From Gardnerella vaginalis (GTDB lineage: Bacteria; Actinomycetota; Actinomycetes; Actinomycetales; Bifidobacteriaceae): a stretch of 64,000 nucleotides of DNA. The translations under genes and the position numbers were made by a program. The notes under the pieces are model-generated. The model searched no databases, was not told the DNA's origin, and was given only the letters and a program-made list of their open reading frames with translations. Shown here in pieces: positions 1 to 64,000 of the stretch (the stretch's first letter is position 1; each line of letters begins with the position of its first letter). Where the stretch lies: the NCBI RefSeq assembly GCF_040427915.1, contig NZ_JBETXJ010000002.1, forward strand, positions 1,240,001-1,304,000. The letters are read 5' to 3'.

Positions 1-884
1 TTGCCCTCGGACGTTATGGTGGCAGGGAAGTTAATTTCTGTTCTGACGCGGATATGATGGTTGTTTATAAGCCGATGGCGAATGATGATGATTGCAAGAT
101 TGAATATGATTCTATATCTGATATTGCTCACCGTTTCGCGCAGACTACTGTAGACATATTGCGCAATATCCTGCAAGGTCCTCTTACTTTAGAGCCAAAA
201 ATCATGGTCGATTTAGATTTGCGACCAGAAGGTAAAGATGGTCCGCTTGTGCGTTCGCTAGAATCGTGTGAGCATTATTACCAAAAGTGGGCTAGTACGT
301 GGGAAAATCAAGCACTTTTGCGCGCACGTTTTGCTGCAGGGTCGAAAGATTTGGCAGATGCTTTGCTAAGCGGAGTAGTAAACAATTTGCGTTATTCACC
401 AGATCCTCTTAACGAATCTCAATTGGCGGAAATTCGTAAGCTTAAAGCGCGTATGGAAGCAGAACGCTTACCAAGAGGCGTTAGTAGAGACAGACATTTG
501 AAGCTTGGTCGCGGTGGTTTAAGCGATGTTGAGTGGACTGTTCAGCTTTTGCAATTGCAATATGCTGGAAAATACGAGTCCTTGCGAGTAGTTGGCACAA
601 TGCAAGCGTTGAAAGCGCTTAAAGAATTGAATTTGATCGAAGATGAAGACGCAAATGTGTTAGAAAAATGCTGGCATATGTGTTCTGCAGTGCGAAATGC
701 GAACTTCTTGTGGTCTGGTTCCTTGGAGCGCGCGGATGTTATTCCAACAGACTCTTATTCTTTAGGCGGAATCGCAACTTATCTTGGGTACGATCCAAAC
801 CAAGGTCGCGTTTTTGAAAACGATTTAATGGCTGTTATGCGTCAATGCCGCGAAGTCATGTCCCGTCTCTTCTACTGTCGCTAA
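1..884 (+). CDS. glnE: Bifunctional glutamine synthetase adenylyltransferase/adenylyl-removing enzyme, 3' part
   Basis: The gene runs in from the left edge, in frame from base 3, leaving about 293 residues and a TAA stop. It opens with the nucleotidyltransferase signature GRYGGREVNF followed by SDAD, and later has the GlnE block DLDLRPEGKDGPLVRSLES and WENQALLRARFAAG. Only about 270 residues follow the signature, so this is the second (C-terminal, adenylylating) half of the roughly 950-1000 residue protein. Family knowledge: GlnE adenylylates and deadenylylates a tyrosine of glutamine synthetase in response to nitrogen status. The apparent ATG at 54 is internal, not a start. The N-terminal half lies outside the window. 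The downstream pyr genes begin after a 108-base spacer, so co-transcription is not established. Confidence 0.93.
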   Translation, partial: ALGRYGGREVNFCSDADMMVVYKPMANDDDCKIEYDSISDIAHRFAQTTVDILRNILQGPLTLEPKIMVDLDLRPEGKDGPLVRSLESCEHYYQKWASTWENQALLRARFAAGSKDLADALLSGVVNNLRYSPDPLNESQLAEIRKLKARMEAERLPRGVSRDRHLKLGRGGLSDVEWTVQLLQLQYAGKYESLRVVGTMQALKALKELNLIEDEDANVLEKCWHMCSAVRNANFLWSGSLERADVIPTDSYSLGGIATYLGYDPNQGRVFENDLMAVMRQCREVMSRLFYCR

Positions 885-992
885 TAGTTAGACATTTTAT
901 TGTGTCGGTAAGTCTGACAAATCGTGTACAATCTACAAGGTCGCGTGTGGTCGCGGTCGTTTGCCAACTAGCGAAAGGTAAGCGGTTCTATT

Positions 993-2222
993 ATGACGAA
1001 CGCATTTTATGATTCTTCTAATCAGGTTTTTTCTCGTTGTGCAATTGCTCAATCGTTAGCAAACAAAAGCGTTGTTACATTAGACGATATTTCTACAGCT
1101 CAAATACGAATGCTATTAGATAAAGCACGATATATTGACGAGCACAGAAAAGAAGTGGCCCACACTTGCGATGGTAGAGTGTTGGCCACTCTTTTTTATG
1201 AGCCGAGCACGAGAACGCGACTAAGCTTTGAAACAGCAATGCTTCGCTTAGGTGGAAAGGTGATCGGTTTTGCGGGAGCACAGCTTTCTAGTGCAAGCAA
1301 AGGCGAAACGGTTAGCGACACTTTAAAAGTGGTGTCAAATTATGTAGATGTTGTAGCAATGCGTCATCCTAAAGAAGGTGCTGCATTTGTGGCGTCGCAT
1401 GCAGGAAGTGTTCCTGTTGTTAATGCAGGAGACGGCGGCCATATGCATCCTACTCAAACTCTTGCAGATTTAGCTACAATTCTTGCGCGATTTGGCAGGC
1501 TGAATAACTTAACAGTTGGTTTATGCGGAGACTTAACATACGGTCGCACTGTTCACTCGCTTATTGAAACTTTATGCCGCTTTGGGAATGTTCACTTTGT
1601 GCTAATTAGCCCAGATGAGCTTAAAACTCCTCAGTACGTAATCGACCGCATTAACGATACGCCTTCGTGCACTTACGAAGAAACTCGCGACTTAATGGAA
1701 GTTATTGGCAGCTTGGACGTGCTTTATATGACTCGCGTGCAAGAAGAGCGTTTTACAGATCGCGAGCAATACTTGCGACTTCGTGACACTTATATTTTAA
1801 CAGAAGAAAAATTGCAAAAAGCAAAATCTTATATGCCAGTGCTTCATCCGCTTCCGCGTATTAACGAAATCGCTGTTGATGTTGATGACGATCCTCGTGC
1901 AGCATACTTTGAGCAGGTTAAAAATGGCATGCTTATGCGAATGGCATTAGAAAGCTCTGTATTAGGAGATGAGCTTCCAGGATATGAGCCGACTGATTTT
2001 GTGAATATTCCTAAAGATGAGTTGGAAGCTCACGATTCTCATGGAATTTCGTTGGCTAATCCTCGCGTTCACATATCTGACGAGAATGCTCCAGAAAATC
2101 TTATATGTCCTAACTCTCGTTGCATAACAAACAGTGAGTTGACTCTTAAGCGTAGATTCTATAAAGCTGAGTCAGATAGACATGAGTATCATTGCTTGTA
2201 TTGTGATGAAGAATTGCAGTGA
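993..2222 (+). CDS. pyrB: Aspartate carbamoyltransferase fused to a PyrI-type zinc domain
   Basis: This 409-residue protein condenses carbamoyl phosphate and aspartate, the committed step of pyrimidine synthesis. Residues 1 to about 325 are a normal PyrB chain: carbamoyl-phosphate loop PSTRTR (71-76), HPTQTL (152-157) and HPLPR (285-289). Residues about 330-370 form a linker, then residues 370-408 match the zinc domain of PyrI, with cysteines 372, 377, 401 and 404. Their spacing (4, 23 and 2 intervening residues) equals that of E. coli PyrI Cys109/114/138/141. The roughly 100-residue PyrI nucleotide-binding (allosteric) domain is missing, and no separate pyrI is present before pyrC. The fused domain probably still packs against the catalytic chain, but ATP/CTP control through a regulatory chain should be absent (inference). 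It is first in the pyrBCFKDE cluster. Confidence 0.93.
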   Translation: MTNAFYDSSNQVFSRCAIAQSLANKSVVTLDDISTAQIRMLLDKARYIDEHRKEVAHTCDGRVLATLFYEPSTRTRLSFETAMLRLGGKVIGFAGAQLSSASKGETVSDTLKVVSNYVDVVAMRHPKEGAAFVASHAGSVPVVNAGDGGHMHPTQTLADLATILARFGRLNNLTVGLCGDLTYGRTVHSLIETLCRFGNVHFVLISPDELKTPQYVIDRINDTPSCTYEETRDLMEVIGSLDVLYMTRVQEERFTDREQYLRLRDTYILTEEKLQKAKSYMPVLHPLPRINEIAVDVDDDPRAAYFEQVKNGMLMRMALESSVLGDELPGYEPTDFVNIPKDELEAHDSHGISLANPRVHISDENAPENLICPNSRCITNSELTLKRRFYKAESDRHEYHCLYCDEELQ

Positions 2223-2309
2223 ATTCAAGTAGAATACACGTAAATAACATAATTCAAAATCAACAATAAAACTGAATAAAAAATAGAAATAAGCAAAACT
2301 AGGAGCAAT

Positions 2310-3722
2310 ATGAACGACTCACGCATGTTAACCTTGCGAAATATTGCCGTTTGGGATACTGGCGAGCGAATCGATTTGGTTATAGATGGCGTTAGACAAG
2401 ACGCTTTAATTGAGAAAAACGCTCGAATTTCGGGGGAAATTGATGCAAGTGATTGGATTGTTGCTCCTGGTTTTGCAGACCCGCACGTGCATTTTAGGGA
2501 TCCTGGTCAGACTGATAAAGAAACAATGATGACTGGGGGCAATGCTGCTGCTGCCGGAGGATATACGAATGTGTTGATTATGCCAAACACAATTCCAGCT
2601 GTTGACGGTGAGCCTTGGAATGATGCTCCTTTTGATGTAGAAAACGTTATAGATTTTTTGCAAAGATACGGGTGTATTTATGGCGTAAAACTGCCAGTAC
2701 ACTACGATTTAAGTGTTTGTGCTTCAATAAGTAGGCAAGGTTTAAAACCAAGCAATATTGAGCTCTGGAAAAAATATGTTCATGGTGTTGATGATAATCA
2801 AAAAACTTCGCCTATGAAAAAGCATCCAATTACTGCAATAAGTGATGATGGTTCTGCTGTTACAGATTCGATTTTGCTAGACGTTCTTAAAATGGCGAAA
2901 GAAACAGGATTGCCACTTGTTGAGCATTGTGAGCACCATTATTATGGTTCGGTAAACGAAGGACCAGTTGCTAAAATTCTAGGCGTTGGCGGAATTCCTG
3001 CATCTACAGAGCTTGCGATTGTTAATAGGGATATAGAAGCAGTTCGCAAAATAGGTGTTCACGTGCACTTCCAGCATGTTAGTACGGCTGCCGCTTTCGA
3101 AGCTATTCGCAAAGCCAAGAAGGAAGGTTTGCCGATTACTTGCGAAACAGCACCGCATTACGTTGCTCTTTGCGATGAGGATGTGCTTAAGTATGGGTCA
3201 ATGGCAAAGATGAATCCACCGCTAAGATCTAAAGCGGATAGACAGGCAACTCTTGCTGCTATTGCAGATGGCACTATAGACATGATTGCCACGGATCACG
3301 CTCCTCACACAGCAGGTGATAAAGCTGGCGATTTTGCTAATACTCCAAATGGGATTATTGGTTTGGAATGTGCTTATGGCGTATGTCGTAAAGTGCTTGT
3401 TGACGCTGGGTATACGGATGATAAGCACTTAATTGAACTTATGTCGATTAATCCTATGCAATTTATGAGTAGAAGACCTACAGATGTTGCAGCTTTGCTT
3501 AATGTGTCTTCGCGTTGTGCCGTGAGACGAACATTAAAATTAAGTGAAACTGAACATCCAGAAAATATTGATTTAGTGCTTATTAATATGCGTGAAAAAT
3601 GGAGCGTTGATGCGAATTCCTTCCATTCAAAGGCTCGTAATACTCCATTTGAAGGATGGCAGTTACAGGGAAGACCAGTTGCTACTATTGTTGGCTCAGA
3701 AATCGCCTTTTCTCGCATGTAA
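2310..3722 (+). CDS. pyrC: Dihydroorotase
   Basis: A 470-residue class I dihydroorotase, which cyclises carbamoyl aspartate to dihydroorotate. The metal-binding motif DPHVHFRDPG lies at residues 58-67. ISDDG (about 177), VEHCEH (about 204), FQHVSTA (about 254), TCETAPHY (about 277) and ATDHAPH (327-333) supply the remaining metal and substrate residues. The protein is somewhat longer than the usual 420-450. The ATG has an AGGAGC ribosome-binding site 5 bases upstream. It lies 87 bases after pyrB and 84 bases before pyrF, all on the same strand, as expected for a biosynthetic cluster. No frameshift or missing ligand was seen. Confidence 0.95.
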   Translation: MNDSRMLTLRNIAVWDTGERIDLVIDGVRQDALIEKNARISGEIDASDWIVAPGFADPHVHFRDPGQTDKETMMTGGNAAAAGGYTNVLIMPNTIPAVDGEPWNDAPFDVENVIDFLQRYGCIYGVKLPVHYDLSVCASISRQGLKPSNIELWKKYVHGVDDNQKTSPMKKHPITAISDDGSAVTDSILLDVLKMAKETGLPLVEHCEHHYYGSVNEGPVAKILGVGGIPASTELAIVNRDIEAVRKIGVHVHFQHVSTAAAFEAIRKAKKEGLPITCETAPHYVALCDEDVLKYGSMAKMNPPLRSKADRQATLAAIADGTIDMIATDHAPHTAGDKAGDFANTPNGIIGLECAYGVCRKVLVDAGYTDDKHLIELMSINPMQFMSRRPTDVAALLNVSSRCAVRRTLKLSETEHPENIDLVLINMREKWSVDANSFHSKARNTPFEGWQLQGRPVATIVGSEIAFSRM

Positions 3723-3806
3723 TTTGTGTATTTTATAAATCGTGTTTTATAAGTAAAGACAAAGACTAAAAACTAAAAAATAGTTTGCGGCTAGTAGAGG
3801 AACAAT

Positions 3807-4841
3807 ATGGACGAACTGATAGAAGAAATCGCAGCGAAGCAAAACCCTACTGTTGTTGGATTAGATCCAAAGCCTGGGATTTTGCCTGCGCAAATTCTAA
3901 GTGGATTATCTGATGAAGTTTTGCAAGAAGTCGAAGATGAAGAGGCTTTGCCAACCTTGCTTGCTGCATCGTACTTTGAGTTTAATCGTGCGATTATTGA
4001 TGCGATTTACGACATTGTTCCAGCTGTTAAGCCACAAATTGCAATGTACGAGGCACTTGGTTCCGCTGGAATCGACACTTATGCTATGACTTGTGATTAT
4101 GCAAAATCACGTGGGTTATTTGTTATTGGTGACGCAAAACGAGGCGATATTGGTTCCACGGCAGCTCAGTATGCAGCACATTTGCGAGGATTTGCTGATC
4201 TTAATTCGTATTTTAAAGATGATTCTTACGATTTTAGCGAATCTTTAGTTAATCTTCTTAAAAGCGCTAGCACAAAAGATGTTTGGCACGAGGACTCTCT
4301 TACCGTAAACCCATATATGGGTTCAGATGGCGTTAAGCCATTTATAGATGAGGCAGTAGCGCGTAATAAAAATATTTTTGTTCTTCTGCGCACGTCTAAT
4401 CCTTCTAGCAAAGAGCTTCAAGAACTTGTTGTTGAAGATGGCAAACCAGTTTATGAGCATATGGCAGGTTTGATAGAAAAATGGGGTGAATCAAATATTG
4501 GGACTAAAGGGTATTCACGAGTAGGAGCAGTAGTTGGAGCAACTCATCCAGAAGAAGGTAAGCGTTTGCGCGAGATTATGCCGCACACTTTCTTCCTTGT
4601 TCCAGGTTATGGCGCACAAGGTGGAACGGCACAAGATGTTTCTGGAATGTTTGATGAAAATGGTCGAGGTGCAATAGTGAATTCTTCTCGAGGAATTATT
4701 GGTTCTTGGCAAAAATCGCAAGATTATGTTAAAAACAAGTCTTCTCTTTCTCTTAATAATATTCTTGAGATTGTATCTGATTCTGCTCGCAAATCTGCTT
4801 TAAACATGAGAGATGATTTAAGACAAGCAGTATATAAATAA
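3807..4841 (+). CDS. pyrF: Orotidine 5'-phosphate decarboxylase (intact copy, subfamily 2)
   Basis: A 344-residue type 2 OMP decarboxylase that converts OMP to UMP. It has VVGLDPKPG (16-24), VKPQ (74-77), the catalytic tetrad region DAKRGDIGST (109-118, with the Asp-Lys-Asp set), VNPYMGSDGV and the phosphate-binding PGYGAQGG near residue 270. All catalytic residues are present, in contrast to the second pyrF-like gene at 15002. The start ATG follows AGAGGAAC, giving a reasonable ribosome-binding site. The gene sits between pyrC and pyrK. This is very likely the working decarboxylase of the organism (inference from the paralogue's lost residues). Confidence 0.94.
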   Translation: MDELIEEIAAKQNPTVVGLDPKPGILPAQILSGLSDEVLQEVEDEEALPTLLAASYFEFNRAIIDAIYDIVPAVKPQIAMYEALGSAGIDTYAMTCDYAKSRGLFVIGDAKRGDIGSTAAQYAAHLRGFADLNSYFKDDSYDFSESLVNLLKSASTKDVWHEDSLTVNPYMGSDGVKPFIDEAVARNKNIFVLLRTSNPSSKELQELVVEDGKPVYEHMAGLIEKWGESNIGTKGYSRVGAVVGATHPEEGKRLREIMPHTFFLVPGYGAQGGTAQDVSGMFDENGRGAIVNSSRGIIGSWQKSQDYVKNKSSLSLNNILEIVSDSARKSALNMRDDLRQAVYK

Positions 4842-5029
4842 ATCGTGTGTTAGTGTTAATGCAAAGCGAATCACAATTAGGAATTATTTCAAGATCATTG
4901 TGTCAAAATTGTGAATATGCGCGTGTAAAAACAATTATGCATGTATAACTAAATATAACTAAAACTGAAAATAGCTAAAGATAGCTAAATTACGCAACGA
5001 TACGACTACATAAGGTAGGGTAAAACTAG

Positions 5030-5938
5030 ATGAGTGATGGCATGTTTATTCAAACTCGAAAATCTTTGAGAAACGCCATATTTACGTTACGTGAAGACGC
5101 TTATGATTCTTCGGGTGCAGATTCTTTTAGTGCAAAAAGTTTGCACGCTGATGATTTAAAATACACTCGTCTTTTAGGTCGCCGTGCTATAGAAGTTCTT
5201 GATAATCAAAAACTTGACGAAGGTGTGTATCGCTTAGTTTTGCGCGATGATGCTATTGCTAAAACTGCCGCTCCTGCGCAATTTGTTAACTTATATTCTC
5301 CAGATTCTACAACTATGCTTCCACGACCATTTGGTGTTGCAAGCGTTGATGGAGATACTTTTAGTCTTATTTTTGCTGTTATTGGTAAAGGAACTACCGA
5401 ATTTTCGGAGCTCAAAGCAGGAGATACTGTAGACGCTTTAGGCCCATTAGGATTGGGTTTTGATATTTCTAAGCCAGCACACTATGTTCTTGTAAGCGGA
5501 GGATTGGGTGTTCCTCCTTTGATTTGTGCTGCACAGGCGATTGCAAAAAACAAGAATTGCAAAGTGACTGCGGTTCTTGGATATCGCGATAACCATTTTG
5601 CTGACTCATTTATGAAGGAATACGTTGATAATGTTTATAGCATTAGCAACGCGCAAGGAACTGTTATTACTTTGCTTAATGAACTCGAGCAAGAAAATCA
5701 TTTTGATTTTAATGGAGATTTGCCTATTGTTGTTCTTTCTTGCGGTCCTATGCCAATGATGAAGGCTGTAGCTCATTGGGCGCATGAGCGTAATGTTAAA
5801 TGTCAATTAAGCTTAGAGGCGAGAATGGGATGCGGATATGGAACTTGTGTTGCTTGCGTTGTAGATACTTTAGAAGGAAGACTTAAAGTTTGTAACGAGG
5901 GACCAGTGTTTGACACCGAAAGATTAGGCTGGGAGTAA
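5030..5938 (+). CDS. pyrK: Dihydroorotate dehydrogenase B, electron-transfer subunit
   Basis: A 302-residue iron-sulfur flavoprotein that passes electrons from the PyrD FMN to NAD+. After an N-terminal extension of about 45 residues come a ferredoxin-reductase-type FAD domain (LPRPFGVASV, about residue 97) and an NAD domain (YVLVSGGLGVPPL, about 152). The C-terminal [2Fe-2S] cluster has cysteines 268, 273, 276 and 288, the PyrK pattern. The stop lies 6 bases before the pyrD start, so the two subunits are surely co-transcribed. The 188-base gap from pyrF contains only AT-rich spacer with short ATAGCTAAA repeats. The N-terminal extension is longer than usual for PyrK and has no recognised function. 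Confidence 0.92.
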   Translation: MSDGMFIQTRKSLRNAIFTLREDAYDSSGADSFSAKSLHADDLKYTRLLGRRAIEVLDNQKLDEGVYRLVLRDDAIAKTAAPAQFVNLYSPDSTTMLPRPFGVASVDGDTFSLIFAVIGKGTTEFSELKAGDTVDALGPLGLGFDISKPAHYVLVSGGLGVPPLICAAQAIAKNKNCKVTAVLGYRDNHFADSFMKEYVDNVYSISNAQGTVITLLNELEQENHFDFNGDLPIVVLSCGPMPMMKAVAHWAHERNVKCQLSLEARMGCGYGTCVACVVDTLEGRLKVCNEGPVFDTERLGWE

Positions 5939-5944
5939 AAAGAT

Positions 5945-6940
5945 ATGAGTAACGAAATGAATAATGCTTTAGAAAATGCGCAAAATGGCGCACAGAATAG
6001 CGCATCAACTCTTGGGTTTGACACTAGTCATGTGTGGAAACACAGCACTAAAGTAGCTGGAGTTGAATGGAAGAATATGGTTGGGACCGCTTCTGGCACA
6101 TTCCAACTTGCAGCTTGCGCGCACTTTTACGATGTGAGTCAGCTTGGAGCAATTTGTACAAAAGGTGTTTCCCCGGTTCCTTGGCAAGGAAATCCTGCTC
6201 CGCGCACTGCAGAATCGCCTTCTGGAATGGTGAATGCTGTTGGCTTGCAAAATCCTGGAGTTGACCACTATTTAGTAGATGAGTTGCCAAAGCTTAAAAA
6301 GCTGGGGGCTCTTGTAATTACTAACGTTGCAGGCCATAGTGATGACGATTATGCTCAAGTTGTTGAAAAGCTTGCAGATTCTGCTGCAGACATGCTTGAG
6401 ATTAATGTAAGTTGCCCAAACGTGACTCATGGTGGAATGAGCGTTGGTACGGATCCTATTGCGCTTCATCGCTTAATTAAGCGTCTTCGCGCAATGACGG
6501 ATAAGCCGATGATTGTAAAAATGACGCCAAACGTTACTGATATCGTCTCGATTTGCAAAGCTGCGGTTGATGCTGGAGCGGATGCTCTAAGCATGATTAA
6601 CACTCTGGTTGGATTGCGAATTGATATTCGCACAGGCGAGCCTATTATTGCAAACCGTACTGGCGGCGTTTCCGGTCCTGCTATTTTCCCGATTGGACTT
6701 GGGTTTGTGTGGCGAGTTCGTCAAGCTATGCCAGATATTCCAATTATCGGCATTGGTGGCATTGATTCTGGCGAAAAAGCTTTGGAATACTTGTATGCTG
6801 GCGCTAATGCTGTAGAAGTTGGTGCTGCTGCTTTGGTGGATCCTACTGCTCCTATTCGTATTGCGAGAGAGCTTGATGATTTGCTTGATTCTCGTCCAAA
6901 GCTTGCGTCTTTGCTTGCAGAAGGAAAGACTTGGCGCTGA
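5945..6940 (+). CDS. pyrD: Dihydroorotate dehydrogenase B, catalytic subunit
   Basis: A 331-residue class 1B dihydroorotate dehydrogenase, a TIM-barrel FMN enzyme that works with PyrK. The active-site loop INVSCPNVTHGG puts the catalytic cysteine at residue 157; cysteine at this position is typical of class 1 enzymes (class 2 uses serine). GTASGTF near residue 47, KMTPNVTD, NTLVG, and the C-terminal GIGGIDSGEKALEYLYAGA FMN-phosphate region are all present. The first 25 residues (many Asn and Ala) are a variable extension. The start is 6 bases after pyrK. The gap to pyrE carries a short tandem repeat. Confidence 0.95.
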   Translation: MSNEMNNALENAQNGAQNSASTLGFDTSHVWKHSTKVAGVEWKNMVGTASGTFQLAACAHFYDVSQLGAICTKGVSPVPWQGNPAPRTAESPSGMVNAVGLQNPGVDHYLVDELPKLKKLGALVITNVAGHSDDDYAQVVEKLADSAADMLEINVSCPNVTHGGMSVGTDPIALHRLIKRLRAMTDKPMIVKMTPNVTDIVSICKAAVDAGADALSMINTLVGLRIDIRTGEPIIANRTGGVSGPAIFPIGLGFVWRVRQAMPDIPIIGIGGIDSGEKALEYLYAGANAVEVGAAALVDPTAPIRIARELDDLLDSRPKLASLLAEGKTWR

Positions 6941-6944
6941 AATT

Positions 6945-6989
6945 AAGTATTTAAAAGGTATTTAGAAAGTATTTAAAAAAGTATTTAAA
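6945..6989 (+). repeat. Four imperfect 11-bp tandem units in the pyrD-pyrE spacer
   Basis: Units AAGTATTTAAA, AGGTATTTAGA, AAGTATTTAAA and AAGTATTTAAA begin at 6945, 6956, 6967 and 6979, filling most of the 74-base gap. They are not palindromic enough to be a terminator. The length of such an array could vary between strains. Confidence 0.75.
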
Positions 6990-7014
6990 ATTATTTTAAG
7001 AAAGAGAGCTAATT

Positions 7015-7707
7015 ATGGCAGAATTAGACGAGCGTTTTACAAAGTTTTTGCTTGACTCGGGCGCGCTTAAGTTTGGTGACTTTACGTTAAAATCTGGTCG
7101 TCAATCACCTTATTTTATTAATGCTGGAGCTTTTGACGACGGCATGAAAATCGCGAGCTTAGGAGCATACTACGCTCAGCGCGTTGTTGCAGCAATTGAA
7201 GAAGGCAAACTTCCGCAAGATATTGACACTGTTTTCGGTCCTGCTTATAAGGGTATTCCGCTGGCAGTTTCTACGGCGATGGCTTTGACAAATAATCACA
7301 ATATGCCTGTTGGTTTTACTTTCGACCGCAAAGAGCGAAAGGATCATGGCGACGGCGGAATTATGGTTGGAAAACCGTTAAAAGACGGCATGAAAGTTTT
7401 GCTTGTTGACGACGTGATGACAGCTGGAACTGCAGTTCGCGAAACTTTGCCAAAACTTAAAGCGGAAGCAAATGTGCAAGTTGTAGGCTTGATTTTGGCA
7501 GTAGACAGAATGGAACGCACAAAAGACAGTGAGCTTTCTGCAGTAAAAGCAGTAGAGCAGGAGTTTGGTTTCCCAGTTTTGCCAATTGCTAACGTGCGTG
7601 AAATTTTCGCTGCAGCACAAAAACTCACTAATAATGACGGAAGCGCTGTTATGGATGAGAATTTGGCTGCTCGAGCTGAAAATTATTTGCGAGAATATGG
7701 TGCATGA
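7015..7707 (+). CDS. pyrE: Orotate phosphoribosyltransferase
   Basis: A 230-residue enzyme that makes OMP from orotate and PRPP. The PRPP-binding motif [16 protein letters not shown] spans about residues 128-143. [13 protein letters not shown] near residue 103 is the flexible catalytic loop with its conserved lysine and histidine. The ATG follows AAGAAAGAGAG, an adequate purine-rich ribosome-binding site. It is the last gene of the pyrBCFKDE cluster; a weak inverted repeat (TTATACAA / TTGTATAA, 7728-7751) lies just downstream and may mark the end of the transcript. Confidence 0.95.
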
Positions 7708-7834
7708 ATTGTCTGTGCAATATAGACTTATACAATTATAGACTTGTATAATTAAGCAATTATATAAGTCATGTATGAGTTGTGTTCTTGCTATTTTATT
7801 CATACATATGTTTGTTAAATAGGAATGGCGGATT

Positions 7835-8776
7835 ATGAAAGAGGACAATAACGAATATCAGGATTTGAATGATATAGCTTCATTTAATAATCCGCCTGAG
7901 TGTGAGCAAGATACCATTTTTGATCGGTCTAGTAATGATTCAAACAGATCATTATTAAGCGATAAGAAAGCTATTGCAGTGATTATATCTGTTTCACTTA
8001 TTGCAGTAGCAATTGTTATCGGAATATGGTTATCTTTGTTTGCACATACTTCTAGTAATATAAACGCTGGCGAGCCCTCTAAAAAGTGCGTTCAGTTGCG
8101 TACACAAGTTCTTTCAGCTAAAGCTGACCTTAAAAAAATCATTTCAAGCCAAAACGTGCATGATGCTTCTGAAATAAAATCTTCCGATTTTGATGCTGAT
8201 TTTGATTCAGTTAAGGATACTGTTGACGATTTTCAATCTTCCTTAAATTATGCCAATGATGATTTGAAAAATGATATTTCAGATTGTCCAGTTGGAGCCA
8301 GTTCTTACGATTCACCATCAGTCGAAAATAAGCTTTCCAACCAGTTGGATACTTTGAATAAAGATGCTGATTCGCTTAAAAAATCTTCTGATAATCTTTT
8401 AAAAACAAGTAGAACTTCTTTTGGCGATCAATTGTTAAATCTTGTTAAAAAAGCTAGAGAGCTTGTAGAAAAAGCGAAAGATTTGCCTATTTTAGCTGTT
8501 GCTTCTAAAAGTCTAGAAAATGCTATTAATGATGCTGGTAATGCTCTTGCTAAAAGCAGCAATAATTATCAAGAGTTAAAGCAGTCTTATCAAAAAATAA
8601 AAGCTGTTATAAGCCAGTACGAAGATAGAATTAAAAAAGTGAGCGATAGATTTTTAAGTAGAGATGGCAATGGGTATCCTTTTGATGCTCCACATCCTCA
8701 GGATGATCAAGGTGGCTATATTCCAATGGGTCGTAGTCAAAACTCAGAGTCGTCGGAACAAAACGATCAAGAGTAA
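7835..8776 (+). CDS. Single-pass membrane protein with helical extracytoplasmic domain, function unknown
   Basis: I do not recognise this 313-residue protein. Residues 1-43 are acidic and cytoplasmic in character. Residues 45-70 (AIAVIISVSLIAVAIVIGIW and following) form one strong transmembrane helix. Residues about 80-270 are rich in Lys, Asp, Ser, Leu and Asn with heptad-like spacing, suggesting one or more extracytoplasmic coiled coils. The last 40 residues are Pro/Gly/Ser-rich and hydrophilic. Only two cysteines follow the membrane helix (about residues 85 and 148). It resembles surface-anchored helical proteins of bifidobacteria in layout only. It lies 127 bases after pyrE and may have its own promoter. 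Confidence 0.75.
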   Translation: MKEDNNEYQDLNDIASFNNPPECEQDTIFDRSSNDSNRSLLSDKKAIAVIISVSLIAVAIVIGIWLSLFAHTSSNINAGEPSKKCVQLRTQVLSAKADLKKIISSQNVHDASEIKSSDFDADFDSVKDTVDDFQSSLNYANDDLKNDISDCPVGASSYDSPSVENKLSNQLDTLNKDADSLKKSSDNLLKTSRTSFGDQLLNLVKKARELVEKAKDLPILAVASKSLENAINDAGNALAKSSNNYQELKQSYQKIKAVISQYEDRIKKVSDRFLSRDGNGYPFDAPHPQDDQGGYIPMGRSQNSESSEQNDQE

Positions 8777-8838
8777 CGAATAATCACGTTAAATGCGTGT
8801 TGTTATTTTAGTTGTTATTTTAATTAGTTGACGCTTTG

Positions 8839-8847
8839 TGGCATAAT
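8839..8847 (+). promoter_or_regulatory. Candidate extended -10 promoter for efp
   Basis: TGGCATAAT is an extended -10 (TG-n-CATAAT) 65 bases before the efp start. No good -35 hexamer is placed at the right distance, as is usual for extended -10 promoters. Confidence 0.35.
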
Positions 8848-8911
8848 AAGCAAGGTTTATTTCTTAGCTGTGTAAATTGCAGCTTTAATTAACGAAAGAA
8901 ACGGATAACTC

Positions 8912-9475
8912 GTGGCACAGACTACCAATGATATTAAAAATGGATCGGTTTTGAACCTTGAAGGTCAGCTTTGGACCGTCATCAAGTTCCAGCATGTTAA
9001 GCCAGGTAAAGGTCCTGCTTTTGTGCGTACCACCATTAAGAACGTGCTCTCGGGCAAGATTGTCGACAAGACTTTTAACGCCGGCATGAAAATGGAGTTC
9101 GAGACCGTTGATAATCGCACTTTGCAGTACTCTTATGAAGATGGCGATAACTTCGTCTTTATGGATATGAACACTTATGATCAGGTTTATATTCCTAAGG
9201 ACTTAGTTGGTGAACAAAGCAAGTATTTGCTTGAAGGCACTGATTGCATTGTAAGTTTCCATGACGGCACTCCTTTGAGCGTTGAGCTTCCAGCTTCTGT
9301 AATTTTGACCATCACTCACACTGAACCTGGTTTGCAAGGTAACCGTTCTAACGCTGGCACAAAGCCTGCAACTGTTGAAACTGGTGCTGAGATTCAGGTT
9401 CCACTGTTTGTTGGCGAAGGTGAAAAGGTGAAGGTTGACACTCGTGACGGCTCTTACCTTGGTCGTGAAAACTAA
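8912..9475 (+). CDS. efp: Translation elongation factor P
   Basis: A 187-residue EF-P that relieves ribosome stalling at polyproline stretches. It starts at GTG. The tip loop reads KPGKGPAF with the lysine at residue 33; actinobacterial EF-Ps with a PGKGP loop are known to work with an unmodified lysine. The three beta-barrel domains are complete and end in the usual [12 protein letters not shown]. Codon use is noticeably more biased than in neighbouring genes, fitting high expression. A strong terminator follows at 9491. In many Actinobacteria efp is followed by nusB, as here. Confidence 0.96.
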
Positions 9476-9490
9476 TTAAATTTTTTGTAT

Positions 9491-9535
9491 AAAGCGACTC
9501 GGCGGCGATTCTTGTTGCTGAGTCGTTTTATTTTG
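9491..9535 (+). terminator. Rho-independent terminator after efp
   Basis: CGACTC (9495-9500) pairs with GAGTCG (9520-9525), with AAAG on the left and TTTTATTTT on the right extending the stem and forming the U-tract. Confidence 0.85.
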
Positions 9536-9638
9536 CAATAGCTATTTTGTGCAATATTTGATATATATTGATGTAAGTTTAATTCTTGTAGACTTTAAGG
9601 ATCTATAAGATTATGTAGTTTGATAGAAAGACGATACT

Positions 9639-10169
9639 ATGGCACGCTCCACCGCTCGCAAAAGGGCTTTGAATACGCTGTATGAGGCAGATGAAAAGAA
9701 TCAAAATATTCTTTCTTTGCTTGAAGAACGTTTGAAGGAGCCAGGTGCGCAAACTCCTCTTCCAGATTATGCTGTTGATATTATTCGAGGAGTTGGTGAG
9801 CGTAGAAATAGGATTGATAAGACGTTGAATCGTTATTCTACTGGCTGGAAAGTCGGAAGAATGGCGGTGATTGATCGTAATATTTTGCGAATAGCTGTAT
9901 GGGAGATTCTCTTAAACGACGAAGTGCCAGATAAGGTTGCTATCGATGAGGCTATTTCTCTTGCAAAAATGTATAGTGATGATGATGCTATTGCGTTTAT
10001 TCATGGCTTGTTAAGCGCGATTATGGCAGACAAAGAAGCTTGCTTAGCAAAGTTTAATGGTGAGGCATCTGCGGAAGATACTGCTGGAGAAGTTAATGAA
10101 ACTGAAGCAGCTGATTCTTCAGATGTTGAACAATCTTCTAATGAATCTAATGCTGATTCTGTTGAGTGA
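9639..10169 (+). CDS. nusB: Transcription antitermination protein NusB
   Basis: A 176-residue all-helical NusB, which binds BoxA RNA with NusE (S10) in rRNA antitermination. The N-terminal RSTARKRALNTLYEAD and the central IDRNILRIAVWEIL and PDKVAIDEAISLAKMYSDDDAIAFIHGLL blocks are diagnostic. The last 35 residues are an acidic Ser/Glu/Asn-rich tail beyond the folded domain, probably disordered. It lies between the efp terminator and its own terminator at 10186, so it is likely monocistronic. Confidence 0.93.
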   Translation: MARSTARKRALNTLYEADEKNQNILSLLEERLKEPGAQTPLPDYAVDIIRGVGERRNRIDKTLNRYSTGWKVGRMAVIDRNILRIAVWEILLNDEVPDKVAIDEAISLAKMYSDDDAIAFIHGLLSAIMADKEACLAKFNGEASAEDTAGEVNETEAADSSDVEQSSNESNADSVE

Positions 10170-10185
10170 ATTTAAAATTGCGTGT

Positions 10186-10224
10186 AATCCGTTTAGTGCA
10201 GTAGCATTAAGCGGATTTTTTTTT
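10186..10224 (+). terminator. Rho-independent terminator after nusB
   Basis: AATCCG (10186-10191) and following bases pair with the TTAAGCGGATT arm ending at 10217, and a run of T follows. It separates nusB from carA. Confidence 0.8.
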
Positions 10225-10260
10225 ATTATGAATTCGTAGTAATGAATTCGCAATAATAAT

Positions 10261-10290
10261 TTGCATTAAGAAATTGTTGATAGCTATTAT
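10261..10290 (+). promoter_or_regulatory. Candidate promoter for carAB
   Basis: TTGCAT (10261-10266) and TATTAT (10285-10290) are separated by 18 bases, followed by a GC-rich discriminator. The position, after the nusB terminator and 69 bases before carA, fits the promoter of the car operon. Confidence 0.45.
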
Positions 10291-10358
10291 CGGCGCGTCG
10301 CCGTCCGCCAATCTGAGTAAACTTGCCACGAATAACCTAAAGCCATAAGGGGGTTAAG

Positions 10359-11573
10359 GTGGGCTATAACGACACCTTCGCCGGATTCGGCACTGATGAT
10401 GCAGTATTAGTATTGGAAGACGGACAAGTTTACGTTGGTAAACCATTTGGCGCAAAAGGTTCTACGCGCGCTGAAATCGTGTTCTCTACAGGAATGACTG
10501 GTTACCAAGAAACGCTTACTGATCCAAGTTATGATCAACAAATAGTTGTTCAAACGTTCCCACACATAGGAAATACGGGAATTAACAATGAAGACCCAGA
10601 ATCTTCAAAAATATGGGTTGCAGGATACGTGGTAAAAGCTCCAAGCCCTATTGTTAGCAATTGGAGATCCACTGGTTCCTTGGAAGATGATTTAGAAAAA
10701 CAAGGAATAGTAGGAATCAGTGGTATTGATACGAGAATGCTGGTACGACATTTACGCTCAGTTGGCGTTATGCGTGCCGGCATTTTTTCTAATGAAGCAC
10801 TGATAGACAAAGCTACTGGAGCAATTCGTACAGTTGCGTCTTTTGTGAATGAGATTAAACAAACTCCTCAAATGCAAGGCTTGCGACTAACAGACGAAGT
10901 TAGTACACAAGAAGATTATACGATTGAGCCTTGTGGAGATTACGAAGGCAAGGAGCCTCTTTACACTGTTGTAGCTGTGGACTTTGGTATAAAAGCCATG
11001 ACTCCGCATCGTTTGGCACAGCGCGGATGCCGTGTACACGTTGTAAGCTCCTCAATAAGCTTTGAGTCACTTCAAGCGCTTAATGCAGATGGCGTGTTCT
11101 TCTCGAATGGACCAGGTGATCCTGCTCAAGCAAATCGAGAAGTGGAATTATTACGTAACGTGTTAGACGCAGGATACCCATTCTTTGGAATATGCTTTGG
11201 AAACCAACTTTTAGGTCGCGCGCTTGGGTTTGGAACGTACAAGCTTAAGTTTGGTCATCGTGGCATAAATCAGCCTGTAAAAGACGTGACTACTGGAAAA
11301 GTGGAAGTTACGGCTCATAATCACGGCTTTGCTGTAGACGCTCCTATTGGTGAGACTATCCAATCGCCTTATGAAAATGGACATTTTGGTCGCGTAATAG
11401 TGTCTCATGTGGATCTTAACGACAATGTTGTAGAAGGCTTACAATGCCTTGATATTCCAGCTTTTTCTGTGCAATATCACCCAGAAGCAGCCGCAGGACC
11501 TCATGATGCATCGTACTTGTTTAACCGCTTTGTAGAACTTATGCAAAATCACAAGAATAAGAGCGAAAAATAG
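10359..11573 (+). CDS. carA: Carbamoyl-phosphate synthase, small (glutaminase) subunit
   Basis: A 404-residue subunit that hydrolyses glutamine and channels ammonia to CarB. The start is GTG with AAGGGGG five bases upstream. The N-terminal half is the CarA-specific domain ([11 protein letters not shown], about 41-51). The C-terminal class I glutamine amidotransferase has the nucleophile in FFGICFGNQ (Cys279) and the HPE pair (His374, Glu376). carB follows after 29 bases, so the two are co-transcribed. Confidence 0.96.
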
Positions 11574-11602
11574 TAGGTATAAAGGGATAAAAGGAATTTA
11601 TA

Positions 11603-14600
11603 ATGCCAAAACGTGCTGATATTAAATCCGTAATGGTTATTGGTTCTGGTCCAATCGTAATTGGTCAGGCTGCAGAATTCGACTACTCTGGAACGCAAGC
11701 TTGCCGAGTACTTCACGAAGAAGGAATCCGCGTAATTCTTGTAAACTCTAATCCTGCTACTATTATGACGGACCCAGAGCTTGCAGACGCAACATATATT
11801 GAGCCGATAGACACGGCAATTTTGGAGCGCATTATTGCTAAAGAGAAGCCAGATGCGCTTCTTCCAACATTAGGTGGTCAAACTGCTCTTAATGCCGCAA
11901 TGGACTTGGGTCGTGCAGGAATCTTAGAAAAGTATAATGTAGAGCTTATTGGTGCATCTCTTGAGGCAATCGACCGCGGCGAAGACCGTGAGCTTTTCAA
12001 AAAAGTTGTCGAAAAAGCTGGAGCCGAAAGCGCAAAATCCTTCATTGCTCACTCAATTGAAGAAGTAGACAAAATTGTTGAAACACTAGGATACCCAGTT
12101 GTTGTGCGTCCAAGCTTCACAATGGGTGGCTTAGGCTCTGGAATTGCTCACAATCAAGAAGAATTACATCGCATTGCAGGAGCAGGTATTCACTATTCTC
12201 CAACAGACGAAGTGCTTATTGAAGAAGGCATTGAAGGCTGGAAGGAATTTGAGCTTGAGCTTATGCGAGATTCCAAAGACAACGTTGTTGTTGTGTGCCC
12301 AATTGAAAACGTTGATCCTGTGGGTGTTCACACTGGAGATTCGATTACAGTTGCTCCATGCTTTACGCTAACAGATCGCGAGTATCAAAAGATGCGCGAT
12401 ATTGGTATTGCAATTATTCGAGGCGTTGGCGTTGATACCGGCGGATGCAATATTCAGTTCGCAATCAACCCTCAAACTGGTCGCATTATCGTAATCGAAA
12501 TGAATCCGCGAGTTTCGCGTTCTTCTGCGCTCGCATCTAAAGCAACTGGTTTCCCGATTGCAAAAATCGCTACAAAACTTGCTCTCGGCTACACTTTGGA
12601 CGAAATTCAAAACGATATTACGCGTTCAACTCCTGCAAGCTTTGAGCCAACGATTGACTATGTTGTAACTAAGATTCCGCGCTTTGCTTTTGAAAAGTTC
12701 CCTGGAGCAGACACTACGCTTACTACTTCTATGAAGTCGGTCGGCGAAGCAATGGCTTTGGCTGGAAACTTCCAGGAATCTCTTGGCAAAGCAATGCGCT
12801 CAATCGACAAGCGTCACGCTTGCTTTAACTGGGACGGCGAGCGCCCAAGTAAAGAAGAAGTTAGTAAGCTTCTTGAAGAAATGCACACTCCAACCGAGCA
12901 CCGCTACTTGCAAATTCAGCGCGCGCTATGGGGTGGGGCTACACCTGAGCAGATTTTTGACGCAACAAAGATAGACCCATGGTTTGTTGAGCAGCTTTCG
13001 TTAATTAACAAAACAGCTTTAGAGGTTCGTGAAGCAGAAAATTTGACGCCAAAAGTGTTAAAGAATGCTAAGCTTGCTGGTCTTTCGGATGTTCAAATTG
13101 CGCATTTGCGTAATCTTGGCGATGAAGGCGAAAACATGGTTCGTGAGCTGCGTTGGGCGTATGGATTGCATCCTGTTTACAAAACGGTTGACACGTGTGC
13201 TGCCGAATTTGATGCTGTAACGCCTTATTACTATTCTTGCTACGCTGACGAAAGCGAGCTTAAGCCACGCGATCGCGAAGCTGTAATCATTCTTGGCTCT
13301 GGTCCAAATAGAATCGGCCAGGGTATTGAGTTTGACTACACTTGCGTTCATGCTGTTCAGGAATTGGGTAAGGATTACGACACAATCATGGTCAATTGCA
13401 ATCCTGAAACAGTTTCTACAGACTACGATATGTCGGATCGCCTTTACTTTGAGCCTCTTACTTTTGAAGATGTGCTCGAAATTTACCAAGCAGAAAAGAA
13501 GCTTGGTCCAGTAAAAGGCGTGATTGTGCAGCTTGGTGGTCAAACGCCACTTTCGCTTGCTGCGCGTCTTAAAGCTGCAGGAGTGCCAATTTTGGGAACT
13601 ACGCCTGAGGCTATTGATTTGGCAGAAAATCGTGAGCTTTTCGGTGAGGTTCTTCGCCAAGAAGGCATGAATGCTCCGCGCTACGGCACTGCATTAAGTC
13701 TTGAAGAGGCTAAGGATGCAGCTCACGCAATTGGCTACCCGGTTCTTGTGCGACCAAGCTACGTGCTTGGCGGTCGTGGCATGGAAATCGTGTACGATGA
13801 TGCTCAGCTTGCAAAATATGTGGATCGCGCTTTACAGGAAGCTCAAGCAGACACTGTTGTTTCTGGTCGTTTGCCTTCGCCGCTTTTGATTGATAAGTTC
13901 CTTCAGGACGCTATTGAGATTGATGTTGACGCACTTTACGACGGCAACGAGCTTTATATTGGTGGAATTATGGAGCATGTTGAGGAAGCTGGCGTTCACT
14001 CTGGTGATGCTGCTTGCACTCTTCCTCCAAGCACGCTTTCGGATGATCAAATTCGCCGTCTTAGGGAGGGCACGCTTTCGATTGCTCGCGGATGCTCAGT
14101 TCGTGGTCTTATTAATGTGCAATATGCTTTTATGGCAAACACTTTGTACGTAATTGAGGCGAATCCTCGAGCGTCTCGTACTGTTCCGTTTGCGTCTAAA
14201 GCTACGGGAGTTGCTCTTGCTAAAGCTGCTGCTCGAATTATGGCTGGCGAAACAATCGCACAGCAGCGAAAGCGCGGTCTTCTTCTTCCTAAGGGAGATG
14301 GTGGAGATATTCATCCAGGCCAGCAGGTTGCTATTAAAGCTTCCGTTTTGCCTTTCAAGCGTTTCCGCACGCCTGTTGGTCGCACAGTCGATATTTTGCT
14401 CGGACCAGAAATGCGCTCTACTGGAGAAGTTATGGGCTTCGACCGCGACTTCCCGCATGCTTTTGCTAAGAGCCAGCTTGCAGCGTACAAGGGCGGTTTG
14501 CCTACAAGTGGCAACGTGTTTGTGTCTGTAAGTGATGCAGATAAAAGGCAATTGCCGCTACTTGCAGTGCGCCTAGTAGAGCTTGGATTTACTATTTGGG

Positions 14601-14998
14601 CGACCGAAGGTACGGCTTCTGTTCTTCGACGCTACGGCATTGATTCTGTGATTGTTGATAAGCTTTCCAGCCAAGGCGACACGGCGAAGGATGTGCGAAA
14701 TGCTGAGCCTTCGCATGAAAGAATCGGCAAAAACGTGGTTGAGCTGATTGAGAATGGTAAGATTGATATGGTGTTGAACACGCCGAATTCAAGAGGGTCG
14801 CGTACGGATGGTTATGCTATTCGTGCAGCTGCTGTTGCAGCAGACCTTCCGCAATTCACTACAATTACGGAGTTTGCACCAGTTCTTATGGCTATAGAAG
14901 CTGTTAAGAACAACGATTACCAGGTGATGAGCATTCAGGAGCATGCCAAGCAACTGTTTGCAATCGAGAAGGCAGAAAACGAAGAAAGTCGGGCTTAA
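11603..14998 (+). CDS. carB: Carbamoyl-phosphate synthase, large subunit
   Basis: A 1131-residue subunit that makes carbamoyl phosphate for pyrimidines and arginine from bicarbonate, ammonia and two ATP. It has the expected internal duplication: ATP-grasp half one ([17 protein letters not shown] near residue 13, [12 protein letters not shown] near 170) and half two ([16 protein letters not shown] near 560, [11 protein letters not shown] near 716). A C-terminal MGS-like allosteric domain begins about residue 965. The length is slightly above the usual 1070-1110. The gap to the next gene is 3 bases, so the pyrF-like gene is translationally close-coupled. Confidence 0.97.
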
Positions 14999-15001
14999 TA
15001 C

Positions 15002-15901
15002 ATGACCGAAAGCATACGAGAGCAGGAATTGCAGGCGCAAAGATCCGATTTTGGATTGCGTCTAAAAAACGCTATGGCAAAATACGGTCCATTATGCGTT
15101 GGTATAGATCCGCACCGCAAGATGCTGCTTAATTGGGGATACAAGATGGATGCTCAAGGAGCAGAATTGTTCTCCATGCGTATGCTTCAGGCCATGAACG
15201 GCAGAGCTGCTGCCGTAAAATTCCAGTCGAGCATGTTCGAGCGCTACGGGTCTAAGGGGTTCGCAGCGCTCGAACGAGTGCTGTATGCTGCAAGGCAAAT
15301 GGACGTAATTACTATTGTGGATTGCGGTCATGGTGGATTGTCTACGACAATCTCTGCGCTTGCCGACGCATACTTTAAGCCAGATGCGCCTCTTCTTACT
15401 GATGCTATTACGCTTCTTCCGTATTACGGAGCTAGGTCAATGGGTGGGTTGATTAATGAGGCTCTTAATAATGGCAAGGGAGTGTTCATTGCTTCGCTAA
15501 CGTCTAATCGCGAAGGCGCTAGCTTGCAAACTGCTATTCGCCAGACTGGTTCCTACCGCGGCACAACTGTTGCTCATGGTATTGCTCAAACTGCGCAAAT
15601 TTTTAACAACAATACAAAAGGCATGGGTTCTGTTGGCTTAATTGTTGGAGCTACTATTGGGGATTGGATGAATGGAGGTGGAATAGATTTAACGAGTTTT
15701 ACTGGTCCTATTCTTTCTCCAGGTTACGGCTGGCAGGGAGCGGAAGCTAACGATTTGAAAACGGTTTTTGCTGGTACGCATGGAAATGTTTTAGTAACAG
15801 TTTCTAGGTCTATTGCTTCTCATGGTCCAGATATTGGTGCATTATCTACTGCAACTGAACGAATAGCTTGGGATATTCGTCAAGCTTTAATGGATTCATG
15901 A
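15002..15901 (+). CDS. PyrF-like protein lacking the OMP decarboxylase catalytic residues
   Basis: A 299-residue protein co-linear with actinobacterial type 2 OMP decarboxylase: GPLCVGIDPH (29-38), FERYGSKGFAALERVL (79-94), PGYGWQGAEA near the end. It occupies the position of pyrF in the actinobacterial carA-carB-pyrF-gmk order. However, the catalytic motif D-x-K-R-G-D-I-G is replaced by DCGHGGLS (107-114), so the catalytic lysine and second aspartate are both glycine. KPQ is also changed to KFQ (73-75). The reading frame is intact and codon use ordinary, so it is not a decayed pseudogene. I infer a pseudoenzyme with a new or structural role, tolerated because pyrF at 3807 is intact. It starts 3 bases after carB. 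Confidence 0.85.
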   Translation: MTESIREQELQAQRSDFGLRLKNAMAKYGPLCVGIDPHRKMLLNWGYKMDAQGAELFSMRMLQAMNGRAAAVKFQSSMFERYGSKGFAALERVLYAARQMDVITIVDCGHGGLSTTISALADAYFKPDAPLLTDAITLLPYYGARSMGGLINEALNNGKGVFIASLTSNREGASLQTAIRQTGSYRGTTVAHGIAQTAQIFNNNTKGMGSVGLIVGATIGDWMNGGGIDLTSFTGPILSPGYGWQGAEANDLKTVFAGTHGNVLVTVSRSIASHGPDIGALSTATERIAWDIRQALMDS

Positions 15902-15923
15902 AAATTATTTAAGAGAGTCAAAT

Positions 15924-16541
15924 ATGGTTAGTTTAAACGATACACAGAGTATGCCAGTCGCTACTAAAAGGCGTTTGATTGTTCTTACTGGTCCTACTGC
16001 AGCTGGTAAGGGCACTGTTGAGGGAGTATTGCGCGAAAAACATCCTAATATTTGGCTTTCTGTTTCTGCTACTACTCGCAAGCCTCGTTATGATGAGTTT
16101 AATGGAATTCATTATTGGTTCATTGATGAAGAGGAGTTTGAGCGCAGGAAGAAGAACGGTGAGTTTCTGGAGACTGCTCTTGTTCATGGAATGGCACATT
16201 ATGGCACTTTAATTCAGCCTGTTTTAGATCATCTTGCTCAAAACGTTCCAACTCTTTTAGAAATTGATCTTCAGGGAGCTAGAAGAGTAAAGCAAGAGGC
16301 TTCTAGACTTGGCTTGGAAGTTGTGTACGTGTTTATTGCCCCTCCTAGCTTTGAAGAGCTTAAACGCCGACTTATTGGTAGAGGCACTGAAACTCCTGAG
16401 CAGCAGGCTAAGCGTTTGCAAACCGCTAAAGTAGAAATGGCTGCGTCTAGCGAGTTTGATTTTGTGATTGTTAATGATGATGCTCAGCGCGCTGCAGATG
16501 AACTTTGGAAGATAATAGCTAAAGAATACGATTTAGATTAA
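15924..16541 (+). CDS. gmk: Guanylate kinase
   Basis: A 205-residue GMP kinase. The P-loop is GPTAAGKGT (23-31), with SVSATTRKPR and GIHYWFIDEEEF forming the GMP-binding region and IDLQGARRVK the core strand. RLIGRGTETPE is the LID. The P-loop is the slightly unusual PTAAGKGT rather than PSGVGKGT. It lies 22 bases after the pyrF-like gene, in the usual actinobacterial neighbourhood with rpoZ downstream. Confidence 0.94.
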   Translation: MVSLNDTQSMPVATKRRLIVLTGPTAAGKGTVEGVLREKHPNIWLSVSATTRKPRYDEFNGIHYWFIDEEEFERRKKNGEFLETALVHGMAHYGTLIQPVLDHLAQNVPTLLEIDLQGARRVKQEASRLGLEVVYVFIAPPSFEELKRRLIGRGTETPEQQAKRLQTAKVEMAASSEFDFVIVNDDAQRAADELWKIIAKEYDLD

Positions 16542-16589
16542 TTTAGATTAATTTAAATGAGTAATTCCTAAATATCCTTGCGATAGCTT

Positions 16590-16615
16590 ACAATAGTCTA
16601 CTTGGAAACTATTGT
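16590..16615 (+). promoter_or_regulatory. 8-bp inverted repeat upstream of rpoZ
   Basis: ACAATAGT (16590-16597) and ACTATTGT (16608-16615) are perfect arms with a 10-base loop, 25 bases before the rpoZ start. It may be an operator or a leader hairpin; there is no T-run, so it is not a terminator. Confidence 0.4.
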
Positions 16616-16640
16616 GGCACCATAGAATATGGAGAACATT

Positions 16641-16925
16641 ATGGCATTGGGCACTAAGCCAACACCTACGGGACTTGCAAATCCGCCTATTGATGATTTG
16701 ATGCAGCATGCGGATTCCAAGTATGCGCTTGCCTTGTTTGCCGCAAAACGAGCACGGCAGATTAATTCTTATTTCACTCAGCTCAACGAAGGATTGTTGC
16801 AGAACGTCGGTCCTCTTGTTGATTATAGAAACCAAGAGAAGCCTCTTTCTATCGCATTCCGAGAAATTAATAAAGGTTTGCTGGTGGAGAATCTTGGTGA
16901 AGATGATATGAATGAGGGAAATTAA
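16641..16925 (+). CDS. rpoZ: DNA-directed RNA polymerase omega subunit
   Basis: A 94-residue omega subunit that assists assembly of the beta' subunit. The conserved core is [20 protein letters not shown] followed by AAKRARQIN, with [14 protein letters not shown] near the C-terminus. I choose ATG 16641 over the in-frame ATG at 16629 because GGAG at 16631-16634 gives a correctly spaced ribosome-binding site for it. It sits between gmk and metK as in other Actinobacteria, except that the usual coaBC (dfp) gene is absent here. Confidence 0.93.
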
Positions 16926-17041
16926 GTTTTCTTTACATTTTTAATTGCAGCCGTATTATCCTATGCTTGTTGGTATTGGATATGCGGCTGTTATTGGTTT
17001 TAGCGCGTAAGTTTTAATTTTTTTTTAATTAAAGGGGAGTT

Positions 17042-18268
17042 ATGTCGGAAGCTAAACTTATTTCTGCAGAATCCGTTACAGAAGGTCATCCCGATAAGCT
17101 TTGTGATCAGATTGCAGATGCGATTCTAGATGATATGCTTCGTCAAGATTCTCATGCGCATGTTGCTGTTGAAGTTTGTGCATGCGTAGGACAATTTGTA
17201 GTCTTCGGGGAAGTTAGGGGAGAAGTGTACACCGACATACCAGGCATTGTTAGAAAAGTTGTACGTGAAGTAGGATACAACAGTTCAACTGTTGGCTTGG
17301 ATGCTGATTCATGTGGAGTAATGGTATCTTTAACAGAGCAAAGTGCAGAAATAAATCAAGGTGTTTCTAGGTTAAATCTTGAATCTGAAAGCTTAGCGTC
17401 TAAAGAAGATCGTTATAAAAGCCAAGGTGCAGGCGATCAAGGTGTTATGTTTGGATATGCTAGCGATGAGACAGACGCTTATATGCCCCTTCCAATATAT
17501 CTAGCTCATCAGCTTGCCCAGCGCTTATCCTACGTACGAAAAGCTGGAATTGTATCTAAACTTAGACCGGACGGTAAAACACAGGTTACAATCGAATATG
17601 ATGAATGTGGTAACCCTGTTCGTTTAGATACTGTTCTTATTTCAACACAGCATGACCCAGATGTGAGTCCTGATTGGCTTAGAAATCAGCTTGTCCAAAA
17701 TGTTGTAGAGCCTGTTCTTAACAAAGTGCTAGGGAAAAACGTAAATCATAATGATTACAGAATGCTTGTAAATCCAACTGGATCTTTTGTTTTGGGTGGT
17801 CCTGCAGCAGATTCTGGTTTAACAGGCAGGAAAATTATTGTAGACACTTATGGTGGAGCCGCTCATCATGGTGGTGGTGCTTTCTCTGGCAAAGACCCTA
17901 GTAAAGTGGATCGTTCTGCAGCATACGCTGCGCGTTGGGTTGCTAAGAATCTTGTCGCCGCAGGTTTAGCACATAAGGTAGAGGTACAAGTTGCATATGC
18001 GATTGGAATTGCAGAACCTGTTAGCGTAAATGTAGAAACTTTTGGAACCGAAGCAAATGGAATTACTCGTTCGGATATTTCTAAGATTGTTCGAAAAGTC
18101 TTTGATTTGCGCCCAGCAGCAATTATCGACGAGCTTGATTTGCTTCAACCAATCTACTCGAAGACTTCTGCTTATGGGCATTTTGGAAGAACAGATGTTG
18201 ATTTTCCTTGGGAAAGACTTAATCGTGTTGATCAGATTAAGAATGAGGTAAAATCTTTAAAAAATTGA
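17042..18268 (+). CDS. metK: S-adenosylmethionine synthase
   Basis: A 408-residue enzyme making SAM from ATP and methionine. [20 protein letters not shown] is at residues 10-29, [12 protein letters not shown] near 136 and the glycine-rich [19 protein letters not shown] near 277. The ribosome-binding site is AAAGGGGAG. The 116-base gap after rpoZ contains CAGCCG (16948-16953) and CGGCTG (16985-16990), a possible stem without a clear T-tract. No SAM riboswitch was recognised. Confidence 0.97.
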
Positions 18269-18292
18269 TTTAGGATTTAAAAGGATGTGCTA

Positions 18293-20737
18293 ATGCTTGA
18301 GCAGCCTTCACTTGATGGTTTAGCGCGCAAACCACGTAGGCGTAAGAAGAGTGATTCAATACAGAGTCAAGCTGATAATCGCCCTATTGCTCATATTGTG
18401 CTGGATGTTCAAGCATCTCATCTCGGTAAAACTTTTGATTACATTGTTAGCAAAGATCAGGATGATTACGCTAAGCCAGGGTGTATGGTCCGTGTCAAAT
18501 TTGGTGCTAGACGCGTAAATGGAATTATTTGGGGTAGGAGTGAATCAAGCACAACACCAATATCTTCATTAAAGTTTATTGAAAAAATTATTCCAATAGG
18601 AGAAGTAGTTTCTAAATCTTTTATGGAAGATATTGCTTCAATAGCTAATGCTTATGGCGGAACAAGAGCTAATATTATTAGGCTTGCTTTACCTAGAAGA
18701 ATTGCTGGTGTAGATAAAGAAAATTTGCTGGACGATATTCATTTATCTAAAAGAGTAAAGTGGATTAACGAATTACAAAAAAATTTTAGGTCTAACAATA
18801 CTTGTGAAATATCTCAATACGATGGAAGTGAGAATCTTAGAAAAACAACAGATGCTCGTATGATTGCATCCTACCAGAATGCGAATCTTCTTAAGCAATC
18901 CTTAGAGGATGTTCAGAAACCGTATTATTTTCATCATGAAAATAGTTCACTTTCGAATAATTATAAAAATAATTGCAAAGCTTTTCTTATAGATGCTTTA
19001 CCAGGATCAATGAGATGGTCTCAGGATTTAGCGTGGATTATTGTAACTGCAATAAGAGCGGGTCGCCAAGTTGCTGTTGTTCTTCCTACAATTCGCGAAG
19101 TAAACGATGTTATGCGCTCCCTCATGGTTTATGGTCTTAAACCTTATAAAAAATCGCAGAATCCAAGTGGAAGTTTAAGTGGGGATGTTGCTCGTCTTTG
19201 TGCATATGATTCTCCAGCAGACAGGTATAGAGCGTGGAGAGCTATAGAAAAAGGAATTGTTCCATGTGTTTTAGGAACAAGATCTGCAATGTATGCTCCT
19301 GTTGAATCGCAAGCACTTTTTGTGATTGTAGAAGATAGCGCATATCAGTACGCAGATGGTATGATGCCCTATGCTCAAGCTAGAGGCGTTATGCGATTAC
19401 GTGCACAAAATCATAATGGTGTTTTCATAACAATGTCTTTTGCTAGAAGCGTGATAAGTCAAGACGAATTAAAAGGAAAAAATCTTGCTGCAAAAGTAAG
19501 TGGACCTTTAATTGAAATTAAGCCATTTAATACTATTGTGAATAATGCCTGCCCATGGGTTCGTCTACTTAATTCTGATAACCTTAATAAGATAAATGAT
19601 CCGAGTGCAGGATCTAGAATACCGTATACTGCATTAGCGTCGATTAGACAAACTTTAGACGCAAATATGCCTGTTTTACTTGTTACAGCACAAGACGATA
19701 CTGTTCAGCGTGCTGCATGTAAAAAATGCCACAGTATGGCTCGTTGTAAGCGCTGTACAGGTCCTCTTGACTTACCTATAGATGGTTCTGCTCCTAAATG
19801 CGCATGGTGTGGAAGTGCTGCGATTGGATGGAAGTGCTCGAATTGTTCTAGTGGATCTAACTTTATCGAGGCTATTCGTGTTGGAGTTAATTTTACTGCC
19901 AAGGAAATATTTAAGATTTTTAAGGATGTTCCAATTATTATATCTTCTGCGAAGCAGAAAAGTGGTGTTATAGAGTGGATTGATCAGAAGCCGATGATTG
20001 TCATTTGTACTTTAGGAGCAGAACCTCGAGTTTTAAGCTCATCTAAAGATTCTTGCGGAGAATATGGTCTTGTTGCGATTTTAGACGCGTGGACGAGTCT
20101 TTACAACACTGGTTTAGATTCTCGAATAGACACTTTGAATGCTTGGATGAAAGCAGCTTCAATGTGTGCGTCAAAAAACAGAGGTGGAAGCGTTCTTATT
20201 TTGGGTGAAACTTACGATATTCTCGCTAAATCTTTGGAAGAATGGGATTCATCACTTCTTTCTAAACAAGAGTTGCAAGAAAGAAGTGAAGCACTTCTTC
20301 CGCCAACTGTATGCGTCGCAAGAATATGGGGTTTTAGGCAGGCTGTAATAGATACGCTTAATGCTATAGGTGCAATGAGTGTAGATGTAAGCGAAGATAT
20401 TACAAAAGTCGCAAGCAAAAATGGTGATTTAGATAGTTCTAGTAATCTTCCAATGTTAAAAGTTGAAACTAAAAATAGTGATTCTAACGATGATTCTGAT
20501 GAATCCGAATATCTTCCTCCTTTACTTGGAATTGTTCCAATGAAGCCTCCTTCAACATTGCACGAGCAAAATTCTCAACGCTTTGAAGAGTTAAACGACA
20601 GAGTTAAAGCAGTTGTGAGAGTGCCGTTAGAGTATAGAGATGAATTAGTTAGTCGTTTGAAAAAAGAATGCGCAAAGCATTTTGCAATGCGGAAAAATGG
20701 CGAATTAAAATTTAGTGTGGATCCTAAGGATTTGTAA
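18293..20737 (+). CDS. priA: Replication-restart protein PriA, helicase motifs lost
   Basis: An 814-residue PriA-like primosome protein that recognises stalled forks. I choose ATG 18293 because AAGGA at 18281-18285 is well spaced for it; GTG 18287 is too close. The N-terminal 3'-DNA-binding domain is present, and a zinc domain with cysteines in CKKCHSMARCKRC, KCAWCG and KCSNC lies at about residues 475-525. The P-loop position reads LPGSMRWSQ (about 232) with no GK[ST], and the DEAH position is VEDSAYQY, so ATPase activity is not expected. This agrees with other actinobacterial PriA proteins, which are known to lack helicase motifs. It starts 24 bases after metK. Confidence 0.88.
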   Translation: MLEQPSLDGLARKPRRRKKSDSIQSQADNRPIAHIVLDVQASHLGKTFDYIVSKDQDDYAKPGCMVRVKFGARRVNGIIWGRSESSTTPISSLKFIEKIIPIGEVVSKSFMEDIASIANAYGGTRANIIRLALPRRIAGVDKENLLDDIHLSKRVKWINELQKNFRSNNTCEISQYDGSENLRKTTDARMIASYQNANLLKQSLEDVQKPYYFHHENSSLSNNYKNNCKAFLIDALPGSMRWSQDLAWIIVTAIRAGRQVAVVLPTIREVNDVMRSLMVYGLKPYKKSQNPSGSLSGDVARLCAYDSPADRYRAWRAIEKGIVPCVLGTRSAMYAPVESQALFVIVEDSAYQYADGMMPYAQARGVMRLRAQNHNGVFITMSFARSVISQDELKGKNLAAKVSGPLIEIKPFNTIVNNACPWVRLLNSDNLNKINDPSAGSRIPYTALASIRQTLDANMPVLLVTAQDDTVQRAACKKCHSMARCKRCTGPLDLPIDGSAPKCAWCGSAAIGWKCSNCSSGSNFIEAIRVGVNFTAKEIFKIFKDVPIIISSAKQKSGVIEWIDQKPMIVICTLGAEPRVLSSSKDSCGEYGLVAILDAWTSLYNTGLDSRIDTLNAWMKAASMCASKNRGGSVLILGETYDILAKSLEEWDSSLLSKQELQERSEALLPPTVCVARIWGFRQAVIDTLNAIGAMSVDVSEDITKVASKNGDLDSSSNLPMLKVETKNSDSNDDSDESEYLPPLLGIVPMKPPSTLHEQNSQRFEELNDRVKAVVRVPLEYRDELVSRLKKECAKHFAMRKNGELKFSVDPKDL

Positions 20738-20783
20738 AATCGCATAAACTTATTAATAAAGACTTATAAATAAAGAGGTTAAA

Positions 20784-21908
20784 ATGGTTGAAAAATGCTA
20801 CAATTGCGCGGTTTTGGGGAATCCCATATCGCACTCTCTGTCTCCAGTCCTGCATAATGCTGCATATAAGGCATTGGGCTTAAATAATTGGCATTATGGT
20901 AAAGAAAAAGTTAGCGAGGAAGACTTAAAAGATTTTATTGCAAATCTTGACGATTCCTGGAAAGGCTTAAGCCTTACAATGCCACTTAAAAAAACAATTA
21001 TGAGCCTAGGTGTAGCTTGCGACTATTGGTCTAAAACGCTTGGTGTTGCAAATACTGCTGTGTTTAGTAAAAAGCCATGCTTAGAAAATCCTGAGACGAT
21101 TGAGCTTTGTAACACAGACGTAAATGGGATTGTTGTGGCATTAATGCGCTCTTTAAAATCTCAAATATTAAACGCTAAAAGTGCGGTTATTATTGGCAGC
21201 GGAAACACTGCGTCTTCTGCAATGGCAGCTTTAATAGAAATTGCTCAAGGCTCAAAATTGAGCAAAATTAGTGTTGTTGCAAGATTGCAAAGCGATGGTA
21301 AAACCGTTAAAGGCGTTAGTAGATTTAACGATTTAGTAGATAAACATAACTCGGATTTTCCAAATAGCAGAAGAATAGAGCCGTCTAACTTGAATCTTAA
21401 AAACAAACGCGATTACAAGCCTGTTTGCGGTATAGAATTCCCTACTATTGATCCTGAATTTATAAAAATATCGCAAGATATAGAAAAATGTGATAAATCT
21501 CACATTCTAGAATCTATTTCTTCATTGGATGCAATTGAAGCAATTGCAAACGCAGATATTGTTATAAGCACTGTTCCAGCTCATGTAGCAGACGGATTAG
21601 CGCTAGCTTTGTGTGAATATTGCCAAGAAAAGTCAATAAAACATTTAGGAGCTTTGCTAGACGTTGTATATGATCCTCGACCAAGCCAGATACTTAAAGT
21701 TTGGAGAAAATACGGCATTGGTATTGGCGGAGAAGAAATGCTTTTACACCAGGCATTAGATCAAGTAAAACTCATGACTTTTGAATATAGATATGCGAGT
21801 GATGATTCTAGTGATGATTCTTGCACAAACAAACACCAATCTGACAAGGCTCCAGATTACGATTACATAAGAAGTTGCATGGAAAAAGCATTGCAGGAGG
21901 CGTTATGA
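20784..21908 (+). CDS. aroE: Shikimate dehydrogenase, enlarged
   Basis: A 374-residue shikimate dehydrogenase-like protein, about 90 residues longer than typical. Substrate residues are SHSLSP (16-21) and LTMPLKK with the catalytic lysine about 69. The NTDVNG motif is near 110 and the dinucleotide fold GSGNTASSAM near 138. Extra sequence of about 60-70 residues lies between the second strand of the nucleotide fold (VVARLQSDGK) and ADIVISTVPAH, and a Ser/Asp-rich stretch precedes the C-terminus. The catalytic residues are intact, so activity is expected. Its stop codon overlaps the start of rapZ (ATGA), indicating coupling. Confidence 0.86.
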   Translation: MVEKCYNCAVLGNPISHSLSPVLHNAAYKALGLNNWHYGKEKVSEEDLKDFIANLDDSWKGLSLTMPLKKTIMSLGVACDYWSKTLGVANTAVFSKKPCLENPETIELCNTDVNGIVVALMRSLKSQILNAKSAVIIGSGNTASSAMAALIEIAQGSKLSKISVVARLQSDGKTVKGVSRFNDLVDKHNSDFPNSRRIEPSNLNLKNKRDYKPVCGIEFPTIDPEFIKISQDIEKCDKSHILESISSLDAIEAIANADIVISTVPAHVADGLALALCEYCQEKSIKHLGALLDVVYDPRPSQILKVWRKYGIGIGGEEMLLHQALDQVKLMTFEYRYASDDSSDDSCTNKHQSDKAPDYDYIRSCMEKALQEAL

Positions 21909-22804
21909 GAACTGAAAATAGTGAATTCTCGCAGGTGGCAAGCGATTTTGAAGTAATGCTCATTACTGGCATGAGCGGCGCTGGCAGATCTCATGCAGCA
22001 AATGCTTTGGAAGACATGGGCTGGTATGTTATTGATAATCTTCCTCCAAAGCTACTTATTCCTCTTGTAGACATGATGACATCTTCTGGATCTAAAGTTC
22101 ATAAGCTTGCAGCAGTTATTGACGTAAGATCACGCGGGTATTTTGATGATTTATTTGCTGTTTTGGGTCATATAGATGATTTAGGCGTAAAAACTCGAAT
22201 ACTATTTTTAGATGCATCTGATTCTGTGCTTATTAAAAGATATGAGTCAGTGCGCAGACCACATCCTTTGCAGCGCGGAGGAAGACTTATAGATGGTATT
22301 TTGGAAGAGCGTGAGCTTTTAGGCCATCTTAAAGATTGCGCGGATATTATTATCGATACTTCAAATCTTAGTATTCATCAGCTTTCCACTAAACTTTATG
22401 AAGGGTTGCTTGGAAAAGGATCTTCTACAGTATCTGTTCACATTTTTAGTTTTGGGTTCAAGTACGGAATGCCGATGGATGCCGATTTTGTGGCAGATAT
22501 GCGATTTTTGCCCAATCCATTTTGGGTTCCAGAGCTTAGAGATTTAACAGGAAAAGATAAAGCAGTTAGCGATTATGTTCTTAAAAATCCAGCGGCAAAA
22601 GAATTCTTAGACTCTTACGAAAAAGCTCTTCTTACTGCAATCGATGGTTTTGCAAAAGAAGATAAGCATTATGTAACAATTGCTGTTGGATGCACTGGGG
22701 GTCAGCATAGGTCTGTAGCTATTAGCATAGAGCTTGCAAGACGACTAAAATTAAGAGGATTGCAGGTTACAGTATCTGCTAGAGAGATGAGATCTAGAAC
22801 ATGA
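21905..22804 (+). CDS. rapZ: RapZ/YvcJ-family nucleotide-binding protein
   Basis: A 299-residue RapZ-family P-loop protein. Walker A is GMSGAGRSH (22-30), with DNLPPKLL, DVRSRGYF and the C-terminal signature IAVGCTGGQHRSVAI. I place the start at ATG 21905, where GGAGG lies five bases upstream and the start overlaps the aroE stop. The Walker A has Arg-Ser-His in place of Lys-Ser-Thr; RapZ proteins vary here (GAGRST is common). In Actinobacteria the gene regularly precedes whiA. RapZ controls GlmS through small RNAs in enterobacteria; the role in Actinobacteria is not settled. Confidence 0.92.
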   Translation: MRTENSEFSQVASDFEVMLITGMSGAGRSHAANALEDMGWYVIDNLPPKLLIPLVDMMTSSGSKVHKLAAVIDVRSRGYFDDLFAVLGHIDDLGVKTRILFLDASDSVLIKRYESVRRPHPLQRGGRLIDGILEERELLGHLKDCADIIIDTSNLSIHQLSTKLYEGLLGKGSSTVSVHIFSFGFKYGMPMDADFVADMRFLPNPFWVPELRDLTGKDKAVSDYVLKNPAAKEFLDSYEKALLTAIDGFAKEDKHYVTIAVGCTGGQHRSVAISIELARRLKLRGLQVTVSAREMRSRT

Positions 22805-22859
22805 TTTAATTTCTCCTATAGGATTATGTAATATAAAAAGCAGAACTATAAAAGGTAAA

Positions 22860-23000
22860 ATGTCCAAGTCATTGGGTATCACAGAAAGCCGAGCATGTAG
22901 GTGTTTTGCACATTGTGCAACGGCATCTTGTATGAATCCCAACGCATACTCTAAGAAGAACAAAATAGGAGGTTTCCCTTGGCTCTTCTTGACGACGTAA
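22860..23000 (+). CDS. Possible small ORF overlapping the whiA start
   Basis: An open frame of 46 codons starts at ATG 22860 after AAAGG and ends 22 bases inside whiA in another frame. The peptide is cysteine-containing (CRC, HC, SC) and otherwise unrecognised. If translated, it could deliver ribosomes to the whiA TTG start, but it may be chance. Confidence 0.2.
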
Positions 23001-23917
23001 AGAACGAACTCGTCGCAAATAATAGTGAGCTACCAGCGGTTGTTATGGCTCAGGCAGCAGCAATGATGCGTTTTGGTGGCGGCTTAAGGCCAGTTAATAA
23101 TCAGGCTGTGATTCGTGCACAGTTTGATTCTCTAAGCGCAGCGCAATGGCTTGTAGATACGCTTGTGACGTGTTTCCAAAGAGAAGCAACGATTTCTCAA
23201 ACTACTCGTCAGACTCCTACAGGTGTTGTTACTCGTTACGATGTTCTTGTGGAGCGAGGTGCTGCAGCTTTGGCTCTACAATCAGGTTTGTTGGACCGTC
23301 GTATGCATATCGTTGCTGGTCTTGCCCCTGAAATTGTTGGTGGAAGTATTGCGCAGGTTAAAGCTGCGTGGAGAGGTGCTTTCTTAGCTCATGGGGCTAT
23401 ATCCGATCCTGGAAAGGCAAGCTATTTAGAGATTGTTTGCCCAACTCATGAGGCTGCTACGGCGTTGCAAGCAATGGCAGCACGACTTGGAGTTGGTGCA
23501 AAGGCGCGCAAAGTTAAAAGCTCTGAGCGTGTTACTTTGAGAGATTCTGACGCTATTGAGCGCATGCTGATTTTGATTGGAGCTCCTCGTTCTGCTCGAG
23601 AATGGACTGGTAAGCGTTCTGATGGTGAAGCAAGAGGAAAAGCTAATCGACTGGCAAACTTTGATGATGCTAACATGCGCAGAAGTGCTAAAGCTGCAGC
23701 GGAAGCATGTGAGAAAGTTCGTCACGCTTTTGATATTCTTGGAGACGATATTCCAGAGAATCTTTTAATGGCGGGAAAGTTGCGATTGCAGCATAGTGAT
23801 GCAAGTCTAGAAGAACTTGGTCATTTAGCGGATCCTCCGATTACAAAAGATGCTGTTGCTGGTCGTATTCGTAGGCTTTTGCAGCTTTGTGCTAAAGTAG
23901 AAAAGTCGCGAATGTAA
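22979..23917 (+). CDS. whiA: WhiA-family DNA-binding protein
   Basis: A 312-residue WhiA with an N-terminal LAGLIDADG-type homing-endonuclease fold (no catalytic aspartates needed in this family) and a C-terminal helix-turn-helix ending [16 protein letters not shown]. The [20 protein letters not shown] block near residue 138 is characteristic. The start is TTG with a perfect AGGAGG site 6 bases upstream, a rare codon likely to limit translation. WhiA controls sporulation in Streptomyces and division/metabolism in other Gram-positives. The gene follows rapZ after 174 bases. Confidence 0.94.
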
Positions 23918-23948
23918 TTGCTTTTTGACTAAGTATTTATTCGTATTA

Positions 23949-23977
23949 GCCGCATACTTTGAGTATGCGGCATTTTT
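23949..23977 (+). terminator. Rho-independent terminator after whiA
   Basis: GCCGCATACT (23949-23958) and AGTATGCGGC (23962-23971) form a perfect 10-bp stem with a 3-base loop, followed by ATTTTTG. Confidence 0.92.
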
Positions 23978-24129
23978 GTAGTTTTTTATTATCTGATTTT
24001 GGGCGTGCTTGTTGCGCACATGCGATATAATTGCTCATGGAATTTATAGACGTTTTAGCTTTGCTTTCGTCTTTTTCTTGTTAAATTCGCCATCATGATT
24101 GGTTGAATCATGTTTTGGAAAGGATACCA

Positions 24130-25335
24130 ATGAAGACACTTAAAGATTTGGGAGATTTGAGCGGCAAGCGCGTACTCGTTCGTGCTGATTTTAATGTTCC
24201 TCTCAAGGGCACGACTATCACAGACGATGGTCGCATTAAGGCTGCTTTGCCAACGATTAAAGCTTTGCGTGAGCAGGGTGCCAAGGTTATTTTAATGGCC
24301 CATCTTGGACGTCCAAAGGGTCAGGTTGTTCCAGAGCTTTCTTTGGCTCCAGTAGCGGCTCGCTTAGGTGAACTTCTTGGTGTTAATGTTGTTTTGGCTG
24401 CAGATACTTATGGTGAAGATGCTCAGGCTAAGGTAGCTGCCATGAATAATGGCGACGTTGTTTTGCTTGAAAACGTTCGTTTCAACGCTGAAGAAACCAG
24501 TAAGGATGCGTCCGAACGCGCTGAATATGCTAAGAAGATTGCTGCTCTTGGAGAAGTTTTCGTTTCCGACGGTTTCGGTGTTGTTCACCGCGCCCAGGGT
24601 TCAAATTACGATGTTGCTGCCGATCTTCCAGCTGCTGCTGGCTTGCTTGTTGAGAAGGAAGTTAAGGCTCTTTCTCGCGCAACCGAAAATCCAGAGCGTC
24701 CTTTGACAGTAGTTCTTGGTGGATCTAAGGTTTCCGACAAGCTTGGCGTTATTGAAAACTTGCTTTCTAAGGCTGATCGTCTTGTTATTGGCGGCGGTAT
24801 GGTGTTCACTTTCTTGAAGGCTTTGGGTCACGAAGTTGGTACTTCTCTGCTTGAAGAGGATCAGCTCGAGAAAGTTAAGGGTTACATTGAAACCGCTAAG
24901 AAGAACGGCGTTGAGCTTGTTCTTCCAACCGATATTGTTGTTAACGCTGGCTTCCCAGCAGGAGACACTCCAGTTGCTCCAGAAGTAGTTCCAGCAGATG
25001 CTATTCCTGCAGACAAGATGGGCTTGGATATTGGTCCTGATTCTCAGAAGCTTTTCCACGACAAGATTGTTGATTCCAAGACTGTTGTTTGGAATGGACC
25101 AATGGGTGTGTTCGAGGTTCCAGAGTTTGCTGCTGGTACTCGCGCTGTAGCACAAGGTTTAGTTGATGCAACAAAGAATGGCACTTTCACTATCGTTGGT
25201 GGTGGCGATTCTGCTTCTGCAGTTCGTAACCTTGGCTTCCCTGAAGATGGATTCTCGCACATTTCTACTGGCGGTGGTGCTTCTCTCGAATTCTTAGAGG
25301 GTAAGACTCTTCCAGGTTTGAGTGTGCTTGAGTAA
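24130..25335 (+). CDS. pgk: Phosphoglycerate kinase
   Basis: A 401-residue glycolytic kinase. It has VRADFNVPL (21-29 region), MAHLGRPKG (about 64), LLENVRFN (about 114), GGSKVSDK and the ATP-site [10 protein letters not shown] choose ATG 24130 over the in-frame TTG at 24103 because GGAAAGGA immediately precedes it. Codon use is strongly biased, as expected for a highly expressed gene. In the bifid shunt it yields ATP from 1,3-bisphosphoglycerate. tpiA and secG follow, a common bifidobacterial order. Confidence 0.97.
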
Positions 25336-25353
25336 ATGACTTTAAAATTATTG

Positions 25354-25399
25354 TGCCGACTTCGATTTTATAAATTCTTTTTGTAGATCGGGGTCGGCA
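25354..25399 (+). terminator. Stem-loop between pgk and tpiA
   Basis: TGCCGAC (25354-25360) plus TTCGAT pairs with ATCGGGGTCGGCA ending at 25399. The following TAATGTTAATC is a poor U-tract, so it may be a partial terminator or an mRNA-stabilising stem. Confidence 0.5.
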
Positions 25400-25439
25400 T
25401 AATGTTAATCTTTCGAATAGTTGATTCTTAAGGGTGATT

Positions 25440-26237
25440 ATGGTTGTCAATAGGAAACCGATAGTTGCAGGCAATTGGAAGATGAATTTTAATCACCTTG
25501 AAGCCACTCATTTTATTCAAAAATTCTGGTGGCGTCTATGTGATTCTCACTTCGATTGTAAAAAATGCGATATTGCTCTTATGCCATCGTTTACGTCCTT
25601 AAGAAGCGTGCAAGTATTAGTTGAGTCTGATAATCTTCCTATTCTTTATGGCGCGCAAGCAGTTTCCGTTACAGCTCAAGGCGCGTTTACTGGAGATGTT
25701 TCTGCAGATATGCTTGCAAGCTTGGGCTGCTCAATGGTGATTGTAGGTCATTCTGAGCGACGCAAGTATCATCCAGAAGATGATGCGAATATTGTTGACC
25801 AAGTGCGAGCTGTGCTTGCTGCTGGTATGCAACCTATTCTTTGCGTTGGTGAAAGTTTTGAAGAGCGCAAGCAGGGTATAGAGCTTGATTTTGCAGTTGG
25901 ACAGGTTCACGACGTTACTCGCGATTTGGATTCTAAGCAGGCAGAGCGTTTGATTATTGCCTACGAACCAGTTTGGGCTATTGGAACTGGAATGGTCGCT
26001 ACAGCACAGTCTGCTCAAGATGCTGCTAAGGCTATTAGGGATGATCTGCAGGAAACTTTCGGGGATACTGTATCACAGAAAGTTAGAATACTTTATGGCG
26101 GCTCTGTAACGTCTTCTAATGCAGCAAGTCTTATTTGTGAGCCAGACGTTGATGGATTTCTTATTGGTGGAGCTTCTTTAGACATTGAGGAATTGGCTAC
26201 TATTGTTCAATTGTCGTCTTACAAAAATCGAATTTAA
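25440..26237 (+). CDS. tpiA: Triosephosphate isomerase
   Basis: A 265-residue TIM-barrel enzyme interconverting dihydroxyacetone phosphate and glyceraldehyde 3-phosphate. Catalytic Lys14 is in GNWKMN, His104 in GHSERR and Glu176 in AYEPVWAIGTG; phosphate binding is by LYGGSVTSSNA. I choose ATG 25440, five bases after AAGGG, rather than GTG 25434. It lies downstream of pgk and upstream of secG. Confidence 0.96.
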   Translation: MVVNRKPIVAGNWKMNFNHLEATHFIQKFWWRLCDSHFDCKKCDIALMPSFTSLRSVQVLVESDNLPILYGAQAVSVTAQGAFTGDVSADMLASLGCSMVIVGHSERRKYHPEDDANIVDQVRAVLAAGMQPILCVGESFEERKQGIELDFAVGQVHDVTRDLDSKQAERLIIAYEPVWAIGTGMVATAQSAQDAAKAIRDDLQETFGDTVSQKVRILYGGSVTSSNAASLICEPDVDGFLIGGASLDIEELATIVQLSSYKNRI

Positions 26238-26296
26238 TACATAGGTCAATGGCTTTTACTATGCTTTACAACGTACTCTAAAACAGGAGGTTACTT

Positions 26297-26545
26297 GTGT
26301 CCGCTGTGAAAATTGTTTTGCAAGTGTTGCTTGTGCTGACCAGCATTTTGTTGACATTGTTGATTTTGATGCACAAGGGCAAGGGCGGCGGTCTTTCCGA
26401 TATGTTCGGCGGCGGTTTAACGAAGAACGCTGGTAGCTCTGGTGTTGCAGAAAAGAACTTGAATCGTTGGACTGTTATTATAGCGTTGATTTGGGTGGCT
26501 GTTATTGTTGCCTTGAACCTTATGACTAAGTTCTCACTTATCTAA
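26297..26545 (+). CDS. secG: Protein-export membrane protein SecG
   Basis: An 82-residue SecG, the small stimulatory subunit of the SecYEG translocon. Two transmembrane helices (about 5-25 and 55-77) flank the loop HKGKGGGLSDMFGGG, the SecG signature. The start is GTG with CAGGAGG six bases upstream. A strong terminator follows. Confidence 0.95.
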   Translation: MSAVKIVLQVLLVLTSILLTLLILMHKGKGGGLSDMFGGGLTKNAGSSGVAEKNLNRWTVIIALIWVAVIVALNLMTKFSLI

Positions 26546-26555
26546 GTATTCTTTT

Positions 26556-26590
26556 AAGCGCGTAGTCGAAAGATTGCGCGCTTTTTATTT
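26556..26590 (+). terminator. Rho-independent terminator after secG
   Basis: AAGCGCG (26556-26562) pairs with CGCGCTT (26577-26583), followed by TTTATTTTAT. Confidence 0.85.
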
Positions 26591-26675
26591 TATAAGCAGA
26601 GCAGGTGTACATTTTGCTATGCTTTTTAAGATGTTAGAAGATGTTAGACTAATTAAAATACATTAGGTTATTGTT

Positions 26676-27512
26676 ATGCTTCATTTTTCTCCTTCTCTTG
26701 TGGTAGCAGATCTTGATGGCACTATGCTTCATGATGCTAATGCTTTTGAAAGCAGATATTTAAGCCAAGAAACTGTTAGCGCTTCTAAGCGTTTGAGTGA
26801 ATGTGGAATTCAGCTTGCGATTATTACTGCTCGACCTGTTGGAAGTGCTTTTGATTTTATTCACGATTTGAATGCTCAAGTTTGCGCGTACCTTAATGGT
26901 GCTCTTATTGATTTTGACTGTGCTCACAGCACGATAGGTGAGCTTACTTCGCAAAGAAGCCTTGATACTCTTACGCGTTTTGGATTTGATTCTCAACATG
27001 CTTGTAGTGTGTGTTTGCGCTTGCTTAATGAGATTCCTACGCTTCGCATTGGCATTGTTATGAACGATGTTCGTTACACTAATTTTGATGTTCGTATGCT
27101 TTGGAACGAGCAGGATTTTATTATTACCGATTTTTCTAATGTTCCAAGTGGCATTGCAGACAAGATTATTATTGTTCCTCGAGAGAGTGAGAAGGAAAAA
27201 CTTCAGAGCATTCTTCCAAGTGACTTTTCGCTACATATTAGCGAAGATGTTTTGTGGATGCTTACGAATCCTCTTGCAAACAAGGGACATGCGCTGAACG
27301 TTATTTGCAATCGCTTAAATGTAAAGCCGAGCCGCACAGTTGTTTTTGGAGACGATATTATTGATATCGACATGTTCCGCGCAGGGGGATACGGTGTAGC
27401 GGTAGCGAATAGTAATCCTCGGTTGCTTGCGATTGCAGACGAGGTTTGTGATTCCAACAACAACGACGGCGTTGCCAACTGGCTTAATTCAAATCTTTTT
27501 ACTAGATTGTAA
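26676..27512 (+). CDS. Cof-type HAD-superfamily phosphatase
   Basis: A 278-residue HAD phosphatase of the Cof (IIB) type. Motif I is VADLDGTML (11-19), motif II is AIITARP, and motifs III/IV are NKGHAL and FGDDIIDIDMFRAGGYGVAVAN. Such enzymes dephosphorylate sugar phosphates, nucleotides or flavin precursors; the substrate cannot be told from sequence. It has its own AT-rich upstream region after the secG terminator. Its stop codon is the last core-genome base before the island: an hsdS remnant begins immediately in the same frame. Confidence 0.88.
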   Translation: MLHFSPSLVVADLDGTMLHDANAFESRYLSQETVSASKRLSECGIQLAIITARPVGSAFDFIHDLNAQVCAYLNGALIDFDCAHSTIGELTSQRSLDTLTRFGFDSQHACSVCLRLLNEIPTLRIGIVMNDVRYTNFDVRMLWNEQDFIITDFSNVPSGIADKIIIVPRESEKEKLQSILPSDFSLHISEDVLWMLTNPLANKGHALNVICNRLNVKPSRTVVFGDDIIDIDMFRAGGYGVAVANSNPRLLAIADEVCDSNNNDGVANWLNSNLFTRL

Positions 27513-28088
27513 ATAACCCACCTTTCGTTACTGGCGAATTTGTGTGACGAATTCTTTCGTATAGAGTCAAACGGAAAACTTGGTGACATTATCAGTGAAG
27601 AGAAGAAATCTACCATTCAAGTCGAAACAGCTAAAGATTTCAATGGATAATACCCATTTTTCATTAGTGGTGATGCTGTACTTTCTTGTGATAAACCACT
27701 AGTTAATAATAGGATCTGTTTATTAAATACTGGATGTAATGCAGACGTGAAATTTTATGTCGGTCCTGCTTCGTATTCAACAGATACATGGTGCATTACT
27801 GGTACTGATGGATTATCAGATTACTTATTCACTTTGCTTTATTCTATCAAACAAGAGCTTAACTTAAAGTTCTTCTTGGGAACAGGGCTAAAGCATTTAC
27901 AAAAACCACTACTCAAAAATCGACCCATTTATATTCCAAATGAGATTGAACTTAAGGTGTTTAATAGCATTGCTATGCCTGCTTATACGACTATATCGTC
28001 TAATCAATGCGAAAATAGAGCTTTGATAGCTCTCCGTGATTGGCGTTTACCTATGCTCATGAACGGGCAAGCGACAATAGAAGATTAG
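27513..28088 (+). pseudogene. Fragment of type I restriction specificity subunit (hsdS)
   Basis: The frame continues directly from the preceding stop codon and reads LANLCDEFFR, then FNG-stop-YPFFISGDAVL, then FYVGPASYSTDTW and LSDYLFTLLYSIKQEL, which is the second target-recognition half of HsdS. An in-frame TAA at 27648-27650 interrupts the NGxYPFF motif, and the first half and hsdM/hsdR are absent. An ATG at 27747 could produce a 113-residue C-terminal piece, but it is unlikely to be functional. The following 28089-28256 stretch shows nothing recognisable. Confidence 0.8.
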
Positions 28089-28256
28089 GCAGCTAAATTA
28101 TCATTTCTCTATCCATTAATTTCTTCTCCTTAATCTACAAATTTCAATTAACAAAGCGACTGAACTTATATTTCAATCGATAAAAGTCTTATATATTAAA
28201 TTGTTTTAAGTGTGGATTCTTATCCTTACCATTTTTACATCCTAATTTTGAGTATA

Positions 28257-28290
28257 AAAAAGACGATAGAGTTTTAACTGTCTATCGTCT
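28257..28290 (-). terminator. Rho-independent terminator for the 28312-28963 operon
   Basis: AGACGATAGA (28261-28270) and TCTATCGTCT (28281-28290) are perfect 10-bp arms; read on the minus strand the stem is followed by TTTTTT. Confidence 0.9.
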
Positions 28291-28311
28291 AATACCTTTA
28301 CTATGATATTT

Positions 28312-28761
28312 TTAAATCTTTTTTGACCAATATACTTTTAATAATTTAGAAAATATTATTTGTACAAATGCAACTATTATTAACGCTAAAAAGGCTTCAT
28401 AACTTACATATGCTACAATTAAAGAAACTATTACAATAACCATTGAAAATATAGGTATTATATTTGATCCTGACTTCATCTTTATTAATATCATTCTTTC
28501 ATCTGTTTCTTTAGTATGCATCTTCTCTAATATATCTCTATTTCTATATGCTCTACCAAGCATTGACATGTAGAATACAGATACAAGTTCAAGTCCAATA
28601 AAAAATACTGCTACATAATATGTCACATCTTCTTTTAATGGGAATTTATATTTTAAGTAAAAATTTCCAATAATAACTGCGAGTAAGGCAACCATACATA
28701 ATAAGACTAAAATACTAATTCTAAATCCTATTTCTTTTTTATATTTTTCTAATTTGTTCAT
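28312..28761 (-). CDS. Four-helix membrane protein paired with an XRE regulator
   Basis: A 149-residue membrane protein I cannot assign to a function. It has four hydrophobic segments (about residues 15-35, 45-70, 98-120 and 123-142) and a central cytoplasmic loop MHTKETDERMILIKMKSG. The TDER-type loop between two helix pairs is common in small Firmicutes membrane proteins encoded beside XRE regulators. I choose the second ATG (28761) because GAGGA precedes it at good distance; the first ATG at 28770 overlaps the XRE stop. It is translationally coupled to the regulator and very AT-rich, fitting Firmicutes origin (inference). Confidence 0.75.
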   Translation of the reverse strand: MNKLEKYKKEIGFRISILVLLCMVALLAVIIGNFYLKYKFPLKEDVTYYVAVFFIGLELVSVFYMSMLGRAYRNRDILEKMHTKETDERMILIKMKSGSNIIPIFSMVIVIVSLIVAYVSYEAFLALIIVAFVQIIFSKLLKVYWSKKI

Positions 28762-28762
28762 A

Positions 28763-28963
28763 TTAATCATCCTCTTCTATACTAAATATTTCTTCAATAC
28801 TTGTATCAAAAAACTTAGCAATTTTAAAAGCCAACGGCAGTGACGCTATATATTTCCCAGTTTCAATGGAAGTTATGGTCTGCCTTGTAACTCCAACTTC
28901 ATTTGCCAATTCTTCTTGAGTTATTTTATGCTGTTTTCTTAATTGAGAAATTGCATTTTTCAT
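28763..28963 (-). CDS. XRE-family transcriptional regulator
   Basis: A 66-residue stand-alone helix-turn-helix protein. ITQEELANEVGVTRQTITSIETGKYIASL (about 14-42) is the XRE HTH, and FFDTSIEEIFSIEE is the typical C-terminus of the small Firmicutes subgroup. GGAGGAGG precedes the ATG. The promoter upstream contains three regularly spaced repeats that are probably its operators, so autoregulation is likely. The downstream membrane gene is in the same operon. Confidence 0.9.
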   Translation of the reverse strand: MKNAISQLRKQHKITQEELANEVGVTRQTITSIETGKYIASLPLAFKIAKFFDTSIEEIFSIEEDD

Positions 28964-28981
28964 TTTCCTCCTCCAACAGCA

Positions 28982-29037
28982 AGCTCACTTTACATATAAT
29001 GTATAGCTCGCTTTGCTTTTTTTGTCAAGCGTACTTT
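28982..29037 (-). promoter_or_regulatory. Promoter with three 23-bp-spaced operator repeats for the XRE operon
   Basis: On the minus strand TTGACA (29028-29023) and TATACA (29005-29000) are separated by 17 bases, a near-consensus promoter. Three direct repeats, AAAGTACGCT (29037-29028), AAAGCGAGCT (29014-29005) and AAAGTGAGCT (28991-28982), are spaced exactly 23 bases apart and touch the -35, the -10 and the start-site region. Confidence 0.75.
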
Positions 29038-29062
29038 GCTTTTTTATAATTTCTTAAACTAA

Positions 29063-29851
29063 AAGACTATAGATTTTATTAACCATGTTCGTATAAAAAA
29101 TGATGGAACAGAACCACAGTATTATGTAAAAGATAGCCACGCTTCGATTATTCCAAGAGATATTTTCTTTAAAGTTCAAGAAGAAATGGTAAGACGAGCC
29201 AACATGTTTAGCGGTGAGGAGAATAAAAAAAGAAGAGTCTATTCCAGCAAGTACGCTTTATCCAGTCTATGTGTTTGTGCTAAATGCGGGGATATTTACA
29301 GAAGAATTGCTTGGAACAATCGAGGAGTACGTTCTGTTGTTTGGCGTTGTTGTACCAGATGGGAAAATGGTCCTAGTGCTTGTGATGCTCCGACAGTAAA
29401 AGAGGAAGAACTGCAGTCTGCCATAGTGAAAGCCATAAACAAGGTGTTTAGTATACCGGATGAAGTATTGGATACGTTGAATAACAATATTAGAGAAATT
29501 ATCGCGGGCAACAACTTAAGCGAGATTGAAACGGTTGATAAAAAAATCGCAGACAAACAAGCGATACTACTAACCTTGCTTAAAGCTAAAAAAGACTACA
29601 CGAAAATAGCTGATGAGATTGATGAACTTAAAGTTAAGAAACAGCAGCTTCTTATAGAAAAAGCAGGTCAAGAAGATGCTAAAAGACGAATCAGAGAAAT
29701 GGAAGATTTTCTGAAAAGTGAGCGTCACGAGCTTAGTGAATATGATGAGAAGCTGGTAAGAAAGTACATCAAGAAAATAAAAGTTTACGAGGACAAGTTC
29801 AGCGTAACTTTTAAATCAGAGATTAGTGTGGATATTGAAAGGGCATCGTAA
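29063..29851 (+). pseudogene. Large serine recombinase, C-terminal part only
   Basis: An open frame from 29063 reads the recombinase domain end (DSHASIIPRDIFFKVQEEMVRR), the zinc beta-ribbon (CVCAKCGDIYRRI and CTRWENGPSACDAP) and the long coiled-coil (about 29500-29740), ending IERAS. This is the C-terminal half of a Firmicutes-type large serine recombinase. The N-terminal catalytic domain with its serine is missing: the sequence before 29063 belongs to the XRE promoter region. The ATG at 29186 is internal, so it cannot be an active recombinase. A terminator and the R1 repeat follow, so this end was once the right end of an element. Confidence 0.88.
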
Positions 29852-29890
29852 AAGCCAAAAGAATGTGAGCATTTGAAATGTTACAAAACT

Positions 29891-29924
29891 CAGCCTAGGG
29901 GGAATCATCTCTAGGCTGTTTTTT
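29891..29924 (+). terminator. Terminator after the serine-recombinase remnant
   Basis: CAGCCTAG (29891-29898) pairs with CTAGGCTG (29911-29918), followed by TTTTTTG. The same terminator recurs at 35337-35373. Confidence 0.85.
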
Positions 29925-29930
29925 GTTTTT

Positions 29931-30063
29931 AGGTTCAAAGACCAAGTTATCAAGCCAATCTTAAACTTTTTAACGATAGCTTTTCCTATCGTTAAAAAGT
30001 GCACCCACTATCAATAGTGTGCACTCAAAAAAGTGTAGCTATACTTGGAGTTCTCTCAATCCA
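29931..30063 (+). repeat. R-type repeat, copy R1
   Basis: First of four copies of a roughly 130-bp repeat. Order: CCAAGTTATCAAGCC; TTTTTAACGATAG / CTATCGTTAAAAA hairpin; GTGCACCCACTAT / ATAGTGTGCAC dyad; ACTCAAAAAAGTGTAG; TTCTCTCAATCCA. Homology to the other copies stops exactly after this last box, where Tn916-derived DNA begins. Together with the recombinase 3' end it is duplicated at 35218-35506. Confidence 0.85.
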
Positions 30064-30561
30064 ACTGGCGACAATGAGTTTAATGTAACCTACAGTGTAG
30101 ACCAGCTCATTACAGAGGGAGAAAATACAAAGACCGTCCACTCTGCTTATATAGTGAGTGTCTATGTAGATGGTTCTGGAAATATGGTACTGGTTAAGAA
30201 TCCGACCATTACCAACATACCTAAGAAATCAAGTTATAAACCAAAAGCCATTGAAAGTGAGGGGACGGTTGATTCCATTACAACCAATGAAATCAATGAG
30301 TTTTTAACGACGTTCTTCAAGCTCTATCCTACAGCGACAGCCAGTGAACTTTCCTACTATGTGAATGACGGGATATTAAAACCAATCGGAAAAGAGTACA
30401 TCTTTCAAGAACTGGTAAATCCTATTCACAATCGTAAGGATAATCAAGTCACGGTATCGCTGACAGTGGAGTATATCGACCAGCAGACCAAAGCAACGCA
30501 GGTATCTCAATTTGATTTGGTACTTGAAAAGAACGGGAGTAATTGGAAGATTATAGAATAA
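30064..30561 (+). pseudogene. Tn916 orf13 (tcpC) 3' fragment
   Basis: The frame reads TGDNEFNVTYSVDQLITEG through FDLVLEKNGSNWKIIE, which I recognise as the C-terminal part of the Tn916 conjugation protein Orf13/TcpC (NTF2-like fold). The N-terminal membrane part is missing; the first 15 codons of the open frame (from GTG 30019) are translated R1 repeat. It is cut exactly at the repeat boundary. It lies upstream of tet(M) as in Tn916, so this is one end of a reduced Tn916 fragment. Confidence 0.9.
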
Positions 30562-30630
30562 CAAATATTGGTACATTATTACAGCTATTTTGTAATCACG
30601 TACTCTCTTTGATAAAAAATTGGAGATTCC

Positions 30631-30659
30631 TTTACAAATATGCTCTTACGTGCTATTAT
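30631..30659 (+). promoter_or_regulatory. tet(M) promoter
   Basis: TTTACA (30631-30636) and TATTAT (30654-30659) are separated by 17 bases. This matches the layout of the Tn916 Ptet region, preceding the attenuated leader. Confidence 0.75.
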
Positions 30660-30835
30660 TTAAGTATCTATTTAAAAGGAGTTAATAAATATGCGGCAAG
30701 GTATTCTTAAATAAACTGTCAATTTGATAGTGGGAACAAATAATTGGATGTCCTTTTTTAGGAGGGCTTAGTTTTTTGTACCCAGTTTAAGAATACCTTT
30801 ATCATGTGATTCTAAAGTATCCAGAGAATATCTGT

Positions 30836-30922
30836 ATGCTTTGTATACCTATGGTTATGCATAAAAATCCCAGTGATAAAAGTATTTATCACTGGGATTT
30901 TTATGCCCTTTTGGGTTTTTGA
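30836..30922 (+). CDS. tet(M) leader peptide (Tn916 orf12)
   Basis: A 28-residue peptide, MLCIPMVMHKNPSDKS followed by IYHWDFYALLGF, nearly identical to Tn916 Orf12 as I remember it. Its coding region contains the attenuator hairpin. In the accepted model, slowed translation of this peptide under tetracycline changes pairing and lets transcription run into tet(M). Its TGA directly abuts an in-frame upstream ATG of tet(M). Confidence 0.88.
   Translation: MLCIPMVMHKNPSDKSIYHWDFYALLGF
30864..30902 (+). promoter_or_regulatory. tet(M) transcriptional attenuator hairpin
   Basis: AAAATCCCAGTGATAAA (30864-30880) pairs with TTTATCACTGGGATTTTT (30885-30902), a terminator-like hairpin inside the leader peptide gene. 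A second long-range pair, GGTATTCTTAAA near 30699 with TTTAAGAATACC near 30787, lies upstream. Confidence 0.85.
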
Positions 30923-30937
30923 ATGGAGGAAAATCAC

Positions 30938-32857
30938 ATGAAAATTATTAATATTGGAGTTTTAGCTCATGTTGATGCAGGAAAAACTACCTTAACAGAA
31001 AGCTTATTATATAACAGTGGAGCGATTACAGAATTAGGAAGCGTGGACAAAGGTACAACGAGGACGGATAATACGCTTTTAGAACGTCAGAGAGGAATTA
31101 CAATTCAGACAGGAATAACCTCTTTTCAGTGGGAAAATACGAAGGTGAACATCATAGACACGCCAGGACATATGGATTTCTTAGCAGAAGTATATCGTTC
31201 ATTATCAGTTTTAGATGGGGCAATTCTACTGATTTCTGCAAAAGATGGCGTACAAGCACAAACTCGTATATTATTTCATGCACTTAGGAAAATGGGGATT
31301 CCCACAATCTTTTTTATCAATAAGATTGACCAAAATGGAATTGATTTATCAACGGTTTATCAGGATATTAAAGAGAAACTTTCTGCCGAAATTGTAATCA
31401 AACAGAAGGTAGAACTGTATCCTAATATGTGTGTGACGAACTTTACCGAATCTGAACAATGGGATACGGTAATAGAGGGAAACGATGACCTTTTAGAGAA
31501 ATATATGTCCGGTAAATCATTAGAAGCATTGGAACTCGAACAAGAGGAAAGCATAAGATTTCAGAATTGTTCTCTGTTCCCTCTTTATCATGGAAGTGCA
31601 AAAAGTAATATAGGGATTGATAACCTTATAGAAGTGATTACGAATAAATTTTATTCATCAACACATCGAGGTCCGTCTGAACTTTGCGGAAATGTTTTCA
31701 AAATTGAATATACAAAAAAAAGACAACGTCTTGCATATATACGCCTTTATAGTGGAGTACTACATTTACGAGATTCGGTTAGAGTATCAGAAAAAGAAAA
31801 AATAAAAGTTACAGAAATGTATACTTCAATAAATGGTGAATTATGTAAGATTGATAGAGCTTATTCTGGAGAAATTGTTATTTTGCAAAATGAGTTTTTG
31901 AAGTTAAATAGTGTTCTTGGAGATACAAAACTATTGCCACAGAGAAAAAAGATTGAAAATCCGCACCCTCTACTACAAACAACTGTTGAACCGAGTAAAC
32001 CTGAACAGAGAGAAATGTTGCTTGATGCCCTTTTGGAAATCTCAGATAGTGATCCGCTTCTACGATATTACGTGGATTCTACGACACATGAAATTATACT
32101 TTCTTTCTTAGGGAAAGTACAAATGGAAGTGATTAGTGCACTGTTGCAAGAAAAGTATCATGTGGAGATAGAACTAAAAGAGCCTACAGTCATTTATATG
32201 GAGAGACCGTTAAAAAATGCAGAATATACCATTCACATCGAAGTGCCGCCAAATCCTTTCTGGGCTTCCATTGGTTTATCTGTATCACCGCTTCCGTTGG
32301 GAAGTGGAATGCAGTATGAGAGCTCGGTTTCTCTTGGATACTTAAATCAATCATTTCAAAATGCAGTTATGGAAGGGATACGCTATGGTTGCGAACAAGG
32401 ATTATATGGTTGGAATGTGACGGACTGTAAAATCTGTTTTAAGTATGGCTTATACTATAGCCCTGTTAGTACCCCAGCAGATTTTCGGATGCTTGCTCCT
32501 ATTGTATTGGAACAAGTCTTAAAAAAAGCTGGAACAGAATTGTTAGAGCCATATCTTAGTTTTAAAATTTATGCGCCACAGGAATATCTTTCACGAGCAT
32601 ACAACGATGCTCCTAAATATTGTGCGAACATCGTAGACACTCAATTGAAAAATAATGAGGTCATTCTTAGTGGAGAAATCCCTGCTCGGTGTATTCAAGA
32701 ATATCGTAGTGATTTAACTTTCTTTACAAATGGACGTAGTGTTTGTTTAACAGAGTTAAAAGGGTACCATGTTACTACCGGTGAACCTGTTTGCCAGCCC
32801 CGTCGTCCAAATAGTCGGATAGATAAAGTACGATATATGTTCAATAAAATAACTTAG
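30938..32857 (+). CDS. tet(M): Tetracycline ribosomal-protection protein Tet(M)
   Basis: A 639-residue EF-G-like GTPase that removes tetracycline from the ribosome. The P-loop is AHVDAGKTT (10-18), G3 is DTPGHMDF and G4 is NKID; domains II to V follow and end [17 protein letters not shown]. The length equals standard Tet(M). The start is ATG 30938, eleven bases after GGAGG; an in-frame ATG at 30923 would add five residues. It sits in a Tn916-derived context with orf12 leader and partial orf13 upstream, but no Tn916 int/xis downstream. It should confer tetracycline, doxycycline and minocycline resistance. The exact allele needs comparison with Tet(M)/(W)/(O) references. Confidence 0.95.
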
Positions 32858-32954
32858 TGTATTTTATGTTGTTATATAAATATGGTTTCTTGTTAAATAA
32901 GATGAAATATTTTTTAATAAAGATTTGAATTAAAGTGTAAAGGAGGAGATAGTT

Positions 32955-33143
32955 ATTATAAACTACAAGTGGATATTGTGTCCTGTATGTGGAAATAAAA
33001 CACGATTAAAGATAAGGGAAGATACTGAATTAAAAAAATTCCCCCTCTATTGTCCGAAATGCAGACAAGAAAATTTAATTGAAATAAAGCAGTTCAAAGT
33101 AACTGTGATTACAGAGCCAGACGCAAAGACGCAGAGCCGATAA
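32955..33143 (+). CDS. Small cysteine-rich zinc-ribbon (KTR-type) protein, probable ATT start
   Basis: A 62-residue protein reading NYKWILCPVCGNKTRLKI, then YCPKCRQENLIEIKQFKV and ending DAKTQSR. Two CPxC knuckles form a rubredoxin-like zinc ribbon; proteins like this (cysteine-rich KTR domain) follow tet genes in Firmicutes mobile elements. AGGAGGAG at 32941-32948 is a strong ribosome-binding site, but the codon at the right distance is ATT (32955) or ATA, with no ATG, GTG or TTG available. A perfect terminator overlaps its stop. The function is unknown. Confidence 0.75.
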   Translation: MINYKWILCPVCGNKTRLKIREDTELKKFPLYCPKCRQENLIEIKQFKVTVITEPDAKTQSR

Positions 33144-33179
33144 AATGAGATTAATACAATCTCATTTTATCGGCTCTTT
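33134..33179 (+). terminator. Strong bidirectional terminator after the tet(M) segment
   Basis: GAGCCGATAAAATGAGATT pairs perfectly with its complement ending at 33176 around a 5-base loop, followed by TTT. Confidence 0.9.
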
Positions 33180-33202
33180 CCGTTATGTATGGATTCTTTT
33201 AA

Positions 33203-33370
33203 TTAGTCTTCGATGTTTCTTGCTTCGTTGATACCGCTGGCTAAAGATTCCATTAAGGATAGTTCTTTGTCTGTAAAGCTATCCATGTATTTCTCTATCT
33301 GTAATCGTCGGGTGCTTTTTACCAAGTTATTAGCAGGTAAGAAAAATTCGGCAGTGTCAAGAATTTTGTG
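33203..33370 (-). pseudogene. 3' fragment of an unidentified mobile-element gene
   Basis: On the minus strand an open frame reads LHKILDTAEFFLPANNLVKS then RRLQIEKYMDSFTDKELSLM and ends NEARNIED-stop. It has the look of a Firmicutes conjugative-element accessory protein, but I cannot name it. No start codon or ribosome-binding site is present, and upstream the frame runs into the 33401 hairpin, so only the C-terminus remains. Confidence 0.5.
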
Positions 33371-33400
33371 TAAACTCCACTAGTTGTCAATCAAGCTATC

Positions 33401-33447
33401 AATCCAATAATATTTGCTTTTCTACGAAAAGCAAATATTATTGGATT
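33401..33447. repeat. Perfect 21-bp inverted repeat, possibly a diverged R-type end
   Basis: AATCCAATAATATTTGCTTTT (33401-33421, first 20 bases shown as AATCCAATAATATTTGCTTT) pairs perfectly with 33427-33447 around the loop CTACG. It is preceded by CAATCAAGCTATCAATCCAAT, close to the opening GAATCAAGCTATTAAGCCAA of the R repeats, which also continue into a hairpin with a TTTT..AAAA core. Confidence 0.7.
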
Positions 33448-33603
33448 TCGAATTTTTCGTGCAGGTCATAAGACGCTAATCCAAATCCTCTATGAATTCT
33501 TTCTTTAGATAATTCATTTTGTTCAATACAAAATACTCCTAGATAACGATTTAAACTATCCTCTGCTGGAAACTGTTCCTTTGCTTTTAATCGTTTTTTT
33601 AAT
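33439..33603 (-). pseudogene. 3' fragment of a second unidentified gene
   Basis: On the minus strand the frame reads RLKAKEQFPAEDSLNRYLGV, CIEQNELSKERIHRGFGLAS and ends LHEKFEIQ-stop, with its stop codon inside the 33401-33447 hairpin. No start is present: at about 33603 the sequence switches to the methyltransferase fragment. I do not recognise the family. Confidence 0.45.
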
Positions 33604-34923
33604 CAAAAAATCAGACATTTAGTTTCTGGTGAAGCGATTACTTTCGTTGGTCAGATGCCATTAGAAGGTGTCTTTTTAGAATTGCTGATTGAGCTTCTTA
33701 AGCCTGGAACAACATTAGCTTGCGTATTTCCTAAGACACATTTAATGGCGCGTGGTTTAGAAGCAAAAACTATAAGAAAATTATTATTAAATAAGTTTGG
33801 ACTCCGTCTGGTTTTTACATATCCAGGAGACGAAATTTTTGATGGTGTAACAAAAGATACTTGTGTCCTTGTTGGCAAAGTGAAAACTTCATCTGAGTAC
33901 ATAAAAGTTATTTCAAGTTATGACACTATTCCTAATATTGATATTCACAGATTTGTGCAAACTCTCTCAGATGATATGACATATAACTTTTCTCCAATGA
34001 TGCCAGGAATTGTTGCGAGAAAGATTTCAGTACAGGGAATGATTGCTGACATTGAGGATGGATGGAGAACACTTAATAGTGAAATGTCTGATGCAGTCGC
34101 CTTTGTAAAAGATAATTTTAAGAATTCAAGTCAATTTCTAGAGTTATCTATCTCTAATTACATAATTAAAAGAGGGCACGCGGGGAACGAGGGCGGCAGC
34201 GATATTATATTTTTTGACGCTCGTAGTGAATTATATAACAAATTTGAAAATAAAAATATCAGCTTTTCAATCGGAATGCGTAATGCTAAATTGGATACAA
34301 TAGATATTGGAACAGGAGATAACTATTTTCTGGATATTTCCAATAACTCTGACCAGGTCATAGATGCAATTATTGACACATATAACAAATTACCTGAAAG
34401 AAAAGGCAAACAGCAGCGTGGGAGAAAAACAAAGCAGGAATGGAAGAAGATATTAGCCAAAGAGAGCAAAGGAGAATTTGGCGCAAATTCTGTATTGATT
34501 CCAAGGGGCATCAGAGCAACGGGGAAAATTTATCTATCAAAAAATCCTGTATTTGTGTCTACAAATTTTGTTGTTTGTACGTTGCCTTCATTGAGCGAAG
34601 CAATCATGCTATCCACTTGGATGAGCACAATTTTTTATCAATTAATATGTGAAGTATCATCTAAAGATCAAGAGGGAATGAGAAAAATGGAGATTTGCGA
34701 TATAGAAAAAACATTCATTCCAGTTTTTGACAACATTAAAAAAGAAACGAAAGATGCGTTGTTTAAAGAGTATTCTTCAATAAGATTTTTAAAATTGATT
34801 GACCCACAAATACGACAAGTAGATAGAATATGGGCAAATGAATTGTTTGGAGAAAACTCAGACACTATGTTAGATAATGCACGAAGAATGCTTGAATATC
34901 TCGCAAAGAGAAGGAACGCTTGA
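33604..34923 (+). pseudogene. N-terminally truncated N6-adenine DNA methyltransferase-like protein
   Basis: The frame is open from 33601 and reads IRHLVSGEAITFVGQMPLEG, then ELLKPGTTLACVFPKTHLMA. This resembles the strand and helix after the NPPY motif of HsdM/type II gamma methyltransferases (LKPGGxxAxVLP). The remaining roughly 400 residues include a C-terminal helical region and a target-recognition-like section (RGHAGNEGGSDIIFFDARSE). The SAM-binding and NPPY motifs are missing. ATG 33655 could start a 422-residue polypeptide, but it would be catalytically dead. The family assignment is moderate. Confidence 0.55.
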
Positions 34924-34953
34924 TTTTTTATTCATTTAATGAATTAACTATTA

Positions 34954-34983
34954 TACTGCCCCATTTATTAGAATGGGGCAGTA
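34954..34983. terminator. Stem-loop after the methyltransferase fragment
   Basis: TACTGCCCCATT (34954-34965) pairs perfectly with AATGGGGCAGTA (34972-34983) over a 6-base loop. T-rich sequence is weak on both sides; it probably ends transcription between two converging fragments. Confidence 0.6.
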
Positions 34984-35026
34984 ATACTGAGTGTTATAAA
35001 CAATTAATAATAAATTTTGGCAGTAT

Positions 35027-35217
35027 TTATTCTTCTACGTTTTCCATGATGTCTTCCAGTTTACAGTCCAATGCTTCGCAAATTTTGATGAGAACTTCAG
35101 TGGTGACGTTTTCACCTTTGCCAAGTTTTGCAATAGTTGATGAGCTGATTTTTGCAGCATTTTGCAAATCAGCCCTGTTCATGTTTTTTATCTATTAGTA
35201 GTTTCCATAGTCGGTTA
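35027..35217 (-). pseudogene. XRE-family regulator, frameshifted and 5'-truncated
   Basis: The minus strand reads RLWKLLIDKK, then after a one-base shift MNRADLQNAAKISSSTIAKL and GENVTTEVLIKICEALDCKL, ending EDIMENVEE. This is the small Firmicutes XRE regulator that normally begins about ten residues before RLWKLLIDKK. An extra C at about 35184 separates the two frames, and the 5' end is cut where the recombinase remnant begins at 35218. Translation from ATG 35183 would give an incomplete HTH. Confidence 0.7.
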
Positions 35218-35298
35218 AGAAAATAAAAATTTACGAGGACAGGTTCAGCGTAACTTTTAAATCAGAGATTAGTGTGAATATTGAAAGGGCATCGTAAA
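35218..35298 (+). pseudogene. Last 26 codons of a serine recombinase (duplicate)
   Basis: Reads KKIKIYEDRFSVTFKSEISV then NIERAS-stop, differing from the end of the 29063-29851 remnant by three conservative residues. With the following terminator (35337-35373) and R2 it forms a 289-bp direct duplicate of 29771-30063. Confidence 0.88.
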
Positions 35299-35373
35299 AG
35301 CCAAAAGAATGTGAGCGTTTGAAATGTTACAAAAGTCAGCCTAGGGGGGGGGATCATCTCTAGGCTGTTTTTT

Positions 35374-35506
35374 ATGCTCAAGAATCAAGCTATTAAGCCA
35401 ATCTTAAACCTTTTAACGATAGCCTTTCCTATCGTTAAAAAGTGCACCCACTATCCATAGTGTGCACTCAAAAAAGTGTAGTTATACTTGGAGTTCTCTC
35501 AATCCA
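35374..35506 (+). repeat. R-type repeat, copy R2
   Basis: AAGAATCAAGCTATTAAGCC, the TTTTAACGATAG / CTATCGTTAAAA hairpin, the GTGCACCCACTATCCATAGT dyad, ACTCAAAAAAGTGTAG and the terminal TTCTCTCAATCCA. Homology to the other copies ends at 35506; L1 begins 10 bases later. Confidence 0.88.
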
Positions 35507-35516
35507 CGTCGAGAGT

Positions 35517-35735
35517 GTCGTATTGATGTCAAAGGCTTAATAGGTGGGTGCAAATTTGCCCTTGTGTAGCAAGGCTTAGCGAGGGCTATCGTTAAAAGGT
35601 TTAATGTGCGGCGGCTTTAAGCTGGGTTCTCGTGATTTTTGAGTGCAGTTTGGCTGTTTGAGGGAAGATGTCGACGCTCTAGGGTTGAGTGCACAGGATG
35701 TTAACGTTAAAAGGTGCACACACTTTGCACCCACC
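35517..35735 (+). repeat. L-type repeat, copy L1
   Basis: Landmarks in order: GTCGTATTGATGTCAA, AGGTGGGTGCA, CCCTTGTGTAGCA, GGGCTATCGTTAAAAGGTTT, GAGTGCAGTTTGGCTGTTTG, CGCTCTAGGGTTGAGTGCAC, GTTAACGTTAAAAGGTGCAC, ACTTTGCACCCACC. The same order is found in L3 and L4. It contains no convincing coding region. Confidence 0.85.
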
Positions 35736-35822
35736 CTGTGAAGTGGGAAAATATAGCTCAAAAGGTAAAATGAAACCTGATTATTAGTATGTGCACGAGG
35801 AGGTGCTTAAGGAATGGATAAT
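35736..35822 (+). promoter_or_regulatory. Shared leader with ribosome-binding site and start codon, copy 1
   Basis: CTGTGAAGTGG through TATGTGCACGAGGAGG to AAGGAATGGATAA. The copy at 41997-42083 is nearly identical up to and including the first codons ATG GAT AA, after which the two downstream genes are unrelated. Confidence 0.8.
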
Positions 35823-36407
35823 AAGAAGTTTATCGCAGAGACGAAAGATGTTCGTTTAACGGTGAAACGTGCTGATACTTTTGGCGTGAGCTTTGTTAAC
35901 TGTGAACAAGATATGTTGAGGGTTGAGGAAGCGCAAAATGTTATAAGGCTTATTCAAACTAAAAAAGTCTCAGCTTCGAATTGGCTGAGGTGGTTTACTC
36001 AGGGTATGCCTGAAATTGTTGTGAGTTTGCCACATGATGTGGAATTTTGTGAGGTTGAATCTGATTCTAATCAAGTGCTCATCACGGATATTGAGATTGG
36101 TAAGCTTTATGTAGAAGTGAACAATGGCAAGGTAGAAGTTGTTAATTTGAAGGCGGATGATGTCTTTCTTAAATGTTATAATGGGTCGGCTTCAGCAACA
36201 AACGTAGAAGTAACTCATGTTTGTACGCTTGATACGTTAAATGGCATGAGTATTTTAGAAGGAACAATCACCAAGGATGCAAGCCTTGAAGTAGATTGTG
36301 AGAATGGTGTCACCGAGGTTTCAGATAAGAAGAAGGTAAATTGTAAAAACGATGGATTTGCGCATTACATGGTGCACTGTCTTAATGGGAAAGCTATTGC
36401 GAAGTAG
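35814..36407 (+). CDS. DUF4097-like beta-helical protein, copy 1 (full length)
   Basis: A 197-residue protein of the DUF4097 (adhesin-like) type, inferred from its repeat pattern. After an N-terminal alpha/beta part (residues 1-75) come about five beta-helix-like coils, each near 18-22 residues, marked by NG turns (VEVNNGKVEV, CYNGSASATNV, TLNGMSILEG, CENGVTEV, CLNGKAIAK). There is no signal peptide or membrane helix, so it is probably cytoplasmic despite the family name. A truncated near-identical copy lies at 40935 and a diverged copy at 48648. It is expressed from the repeat-borne leader. Its function is unknown. Confidence 0.75.
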   Translation: MDNKKFIAETKDVRLTVKRADTFGVSFVNCEQDMLRVEEAQNVIRLIQTKKVSASNWLRWFTQGMPEIVVSLPHDVEFCEVESDSNQVLITDIEIGKLYVEVNNGKVEVVNLKADDVFLKCYNGSASATNVEVTHVCTLDTLNGMSILEGTITKDASLEVDCENGVTEVSDKKKVNCKNDGFAHYMVHCLNGKAIAK

Positions 36408-36498
36408 CAGACATATAGATCAAAAAAGAAGCAATAAAACTTGATATAAGTTGGAATTAGAGCGTATATAGACATACCGATAAAGGAGGAAGCCGTAT

Positions 36499-36783
36499 AT
36501 GCTCTATGTAAAATTTGATGATTTCGAAGATGTTAGCGTCATGGGAAATGAGAAAGATCATGGAATGTTTATTCCGATTAAGGATGGGAATGTGTATGCT
36601 GAGTGCGAACGGTGCGGTGTAGTTGAAAGGATCACCTCACCATGCGAATTCATTGCTAGCACATTTAGGTCAAGAGTGAACTTCAATGAAGGTTATGAAC
36701 TTTGCGAGAAGTGCTTGCAAGAGGTTGAGTTTGTTACTGTTGCTTTGAGAACTGGAAAATTACCTAATCGAGAATTGAAATAA
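36499..36783 (+). CDS. Small protein with two CxxC knuckles, function unknown
   Basis: A 94-residue protein with CERCG near residue 36 and CEKC near residue 72, likely binding one zinc ion. The rest is acidic with no recognised domain. The ATG has AAAGGAGGAAG upstream. It follows the DUF4097-like gene after 91 bases on the same strand and precedes the short L2 repeat. Residue C49 (SPCEF) is an additional cysteine that may or may not take part. Confidence 0.7.
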   Translation: MLYVKFDDFEDVSVMGNEKDHGMFIPIKDGNVYAECERCGVVERITSPCEFIASTFRSRVNFNEGYELCEKCLQEVEFVTVALRTGKLPNRELK

Positions 36784-36829
36784 CTGAAAAAGCAAAGCAG
36801 TGATAACCGTAGTAATACAGGAAAAACTA

Positions 36830-36859
36830 AACGTTAAAAGGTGCACACACTTTGCACCC
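36830..36859 (+). repeat. L-type repeat, short copy L2
   Basis: Only the distal box of the L repeat remains: ACGTTAAAAGGTGCACACAC followed by TTTGCACCC. It lies 33 bases before the ABC-F start, so the box marks a junction between modules. Confidence 0.8.
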
Positions 36860-36891
36860 GGGCGGTAAATGATAATTTAGGGAGGCGTTTT

Positions 36892-38370
36892 ATGTCAGTA
36901 ATTAAAATTGAAAACCTCACTTTCTCATATTATGGATATGTAAAACCCATATTTAAAAATGTATCGTTTTCCTTTGATACAAACTGGAAAACGGGATTGA
37001 TAGGAAGAAATGGAATCGGTAAATCAACTCTATTTAAGTTACTTTTAAATCAAGAAACTTATCAAGGTAAAATAAGCAAGGATGTTGAATTTATTAAATT
37101 TCCACCAAATATAAGCGATACTTCAAAATTAGGAATTGAGTTATATAAAGAACTAATATCAGATGATGAAGAATGGAAGTTATTTAGAGAACTCAGTTTG
37201 CTAAATGTAGATGAGAACCTTGTTTACAGAGAGTTTGAAACGCTTTCTAAAGGGGAACAAACAAAAATCCTTTTAGCTATTTTGTTTACAAGAGAAGATG
37301 GCTTTTTACTTATTGATGAACCAACAAACCATTTAGATATGGACGGAAGAAAAATTGTAAGTGAATATCTGAAAAGTAAAAAAGGATTTTTGCTTATATC
37401 TCATGATAGAGATTTTTTAGATGGTTGTATCAATCATGTTATTTCTATTAACAGGAATTCTATTGATGTCCAATCGGGAAATTTTACATCATGGTATGAA
37501 AACAAAGTGATGAAAGACCAATTTGAAATTAGTCAAAATGAGAGATTAAGAAAAGATATTAAACGATTAAAAGAGTCTGCAAGACAAAGTCAAATTTGGT
37601 CTGATAAAATTGAAAATACTAAAAATGGTGTAAAAGTATCAGGTGTAAAACCAGACAAAGGACATATAGGTCATCAATCAGCCAAGATGATGAAAAAATC
37701 TAAGAATTTGGAGAATAGACAAAACAAGGCAATAGAAGAAAAACAGAGTTTACTAAAAGATATCGAAACAAAGGAAAGTCTATTATTGCATCCATTACAT
37801 CATCATAAAAATCCTCTAATATCGGTTAGCAATTTATCATCATGCTATGGAGAGAGACAGATCCTAAATAATGTAAGTTTCGAGATAAAGCAAGGCGACA
37901 TAGTGGCTATATATGGGGGTAATGGTAGCGGAAAATCAACCTTGATTAAAATTTTATTAGGTATAAATCACGAGTATACAGGTGAGATAAAATTAGCAGG
38001 TAATTTAAAAATCTCGTATATTCCTCAAGACACATCTAATTTAACAGGTAGCCTAAATGAATATATTCACAAGCAAGATGTTGATGAAACATTGTGTAAA
38101 ACAATTCTAAGAAAATTAGATTTTTCAAGAGAATTATTTGAAATGGATATGAAGAATTATAGTGATGGACAAAAAAAGAAAGTTTTAATTGCTGTAAGTT
38201 TCTCAAAGCCAGCTCATATATTTGTTTGGGATGAACCACTGAATTATATAGATGTAATATCAAGAATACAGATTGAGGAAATTATAAAAGAAGCAAAGCC
38301 TACACTCATATTTGTGGAACACGATAAGCGATTTGTAGAAGATATCGCTAATAAAATAATACAATTTTAA
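36892..38370 (+). CDS. ABC-F ribosomal-protection protein, Lsa type
   Basis: A 492-residue protein with two ABC domains and no membrane segments. Domain 1 has Walker A GRNGIGKST (38-46), signature TLSKGEQTK and Walker B FLLIDEPTNHLD; domain 2 has YGGNGSGKST (about 342) and SDGQKKK. An interdomain linker of about 80 residues (antibiotic-resistance-domain arm) lies between. The length and N-terminus (DTNWKTGLIGRNG) fit Lsa proteins, most likely Lsa(C), which give lincosamide, streptogramin A and pleuromutilin resistance. GGGAGG precedes the ATG. The upstream in-frame GTG at 36841 is translated repeat (HTLCT) and is not used. The exact class needs a database comparison. Confidence 0.82.
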   Translation: MSVIKIENLTFSYYGYVKPIFKNVSFSFDTNWKTGLIGRNGIGKSTLFKLLLNQETYQGKISKDVEFIKFPPNISDTSKLGIELYKELISDDEEWKLFRELSLLNVDENLVYREFETLSKGEQTKILLAILFTREDGFLLIDEPTNHLDMDGRKIVSEYLKSKKGFLLISHDRDFLDGCINHVISINRNSIDVQSGNFTSWYENKVMKDQFEISQNERLRKDIKRLKESARQSQIWSDKIENTKNGVKVSGVKPDKGHIGHQSAKMMKKSKNLENRQNKAIEEKQSLLKDIETKESLLLHPLHHHKNPLISVSNLSSCYGERQILNNVSFEIKQGDIVAIYGGNGSGKSTLIKILLGINHEYTGEIKLAGNLKISYIPQDTSNLTGSLNEYIHKQDVDETLCKTILRKLDFSRELFEMDMKNYSDGQKKKVLIAVSFSKPAHIFVWDEPLNYIDVISRIQIEEIIKEAKPTLIFVEHDKRFVEDIANKIIQF

Positions 38371-38514
38371 GTAAAATCCAAATCCCAGTTTGTAGTGCCT
38401 TAGACTTTTATCATCATACGACATTCCCCTTGTCAGCTTCTTTCCTGCAACGAACGTTAAGGCTCTTTTTTGATGCATGGTTATCATCAGGGTAGTCTTG
38501 AAACATGTGAGACT

Positions 38515-38730
38515 GTCGTATTGATGTCAAGGGCTGATTAGGTGGGTGCATTTTTGCCCTTGTGTAGCAGGGGTTTGCGAGGGCTATCGTTAAAAGGTTT
38601 AATGCGTGCCTGTTCTAATCTGAGTTCTCGCGGTTTTTGAGACCAGTTTGGCTGTTTGAGGGAACATGTCTACGCTCTAGTGTCGAGTGCACAGGATGTT
38701 AACGTTAAAAAGTGCACACACTTTGCACCC
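38515..38730 (+). repeat. L-type repeat, copy L3
   Basis: All L landmarks are present, from GTCGTATTGATGTCAA to AACGTTAAAAAGTGCACACA and CTTTGCACCC. It directly precedes the CadD-type gene. The 38371-38514 gap before it shows no gene. Confidence 0.88.
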
Positions 38731-38764
38731 CCTTGTCTAAAAAATTTAACATTTTGAAAGGAGG

Positions 38765-39380
<616 letters not shown>

Positions 39381-39487
39381 ATTCATTTCCTTCCCTTTAT
39401 CTGCTATTTTTATGTTCAAACTCAAACGAGAAAATAAGTGGTGCTTCCCACCGTCACGGCGCTTCACCGTGCTATCTGATGCAGGAG

Positions 39488-39793
39488 GCTGATTAGGTGG
39501 GTGCATTTTTGCCCTTGTGTAGCAGGGGTTTGTGAGGGCTATCGTTAAAAGGTTTAGCGTGTGGCGGCTTTAGGCTGGCTTGGTGTGGTTTTTGAGCGCA
39601 GTTTGGCTGTATGAGGGAACATGTCTACGCTCTGGGGTTGAGTGCACAGGATGTTAACGTACTTCGCTTGCGTTGAAAGCACACTGTGCTTTCAACTTTG
39701 AGCAAGCTCAGCGAATCGAAGTGCATTCGCGAATTATGTTTTAATCGCTCATGCAGGTCGATTCGCCACTTTGCACCCACCCTGTGAAGTGAG
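39488..39793 (+). repeat. L-type repeat, copy L4 with structured insert
   Basis: Starts at GGCTGATTAGGTGGGTGCA and ends in ACTTTGCACCCACCCTGTGA. Between AACGT and ACTTTGCACCC, where L1 and L3 have TAAAAGGTGCACAC, there is a 107-base palindrome-rich insert (39661-39767). No gene of its own follows directly. Confidence 0.88.
39661..39767. repeat. Palindrome-rich insert, copy 1
   Basis: GTTGAAAGCACA-C-TGTGCTTTCAAC (39672-39696) is a perfect 12-bp palindrome. Further pairs are GAGC/GCTC, TTCGCGAA and GCGAATCG/CGATTCGC, so a folded single strand could form several hairpins. A 105-base copy lies at 41878-41982. Confidence 0.85.
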
Positions 39794-39922
39794 GATATAC
39801 AGTATAGTTTGCGTAATTATTTATCACGCAAAAAACATGATAATAAAATTTATACAAGCAAAAAGAGATGTTACTCAAATGGCATAATTGTAAAAAGTTA
39901 CTTTATAACATTCTCCTATATC

Positions 39923-39952
39923 GTGGGGCTTAAATCTAAGCCCCACTTTTTA
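39923..39952 (+). terminator. Rho-independent terminator
   Basis: GTGGGGCTTA (39923-39932) pairs with TAAGCCCCAC (39937-39946), followed by TTTTTATATT. No complete gene lies immediately upstream; 39794-39922 holds only AT-rich sequence, probably a lost gene. Confidence 0.85.
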
Positions 39953-40001
39953 TATTAAAAACTATTTTTTCAAATAAATAAAAGTCAAAGACTTTACATA
40001 T

Positions 40002-40820
40002 TTAACGCTTATTCTTAGCTAAAATACCTGTTTTTAATATCATTCGTAAGCATGCACTGAACAAAAAAATACAAAACAATATATTGCATATAAAAGGTGA
40101 AATACTGCGCGCAGTTATTGCGCCTAAGTTTACAGTAAATGTCGCAAAAATACCGATAATAATTCCTTCAGTAAAATGAGTATAATGGTAACGAGCATTA
40201 GCAATACTACCACTTATAGCTGTAGGAAGCGTGACAAGCAAAGCAGTTCCTCTTGCCATAAGGTCTCCCATGCCGAGCAAAAGTTGCACGCATGGCACTA
40301 TAATTCCTCCGCCACCAACGCCTAAAATACCTGAAAAAATACCAGAAAAAACGCCTATAAATATAAGACATATAGCTTTTAAAAAACTAACATTAAAATC
40401 TACATTTCTTAACGGAATCCAAACTTGACTAGAACATATAACTAGTAATACAAAAAGTGTAAAACACCAAGGAAATATTTTTTTAGGCAAAATATGTGAA
40501 AAATATACCCCAATTTGTGATCCGAAAACTGAACCTATTATTAGAAAAAATGCTGATAAAAATGACACTTTGCCGTCTAAACCGTAAACAATGCTTCCAC
40601 AAAGCGACGTTATAATTATGGCAACAAGAGAAGTAGCAGTAGCATGACGCTGATCAAATTTCATAAAAACAGTTAATGCAGGAACTATCACAATTCCCCC
40701 ACCTACAGCGAACAATCCTGATAAAAAACCTGCTAATAGTCCAATGAAAACGATTAAAACAATATTATGGAAATTATATTTGGTTTTAAAAATATTTCTC
40801 AACATATATCTTTTCTTCAC
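40002..40820 (-). CDS. TauE/SafE (TSUP) family membrane exporter
   Basis: A 272-residue protein with about eight membrane segments and the internal repeat of the TSUP family: FAVGGGIVIVPAL near residue 38 and LGVGGGGIIVPCVQ near residue 167. TSUP proteins transport sulfite, sulfonates or related anions; the substrate here is unknown. It is on the minus strand, against its neighbours, with GAGGAGG before the start (40827-40833 region). It may have come with its own promoter in 40834-40934. Confidence 0.85.
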   Translation of the reverse strand: MKKRYMLRNIFKTKYNFHNIVLIVFIGLLAGFLSGLFAVGGGIVIVPALTVFMKFDQRHATATSLVAIIITSLCGSIVYGLDGKVSFLSAFFLIIGSVFGSQIGVYFSHILPKKIFPWCFTLFVLLVICSSQVWIPLRNVDFNVSFLKAICLIFIGVFSGIFSGILGVGGGGIIVPCVQLLLGMGDLMARGTALLVTLPTAISGSIANARYHYTHFTEGIIIGIFATFTVNLGAITARSISPFICNILFCIFLFSACLRMILKTGILAKNKR

Positions 40821-40934
40821 AAATTACCTCCTCGTACTTTATCCACTACTTTTACTATGTTATATGAAAAATAGAATATTTCCATATTAGTTCAATTGTA
40901 ATTTATGTATTTATTTATCTAATTAACGTAATTA

Positions 40935-41248
40935 ATGGGTAATAAGAAGTTTATCGCAGAGACGAAAGATGTTCGTTTAACGGTGAAACGCGCTGATACC
41001 TTTGGCGTGAGCTTTGTTAACTGTGAACAAGATATGTTGAGGGTTGAGGAAGCGCAAAATGTTATAAGGCTTATTCAAACTAAAAAAGTCTCAGCTTCGA
41101 ATTGGCTGAGGTGGTTTACTCAGGGTATGCCTGAAATTGTTGTGAGTTTGCCACATGATGTGGAATTTTGTGAGGTTGAATCTGATTCTAATCAAGTGCT
41201 CATCACGGATATTGAGATTGGTAAGCTTTATGTAGAAGTGAACAATGG
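40935..41248 (+). pseudogene. DUF4097-like protein, copy 2, 3'-truncated
   Basis: Nearly identical at DNA level to 35817-36126 (start of copy 1), with a few silent changes such as CGTGCT to CGCGCT. It stops matching exactly after GTGAACAATGGC; beyond this an unrelated FVSTGER tail ends at 41273. The start region is ATGGGTAATAAG instead of ATGGATAATAAG, and the repeat leader is absent upstream. About 105 residues of N-terminal sequence remain without the beta-helix coils, so it is unlikely to function. Confidence 0.85.
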
Positions 41249-41319
41249 CTTTGTATCCACTGGAGAAAGATAAAATTCATATTTAATGAAATTGACAATC
41301 AGGCCTTATGGAGGGTTTT

Positions 41320-41811
41320 ATGGCTGAGATTTGGGATGCGTATGATAAAGAATTTAATAAATTAAAGAATATTACATTAGTGAGAGGAGAACCAATTCCT
41401 GACGGCATGTATCATTTGGTGGGCGAAGTAATTGTTAAACATATAGATGGGACTTACCTTATTATGCAAAGAGATTTTGAAAAGAAATTCGGTGGAATGT
41501 GGGAGTTGACAGCAGGTGGTTCTGCATTGCAATATGAAACACCATTAGAATGTGCAGTAAGAGAATTAAAAGAAGAAACAGGTATTGAAGCTTCAAAAAT
41601 TATGGAGATCGGAAGATTTATGCAGGATGTTTACCACTCTCTTTATGTTGAATATCTATGCGTAACCGATTGTAAGAAAAATGCAATTGCTCTTCAAAAA
41701 GGAGAAACGGTTAATTATAAGTGGGTAGATAAAAAGAGCCTTTTGGAAATGAGCCAAGACGAGTTAGTATCATCAAGGGCAATCAAACTTATTAAAACAG
41801 TAGATATATAA
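41320..41811 (+). CDS. Nudix hydrolase
   Basis: A 163-residue Nudix protein. The box GGSALQYETPLECAVRELKE then ETG (66-88) matches the G-x5-E-x7-R-E-x2-E-E pattern with all catalytic glutamates. GGMWELTAGG is typical of the MutT/IPP-isomerase-like branch acting on nucleoside diphosphate-linked substrates; the substrate is unknown. I choose ATG 41320 with GGAGG five bases upstream, rather than ATG 41308. It follows the truncated DUF4097 copy and precedes L5. Confidence 0.87.
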   Translation: MAEIWDAYDKEFNKLKNITLVRGEPIPDGMYHLVGEVIVKHIDGTYLIMQRDFEKKFGGMWELTAGGSALQYETPLECAVRELKEETGIEASKIMEIGRFMQDVYHSLYVEYLCVTDCKKNAIALQKGETVNYKWVDKKSLLEMSQDELVSSRAIKLIKTVDI

Positions 41812-41815
41812 ATTC

Positions 41816-41996
41816 AAGTTTGGCTGTTTGAGGGAAGATATCAACGCTCTATGGTCGAGTGAACAGGATGTTAACGTACTTCGCTTGCGTTGAAAGCACA
41901 CTGTGCTTTCAACTTGAGCAAGCTCAGCGAATCGAAGTGCATTCGCGAATTATATTTAATCGCTCATGCAAGTCGATTCGCCACTTTGCACCCAGG
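41816..41996 (+). repeat. L-type repeat, copy L5 (5'-truncated, with structured insert)
   Basis: Begins within the L landmark AGTTTGGCTGTTTGAGGGA and continues through the CGCTCT and GTTAACGT boxes, the 105-base structured insert and ACTTTGCACCCAGG. The first half of the L repeat is missing. Confidence 0.87.
41878..41982. repeat. Palindrome-rich insert, copy 2
   Basis: Same element as at 39661-39767, with the 12-bp palindrome at 41889-41913. It is inserted at the same place in the L repeat, so it was present before the L copies were separated. Confidence 0.85.
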
Positions 41997-42083
41997 CTGT
42001 GAAGTGGTAAAATATAGCTCAAAAGTTAAAATGAGGCCTGATTATTAGTATGTGCACGAGGAGGTTTTTAAGGAATGGATAAG
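41997..42083 (+). promoter_or_regulatory. Shared leader with ribosome-binding site and start codon, copy 2
   Basis: CTGTGAAGTGG through TATGTGCACGAGGAGG to AAGGAATGGATAA, nearly identical to 35736-35822. Here it starts a 59-residue membrane protein. Confidence 0.8.
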
Positions 42084-42254
42084 CTCGTTCGTTTTTGCCG
42101 TGAAGTAGCGACATTCGGCTTGACGGTTGCTTTAATCGCGATGCTGCTTGCCTTAATATGGGGTGGCACACTTGCTATTAGAGTTGGTTTTACCTCTTTT
42201 GTTATTGGTGTCACAGTGATCTCGCTTAAGACTGTCCTTCGAAAGACTGATTGA
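42075..42254 (+). CDS. Small two-helix membrane protein, function unknown
   Basis: A 59-residue protein. Residues 14-31 (FGLTVALIAMLLALIWGG) and 33-50 (LAIRVGFTSFVIGVTVIS) are hydrophobic, with basic ends (KLVRFCR, LKTVLRKTD). The layout, two short helices and positive termini, is compatible with a small membrane peptide, phage holin-like protein or toxin, but I recognise no family. Translation signals are supplied by the shared repeat leader (GAGGAGG and AAGGA before ATG 42075). The region after it, to 42407, holds AT-rich sequence with an inverted repeat (GTGACTATTACTGA / TCAGTAATAGTCAC, about 42296-42329) that may end transcription. Confidence 0.65.
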   Translation: MDKLVRFCREVATFGLTVALIAMLLALIWGGTLAIRVGFTSFVIGVTVISLKTVLRKTD

Positions 42255-42407
42255 ATTTTGTTTGGTTCAAGTCAATAGTTGAATATCTCACGTTGGGTGA
42301 CTATTACTGATCTCTGTCAGTAATAGTCACTTCTTTTTATGAATATTAAAGTCAGGCTCAATGTCCGTCCTGTTTAGCCGGTGATTAGTTAGGGTGATCG
42401 TTAAAAG

Positions 42408-42719
42408 ATTAACAACTGTATCAATGAAAATGCACGGAAATTGCAGAACCAGGATGAGTATGAGAAAAAATATGCGAGTCTAGTGAACAGGTTTAATACC
42501 GTAGAAGCAAGGCTTAAAGAAGTAAAAGCTAGCATTGTCGACAAGCAAGCAAGACGTGATGAGGTTGAATATTTTATTGATGGCTTGAAAAACAGGACTT
42601 GTTAACTGTGTTCTATGAAAACGTCTGACTTAGCATGGTTGACCATCTAACCGTGCATCAAGATGGAAAGGCTGATATTATCTTCCTTGATGGGAGTGTA
42701 ATGAAAGTAGACGAGTAAA
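42408..42719 (+). pseudogene. Second serine-recombinase 3' remnant, frameshifted
   Basis: Reads NENARKLQNQDEYEKKYASL, RLKEVKASIVDKQARRDEVE and FIDGLKNR, then after frame changes FYEN, MVDHLTVHQDGKADIIFLDG and VMKVDE-stop. This is the coiled-coil and C-terminus of a serine recombinase distinct from the one at 29063. It begins directly after a TCGTTAAAAG box (42398-42407), the same word found in the L and R repeats. At least two frameshifts are needed to restore it. Confidence 0.75.
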
Positions 42720-42984
42720 TAACAAATATACAATATATGAAGGCAAGTCAATATAGATTTTTTCTTGTATAATTAACTCAAGAAAAGTTAGCATAAAAGG
42801 TTGGCAAGCCATGAAAAAACTGACAAAATCCTTGACAGACAGACAGTGTAGTTCTGTCTCTTTTCACGTAGAATTTTTTAATTGGTAGAAATATATATCT
42901 GATGGATAGGTATGTGTTCCTGCCTATTTTATGCAATTTTTCAAAACAATAAAAAGAACATTATTAGATTAAAAAGGAGGATTT

Positions 42985-43206
42985 ATGAAAAATATGAAAA
43001 AATGCCCAAAGTGTGGGGGAAGTGAAATTATATTTGTGCCTGGATCTGCTGGGGCTTATGGGACTGGAAATAATGTTATGACTGGACATACAATTATGTC
43101 AGCAGTACCTGTTGATAGGTATATTTGCACTGCCTGTGGTTTTAGCGAGGAGTGGATTGACCTTGATAATATGGGTAAATTAAAAAAGAAATATGATGAG
43201 ATTTAA
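42985..43206 (+). CDS. Small zinc-ribbon protein
   Basis: A 73-residue protein with CPKCGG at residues 6-11 and CTACGF near residue 48, a typical zinc ribbon. Similar proteins are common in Firmicutes with no known role. AAAAAGGAGG precedes the ATG. The 42720-42984 region before it is AT-rich, with a possible 25-codon ORF at 42811 and an AGACAG/CTGTCT hairpin, but nothing firm. A clear terminator follows at 43251. Confidence 0.75.
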   Translation: MKNMKKCPKCGGSEIIFVPGSAGAYGTGNNVMTGHTIMSAVPVDRYICTACGFSEEWIDLDNMGKLKKKYDEI

Positions 43207-43250
43207 ATGAGAGTTACTTTTATATGAGGGTGGGATAATAGTTAAGACAG

Positions 43251-43281
43251 CAGGTCGAGGATTACAATCGACCTGTTTTTA
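43251..43281 (+). terminator. Rho-independent terminator after the zinc-ribbon gene
   Basis: CAGGTCGA (43251-43258) pairs with TCGACCTG (43268-43275), followed by TTTTTA. Confidence 0.88.
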
Positions 43282-43369
43282 TGTTTAAGGCACTTAGCTT
43301 TCAAGATATAATGAGTATTAGAAGATAAATTTGTAAAAGCTCATTTCAATAGATGAAGGAGGTGCTTTC

Positions 43370-44275
43370 ATGTCCAATTTAAACTCAAATTACACTAAGC
43401 AACTCATTGATGATTACTGTGTGCTAGATACCGAAACGACCGGCTTATCTGCTTATTATAATGAGATTATTGAGATTGGTATCTTAAAAGTTAGAAATAA
43501 TGAGATAGTAGACCGTTATGATCAGCTGGTTAAGCCGAGTACCGGAGTAGATGGTTTTATTACAGCATTAACAGGAATAACTAATGAAATGTTGGAGAGT
43601 ATGCCGTCTATCGCTGATGTGAAAACGGCTGTGCTTTCATTTATTGGTGAGGATATTATTCTTGGGCATAGTACTTCTTTTGATATGCGTTTTTTGAATG
43701 AGGGTTTTAAGGAACAATTGTCTAATCAGTATATGGATACGATGCAATTTGCTCGTAAACTGTATCCTGAGTTGAAGCATTACAGGCTTTCTGATTTAAC
43801 TGATTATTTGGGTTTGCATAATAATGAGCATCGTGCTTTAGTTGATTGTATTGCGACGAAAGAATTATATGATGCTGTTAAAACACGCATGGCTGAGAAG
43901 AATCTAGTAATTGAAGATTTATGGCCTGTTAGCGGAAGTCACGGTGGTAAAGGGATAGATATCAAAGCAATTAAGCCTGATGAAGTGGTTGTTGATGAAG
44001 ATGGATTTTTCTATAATCGGCACGTGGTTTTTACTGGTAAGCTTGAGAAAATGGTTCGCAAGGATGCTAAGCAGATTGTAGCGAATCTCGGCGGTGTCTT
44101 AGATAATAGTGTGACTAAGCAAACAAACTATCTGATACTTGGGGATAATGATTACAATGCAATTCTTAAAGGTGAGAAGTCATCAAAGCATAAGAAAGCA
44201 GAAAAGCTCAAGCTTGAGGGGCAAGATATAGAAATTATTGATGAGCGTACTTTCTATGATTTGTTAAATGAGTGA
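43370..44275 (+). CDS. DnaQ-like 3'-5' exonuclease with C-terminal BRCT domain
   Basis: A 301-residue protein. Residues 17-175 are a DEDDh exonuclease: DTETTG (20-25), GHSTSFDMRFL near 107, and EHRALVDC near 163 with the catalytic histidine and aspartate. Residues about 215-300 (FYNRHVVFTGKLEKMVRKDA and onwards, with LGGVLDNSVTKQTNYLILGD) are a BRCT domain as in NAD-dependent ligases. This fusion is common in Firmicutes and bifidobacterial mobile regions and likely acts in DNA repair or element maintenance. AAGGAGG precedes the ATG. It looks intact. Confidence 0.88.
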   Translation: MSNLNSNYTKQLIDDYCVLDTETTGLSAYYNEIIEIGILKVRNNEIVDRYDQLVKPSTGVDGFITALTGITNEMLESMPSIADVKTAVLSFIGEDIILGHSTSFDMRFLNEGFKEQLSNQYMDTMQFARKLYPELKHYRLSDLTDYLGLHNNEHRALVDCIATKELYDAVKTRMAEKNLVIEDLWPVSGSHGGKGIDIKAIKPDEVVVDEDGFFYNRHVVFTGKLEKMVRKDAKQIVANLGGVLDNSVTKQTNYLILGDNDYNAILKGEKSSKHKKAEKLKLEGQDIEIIDERTFYDLLNE

Positions 44276-44300
44276 AATTGGATGATTGAGAGGTAGTTAG

Positions 44301-44846
44301 GTGTCTAAAATAAATGTTGAAGGTTCAGATATCAGCATTATTGCCATTGGCAATAGAGATTATATTTCTTTAACGGATATGGTTAGAAATATTGATAACG
44401 GTTCTGCTTTGATTGAAAAGTGGCTTAGGAATAAGAATACAATAGAGTTTTTAGGTATTTGGGAAGAAATGTATAACACGAATTTTAATTCCACCGAATT
44501 CGAGGGAATTAAAAATGAAGCAGGACTTAACCGTTTTATATTATCTGTTAAGCAATGGGTGTAGAAATCAATTTTATTTATGCAAATGAAGCGGATATTC
44601 TTAATGTTTCTTTATTTGGAATAACAGCTAAAGAGTGGCGTGATGAAAATCCGGATTTAAAATGCAATATTAGAGATTATGCAGATATATCTCAGCTTGT
44701 TTGCCTTTCTAATCTTGAGAATCTTAATGCGGTATTTATAAATGAAGGTATGAGTCAATCTGAAAGATTGGAGAAATTAAAGGCAAATAGCTATTGAACA
44801 AATGAGGATACTGTCTGAAAGTGAATCAATTAAAAAATTGCAATAA
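44301..44846 (+). pseudogene. KilA-N domain protein with internal deletion and frameshifts
   Basis: The first frame (GTG 44301) holds the start of a KilA-N domain protein (ISLTDMVRNIDNGSALIEKW, LRNKNTIEFLGIWEE, FILSVKQWV) and stops at 44564. The next frame (44555-44797) reads INFIYANEADILNVSLFGIT, EWRDENPDL and SNLENLNAVFINEG, the C-terminal region of the same kind of protein. The roughly 60-70 residues normally between them are absent. A further shift near 44783 leads to QIAIEQMRIL and a stop at 44846. Phage-derived KilA-N proteins bind DNA; this copy is broken. Confidence 0.75.
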
Positions 44847-45164
44847 GCTGCGTCGTATCATTGGGAAACAGTAGCGGTGTCTCGGGAAGAGTTTCGTATA
44901 CCAGAAAACTATATGAATAAGGATGAATTGTATCTCTTTGCGTCACGAGATATTCTGGATTCTCACTATGATTTGTCTAAAGTCACTCTTGGAGATAAGC
45001 CCATCAAATTAGTTGACTCACAGTTTAATTTGCCTAGTTCAGGGTATAAAGCTTTATTTTTAGTTGGTAAATTTGATTTAAAAGACAAGCCAAGCTCTAA
45101 TGTTCTTAAAGTACCAGTACTTAATAAAATAGGTAATGTTGCTATAGGTTATAAGGAAAACTAG
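44847..45164 (+). pseudogene. 3' fragment of an unidentified gene
   Basis: Directly after the preceding stop, a 105-codon frame reads SYHWETVAVSREEFRIPENY, DELYLFASRDILDSHYDLSK and ends NVAIGYKEN. There is a GTG at 44877 but no convincing ribosome-binding site, and the reading frame begins inside a domain. I do not recognise the family. Confidence 0.45.
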
Positions 45165-45166
45165 TA

Positions 45167-45306
45167 ATATTTTTCACTCAAGAATCAAGCTATTAAGCCA
45201 ATCTCAAACTTTTTAACGATAGCTTTTTCTATCGTTAAAAGATGCACCCACTATCCATAGTGTGCACTCAAAAAAGTGTAGCTATACTACCCGTTCTCTC
45301 AATCCA
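45167..45306 (+). repeat. R-type repeat, copy R3
   Basis: AAGAATCAAGCTATTAAGCC, hairpin TTTTTAACGATAG / CTATCGTTAAAA, GATGCACCCACTATCCATAG, ACTCAAAAAAGTGTAG and TTCTCTCAATCCA; homology ends at 45306. Confidence 0.88.
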
Positions 45307-45726
45307 TACAGAATCGGTGGCGCTCCTTTGCAAATCGCACTTAAATAATATATCGTTTTGATGACACCTGCTTGCGTACAGTCTAGGTCCTGAATTTAAA
45401 AAGTTGCTTGTTGAATATTATGAGGGTGAAGATTTGCAGGTGATTGCTTCGTTTATGATGGATATTGTTGGAAGCATTAAACGAGCACTGATTGGCTATT
45501 TTGTTTGCTGCGTGCATTTTCTGCATAAGAAGATAAGTTAACCAATTTGAGCGTAATTTTAAAGTTGAACTTGAAATTTACGCCCATTATTAGAACACTG
45601 CGGCTTCAATCTCAAAGGTGAATTTTTAATTTGTTTCGTTTATAATAGAAACAACTATAAAAAACAATAAATTTATCGACTATAATCGAAATTGTAAGCA
45701 AAGCTGTAATCGAAAGGTGTGAGGAT
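45307..45726 (+). other. Gene remnants and promoter region before the AAA gene
   Basis: About 45388-45540 reads LGPEFKKLLVEYYEGEDLQV then IASFMMDIVGSIKRALIGYF in one frame with no start, a remnant I cannot name. A long imperfect hairpin from GCGTAA to TTACGC (45550-45582) may terminate it. At 45635-45715 there is TATAAT (45640 region) and repeated TAATCGAAA words, a likely promoter area for the gene at 45727. Confidence 0.4.
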
Positions 45727-46935
45727 ATGTCATATATATTACGTAAAAAATATCTTAATAAGATCAAACCTTTTATTGACAAGCCTATTGTGAAGGTGAT
45801 TACAGGTATGAGACGAGTGGGAAAGTCCACTTTGTTAAAAATGATTCAATCTGAATTGCTTGTAGACGTTCCTCAAAGTCGTATTATTTATATCAATTTA
45901 GAATCAGCTCAATACTTATCTGTGAAAAATGATTTTGATCTGCAGAAATTAATTACAGAACGTAGTCAACAAATAGAAGGTAAAATATATTTTTTCTTTG
46001 ATGAAATTCAATTAGTTTCTCACTGGGAACGTGTTATAAATGCGCTTAGAGTTGATTATGATTGCGATATTTATTTGACTGGTTCTAACTCAAAATTATT
46101 GTCCGGAGAGCTTGCCACCTTGCTTGCAGGGCGTTACGTAAGTTTTGAGGTGCTTCCTTTTACTTTTAGCGAATTCGTGAATTTGTATCAAAGTTTGAAT
46201 TTAAGCATACAGGAATTATTTCAGCTATATATCAAAATTGGTGGTATGCCTCCTCTTCATTATTTTAATGGGGAAGAGGAGCCGAGTTTTAGATATTTAA
46301 ACGACATTTATAATACCGTTGTTGTTAAGGATATACTTGAATACAATTCGATCCGAGATGTTGACGTATTTAATCGCATTTTACTTTTTTGTTTAGATAA
46401 TATTGGACAAAGTTTTTCAGCTAACAGTTTACGAAAATATTTTGTTAGCGAAAATCGTAAAGTTTCAGTCGATACCATTTTGAATTACTTGAATTTTTGC
46501 CAAGCGGCGTATCTTCTAAAAAAAGTTCCACGCTATGACAGTGTTGGGAAAAAGTTACTGACGGTTGAGGAAAAATATTATGTAACAGATCATGGTTTTA
46601 GGCAAGCAGTAGGTTTCTCAAACGTTGCGTCAATTGAACGTATTCTAGAAAATATTGTCTATATTGAGCTTTTGTCTCGTGGTTTTCAGGTTCAAGTTGG
46701 TCGTATTAATAATCAAGAAATCGATTTCATTGCTACTAGACAAGGTGAAACTGAGTATTATCAAGTCTCTTATTTGATGGCTAGCGAAGAGACTCGTAGC
46801 CGGGAATTTGGTGTTTATCGATTGGTTAAGGATAATTATCCTAAATATGTTTTGTCGATGGATACAATGAATTTTTCGCAAGAAGGGATTATACACAAAT
46901 ATTTACCAGATTTTCTACTAGAAGAGAATGCGTAA
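45727..46935 (+). CDS. AAA_14/DUF4143 ATP-binding protein
   Basis: A 402-residue protein with an N-terminal P-loop ATPase (Walker A GMRRVGKST, 27-35; Walker B YFFFDEIQ near residue 88; sensor TGSNSKLL) and a C-terminal DUF4143 restriction-endonuclease-like domain (VYIELLSRGFQVQVGRINNQ, EIDFIATRQG). Such two-domain proteins are frequent in bifidobacteria and often vary between strains; a role in defence or toxin-like activity has been suggested but not shown. GGTGTGAGG precedes the ATG. It appears intact. Confidence 0.88.
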   Translation: MSYILRKKYLNKIKPFIDKPIVKVITGMRRVGKSTLLKMIQSELLVDVPQSRIIYINLESAQYLSVKNDFDLQKLITERSQQIEGKIYFFFDEIQLVSHWERVINALRVDYDCDIYLTGSNSKLLSGELATLLAGRYVSFEVLPFTFSEFVNLYQSLNLSIQELFQLYIKIGGMPPLHYFNGEEEPSFRYLNDIYNTVVVKDILEYNSIRDVDVFNRILLFCLDNIGQSFSANSLRKYFVSENRKVSVDTILNYLNFCQAAYLLKKVPRYDSVGKKLLTVEEKYYVTDHGFRQAVGFSNVASIERILENIVYIELLSRGFQVQVGRINNQEIDFIATRQGETEYYQVSYLMASEETRSREFGVYRLVKDNYPKYVLSMDTMNFSQEGIIHKYLPDFLLEENA

Positions 46936-47308
46936 TCTGCTTGATTTTGCTCTTATGTAGATTATGTTTCGCGATGGCTATTATTAAAAGGTTTAATTTG
47001 AAAGCGTAAGTGCGATGTTTCATAGTTTTCCTTGCGAATTGGCGGGATATTAGTACTACGATTGGCGAGTTTTCATTCCGACGATTGGCGAAATTCTGTT
47101 CCGATGTTTGGCGGCATCAGTGAAGATGATTGGAAAGGGCGGTGAAAAAATGAAAGAAAACGAATTGGCGGTCGGTTGCGCTCATTTGTCGGCAGAAATT
47201 GCGCTTTTAACGGCAATTGCCAACTGAACTTGCTACTACGCAACTGCTGTTTTAGCTATAATTTCACCATGATCATGATGAATTCTAGTTTGAAATGGAG
47301 ATGTTTTT
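46936..47308 (+). other. Gene-free spacer with an L-type remnant and GATTGGCG repeats
   Basis: 46951-47000 resembles the L repeat (TTATGTAGATT, GATGGCTATTATTAAAAGG and TTTAATTTG). From 47059, CGATTGGCGAGTTTTCATTC, CGATTGGCGAAATTCTGTTC and CGATGTTTGGCGGCATC form a short tandem series. A 25-codon ORF (47151-47228) follows, of doubtful reality. 47102-47144 is repeated at 48321-48363. Confidence 0.5.
47102..47144 (+). repeat. 43-bp direct repeat, left copy
   Basis: CGATGTTTGGCGGCATCAGT continuing to GATGATTGGAAAGGGCGGTG; the right copy at 48321-48363 differs at 4 of 43 positions. The two flank the XRE-membrane gene. Confidence 0.8.
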
Positions 47309-48295
47309 ATGATTTTAGCAGATAAAATATTGGAACTGCGTAAACAAAACGGTTGGTCGCAGGAAGAATTGGCGGACAAATTGGGCGTCAGTCGCCAAGC
47401 TGTTTCCAAATGGGAAGGCGCACAAAGTATCCCGGATATGGAACGGATAATTGCATTGAGCCGTTTGTTTGGTGTTAGTGCAGATCTTCTGGTAAAAGAT
47501 GAAATTGATGTTATGGGGAAGAACGTCAACGCAGATGAAAATGCCTGCCAGGAAGATGCTGGCGTTCGCATGCGGGTAATTGAACTGGAAGAAGCCTCCG
47601 CTTATATTGCTCATAGAATATCATTTGCCGCTTATGTTGCTCTAGGTGTTCTTCTTTGTATTCTGGCGGCAATCCCGTTGGTCGGCAGTGATCTTTTGCT
47701 TTCTCACACAGTAAATGCGCAAGTCGGTAAAACTATGGGCTTAGTATTTAGTGTTGCGATTATTACTGTAGCTGTAGCTATTTTTATTATTCAGAGTTTC
47801 CACGGAAAGCGTTATCAATATTTGGAAAAAGAGGACTTTGAAACAGCTTACGGTGTTGACAGTGTGCTCAAAGAACGCTTGGAACGGTTCATGCCGTCGT
47901 ATGTGCTGCGGACGGTCAGTGGTGTCGTTTTATGTATGGTTGCTTTTATTTTTCTTATAATTTCGGATATAGCGCCGAAATTTTATCAACTTTCATCCGG
48001 CTTTTTTGTAGTTGTCGCTATTGCTCTGGTGGCAGCAGCTGTTTATTTATTCGTACAGGCGAATATTGTCCGCTCGTCCTATTACCGTTTGCTGCAACCA
48101 AAGAAAAAAACTGTCTATCCTACAAAGATTAGGTTATTCCTCCAAGCTTACTGGCTTATAGTTGTCTGCATTTATTTAGCCTACAGTTTCATTACGTCCG
48201 ATTGGGGAAAAAGTTGGATTGTTTGGCCGTTGGCCGCATTGACTTACGGAGTAATAGAAGTGGTGCTCAAAGCGTGGAGGCTCGGAAAGAAATAA
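47309..48295 (+). CDS. XRE regulator fused to a membrane domain
   Basis: A 328-residue protein. Residues 1-65 are an XRE helix-turn-helix (NGWSQEELADKLGVSRQAVS, WEGAQSIPDMERIIALSRLF). After a linker, residues about 105-325 contain five or six hydrophobic helices (LGVLLCILAAIPLVG, GLVFSVAIITVAVAIFII, and others). This architecture is common in Firmicutes as a membrane-tethered or stress-linked regulator without an assigned signal. ATGGAGATG precedes the start. GC content is visibly higher than in the neighbouring island genes, and it is flanked by a 43-bp direct repeat, so it may have arrived as a unit. Confidence 0.82.
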   Translation: MILADKILELRKQNGWSQEELADKLGVSRQAVSKWEGAQSIPDMERIIALSRLFGVSADLLVKDEIDVMGKNVNADENACQEDAGVRMRVIELEEASAYIAHRISFAAYVALGVLLCILAAIPLVGSDLLLSHTVNAQVGKTMGLVFSVAIITVAVAIFIIQSFHGKRYQYLEKEDFETAYGVDSVLKERLERFMPSYVLRTVSGVVLCMVAFIFLIISDIAPKFYQLSSGFFVVVAIALVAAAVYLFVQANIVRSSYYRLLQPKKKTVYPTKIRLFLQAYWLIVVCIYLAYSFITSDWGKSWIVWPLAALTYGVIEVVLKAWRLGKK

Positions 48296-48320
48296 GTGAC
48301 TTTCAGCGTCGATTTTGTGG

Positions 48321-48363
48321 CGATGTTTGGCGACGTCAGTGAGGATGATTGGAAAGCGCGGTG
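48321..48363 (+). repeat. 43-bp direct repeat, right copy
   Basis: CGATGTTTGGCGACGTCAGT continuing to GATGATTGGAAAGCGCGGTG. See 47102-47144. The rest of 48364-48647 has no gene; AGACCAA (48586 region) with TTGGTCT (48610 region) is a possible stem. Confidence 0.8.
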
Positions 48364-48647
48364 CGTAAAATACATGTCATCAAATCATAAAGGGCAAGAT
48401 ATTTAGTGTGCTGTGATAGTTTGCGTTTTCGTTCTGACATTTGTTTGTGTTCATAAAGGTGAGTGTAAGACTAAATAATCTTGTTAGAAAGAAAAAATTT
48501 GTGCTAGTTTGAAAGATTTAATAAAATACTCTCATTGGTGTAGCATACGTAAATAACAGTATCCGACGCGCCTCTTAACAATGCAGACCAAGTCGGGTCT
48601 TTTGATTTTTGGTCTATAACCCGATATTTAACAAGGGAGTTGTTCAA

Positions 48648-49250
48648 GTGGTGAATAGTAGGAAGTTTGTAGCAAAAACGAAAGATGTTAGCTTAACGGT
48701 TAGAAGGGCTGATTCTTTTAGTATTAGTTATGTTAATTGTGAAAAAGATATATTTCATATTGAAGAAAATCAAGACGGTATAAAACTTGTTCAAACAGAG
48801 AAAGTGTCGGCTTTTTACTGGTTGCGTTGGCTTGCTAAAGGCAGTCCTGAGGTCATTGTTTCGTTGCCAGAGAGTGTTGATTTTTGTGAGATTGAAGCTG
48901 AGTCGAATCAAGTATTAGTAACGGATATTAAAGCTGACAAGATTTATGCCGAGGTTCATAATGGCAGGGTGGAAGCAAGGAATGTTCAGGCGAATGATGT
49001 TTTTCTAAAGTGTCTTAATGGTTCTGCTGTGGCGAATAATGTTAAGGTTGTTGCTTCTTGCATGGTGGATACGTTAAATGGTACGAGTGTTTTAGAAGGA
49101 GAAATTACCAAGGGTGCATGTCTTGAAGTAGTTTGTGAGAATGGTATTAGCGAGGTTTCTGATAAGAATAAAGCTAATATTGGGCGCAAAACAGATGGAT
49201 GTGCTCACTACGTTGTGCATTGTTTGAATGGGAAAGCTGTAGTGAAGTAA
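48648..49250 (+). CDS. DUF4097-like beta-helical protein, copy 3 (diverged)
   Basis: A 200-residue paralogue of the protein at 35814, aligning over its whole length without gaps of note (FVAKTKDVSLTVRRADSFSI, YWLRWLAKGSPEVIVSLPES, VHNGRVEARNVQANDVFLKC). NG turns recur in the same register. I choose GTG 48648 because AAGGGAG (48633-48639) is 8 bases upstream; the open frame extends further up to TTG 48609 without a site. It is unlike copy 2 in being complete and unlike copy 1 in having no repeat leader. Confidence 0.75.
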   Translation: MVNSRKFVAKTKDVSLTVRRADSFSISYVNCEKDIFHIEENQDGIKLVQTEKVSAFYWLRWLAKGSPEVIVSLPESVDFCEIEAESNQVLVTDIKADKIYAEVHNGRVEARNVQANDVFLKCLNGSAVANNVKVVASCMVDTLNGTSVLEGEITKGACLEVVCENGISEVSDKNKANIGRKTDGCAHYVVHCLNGKAVVK

Positions 49251-49340
49251 TACTGTTGTGGTGTTTTATGTCCGCTACTTTGACTAGTCGCACGAAATAG
49301 AGTTTGTCATATTCTAAAAATGCTTCGGAATGTTGGAGTA

Positions 49341-49445
49341 TTAGGCTTGGTGGTTTTTAATCCAAGTGTAAAGGTCATTTTCATTTGCTTTGCCTGATGC
49401 AACTTTGAGAATAATATCGATCAGTTCTTCATTTGGCAAGTTTCT
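49341..49445 (-). CDS. Possible small ORF downstream of the antitoxin
   Basis: On the minus strand ATG 49445 opens a 34-codon frame (RNLPNEELIDIILKVASGKA to YTWIKNHQA) overlapping the antitoxin end by 17 bases. It has no recognised family and is too short for a Fic/Doc or RelE toxin. It may be the remnant of a toxin or a C-terminal extension lost to a frameshift. Confidence 0.3.
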   Translation of the reverse strand, partial: RNLPNEELIDIILKVASGKANENDLYTWIKNHQA

Positions 49446-49671
49446 CATAGACTTTTGTATTCTTTTTGATGAACATATCCGATAAAGCCATGACCTCATC
49501 ATCAGCTGGAGTAGAAACCTCATCGGTTTTTGGGAATTCTAAAATCACATAGCGCGGAGAGTTGTTTTTTAGTATTACAGCTGAGCCGTATTTATCGACA
49601 AGACGAGCAACCTTTGAGAAGTTTTGATTGGCTTCATAAATTGAAATCAGCGTATCTGTATTTACATTCAT
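49429..49671 (-). CDS. Phd/YefM-family antitoxin
   Basis: An 80-residue antitoxin. ISIYEANQNFSKVARLVDKY and GSAVILKNNSPRYVILEF form the Phd/YefM DNA-binding fold, and the remainder is the usual toxin-binding tail. AAAGGAGG precedes the minus-strand ATG. Normally a Fic/Doc or RelE-type toxin gene follows directly; here only about 100 bases with a short ORF follow, so the antitoxin seems to be an orphan. It may still repress its own promoter or counteract a toxin elsewhere. Confidence 0.82.
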   Translation of the reverse strand: MNVNTDTLISIYEANQNFSKVARLVDKYGSAVILKNNSPRYVILEFPKTDEVSTPADDEVMALSDMFIKKNTKVYEKLAK

Positions 49672-49881
49672 AACGATAGCCTCCTTTTAAGGAGTTTGTA
49701 CCCTATATTTTAGGATGAATCATTCCTAAGTATTTCAAATCTACGTCATAACTATTAACTCAGAAAAGATGTGACAGGTGTCAATCGGAACTCATGGTTT
49801 GCCGATTGAGGCTGTATAAATACAACAGTCTTAGGTTGAGCATTAGACGGCAACGTAGCAAAAAATACTTGACTAAAATAC

Positions 49882-49912
49882 TTGACTATGACGTTGCGTA
49901 ATACTTTATTCT
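49882..49912 (+). promoter_or_regulatory. MerR-type promoter of the regulator at 49937
   Basis: TTGACT (49882-49887) and TATTCT (49907-49912) are separated by 19 bases, the long spacer of MerR-controlled promoters. A dyad T-n-ACG-TTG-CGT-n-A lies in the spacer (ATGACGTTGCGTAAT). It is 24 bases before the GTG start, so autoregulation is likely. Confidence 0.6.
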
Positions 49913-49936
49913 AGTGATAAGGAAGGAGGTGAGATA

Positions 49937-50662
49937 GTGAAAACAGTGAATGAAGTCAGCAAGATAGCAGGAATTAGTATTCGTACTCTTCAGTATTACG
50001 ACAAAATAGGTTTGTTAAAACCGTCTGCTTATTCGGAGTCAGGATATAGGTTGTATGGTGATGAGGATCTAAAGGTACTACAATCCATTTTGCTGTTTAA
50101 AGCTTTGGAATTTCCGCTCAAAGAAATTAAAGAAATAATAACCAGTGAGCATTTCGACAAAGATTTAGCACTGGAACAACAAATCAAATTATTAATTCTG
50201 AAAAAAGAGCATTTGGAAAATTTAATTCTTTTTGCAAAGGGATTAAAAGAATTAGGAGGTAACTATATGAACTTTACAGCATTTGACACAAGCAAAATTG
50301 ATGAGTATGCCAAACAGGCAAAAGAGTATTGGGGAGATACACCGGAATTCAAGGAATTTGAAGCTAAAGAAAAAAGGAGAAACAGCGAGGAAACAAAAAT
50401 GCTCCATAAACAACTCATGCTGATTTTTGCAGAATTTGGCAAGGTAAAATCACAACCCAGCGATTCAGTTGAAGTTCAGGCTTTGGTAAAGAAACTGCAG
50501 GACTTTATTACAGCTAATTTCTATAAGTGCTCGAATGAGATTTTATCTGGACTTGGCAAGATGTATGCTTCTGGTGGTGATTTTACGAAAAATATAGATG
50601 CGTTTGCAGGCGAAGGGACATCAGTATTTGTCAACAAGGCAATCGAATATTATTGCAAGTAA
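49937..50662 (+). CDS. MerR-family regulator with TipAS-type domain
   Basis: A 241-residue regulator. Residues 1-70 are a MerR winged helix-turn-helix (SIRTLQYYDKIGLLKPSAYS, GYRLYGDEDLKVLQSILLF), residues about 75-110 the coiled-coil dimer helix, and about 130-240 a TipAS-like antibiotic-recognition domain (AKEYWGDTPEFKEFEAKEKR). Family members sense multidrug ligands and activate their own promoters. The start is GTG with GGAGG about 8 bases upstream. No transporter target gene lies beside it. Confidence 0.88.
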   Translation: MKTVNEVSKIAGISIRTLQYYDKIGLLKPSAYSESGYRLYGDEDLKVLQSILLFKALEFPLKEIKEIITSEHFDKDLALEQQIKLLILKKEHLENLILFAKGLKELGGNYMNFTAFDTSKIDEYAKQAKEYWGDTPEFKEFEAKEKRRNSEETKMLHKQLMLIFAEFGKVKSQPSDSVEVQALVKKLQDFITANFYKCSNEILSGLGKMYASGGDFTKNIDAFAGEGTSVFVNKAIEYYCK

Positions 50663-50713
50663 GTTTTATAATCGAGTTATTGATTAAAAACACTTAATTA
50701 ATTAATGTAGTGC

Positions 50714-50748
50714 TCCCAAAAGTTGGACCAAAAATCTAACTTTTGGGA
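50714..50748. repeat. Imperfect 14-bp inverted repeat after the MerR gene
   Basis: TCCCAAAAGTTGGA (50714-50727) pairs with TCTAACTTTTGGGA (50735-50748). Without a T-run it is a poor terminator; the GTAGTGCTCCCAAAAGTTGG context resembles IS3-type element ends, and an IS scar is possible. Confidence 0.5.
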
Positions 50749-50809
50749 TCATTGCAAAAAGGTGCTTTAATTTTCTACCAGAATAAAAAATTGTTTTGTA
50801 GAAAATAGA

Positions 50810-50915
50810 TTCTCAAACTTTTTAACGATAGCTTTTTCTATCGTTAAAAGGTGCACCCAGTATCCATAGTGTGCACTCAAAAAAGTGTATAAATACTACG
50901 AGTTCTCTCAATTCA
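50810..50915 (+). repeat. R-type repeat, copy R4
   Basis: TCTCAAACTTTTTAACGATA, CTATCGTTAAAAGGTGCACC, CAGTATCCATAGTGTGCACT, AAAAAAGTGTA and TTCTCTCAATTCA. The terminal box has one change (ATTCA for ATCCA). It lacks the AATCAAGCTATTAAGCC opening. It is the last repeat before the core genome resumes. Confidence 0.85.
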
Positions 50916-50921
50916 GATTGA

Positions 50922-51750
50922 AGTACTGTTTTTAGTAGTCTTTAGTGTTAATTTATCATCGCATTTATTACCATTTTTGCTTAATTCTCAATCATTAAGA
51001 GTTAATGATACCCAGTTGCATATTGCAGTTAGAGAAGCTCTTGCAAACACGTTGATTCATGCTGATTATTATATGCGAGGAAACGCGGTTATTACATATA
51101 ATGATGCTGTGAGTACTGATGTTGATGGTTCTTCACAATCTTCTATAGAAACAAATAGCGCAAATGATGGTTTTAAGCTTTCTTTTGCAAACCCTGGGTG
51201 TTTACGTATGCCTATAGAAGTGGCTTTGACTGGAGGTTTTTCTGATTCTCGAAATCCCGCACTGCTTAAAATGTTTGCACTGATTTCTGTTGTTGAACGT
51301 GCAGGAAGCGGATTTGATGCTATGCGAGCTGGATGTGATTGGGCTGGAATACCTCATCCAAGGTTAAGTGAGTCCTTTAATCCTGACCGCACCACTCTTG
51401 AATTTTTTGTAAACGATAAGAATAACTTTGTATCTGTTTCTGCAAAAAACAAAACTGAACTTAATGCTAATTTATTGAATTTAGTGAACGGTACTTATAA
51501 TTCAGAACTTACTACAAATTCACTTTCGCAAGATTCTAATAACTCGCACAAACGTATGAGCGTTGACGATTGCTATAAAAAGATTATTGAAGCAGTAAAT
51601 AATCATGGAACAATAAAGCGTGAGCAAGTGCAAAATATTCTTAACGTGGGTAGCACCAAAGCTAAGCAATTGTTATCTTATTTAGTTAGTAGGGGAGATA
51701 TTTCAGTTTGTGGAAAAGGTTGGTCTACTACTTACGTTTTTAACCGCTAG
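50922..51750 (+). pseudogene. AlbA/Schlafen-type ATP-binding transcriptional regulator, C-terminal fragment
   Basis: Open from just after R4 without a proper start (TTG 50977 possible), it reads LHIAVREALANTLIHADYYM and GFKLSFANPGCLRMPIE, the GHKL-like C-terminal part of AlbA_2-containing RNA-binding/helicase-like proteins. A winged-helix tail follows (IKREQVQNILNVGSTKAKQL). The N-terminal AlbA_2 domain is absent. Truncation exactly at the end of R4 suggests that the R-ended element inserted here. Terminators with tal follow. Confidence 0.78.
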
Positions 51751-51755
51751 TTAAA

Positions 51756-51803
51756 CAAAAACCGCACATGTGTGAATTAATCCACGAACATGTGCGGTTT
51801 TTG
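51756..51803. terminator. Bidirectional terminator between the island and tal
   Basis: AAAAACCGCACATG pairs with CATGTGCGGTTTTT (51789-51802); A- and T-runs on both sides serve both converging genes. Confidence 0.9.
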
Positions 51804-51826
51804 TTATTTATTACTGATTAATCAAA

Positions 51827-52930
51827 TCAGGCGTTTACGCGATCGATACCAGACTGTACGTCAGCAATCACGGAATCCCAAGACTTGATGAAGGCGGCAA
51901 CACCATCGGCCTCAAGCTTGTCGGTAACATCCTTGATGTTGATGCCAAGCTCAGCAAGCTTGTTCATAACAGCATGGCTCTCTTCGTAAGTACCCTTAAC
52001 GGAAGGAGCACCGTTGCCGTGATCAGCAAGAGCGTTCAAAGTCTTCTCTGGCATGGTGTTAACAACATGCTCAGCAACCAACTCGTCAACGTACTTGCAA
52101 TCAGAGTAAGCTGCGTTCTTGGTGCCAGTAGAAGCCCAAAGTGGACGCTGCTTCTTAGCACCCTTGGCCTCAAGTTCAGCCCAACGTGGATCAGCTGCGA
52201 ACTTCTTCTCGAAGAGTTCGTAAGCCAAGCGAGCGTTAGCAACAGCAGCCTTGCCTTCAAGAGCCTTAGCTTCTTCAGAACCATTAGCTTCGAGGAGCTT
52301 GTCAACAGCGGTATCAACGCGGGAGACGAAGAAGGAAGCTACGGAGCCGATGTGCTTCAAGTCGTGGCCGTTAGCTGCAGCCTGAGCGATACCTTCGATG
52401 AAGGCGTCGATAACCTGCTCGTAGCGCTCGAGGGAGAAGATCAAGGTTACGTTCACAGAAATACCCTTAGCAAGGGTAGCGGTGATAGCTGGAAGACCTT
52501 CCAAAGTTGCTGGAATCTTGATCATAACGTTTGGACGATCAACCTTTGCCCAAAGCTCTTCAGCCTGCTTCTCAGTGTTAGCAGTATCGTGAGCCAAACG
52601 TGGGTCAACTTCGATGGAAACGCGACCGTCAACGAAATCGGTCTTTTCAGCAATCTCGCGGAAGATATCAGTTGCGTTACGAACATCGGTGGTGGTCAAC
52701 TCGCGGATAGCGGTTTCAACGTCAACCTTGCCGAGTTCCTTAAGCTGTGCGTCGTATGGACCAACCTGGCTCAAAGCCTTCTGGAAGATAGATGGGTTGG
52801 TAGTAACACCAACAACATTCTTGTTAGCAATCAAATCCTGCAAAGAACCAGACTCAATGCGGGTACGGGACAAATCGTCCAACCAAATAGAAACGCCGGA
52901 ATCGCTAGTGCGCTGCGTTGCTTCAGTCAT
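51827..52930 (-). CDS. tal: Transaldolase
   Basis: A 367-residue transaldolase transferring dihydroxyacetone from sedoheptulose 7-phosphate to glyceraldehyde 3-phosphate. The Schiff-base lysine lies in VMIKIPATLEG (Lys138); GVTTNPSIFQ (41-50) and VDGRVSIEVDP (100-110) are also diagnostic. GGAGATAAC precedes the ATG. Codon use is strongly biased. With transketolase next to it, this rebuilds pentoses in the fructose-6-phosphate phosphoketolase (bifid) shunt. Confidence 0.96.
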   Translation of the reverse strand: MTEATQRTSDSGVSIWLDDLSRTRIESGSLQDLIANKNVVGVTTNPSIFQKALSQVGPYDAQLKELGKVDVETAIRELTTTDVRNATDIFREIAEKTDFVDGRVSIEVDPRLAHDTANTEKQAEELWAKVDRPNVMIKIPATLEGLPAITATLAKGISVNVTLIFSLERYEQVIDAFIEGIAQAAANGHDLKHIGSVASFFVSRVDTAVDKLLEANGSEEAKALEGKAAVANARLAYELFEKKFAADPRWAELEAKGAKKQRPLWASTGTKNAAYSDCKYVDELVAEHVVNTMPEKTLNALADHGNGAPSVKGTYEESHAVMNKLAELGINIKDVTDKLEADGVAAFIKSWDSVIADVQSGIDRVNA

Positions 52931-53141
52931 GTTATCTCCTTAACACTGTGCTCCACCAGTTGGAACACGTTGGTAGTGTTGGCGTTTTTACAGGAAACAG
53001 CGGTTGATGCTAAACCAGCTGTAGCTTAACATCAACACGCCTTTGCTGTTTCCAGTGAAGTTGCTAAATTAGCACTTCGAGTTTTGTGATGAATCAATTT
53101 TATTTTGATACATCAAGTTTTTATTTTGCTTAATTTCTATC

Positions 53142-55241
53142 TTAAGCGCGAGCTTCTTCGATAGAAGCCTTAGCAGCTTCTACTACATGCTCAGCAGTAA
53201 TGCCCAAATCGATCATGTTCTGACCGCCGTCACCCTGCAAGCCGTACTGTTCGATAGAAACAGCCTTGCCGCAATCGCCAAGATACTTATACCAAGGCAA
53301 TGCCAAGCCAGCTTCGATGGAAACGCGAGCCTTGACGGACTTTGGCAAGATTGCTTCCTTGTACTCTTCGTCTTGCTCTTCGAACCACTCGAGAGATGGC
53401 ATAGAAAGAACGCGAGCCTTAATGCCTTCTGCTGCCAAAGTCTTAGCGCCAGCAACAGCCCACTGAACTTCAGAGCCAGTAGCCATGATGATTACGTCTG
53501 GAGTGCCTTCGCAGTCAACCAACACATAACCGCCGTGCTTTACGCCTTCGCGAGCCTTCTCAGCAGTTTCTGCGAGGGTCGGCACGCCCTGACGGGTCAA
53601 AATCATAGCGGTTGGGTAGTTGTTCTTCTTCTCGAAGAAGTAGCGGTAAGCTTCAGCAGTCTCATACTCATCTGCAGGGCGTACAACCTCAAGCTGAGGA
53701 ATAGCGCGGAATGCAGCCAAGTGTTCGATTGGCTGGTGAGTTGGACCATCTTCGCCCAAGGCTACGGAGTCGTGAGTCCAAACGTAGAGGTTTGGAATCT
53801 CCATCAAAGCAGCCAAGCGAACTGCTGGGCGCTCGTAGTCAGAGAACTGGAAGAATGTGCCGTTGAATGGGCGAGTGTCAGAACCAAGCAAAATGCCGTT
53901 GGTAATAGCACCCATTGCGAACTCGCGCACACCAAAGTGAAGCTGGCGACCGTACTCGGAAACGTTTGGCCAAGTGCGAGTTGCGTCTTCGGATGGACCG
54001 AAGGAGTCAGCGCCCTTAATATTGGTGTTATTGGAGCCACCCAAATCAGCGGAACCGCCCCAAAGTTCTGGCATAACAGCAGCGATTGCGTTAAGAACTG
54101 CGCCAGAAGCCTTACGGGTAGCGACCTTGGAACCGGCTTCGAAGCCAGCGACCAAGTCGTCAATAGCCTTGTCGAATCCTTCAGGAAGCTTGCCAGCCTT
54201 AAGACGCTCGTAAAGAGCAGCCTTATCTGGGTTTGCAGCAGCCCACTTTGCAAGAGCTTCATCCCAAGCCTTGTGAGCAGCCAAGCCGCGCTCTGCAACC
54301 TTGCGAGCATGAGCCAAAGCTTCTTCGTCGATTGGGAACGAAACTTCTGGATCGAAACCGCAAAGTTCCTTCAAGCCCTTAACAGCTTCTTCACCAAGCT
54401 TAGAGCCGTGGGAAGCTTCATTGTTGGTCTTACCTGGGGTTGGCCAAGCAATCAAAGTGTTAACCTTAATGAAGTGAGGCTTATCGGTAACTTCCTGAGC
54501 CTTTTCAATAGCTGCAGCCAAAGCCTGAACGTCTTCCTTGTAGGAGCCGTCTGGTTGGATGAAGCTAACTTCATCGGTGTACCAACCGTATGCACGGTAA
54601 CGAGCAAGAATATCCTCGGAGAAGGTGAGCTTAGTATCGCCTTCAATCTGAATGTGGTTTGCATCGAAGATTACGGTCAAATTGCCAAGCTTCTGGTTTC
54701 CAGCCAAGGAAGCAGCTTCAGAAGAAACGCCTTCCTCAACGTCGCCTTCGCCGCAGATAACCCAAACCTTGTGATCGAATGGGGAAGTGCCAGCTGGAGC
54801 TTCTGGATCAAGAAGACCACGCTCAAAACGCTGGCCATAAGCGAAACCAACAGCAGAAGCAAGACCCTGTCCAAGAGGACCAGTGGTCATTTCAATGCCT
54901 GGAGTCAAGCCATATTCTGGGTGACCTGGAGTACGCGTGTCTGCGCCGCCACGGAAATACTTGAGATCATCAAGAGTCAAGCCGTATCCAGAGAAGAACA
55001 GCTGCACATATTGCGTAAGCGAAGCGTGACCGCCAGAAAGAATAAAACGATCGCGACCGGCCCACTTTGGGTCAGCTGGATCGTGCTTAATGAAGTGCTG
55101 GTACAAGGTGTACGCAATCGGTGCCAATGAAACAGGGGAGCCAGGATGTCCGTGTCCTGCTCGCTCAACAGCATCAGCCGAGAGAACCTTCGCCATCTTT
55201 ACGGCGCGCTCGTCTAATGCAGACCAGTTGAATTCGGTCAT
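53142..55241 (-). CDS. tkt: Transketolase
   Basis: A 699-residue thiamine-diphosphate enzyme. AVERAGHGHPGSPVSLAPIA near residue 25 and GEGDVEEGVSSEAASLAGN near 157 form the cofactor domain, with GVREFAMGAITNGI and DSVALGEDGPTHQPIEHL in the pyrimidine domain. I choose the ATG at 55241 (TEFNWSALDE) because GGAAGGAAAG lies just before it; a longer frame to 55307 adds 22 basic residues without a site. The minus-strand gene tal lies 211 bases downstream, where no terminator is obvious. Confidence 0.96.
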   Translation of the reverse strand: MTEFNWSALDERAVKMAKVLSADAVERAGHGHPGSPVSLAPIAYTLYQHFIKHDPADPKWAGRDRFILSGGHASLTQYVQLFFSGYGLTLDDLKYFRGGADTRTPGHPEYGLTPGIEMTTGPLGQGLASAVGFAYGQRFERGLLDPEAPAGTSPFDHKVWVICGEGDVEEGVSSEAASLAGNQKLGNLTVIFDANHIQIEGDTKLTFSEDILARYRAYGWYTDEVSFIQPDGSYKEDVQALAAAIEKAQEVTDKPHFIKVNTLIAWPTPGKTNNEASHGSKLGEEAVKGLKELCGFDPEVSFPIDEEALAHARKVAERGLAAHKAWDEALAKWAAANPDKAALYERLKAGKLPEGFDKAIDDLVAGFEAGSKVATRKASGAVLNAIAAVMPELWGGSADLGGSNNTNIKGADSFGPSEDATRTWPNVSEYGRQLHFGVREFAMGAITNGILLGSDTRPFNGTFFQFSDYERPAVRLAALMEIPNLYVWTHDSVALGEDGPTHQPIEHLAAFRAIPQLEVVRPADEYETAEAYRYFFEKKNNYPTAMILTRQGVPTLAETAEKAREGVKHGGYVLVDCEGTPDVIIMATGSEVQWAVAGAKTLAAEGIKARVLSMPSLEWFEEQDEEYKEAILPKSVKARVSIEAGLALPWYKYLGDCGKAVSIEQYGLQGDGGQNMIDLGITAEHVVEAAKASIEEARA

Positions 55242-55487
55242 GTGATCTACTTTCCTTCCAATAATTCGGGTTTTTTGCGCACAGCTTACGCTGGCCATCA
55301 CCCTCACATTGCCATTTAATCCTATCTTTTATATCAGACGAATTTCTAACAAAGTGTGTCAAAACTTAACAAAAGTTTATATTTATAGTTAGTTGTTAAG
55401 ATAACAAAAAATAGTTAATCACATATTATTCTGGAATATATAATAGTTGACAGTAAAAGTTACATTACCTAAATAAAAGGAGGATCA
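55242..55487. promoter_or_regulatory. Divergent promoter region between tkt and hrcA
   Basis: 246 bases, very AT-rich. TATAAT at 55439-55444 and TTGACA at 55447-55452 are candidates on the hrcA side; TTGACA is also seen on the minus strand near 55362. I found no CIRCE (TTAGCACTC-N9-GAGTGCTAA) or HAIR element. Confidence 0.4.
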
Positions 55488-56519
55488 ATGCAGTCACGTC
55501 GCATGATGATACTCCGTGCGGTTGTTGAAGATTATATTCGTTCACACGAGCCAGTTGGGTCAGCGTCTTTGGCTAAAAATCACAAATTAGGTGTTAGCTC
55601 TGCAACAATTCGCAACGATATGTCAATACTAGAAGAAGAAGGTTATTTAATTCAGCCACATACATCTGCTGGTCGAATTCCTACGGAAAAAGGATACAGA
55701 TATTTCGTTGATGGAATGGCAGCGCTAATACCACTTTCTAATGCACAAAGAAGAGGAATACGCAGTTTCTTAAGTGGATCTGTAAGTTTGCAAGACACAC
55801 TTCAACGTTCAGCTCGTCTTCTTGCAAGTATAACTGGGCAGGTTGCTCTTGTTGCGTCACCTGCATTATCTAGATCAAAAGTAAAAAGAATTGAGATCGT
55901 TCAAGTATCGTCATCAACTCTTCTTGTTGTAGTAATTACAGACGCTGGAGGAGTAGCGCAACATATGATTCAGGCTTCCAATGTGGATTCAGATGATTTG
56001 TTGCATTTAACAAATATGATTAATGAAGATTGCATTGGATTGTCGCTTTTGAATGCATCTAAAAAAGTGTGTGCATTGTCGGAACGTAAAGATCTAGTTT
56101 CCTCGTTACAAATAATTAAACAATTGTCTAATGCTATTGAAGATATGTACGATGGCGATCGAGCACACGAATTATACATGGCTGGAACCTCCCAGCTTGC
56201 ACATAGACAGAATATTGGTGATTTTGCTGCTCTTTTTGATGCTTTAGAAGAGCAGGCTGTTATTATGCGTTTGATGACTTCGCTAAGTGAGGAGGCAAGT
56301 GATTGTGCAAGTGGAGTCAGTGTTGCAATAGGTTCAGAAACTCACACGCCTGGTCTTTTGAACGCTTCTGTTGTGACGAGTGCTTACGGATATAATTCCG
56401 ATCCTGATTCCGCATTCATTGGTTCAATCGGACCTACTCATATGGATTATGCTGCAACAATGACTGCGGTTAAAGCAGTGGCTAAGTATCTTAATGCGTT
56501 TATATCCGAAAATTCATAA
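55488..56519 (+). CDS. hrcA: Heat-inducible transcription repressor HrcA
   Basis: A 343-residue HrcA. The N-terminal winged helix reads SSATIRNDMSILEEEGYLIQ and PHTSAGRIPTEKGYRYFVD (about 35-75). The GAF-like domain and the C-terminal PTHMDYAATMTAVKAVAKYL are complete. HrcA represses groE and dnaK operons through CIRCE in a GroEL-dependent way. AAAGGAGG precedes the ATG. dnaJ follows after 59 bases, the standard actinobacterial hrcA-dnaJ2 pair. Confidence 0.95.
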   Translation: MQSRRMMILRAVVEDYIRSHEPVGSASLAKNHKLGVSSATIRNDMSILEEEGYLIQPHTSAGRIPTEKGYRYFVDGMAALIPLSNAQRRGIRSFLSGSVSLQDTLQRSARLLASITGQVALVASPALSRSKVKRIEIVQVSSSTLLVVVITDAGGVAQHMIQASNVDSDDLLHLTNMINEDCIGLSLLNASKKVCALSERKDLVSSLQIIKQLSNAIEDMYDGDRAHELYMAGTSQLAHRQNIGDFAALFDALEEQAVIMRLMTSLSEEASDCASGVSVAIGSETHTPGLLNASVVTSAYGYNSDPDSAFIGSIGPTHMDYAATMTAVKAVAKYLNAFISENS

Positions 56520-56578
56520 AAATATAACTGGCTGTGCCTTATGCAAGAATTATTTTATTAAGGTAAAAGGGGAGTTAA

Positions 56579-57736
56579 GTGACTGACTACTACAAAATTT
56601 TAGGTGTTGATTCTAACGCTAGCGATGATGAGATTCGTAAAGCATATAGAAAATTAAGTCGAAAGTACCATCCAGATATCGCAGGTCCTGAGTTTGAAGA
56701 CAAATTCAAGGAAGTTAATGCTGCATACGACGTTTTGTCTAATCCAGAAAAACGCAAAATGGTAGATATGGGTGTTGACCCAAACAATCTATCGGCATCG
56801 GGTGCTGGTGCTGGCGCTGGCGGATATGCCAATATGAATATGGATATGGGAGATATTTTAAATCAGTTCTTTTCTGGATCATTTGGAACAAGTACGGGTT
56901 CTCCTATTCCGCGCGTGAATCGTGGTGAAGATTCACTCACAGAAGTTAAAGTTGATCTTAAAACAGTAGTATTTGGTGGAAATGCTAAGGTTCATGTAGT
57001 GACTTTTGGCTTGTGTCAAGATTGTGCTGGAAAAGGCTCTGCAGATAAATCAGACCCTCTAACTTGCCCGCAATGCAAGGGCGCTGGTTTTGTACAAAGG
57101 GTTACCCGAACAATGTTTGGTCAAATGATGTCATCTGAGCCATGTAGAGAATGCGAAGGTCACGGAACAATCATTAAGAATGTTTGCCCAAATTGTCATG
57201 GACATGGTCGAATTCGTACATCAAGAGAAATTGGGATTACTATTCCTGCTGGTATAAAAGACAATTCTCGATTGCGACTTGCTTCGCAAGGAGCAGTAGG
57301 AGAATGTGGCGGTCCTGCTGGCGACTTGTATGTTGATGTACATATTCGAGAAGATAAACAGTTTACTAGGAATCTAAACGATTTACATTGTTGGATTGAC
57401 GTTCCAATGACTTGGGCTGTTTTGGGGCATAAAGTTGATATAGATACTTTTGACGGCAAAAAGAGCGTGGAAATCCCTTCTGGTTCTCAAAGTGAAAATA
57501 CTATTTCTGTACCTAATTTAGGTGTAACGGTTCTAGGCTCTAAAGAACGCGGAAATCTTGTTGTTCATATTCTTGTTAATATTCCAACAAAGCTGAGCGA
57601 TGAAGAGCGTAAACTTATTGAAGAGTTTGAAAAATTGCATGATGGAAAAGATAGTGTTATTGTTCAACGTGCTATCCCAGATTCAACTACAAATCACAAA
57701 GGGTTCTTTAGCAAGTTAAAGGATGCTTTCTGCTAA
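56579..57736 (+). CDS. dnaJ: Chaperone protein DnaJ (DnaJ2 type)
   Basis: A 385-residue co-chaperone. The J domain has HPD at residues 31-33; a short glycine-rich stretch follows; the zinc domain (about 145-215) has four CxxCxGxG-type motifs (CQDCAGKG, CPQCKGAG, CRECEGHG, CPNCHGHG). The C-terminal substrate domains are complete. The start is GTG after GGGGAG. It is coupled to hrcA, which identifies it as the second actinobacterial DnaJ rather than the one in the dnaK operon. Confidence 0.95.
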   Translation: MTDYYKILGVDSNASDDEIRKAYRKLSRKYHPDIAGPEFEDKFKEVNAAYDVLSNPEKRKMVDMGVDPNNLSASGAGAGAGGYANMNMDMGDILNQFFSGSFGTSTGSPIPRVNRGEDSLTEVKVDLKTVVFGGNAKVHVVTFGLCQDCAGKGSADKSDPLTCPQCKGAGFVQRVTRTMFGQMMSSEPCRECEGHGTIIKNVCPNCHGHGRIRTSREIGITIPAGIKDNSRLRLASQGAVGECGGPAGDLYVDVHIREDKQFTRNLNDLHCWIDVPMTWAVLGHKVDIDTFDGKKSVEIPSGSQSENTISVPNLGVTVLGSKERGNLVVHILVNIPTKLSDEERKLIEEFEKLHDGKDSVIVQRAIPDSTTNHKGFFSKLKDAFC

Positions 57737-57849
57737 TTTGCTAATTCTTAGTATTTTCATGACTATTCTCGTTACTGTTCGATTGTTGAGAGTATATGAT
57801 TTTTGAAGATGCTAGGAATAATGAAGATATTTTTTAAGGGGGTTTACGT

Positions 57850-58830
57850 ATGGTGCTACCTATTTTATTTGCTGGAACACCAGAGGTTTCTGTTGCGCCA
57901 TTGCGTGCTTTAGCTCAAGATAAAGAGCATTTTGATGTTCGTGCTGTTCTTACGAGACCTGATGCTCCGACAGGCAGAGGTAGGAAAATTGTTCCTAGCG
58001 CTGTTAAAAAAGCTGCGATTGAACTTGGAATTCCTGTTTTAGAGGTTAATCCTAGTGATGAACAGGAGTGCATAAGAGCTTTAAAGTCAACTGGCGCTAA
58101 ACTTGCTGCCGTGGTTGCTTATGGAAAGATTCTTAGACAATCTGTTTTGGACGCTCTTCCTCTAGGATGGTACAACTTGCATTTCTCGCTTCTTCCACAG
58201 TGGCGAGGGGCAGCTCCTGTTCAGCGTGCGATTTGGGCTGGAGATGATATTACAGGTGCCACTGTTTTTAAGATTACGCGTGGAATGGATGAAGGACCTA
58301 TTCTTGCACAAATGACTACAGAGATTGGCGCTCATGAAACAGCTGGCGACTTACTTATGAGACTAAGCAATGATGGTGCAAATCTTCTTTGCTCTGCTCT
58401 TATTGGGATGGAATCTGGTCAAATTATTCCTGTTGAGCAAGATCCTACACCTTGCCAAATCGCGCAAAAAATCACTGTTGAGGATGCTCATATTCGTTTT
58501 GATATTCCAGCATTTGCAATCGATAGACAGATTCGTGCTTGCACGCCAAATCCTGGAGCTTGGTGTAATCTTCACGCTTATTGCGAAGATTCACAAATCA
58601 TTAGTTTGCATGTTCTTTCTTGTGCATTGGCAAAAGATGAAGATATTGCATTACATAATCTAAGCGAGCTTAAGCCTGGGCAGATTTTTGCAGGCAAGCG
58701 AAATGTTTGGGTTGGTTCTGCAAGTGGTGTTCTTGAGCTTTTAGAAGTTAAAGCGCAAGGTAAAAAGGCTATGAAGGCTGCAGATTGGGCAAGAGGAGCG
58801 CATTTAAGTCAAGAGTCCTATTTGGATTAA
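57850..58830 (+). CDS. fmt: Methionyl-tRNA formyltransferase
   Basis: A 326-residue enzyme that formylates initiator Met-tRNA using 10-formyltetrahydrofolate. FAGTPEVSVAPL (about 7-18), NLHFSLLPQWRGAAPVQ near 107 (Asn and His catalytic) and GMDEGPIL near 144 (Asp) are intact. AAGGGGG precedes the ATG. Its neighbours are dnaJ upstream and the convergent serB. Confidence 0.95.
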   Translation: MVLPILFAGTPEVSVAPLRALAQDKEHFDVRAVLTRPDAPTGRGRKIVPSAVKKAAIELGIPVLEVNPSDEQECIRALKSTGAKLAAVVAYGKILRQSVLDALPLGWYNLHFSLLPQWRGAAPVQRAIWAGDDITGATVFKITRGMDEGPILAQMTTEIGAHETAGDLLMRLSNDGANLLCSALIGMESGQIIPVEQDPTPCQIAQKITVEDAHIRFDIPAFAIDRQIRACTPNPGAWCNLHAYCEDSQIISLHVLSCALAKDEDIALHNLSELKPGQIFAGKRNVWVGSASGVLELLEVKAQGKKAMKAADWARGAHLSQESYLD

Positions 58831-58891
58831 AGCGATAAGTGTAATCTTGAAAAACGCAAAGTAAAATTTGTATAAATTCAGTTAGTTAAGT

Positions 58892-59575
58892 TTAGTTTAG
58901 TAGATCTAAAACTAGGCTTAGGTCACGCGTATCTATGCTTTTTTTAGCTTGGGTTTTTAAAGATTGTTTTGCGCAAAATGCTATGCCTAATTCGGCTGTT
59001 TTAATCATATCGATATCGTTAGCGCCGTCTCCAATCGCAACGCTTTGACTAATGTCAATATTGTTTTTTCTCGCCCAATTAATCAATGCTTTTGCTTTAT
59101 ATTGACGATTTACTATAGGCTCAATAACTTTCCCACTTAGCTTAGAATCTACTACTTCTAGATTGTTTGCTACCCAAAAATCTATGTTTAGATTTGGCAG
59201 CAAATCATCTAAAACATTATTGAATCCTCCAGAAACTGCTCCTATTTTCCATCCAAAGGAATGTAATGTGTCTATAAGTTTTTTGGCTCCACTGGTTACG
59301 TGGATACTTTCAATAGCTTTTTTAAAACAAGTGCATTCGAGTCCTTTTAGCATTGAAACCCTTAGTTTTAACGATGTGTCAAAGTCAATTTCTCCTTTCA
59401 TTGCTTTAGAAGTTATATATGCTAAATTTGACCCGACTCCAGCAATATCTCCTAGTAAGTCAATCACTTCTTCTTCAATAAGAGTGGCGTCAACATCTAA
59501 AACAAGAAGTCCTGGTTTTTGCAATGAAGGAGCATTGATTAATCTTCGGTTTTTTAACTCTAGTATTTTAGTCAT
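58892..59575 (-). CDS. serB: Phosphoserine phosphatase (HAD family)
   Basis: A 227-residue HAD phosphatase releasing serine from phosphoserine. Motif I is LDVDATLI (Asp27, Asp29), with A in place of G; EEEVIDLLGDIAG follows as in SerB. GAVSGGFNNVLDDLL is motif II and IGDGANDIDMIKTAELGIAF motif III/IV. No ACT domain is present, unlike mycobacterial SerB2. It is convergent with fmt. The assignment to phosphoserine is by family resemblance. Confidence 0.85.
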   Translation of the reverse strand: MTKILELKNRRLINAPSLQKPGLLVLDVDATLIEEEVIDLLGDIAGVGSNLAYITSKAMKGEIDFDTSLKLRVSMLKGLECTCFKKAIESIHVTSGAKKLIDTLHSFGWKIGAVSGGFNNVLDDLLPNLNIDFWVANNLEVVDSKLSGKVIEPIVNRQYKAKALINWARKNNIDISQSVAIGDGANDIDMIKTAELGIAFCAKQSLKTQAKKSIDTRDLSLVLDLLN

Positions 59576-59841
59576 GTTACAATCTTTTAAGAGAGATGTT
59601 AGGTTATGAATTAATTTTAAGGCTGGTTTAAGAAATTTAAGGATTTGTTTGCTATACGTTTTGCGTTGTAAGACTTTTCTATAAAACTTATATCAAATGT
59701 GAAAGTTTATTGATTTTATTGGAATATTGCGTGTGGAAGTTTGGTTTAATTTAATTAGTTGAGTAGAATAGTTGCAGATTTTATGAGAACAAGATTAAAG
59801 AATTTGAAAACAACTGTATTAGACAGAGGGGTGAGAAGAAT

Positions 59842-60684
59842 ATGGCAGGTATGAATTTAAGGGATGTAGCTCTTGAAGTTGCTAGAATATTAGAAGATGT
59901 TGGTAAACATGCATATCAGGATCAGCTTAATCCTAGAGATATGGCAAGTATGATGGTTCTAGGTGATCCTAATCAATCTGATTCAGCTTTTGGAGATAAG
60001 CTAGTACGCTTTATTGAAAACCGTCTTACTTATATAAATACTTTTCAAGGATTCTGGAGAAATAGACCAGATGATTGCAAAACAGGTGATCGTTTTTGGT
60101 GTGTAGGCAATATTGACGGTGCTATTAACTTTAACCGCGACATGGCTGAATGGACCTTAACTGTTTCACTTTTTGAGTTTAACGATCAAGGCTCTGCTAG
60201 ACCTGTTCTTGGTGTTGTTCATGCACCAGCTTTAGGGCTTACATATTTGGCTGCTAAGGGTCAGGGTGCTATCCGTATTCGTAAAACTCCTAACGGAGAG
60301 AAGCGAGAGAAAATCACGCCTTCTACAACATCAACATTGCATGGCTCTGTTGTTTGCTATGGAATGTCTTATATTCCAGGTGAATCTAAAAGAGCTTTAG
60401 ACGTTGTTTCTTCGCTTGAGGAAGAATGTCCAGCAGATATTAAACGTATTGGTCCTGCTTCGCTTGACTTGTGCAAAGTGGCAGATGGTACTTACGACGC
60501 ATATTTTGAGCCACATCTTCATAGGTGGGATATTCCAGGTGTTTCAGCTGGTGCCGTTGTTGTTAAAGAAGCACAGGGGCATGTTCGACAATGGAATGGT
60601 GACTCAATTCATTGGAGACGCGAAAATGACGTTATTGCTTCAAATGGTTTAATAAACAAAGAGCTTCAAAACTATTTGCGATAA
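59842..60684 (+). CDS. Inositol monophosphatase-like protein with altered metal site
   Basis: A 280-residue protein of the IMPase/FBPase fold: GNIDGAINF (89-97) is the place of the D-P-[IL]-D-G-T-x-N motif, and HRWDIPGVSAG near residue 228 is the second motif with Asp230. The first aspartate of the motif is glycine (Gly89) and no Glu70-type EE motif is visible, so two of the usual magnesium ligands are lost. LRIGPA-type KRIGPASLDLCKVADGTYDA is normal. It may act on a different substrate or be non-catalytic. GAGGGGTGAG precedes the ATG. The 59576-59841 gap shows no gene. Confidence 0.78.
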   Translation: MAGMNLRDVALEVARILEDVGKHAYQDQLNPRDMASMMVLGDPNQSDSAFGDKLVRFIENRLTYINTFQGFWRNRPDDCKTGDRFWCVGNIDGAINFNRDMAEWTLTVSLFEFNDQGSARPVLGVVHAPALGLTYLAAKGQGAIRIRKTPNGEKREKITPSTTSTLHGSVVCYGMSYIPGESKRALDVVSSLEEECPADIKRIGPASLDLCKVADGTYDAYFEPHLHRWDIPGVSAGAVVVKEAQGHVRQWNGDSIHWRRENDVIASNGLINKELQNYLR

Positions 60685-60864
60685 ATTAGAGTTAAAGATT
60701 TTAGCAATTGTTTGCATGATTTTTAGTATTAAAGCTTTAATTTTGGGAAAAACATTTATGCAATCGTTATCATTAAATAGACAATATATAAGCGTGTCGC
60801 TTTAGCAATATTGTAGAATGAACATGATATCCCATTGTCCGACATTCAGAGGGGAGTGTTAACG

Positions 60865-61635
60865 ATGATTGACACTGCACAAGCATTTGGCGTAGATATT
60901 GGTGGCTCTGGTATTAAGGCAGCACCAGTTAATTTGGAAAAAGGCGAGTTTGCAGAACCGCGATATAAGATTCTCACTCCAGCGGTTTCCACACCTCAAG
61001 CTGTTGCAGATATTGTTCGTCAGCAACTTGAGCATTTTGATGTTCCTGCAGGTGTTCCTGTTGGAATCGCTTTTCCAGCTCCTATTAAGCCTGGAAAGAA
61101 GCTTGAGTTTATGGCGAATCTCGATCAGTCTTGGATTGGTGTGGATGTTACAGAAGTGTTCAGTGAAGCTTGCGGTCGTCCTGTTACCGTAGTGAATGAT
61201 GCTGATGCTGCTGGTCTTGCCGAGCAACACTTTGGTGCTGCAAAAGATAAAGATGGCTTGGTTATTGCTACTACGCTAGGCACTGGAATTGGCACAGCAT
61301 TGATTTATAACGGTACTCTTATTCCTAATACAGAGCTTGGTCATATTCAGCTTGAAAAGGGTAAGGGAGATGCAGAAAAGTATGCTGCTTCTTCTGTTCG
61401 CGAAAAGTTAGACATGGGTTATAAAAAGTGGGCTAAGCGTCTTACTAAGTATTATGGTTTGATGGAAAAGTACTTTAACCCAGACTTGTTCGTTGTTGGC
61501 GGCGGTGTTAGCCGTGTTAGCGAGAAGTTCTTGCCTCATATCGATATTAAGACACCTATTGTGGTTGCGTCTTTGCATAATGAAGCTGGTATTATCGGTG
61601 CAGCTTATTATGCAATGCAGCAAAGAAACAATTAA
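60865..61635 (+). CDS. ppgK: Polyphosphate glucokinase
   Basis: A 256-residue ROK-family kinase. FGVDIGGSGIKAAPV (8-22) is the phosphate-binding motif, NDADAAGLAE the catalytic aspartate region, and TTLGTGIGTALI with ELGHIQLEKG the second half. Actinobacterial PpgK phosphorylates glucose with polyphosphate or ATP. I choose ATG 60865, with GGGGAG 8 bases upstream; GTG 60856 and TTG 60835 are in frame but less likely. Confidence 0.9.
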   Translation: MIDTAQAFGVDIGGSGIKAAPVNLEKGEFAEPRYKILTPAVSTPQAVADIVRQQLEHFDVPAGVPVGIAFPAPIKPGKKLEFMANLDQSWIGVDVTEVFSEACGRPVTVVNDADAAGLAEQHFGAAKDKDGLVIATTLGTGIGTALIYNGTLIPNTELGHIQLEKGKGDAEKYAASSVREKLDMGYKKWAKRLTKYYGLMEKYFNPDLFVVGGGVSRVSEKFLPHIDIKTPIVVASLHNEAGIIGAAYYAMQQRNN

Positions 61636-61654
61636 GGATTTTTGATATTTTATT

Positions 61655-61690
61655 TGCGCTGGATGCTTTTGCGTTCAGCGCATTTTTTAT
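61655..61690 (+). terminator. Rho-independent terminator after ppgK
   Basis: TGCGCTG (61655-61661) pairs with CAGCGCA (61676-61682), followed by TTTTTTAT. Confidence 0.88.
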
Positions 61691-61702
61691 ATTTGCATAT
61701 TT

Positions 61703-61732
61703 TTGTATTTTTATATATTTGGTTTATACAAT
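61703..61732 (+). promoter_or_regulatory. Candidate promoter of the aminotransferase gene
   Basis: TTGTAT (61703-61708) and TACAAT (61727-61732) with an 18-base spacer. The GTG start is only 16 bases after the -10, so the mRNA should be leaderless or nearly so; no ribosome-binding site is visible. Confidence 0.5.
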
Positions 61733-61748
61733 GCGCTAGTGTAGTCGA

Positions 61749-62963
61749 GTGCGATTTTCTTCAAGAGTTGATGTGAGTGAGCCAAATCCAATTATTCTGG
61801 CTCAACGTGTTGCTATATCTAAAGGTATTAAACTTACAAAACTTAACGATTCAAACCCAACAGTACATGGTCTTTCTCCAGAGTGCTTAAATGCAAAATA
61901 TACTGCTGATCCTAGAGGACCTGTCGAAGTTAGGCGCATTCTTGCTAACTTTATAAATCATAGAGATAATCGCATAGATCAAAATATTGTAAATAAAAAG
62001 GGTAGTTCAGCTAAAGCTCTTAATCCAGATAATCTATACGTATTATCATCAACCTCTCAAGCATACGCATGGCTAATGATGCTAATGTGTGATTGCGGTG
62101 ATTCCGTTTTAGCTCCGACTCCTGGATATCCTCTTATAGAATCGATTGCAAGACTCCAAGGCGTAAAATCTATACCTTATCCGCTTGTTTATGATGGCTC
62201 TTGGACTATTGATATTCCTAGGGTTAAAGAACTTTTAGAGAATACGTATAATCGTATTCGTGCACTTGTTTTAATAAACCCAAACAATCCAACAGGATCT
62301 TATATAAAACCTCAAGAAAGAGAAGCATTATTGCAATTATGCAATAAAAATAATGTGGCAATTATAGCTGATGAAGTTTTTTATGATTATTGTCTAGAAC
62401 CTTTTGATGGAAACTGTAGGTTAGCAGGTGAAGAATCTACGCTAGTTTTTGCTTTAGATGGATTCTCAAAGATGCTTGCAGCTCCGCATGCAAAAGTTGG
62501 ATGGATTGAGGTTTCGGGTCCTAGTCAAGACGTACAGGATGCTATGAAACGCCTTGATGTTATTGCTGATGATTTTCTTCCAATTGGTGCAACTGTATCA
62601 GAAAGAATTCCAGAATTATTGCAATGTGCTAAAGAACAAACCGATCTTGTTCAAAACAGAGTGATGTCGAATCTTAAAACTCTTAGAACAATTCTCGCAA
62701 ACTATTCAAATTGTTGTGTTAGTGCATTGCGTGCAGAAGGCGGATGGAATATTCTTATCCGTGTTCCATCATGTTTAGATGATGATGATTTAGCTTTAAG
62801 ACTTATGCAAGATTATCATCTTGTTTCTCAGCCTGGCTATTACTTTGATATGCCGAATAATGGATATTTGGCATTATCTTTGCTGCCAGAAGAAAAACAA
62901 TTTGTGTATGGTGTTAAAGCGTTGCTAGATACTGTTCATACAATGTTGGAAGAATTAAATTAA
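61749..62963 (+). CDS. Class I/II pyridoxal-phosphate aminotransferase
   Basis: A 404-residue fold type I aminotransferase. NPNNPTGSYI (about 177), ADEVFYDY (about 208) and the PLP lysine in FSKMLAAPHAKVGW (about 240) are intact. It may act on alanine, aspartate or aromatic amino acids; sequence alone does not decide. The start is GTG 61749 without a visible Shine-Dalgarno, consistent with a near-leaderless mRNA. An insert of about 15 residues (NKKGSSAKALNPD, about 81) is unusual. Confidence 0.85.
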   Translation: MRFSSRVDVSEPNPIILAQRVAISKGIKLTKLNDSNPTVHGLSPECLNAKYTADPRGPVEVRRILANFINHRDNRIDQNIVNKKGSSAKALNPDNLYVLSSTSQAYAWLMMLMCDCGDSVLAPTPGYPLIESIARLQGVKSIPYPLVYDGSWTIDIPRVKELLENTYNRIRALVLINPNNPTGSYIKPQEREALLQLCNKNNVAIIADEVFYDYCLEPFDGNCRLAGEESTLVFALDGFSKMLAAPHAKVGWIEVSGPSQDVQDAMKRLDVIADDFLPIGATVSERIPELLQCAKEQTDLVQNRVMSNLKTLRTILANYSNCCVSALRAEGGWNILIRVPSCLDDDDLALRLMQDYHLVSQPGYYFDMPNNGYLALSLLPEEKQFVYGVKALLDTVHTMLEELN

Positions 62964-62972
62964 TGAAACCAA

Positions 62973-64000
62973 TTAGATTAATGTGAACCAGCATCTCACA
63001 GTATGCCACATTTGAGGATTAAAACGTAGTATTGAGTCTTCTCTACCTGGTACGAACCAGCTTAGAAAAGCTATTGCTATGGAGAAAAATAGAAGACCAC
63101 AAATAACGAATCGCAGTAAATAGCATAATGTTTTCGTTTTCCAAGTGTCACATACTGTGATATCAGCATATTTTTGTAGCAAAGAGTTAATACCTATTAT
63201 TGCGCTTAAAGCGAAAAGCCATGCAAAATCCGCAATATATCGCCATCCTATACCAGCTTTTAAGCTGTCAAAAACAATAACAATTGTGCCAGAAATTACA
63301 GATATTATAGCTAATCTTGCAGCGGTTTTACTCATGTTTCTAGCCATTGTGAAAACGCATATAATTCCTAGTAATGCCAGTGGAGATAATGTAAACATTC
63401 CACCAATCATCGGCTCGGCATATTGCCATTTTTCAAAAGCAATAGGCTGAATTGCTATCCAAGGGAAAGTTGATATAAAACGTATTGGCAAAGCTATATA
63501 ACTTAGGATAGAAGGAATGATGTTCTGCGAAGGAAGACGCATTGTAGTCATATCTGTAATCGTAATCTGATATTCATTGCCAAAATTAAAAGGAGACCCA
63601 AATCTTAAAGCATTATATAATCCGATTGGTATTGCAACTATTATAAATGGAATAATTATGCAAAGAATTAGTTTTAATAAGTTTTTAAGATTTTCTATAG
63701 ATTTTTTGTCACTAATAATCAAATTTTTAATATATGAATAAAAATGAGTATAAAATAGCGGAATTGCGAATAGAAAAGCGATTATAAAAGTTGGTCTACA
63801 ACCAAGATTAAAAGCAATAAACAATGATCCTGCTGCAATATGCTTAAACGATACTATTGATGATGGTTTTAATTGTTCCACTATTTTGTGCGTTTTTGTA
63901 GTTTCTTCATCTTTAATAGACCCGAGATAAAACCATAATCCAAGTGAAGTGAAGAATAATGATGCGGCCATTGGAACTGAATAAAAGGATGTTCTAAACC
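62973..64000 (-). CDS. Multi-pass membrane protein, 3' part, GT-C-like
   Basis: The frame remains open to the right window edge, so the true start lies outside; ATG 63971 is probably internal. About 340 residues are visible with roughly eight to ten hydrophobic helices and loops with conserved aromatic residues (GLYNALRFGSPFNFGNEYQI, a typical GT-C family loop, and GIGWRYIADFAW). It may be a polyprenyl-linked glycosyltransferase or mannosyltransferase-like protein of the cell envelope. It is convergent with the aminotransferase gene, whose stop is 9 bases away. Confidence 0.7.
   Translation of the reverse strand, partial: FRTSFYSVPMAASLFFTSLGLWFYLGSIKDEETTKTHKIVEQLKPSSIVSFKHIAAGSLFIAFNLGCRPTFIIAFLFAIPLFYTHFYSYIKNLIISDKKSIENLKNLLKLILCIIIPFIIVAIPIGLYNALRFGSPFNFGNEYQITITDMTTMRLPSQNIIPSILSYIALPIRFISTFPWIAIQPIAFEKWQYAEPMIGGMFTLSPLALLGIICVFTMARNMSKTAARLAIISVISGTIVIVFDSLKAGIGWRYIADFAWLFALSAIIGINSLLQKYADITVCDTWKTKTLCYLLRFVICGLLFFSIAIAFLSWFVPGREDSILRFNPQMWHTVRCWFTLI

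Follow-up and report, generated by a model that had tools for sequence, protein, structure and literature searches.

The window, a stretch of 64,000 nucleotides of Gardnerella vaginalis DNA, carries an island of about 24 kb, bordered by a HAD-family gene on one side and by tal, the transaldolase gene, on the other (the two gene names come from the sequence, without family search). The island is absent in genome G013, where the HAD and tal genes lie about 130 bases apart. It comprises copies of a left arm (L) and a right arm (R), cargo genes and remnants of the large serine recombinase (LSR) gene LSRc, as listed below.

27488..51752, no strand: whole island, between the HAD-family gene and tal
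29066..29851, plus: C-terminal remnant of LSRc (residues 265-525), directly upstream of R1, 95% identical to G030 LSRc; Pfam Zn_ribbon_recom
29927..30063, plus: R1, right arm ending in ..CTCTCAATC-CA, fused to the C-terminal part of the presumed tcpC of Tn916
30064..32857, plus: Tn916-type piece (C-terminal part of the conjugation gene and tet(M)), between two R ends
35211..35297, plus: LSRc remnant, last 28 codons, upstream of R2
35370..35506, plus: R2, right arm
35505..35810, plus: L1, complete left arm that meets R2 at CA 35505-35506 in an attP-type R-CA-L junction; first 39 bases correspond to the rumA 3' end
35814..36783, plus: cargo, DUF4097 protein (Pfam) and a 94-aa protein
36830..36859, plus: L2, only the last 30 bases of L
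36892..38370, plus: cargo, ABC-F type ATPase (Pfam ABC_tran, two stretches)
about 38503..38730, plus: L3, full left arm, preceded by an ABC-F-type right end ..GGGTAGTCTTGAA
38769..39380, plus: cargo, CadD-type cadmium resistance transporter (Pfam Cad)
39486-39660 and 39767-39802, plus: L4, without its first 22 bases, with an insert of ~106 bases at position 197 of L
40002..40820, minus: cargo, TauE/SafE transporter, after L4
40935..41811, plus: truncated DUF4097 copy and NUDIX hydrolase
41817-41877 and from 41982 (to 42083), plus: L5, second half of L only, with the same insert as L4
42075-42254, plus: 59-codon frame after L5, read by eye; the small membrane protein of the earlier note
43370..44275, plus: cargo, exonuclease (RNase_T) with a BRCT domain (Pfam)
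45170..45306, plus: R3, right arm, then L-alt (TACAGAATCGGTGGCGCTC..) at CA
45727..46935, plus: cargo, AAA_14/DUF4143 ATPase (Pfam)
46946..47000, plus: L remnant, positions 45-98 of L at 78%
50811..50915, plus: R4, degenerate right arm near the island's right edge

Only C-terminal remnants of a recombinase occur in the window, and the Resolvase domain PF00239 has no match in the genome to which it belongs (G000), so its arrays may be immobile now. The gene fused to R1, annotated in E. faecalis pKUB3006-3 as a conjugal transfer protein, is one that we take to be tcpC; its uninterrupted sequence in that plasmid reads GAGC-CA-ACTGG, which places the break at R1 at CA. Positions 30064-30680 match Enterococcus plasmid records with 100% DNA identity and are annotated there adjoining tet(M). 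As the earlier note had stated, L1, L2, L3 and L5 are directly followed by a gene. Several cargo genes recur elsewhere: the DUF4097 gene together with that of its 94-aa neighbor, a protein without Pfam match, in G013, G079, G096, G111, G112, G130 and G133; the RNase_T/BRCT exonuclease gene in arrays of G130, G131 and G133; and the TauE/SafE unit in Megasphaera (98.3% DNA identity over 1102 bp).

That the repeats form a family is confirmed by the landmark words GGGCTATCGTTAAAAGGTTT (at most three mismatches) and GTTAACGTTAAAAGGTGCAC, which occur eight and four times in the window against 0.00 and 0.01 expected, respectively. Their supposed presence in every copy holds only for L1 and L3 (the latter with one mismatch): L4 contains the first word only, L2 the second only (two mismatches), L5 neither, and the remnant the first with three mismatches. 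Copy positions were corrected to 35505 for L1, about 38503 for L3, 39486 for L4, 41817 for L5 and 46946-47000 for the remnant. The sharing of words with R in the opposite orientation was confirmed: inside R the first word appears in inverted form, where it makes up one half of an inverted repeat whose arms are 6 bases apart. A structured RNA was dropped as an explanation of the arms because Rfam at gathering thresholds matched neither of them (its one match in the window lies upstream of tet(M)), a tRNA target because the window contains no tRNA, and a plasmid origin because L and R had no match among 72,556 plasmid records. Decayed coding sequence of a single gene was likewise discarded for L, which is coding only in its first ~39 bases.

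These ~39 bases re-create the 3' end (about the 12 last codons) of the rRNA methyltransferase gene rumA/rlmD. L starts with CA-CGTCGAGA.., and R, located directly behind an LSR gene, terminates in ..CTCTCAATC-CA. R-CA-L is an attP-type junction, in which the arms are joined head to tail. A called L start is found at most 4 bases away for 22 of the 49 R ends; this count requires the call, and a looser pattern of R followed by L gave 25/49. L-alt directly follows 10/49 R ends. On both sides, conserved sequence gives way to variable sequence at CA (41 L copies without a preceding R; 24 R copies without a following L). The CA itself is present in 43/49 R ends, the other six having TA, TC (which may be an offset) or CG, and among the 41 L copies that do not follow R the agreement on these two bases is only 0.56 and 0.66, in part owing to a class that is offset by one base. 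Since L is also preceded by several right-end types other than R, one recombinase does not explain all units.

The recombinase of the family is an LSR encoded by a group of Gardnerella prophages, among them the induced phage vB_Gva_AB1. LSRc comprises Resolvase, Recombinase and Zn-ribbon domains, and the full set of catalytic, Recombinase and Zn-ribbon domains is present in both LSRa and LSRc of G030. R lies ~70-80 bases behind LSRc in G030, G132, G133 and Atopobium P4126, which ties a recombinase to the arms, a link that the earlier note had asked to look for; in Atopobium minutum, R and L flank a prophage-type element whose LSR genes adjoin R. The AB1 record (MW387018) has the order LSRc, R, L, with cargo behind L. 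It contains two annotated recombinase genes, LSRc being 96.8% identical, and between them a small gene with only a sub-threshold Recombinase match. The AB1 backbone matches the G030 and G133 prophages and its cargo region behind L hardly does, while in G132 only 20.7-39.0 kb of AB1 matches (about 35 kb further upstream was searched), so this prophage is partial or different. Ns are located exactly at the R/L joint of the record, where part of R and positions 1-111 of L are missing. The authors of the AB1 announcement induced the phage, closed it into a circle and ordered the contigs on a bacterial reference (PMC7996455). Among 50,697 phage records (blastn, E 1e-5), AB1 alone contains L/R DNA. 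Relatives of LSRc occur in the S. suis phi-Ssu*_rum phages (about 52%).

Behind R-CA, the rumA frame continues to a native end in A. minutum, Lachnospiraceae KA00044 and Coriobacteriales DNF00809. Joining the A. minutum flanks yields ..HVETVALLTREKSA followed by the stop, the same terminus as in P0001, a protein of 99% identity; an unoccupied site thus exists. At least two R ends are followed by other rumA-like tails (DNF00809 C19 and G130:C1:1145517). Insertion at the rumA 3' end with a restored gene end is observed at rumA and not at the window array, which lies between the HAD gene and tal: the window holds a decayed array at another chromosomal site, away from rumA. In the window's own genome, rumA ends in L-alt.

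Because L opens with rumA codons, it could be read as host DNA, i.e., the rumA 3' end plus downstream sequence on the attB side, duplicated by repeated insertions, with R as the only mobile part. The Gardnerella genomes agree with this, as the rumA end, readable in 11 of 12, runs into L in eight and into L-alt in three. Outside Gardnerella, however, L stands at the rumA end in 7/7 genomes found (Coriobacteriia, Arcanobacterium, Lachnospiraceae, Megasphaera) with 86-91% DNA identity, even though the RumA proteins of these genomes share only 23-37% identity with that of Gardnerella. L therefore belongs to the element, and its conservation behind such divergent proteins speaks against vertical descent with rumA. 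Moreover, L is missing in 55/59 genomes of the relatives search and in 12/12 bifidobacterial outgroup rumA tails examined. The cross-phylum identity refutes host DNA as the main account, and we give it almost no credence. These phage-derived mobile elements have been transferred almost without change among bacteria that are only very distantly related.

The same ends enclose different cargo, the DNA downstream of 64 L copies falling into 33 clusters. Among the units that are ~95-98% identical between Actinomycetota and Bacillota are some that encode a transporter, an ABC-F protein and a RelB-type antitoxin. When 24 simple L-to-R units were compared with four LSRs (LSRa-d), 19 gave no match, also at E 1e-3 without filter; five of these 19 contain a short frame that resembles a recombinase C-terminus by eye, without Pfam match. 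One LSR-less unit is shared by a Coriobacteriales and a Lachnospiraceae genome at 95.8% identity. A tentative reading, which we consider possible but somewhat doubtful, takes the small LSR-less L-cargo-R units (~1.2-7.6 kb) for cassettes in a system analogous to integrons but run by serine recombinases, in which phage recombinases would excise and insert them in trans at one gene end conserved across phyla. Alternatively, cargo may be shuffled mainly by homologous recombination between L/R copies, the serine recombinase accounting only for old insertions. Hybrid R/L sites (G013:C6:17801, G021:C42:110456) suggest that homologous recombination occurs as well; such a site replaces the full L at the left end of the ABC-F unit of Atopobium P4126. 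Internally deleted L copies (G000:C2:6558, L2 of the window) and the lack of a Resolvase-domain protein in the window's genome are likewise in agreement with it. Nonetheless, the L-side borders of the units coincide at CA rather than being scattered inside L, and the LSR-less unit of KA00044 occupies the rumA site, its R running straight into the native tail, about 14 kb from the nearest other L/R found, which makes homologous recombination unlikely as the main route. A separate integron-like (tyrosine) recombinase with TATCGTTAAAARGTGCAC as core site, inserting cassettes behind L, would account for the inverted repeat of this word in R, for its position near the L end and several cargo borders, and for the hybrid sites that join there. 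Yet similarity extends ~25 bases (GTGAAGTGGG) past the L end in many copies, hence without a sharp cut, and the sharp border is CA, which adjoins a serine recombinase gene; we regard a second recombinase of this kind as very improbable.

Taken as a whole, L and R are very probably the two attachment-site arms of an LSR element family that stacks, has prophages as autonomous members and left a decayed array in the window. In the circle, the arms would meet as R-CA-L (attP), and the LSR would cut at CA and join them to a target, as a rule the rumA/rlmD 3' end; other CA sites may be hit at times, such as the Tn916 gene beside R1. Since the last ~12 rumA codons are repeated in L, rumA would keep a complete end and a rumA-like junction would be re-created beside L, which presumably makes the site usable again and allows elements to stack head to tail. 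Autonomous members would be vB_Gva_AB1-type prophages, with serine recombinase genes beside R and exchangeable cargo directly behind L, whereas the many units with L, cargo and R but no recombinase probably move in trans or with a neighboring prophage. The earlier note was thus right to propose that one element family has L at its left and R at its right end, given the R-CA-L joints and the presence of both around the A. minutum element and the recombinase-less units. It needs amendment in that L also follows right ends other than R, some arms lie away from rumA, the first 39 bases of L are a rumA copy and the window holds recombinase remnants only.

Bacteria of bacterial vaginosis belong to different phyla, and little is known about how they exchange genes. 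The landing site and arm pair described here mark units shared almost unchanged between Actinomycetota and Bacillota. The arms provide a simple sequence handle for following the genes that move, the direction they take and the phage involved, and they make movement of recombinase-less cassettes in trans directly testable. If the cassette reading is true, bacteria of one body site share an exchangeable gene pool.

A search of the open PMC literature, which leaves most subscription papers outside, yielded no paper joining Gardnerella, serine recombinase and prophage, and nothing on these arrays in titles and abstract starts. Integrons cross over at a GTTRRRY core, whereas the conservation border here lies at CA. 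Composite islands of the staphylococcal cassette chromosome (SCC) also rely on a serine recombinase, restore the 3' end of an rRNA methyltransferase gene, stack cargo in tandem and include recombinase-less elements. SCC uses rlmH and Ccr recombinases and is not known to be phage-borne; the attachment site here is rumA/rlmD. AB1 and its prophage relatives share the position of R and L, the two recombinase genes, LSRc and the cargo behind L, of which the window holds phage remnants only; the available parts of the AB1 announcement do not describe the arms, the attachment site or cargo exchange (PMC7996455). Prophages of the Phi-m46.1/AB1 type have the LSR beside an arm, in contrast to the window, which has no intact recombinase. 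The 18-bp core of the streptococcal phage Phi-m46.1, GCATCACGTGGAGTGTGT, corresponds to the rumA-L junction, and tandem arrays of recombinase-less units are not described for rum-integrating phages in the accessible text (PMC4288039). The ssrA islands of Dehalococcoides, as far as the accessible parts of their description go, also stand in tandem behind one gene, use a serine recombinase and each leave a copy of the gene 3' end; 15 without integration module were proposed to be cis-mobilizable (PMC3146451). They differ in their target (ssrA), 20 bp repeat and recombinase (a CcrB homologue), and neither a phage link nor cross-phylum identity is described in those parts (PMC3146451). Units that retain both arms but lack a recombinase occur here as in cis-mobilizable elements (CIMEs) and accreted islands. 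We class the window array as a variant of tandem recombinase-driven islands, both SCC-like and CIME-like.

The L/R repeat family recognized by the earlier note in the window is real and lies far above chance, although its copies differ in length. Only L1 and L3 are full-length. The front part is absent from L2 and L5, and 55 bases of L remain at 46946-47000. L4 and L5 are interrupted at L position 197 by an insert. This palindrome-rich insert (~106 bases, longer in some copies) is found at that point of L in several genomes, takes the place of ~13 bases and has the appearance of a small mobile repeat within L:

Window 39661-39766, insert at L position 197
Window 41878-41981, insert at L position 197
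G000 (genome of the window) C2:1162413-1162777, insert at L position 197
Arcanobacterium L362 (contig 17296-17525), insert at L position 197

The start of the DUF4097 gene is duplicated in the window (40935-41273, 96% identical to 35799-36098), the second copy being cut off and joined to unrelated sequence ahead of the NUDIX gene.

A 300-base L query matches 4 of the 59 genomes in the relatives search (including G000, a Gardnerella-group genome of 1.64 Mb), each with several copies. Of 112 genomes of the genus, 12, each 1.5-1.8 Mb in size, contain the word CGTTAAAARGTGCAC; reversed as a control, the word is absent from all 112. In the GTDB species collection, the L-tail pattern returned 32 stretches, 21 from Gardnerella or Bifidobacteriaceae strain NR021 and 11 from seven other genomes, of which KA00044, DNF00809 and M. 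hutchinsoni presumably come from vaginal isolates:

Arcanobacterium sp. S3PF19
Atopobium sp. Marseille-P4126
Atopobium deltae
Atopobium minutum
Coriobacteriales DNF00809
Lachnospiraceae KA00044
Megasphaera hutchinsoni

The L and R counts below cover stretches around known copies, and many genomes of the set are draft assemblies whose contigs break within these repeats.

L starts with CA-CGTCGAGACTGTCGTATTGATGTCAAAGGCTGATTAG and, read behind the rRNA methyltransferase gene rumA, encodes H-V-E-T-V-V-L-M-S-K-A-D-stop. The rumA gene runs into L in eight Gardnerella genomes (G013, G021, G079, G096, G111, G130, G132, G133) and into a second rumA-tail sequence, L-alt (H-T-E-S-V-A-L-L-C-K-S; window 45305-45345), in G000, G030 and G131; in G112 the rumA end reads N. 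L-alt also stands behind 10 of 49 R ends, and is either a displaced native tail or a second type of left arm. An origin of L as host sequence was excluded by the seven non-Gardnerella genomes: in each, L takes over from a rumA homologue at the same codon, and the L DNA is 86-91% identical behind RumA proteins only 23-37% identical to that of Gardnerella (local tblastn, some matches covering the C-terminal part only). The Megasphaera rumA frame appears broken. None of the 12 bifidobacterial outgroup rumA genes examined carries L; they end in ..HHVET[VI].. plus a native tail. In KA00044 (L279 5566-6318), L is also joined to the 3' end of another apparent serine recombinase gene instead of rumA.

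Unoccupied sites, a proposed check on the mobile-element reading, were found. In A. minutum DSM 20586, rumA resumes behind R of a 15.6-kb L-to-R element and runs to ..HVETVALLTREKSA and a stop codon; protein P0001 (99% identical) ends exactly in ..HVETVALLTREKSA, and an empty site therefore occurs naturally. In KA00044 and DNF00809, too, rumA is completed by DNA behind R. The place of the window island, between the HAD gene and tal, was read in G000, G013, G130 and G096: it is empty in G013, since the two genes lie ~130 bases apart, occupied in G130, and holds the left part of the island in G096.

The crossover point was located from both sides. Among the 41 of 66 L copies without R in front, consensus agreement is ~0.3-0.6 up to position -1 and 0.56-0.68 over CAC, the opening three bases; beginning with position 3 it mostly reaches 0.8-0.98, a few wobble positions excepted. 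Among the 24 of 49 R copies without an L-like start behind, agreement up to and including the A of CA is mostly 0.75-1.0, lower at four positions; beyond it the values are 0.42-0.96, raised because 10 of the 24 share L-alt. CA closes 43 of 49 R ends (TA, TC and CG two each), and a called L start lies ≤4 bases from 22 of the 49. R1 of the window is joined to a conjugation gene of the Tn916-type piece, whose native sequence likewise has CA at the joint; upstream of tet(M) in this piece, 30718-30882 matches Rfam sRNA_0030 (Enterococcus sRNA 30). Some R ends are followed at CA by other rumA-C-terminus-like sequences, e.g., Q-V-E-T-V-A-L-L-T-R-E (G132:C1:406374, G130:C1:1145517, DNF00809 C19:161798), possibly native tails or other left arms. 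Other right-end types also recur before L (..GGGTAGTCTTGAA, ..AAAGGCTCTACG, ..CCTAACAACCT and ..TTTCCACTTA), which suggests further recombinases at the same site. At the shared word TATCGTTAAAARGTGCAC, sites with an R front and an L tail, or an L with an internal deletion, are observed:

G013:C6:17801, hybrid or internally deleted site
G021:C42:110456, hybrid or internally deleted site
G000:C2:6558, hybrid or internally deleted site

Cargo varies between the same ends, a point that the earlier note proposed to check: the 650-1650-base stretches behind 64 of 66 L copies (two with short or N-rich sequence left out) group, at 75% identity over 250 bases, into 33 clusters. A clean array (G130:C1:813811-824948) reads LSRc-R|L..exonuclease..R|L-TauE-R|L..CadD..R, LSRc being the large serine recombinase (LSR) adjoining R. 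There are 33 spans from L to the next R, 24 of them without another full L inside; among these 24, four LSR queries (LSRa-d) match five and, also in an unfiltered repeat, none of the other 19. Five of the 19 contain a short frame that by eye resembles a serine recombinase C-terminus, with no Pfam match. Such frames behind L include:

Window 42440-42615, recombinase-C-terminus-like frame
G130:C1:814222-814485, recombinase-C-terminus-like frame
G013:C5:72493-72756, recombinase-C-terminus-like frame

Units recur across distant hosts. At KA00044 rumA, a 2.66-kb unit comprises L, an ABC-F gene, a RelB-family antitoxin gene and R, with the next L or R found ~14 kb away. DNF00809 has the same unit from L to R, 95.8% identical over 2375 bp. 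In Atopobium P4126 the identity is 97.5% over 2182 bp, there with a hybrid R/L site at the left and no R found behind; in Arcanobacterium, the ABC-F part and L are 96.7% identical over 1851 bp, with no R found. The TauE unit of Megasphaera, where L is present and R was not found, is 95.3-98.5% identical to Gardnerella over 1065-1316 bp.

The recombinase linkage sought by the earlier note was also found, as R starts ~70-80 bases 3' of the LSRc stop codon. Full-length LSRc occurs in G030 (Resolvase, Recombinase and zinc-ribbon domains), G112, G132 and G133, with two more recombinase genes upstream in G030, G132 and G133. The window itself retains just C-terminal ends of LSRc, in front of R1 and R2, and no protein of G000 contains a Resolvase domain. 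Close LSRc is absent from the drafts of DNF00809, KA00044 and A. deltae (best-scoring matches 32-34%), and the Megasphaera draft has no match. Mitomycin C treatment induced the Gardnerella phage vB_Gva_AB1, whose circular form was checked via PCR and Sanger sequencing (PMC7996455). Its record contains, in order, LSRc (96.8%), R, two Ns, the later part of L, a shorter recombinase gene, a second complete L and transporter cargo. Outside the cargo region, AB1 matches G030 (mostly 86-96%, some stretches 68-70%, some gaps) and G133 (90-97%, gap at 8-10 kb); G132 matches only at 20.7-39.0 kb (95-98%), with ~35 kb more upstream searched. The cargo at 41-50 kb has no match in the compared stretches of G030, G133 and G132, except 1.1 kb in G133.

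Comparison between genomes, at the level of sequence, establishes the ends, the CA border, the restored gene end, the empty sites, the variable cargo and the LSR linkage. LSRc is probably the enzyme acting on these arms, and L would be a phage arm and a copy of the host gene end at once. Such a copy would keep the site usable and let elements stack. Units lacking an LSR are probably mobilized in trans or carried along by a neighbouring element. Shuffling is probably also fed by homologous recombination between copies.

An assignment of the arrays to SCC composite islands, whose architecture presumably resembles theirs, was rejected because the target gene differs. Among entries listed for the open PMC literature, no prior description of these L/R arrays was found. 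The ssrA islands of Dehalococcoides have a similar architecture (PMC3146451), and the streptococcal phage Phi-m46.1 uses the same site, with its core GCATCACGTGGAGTGTGT at the same codons (PMC4288039).
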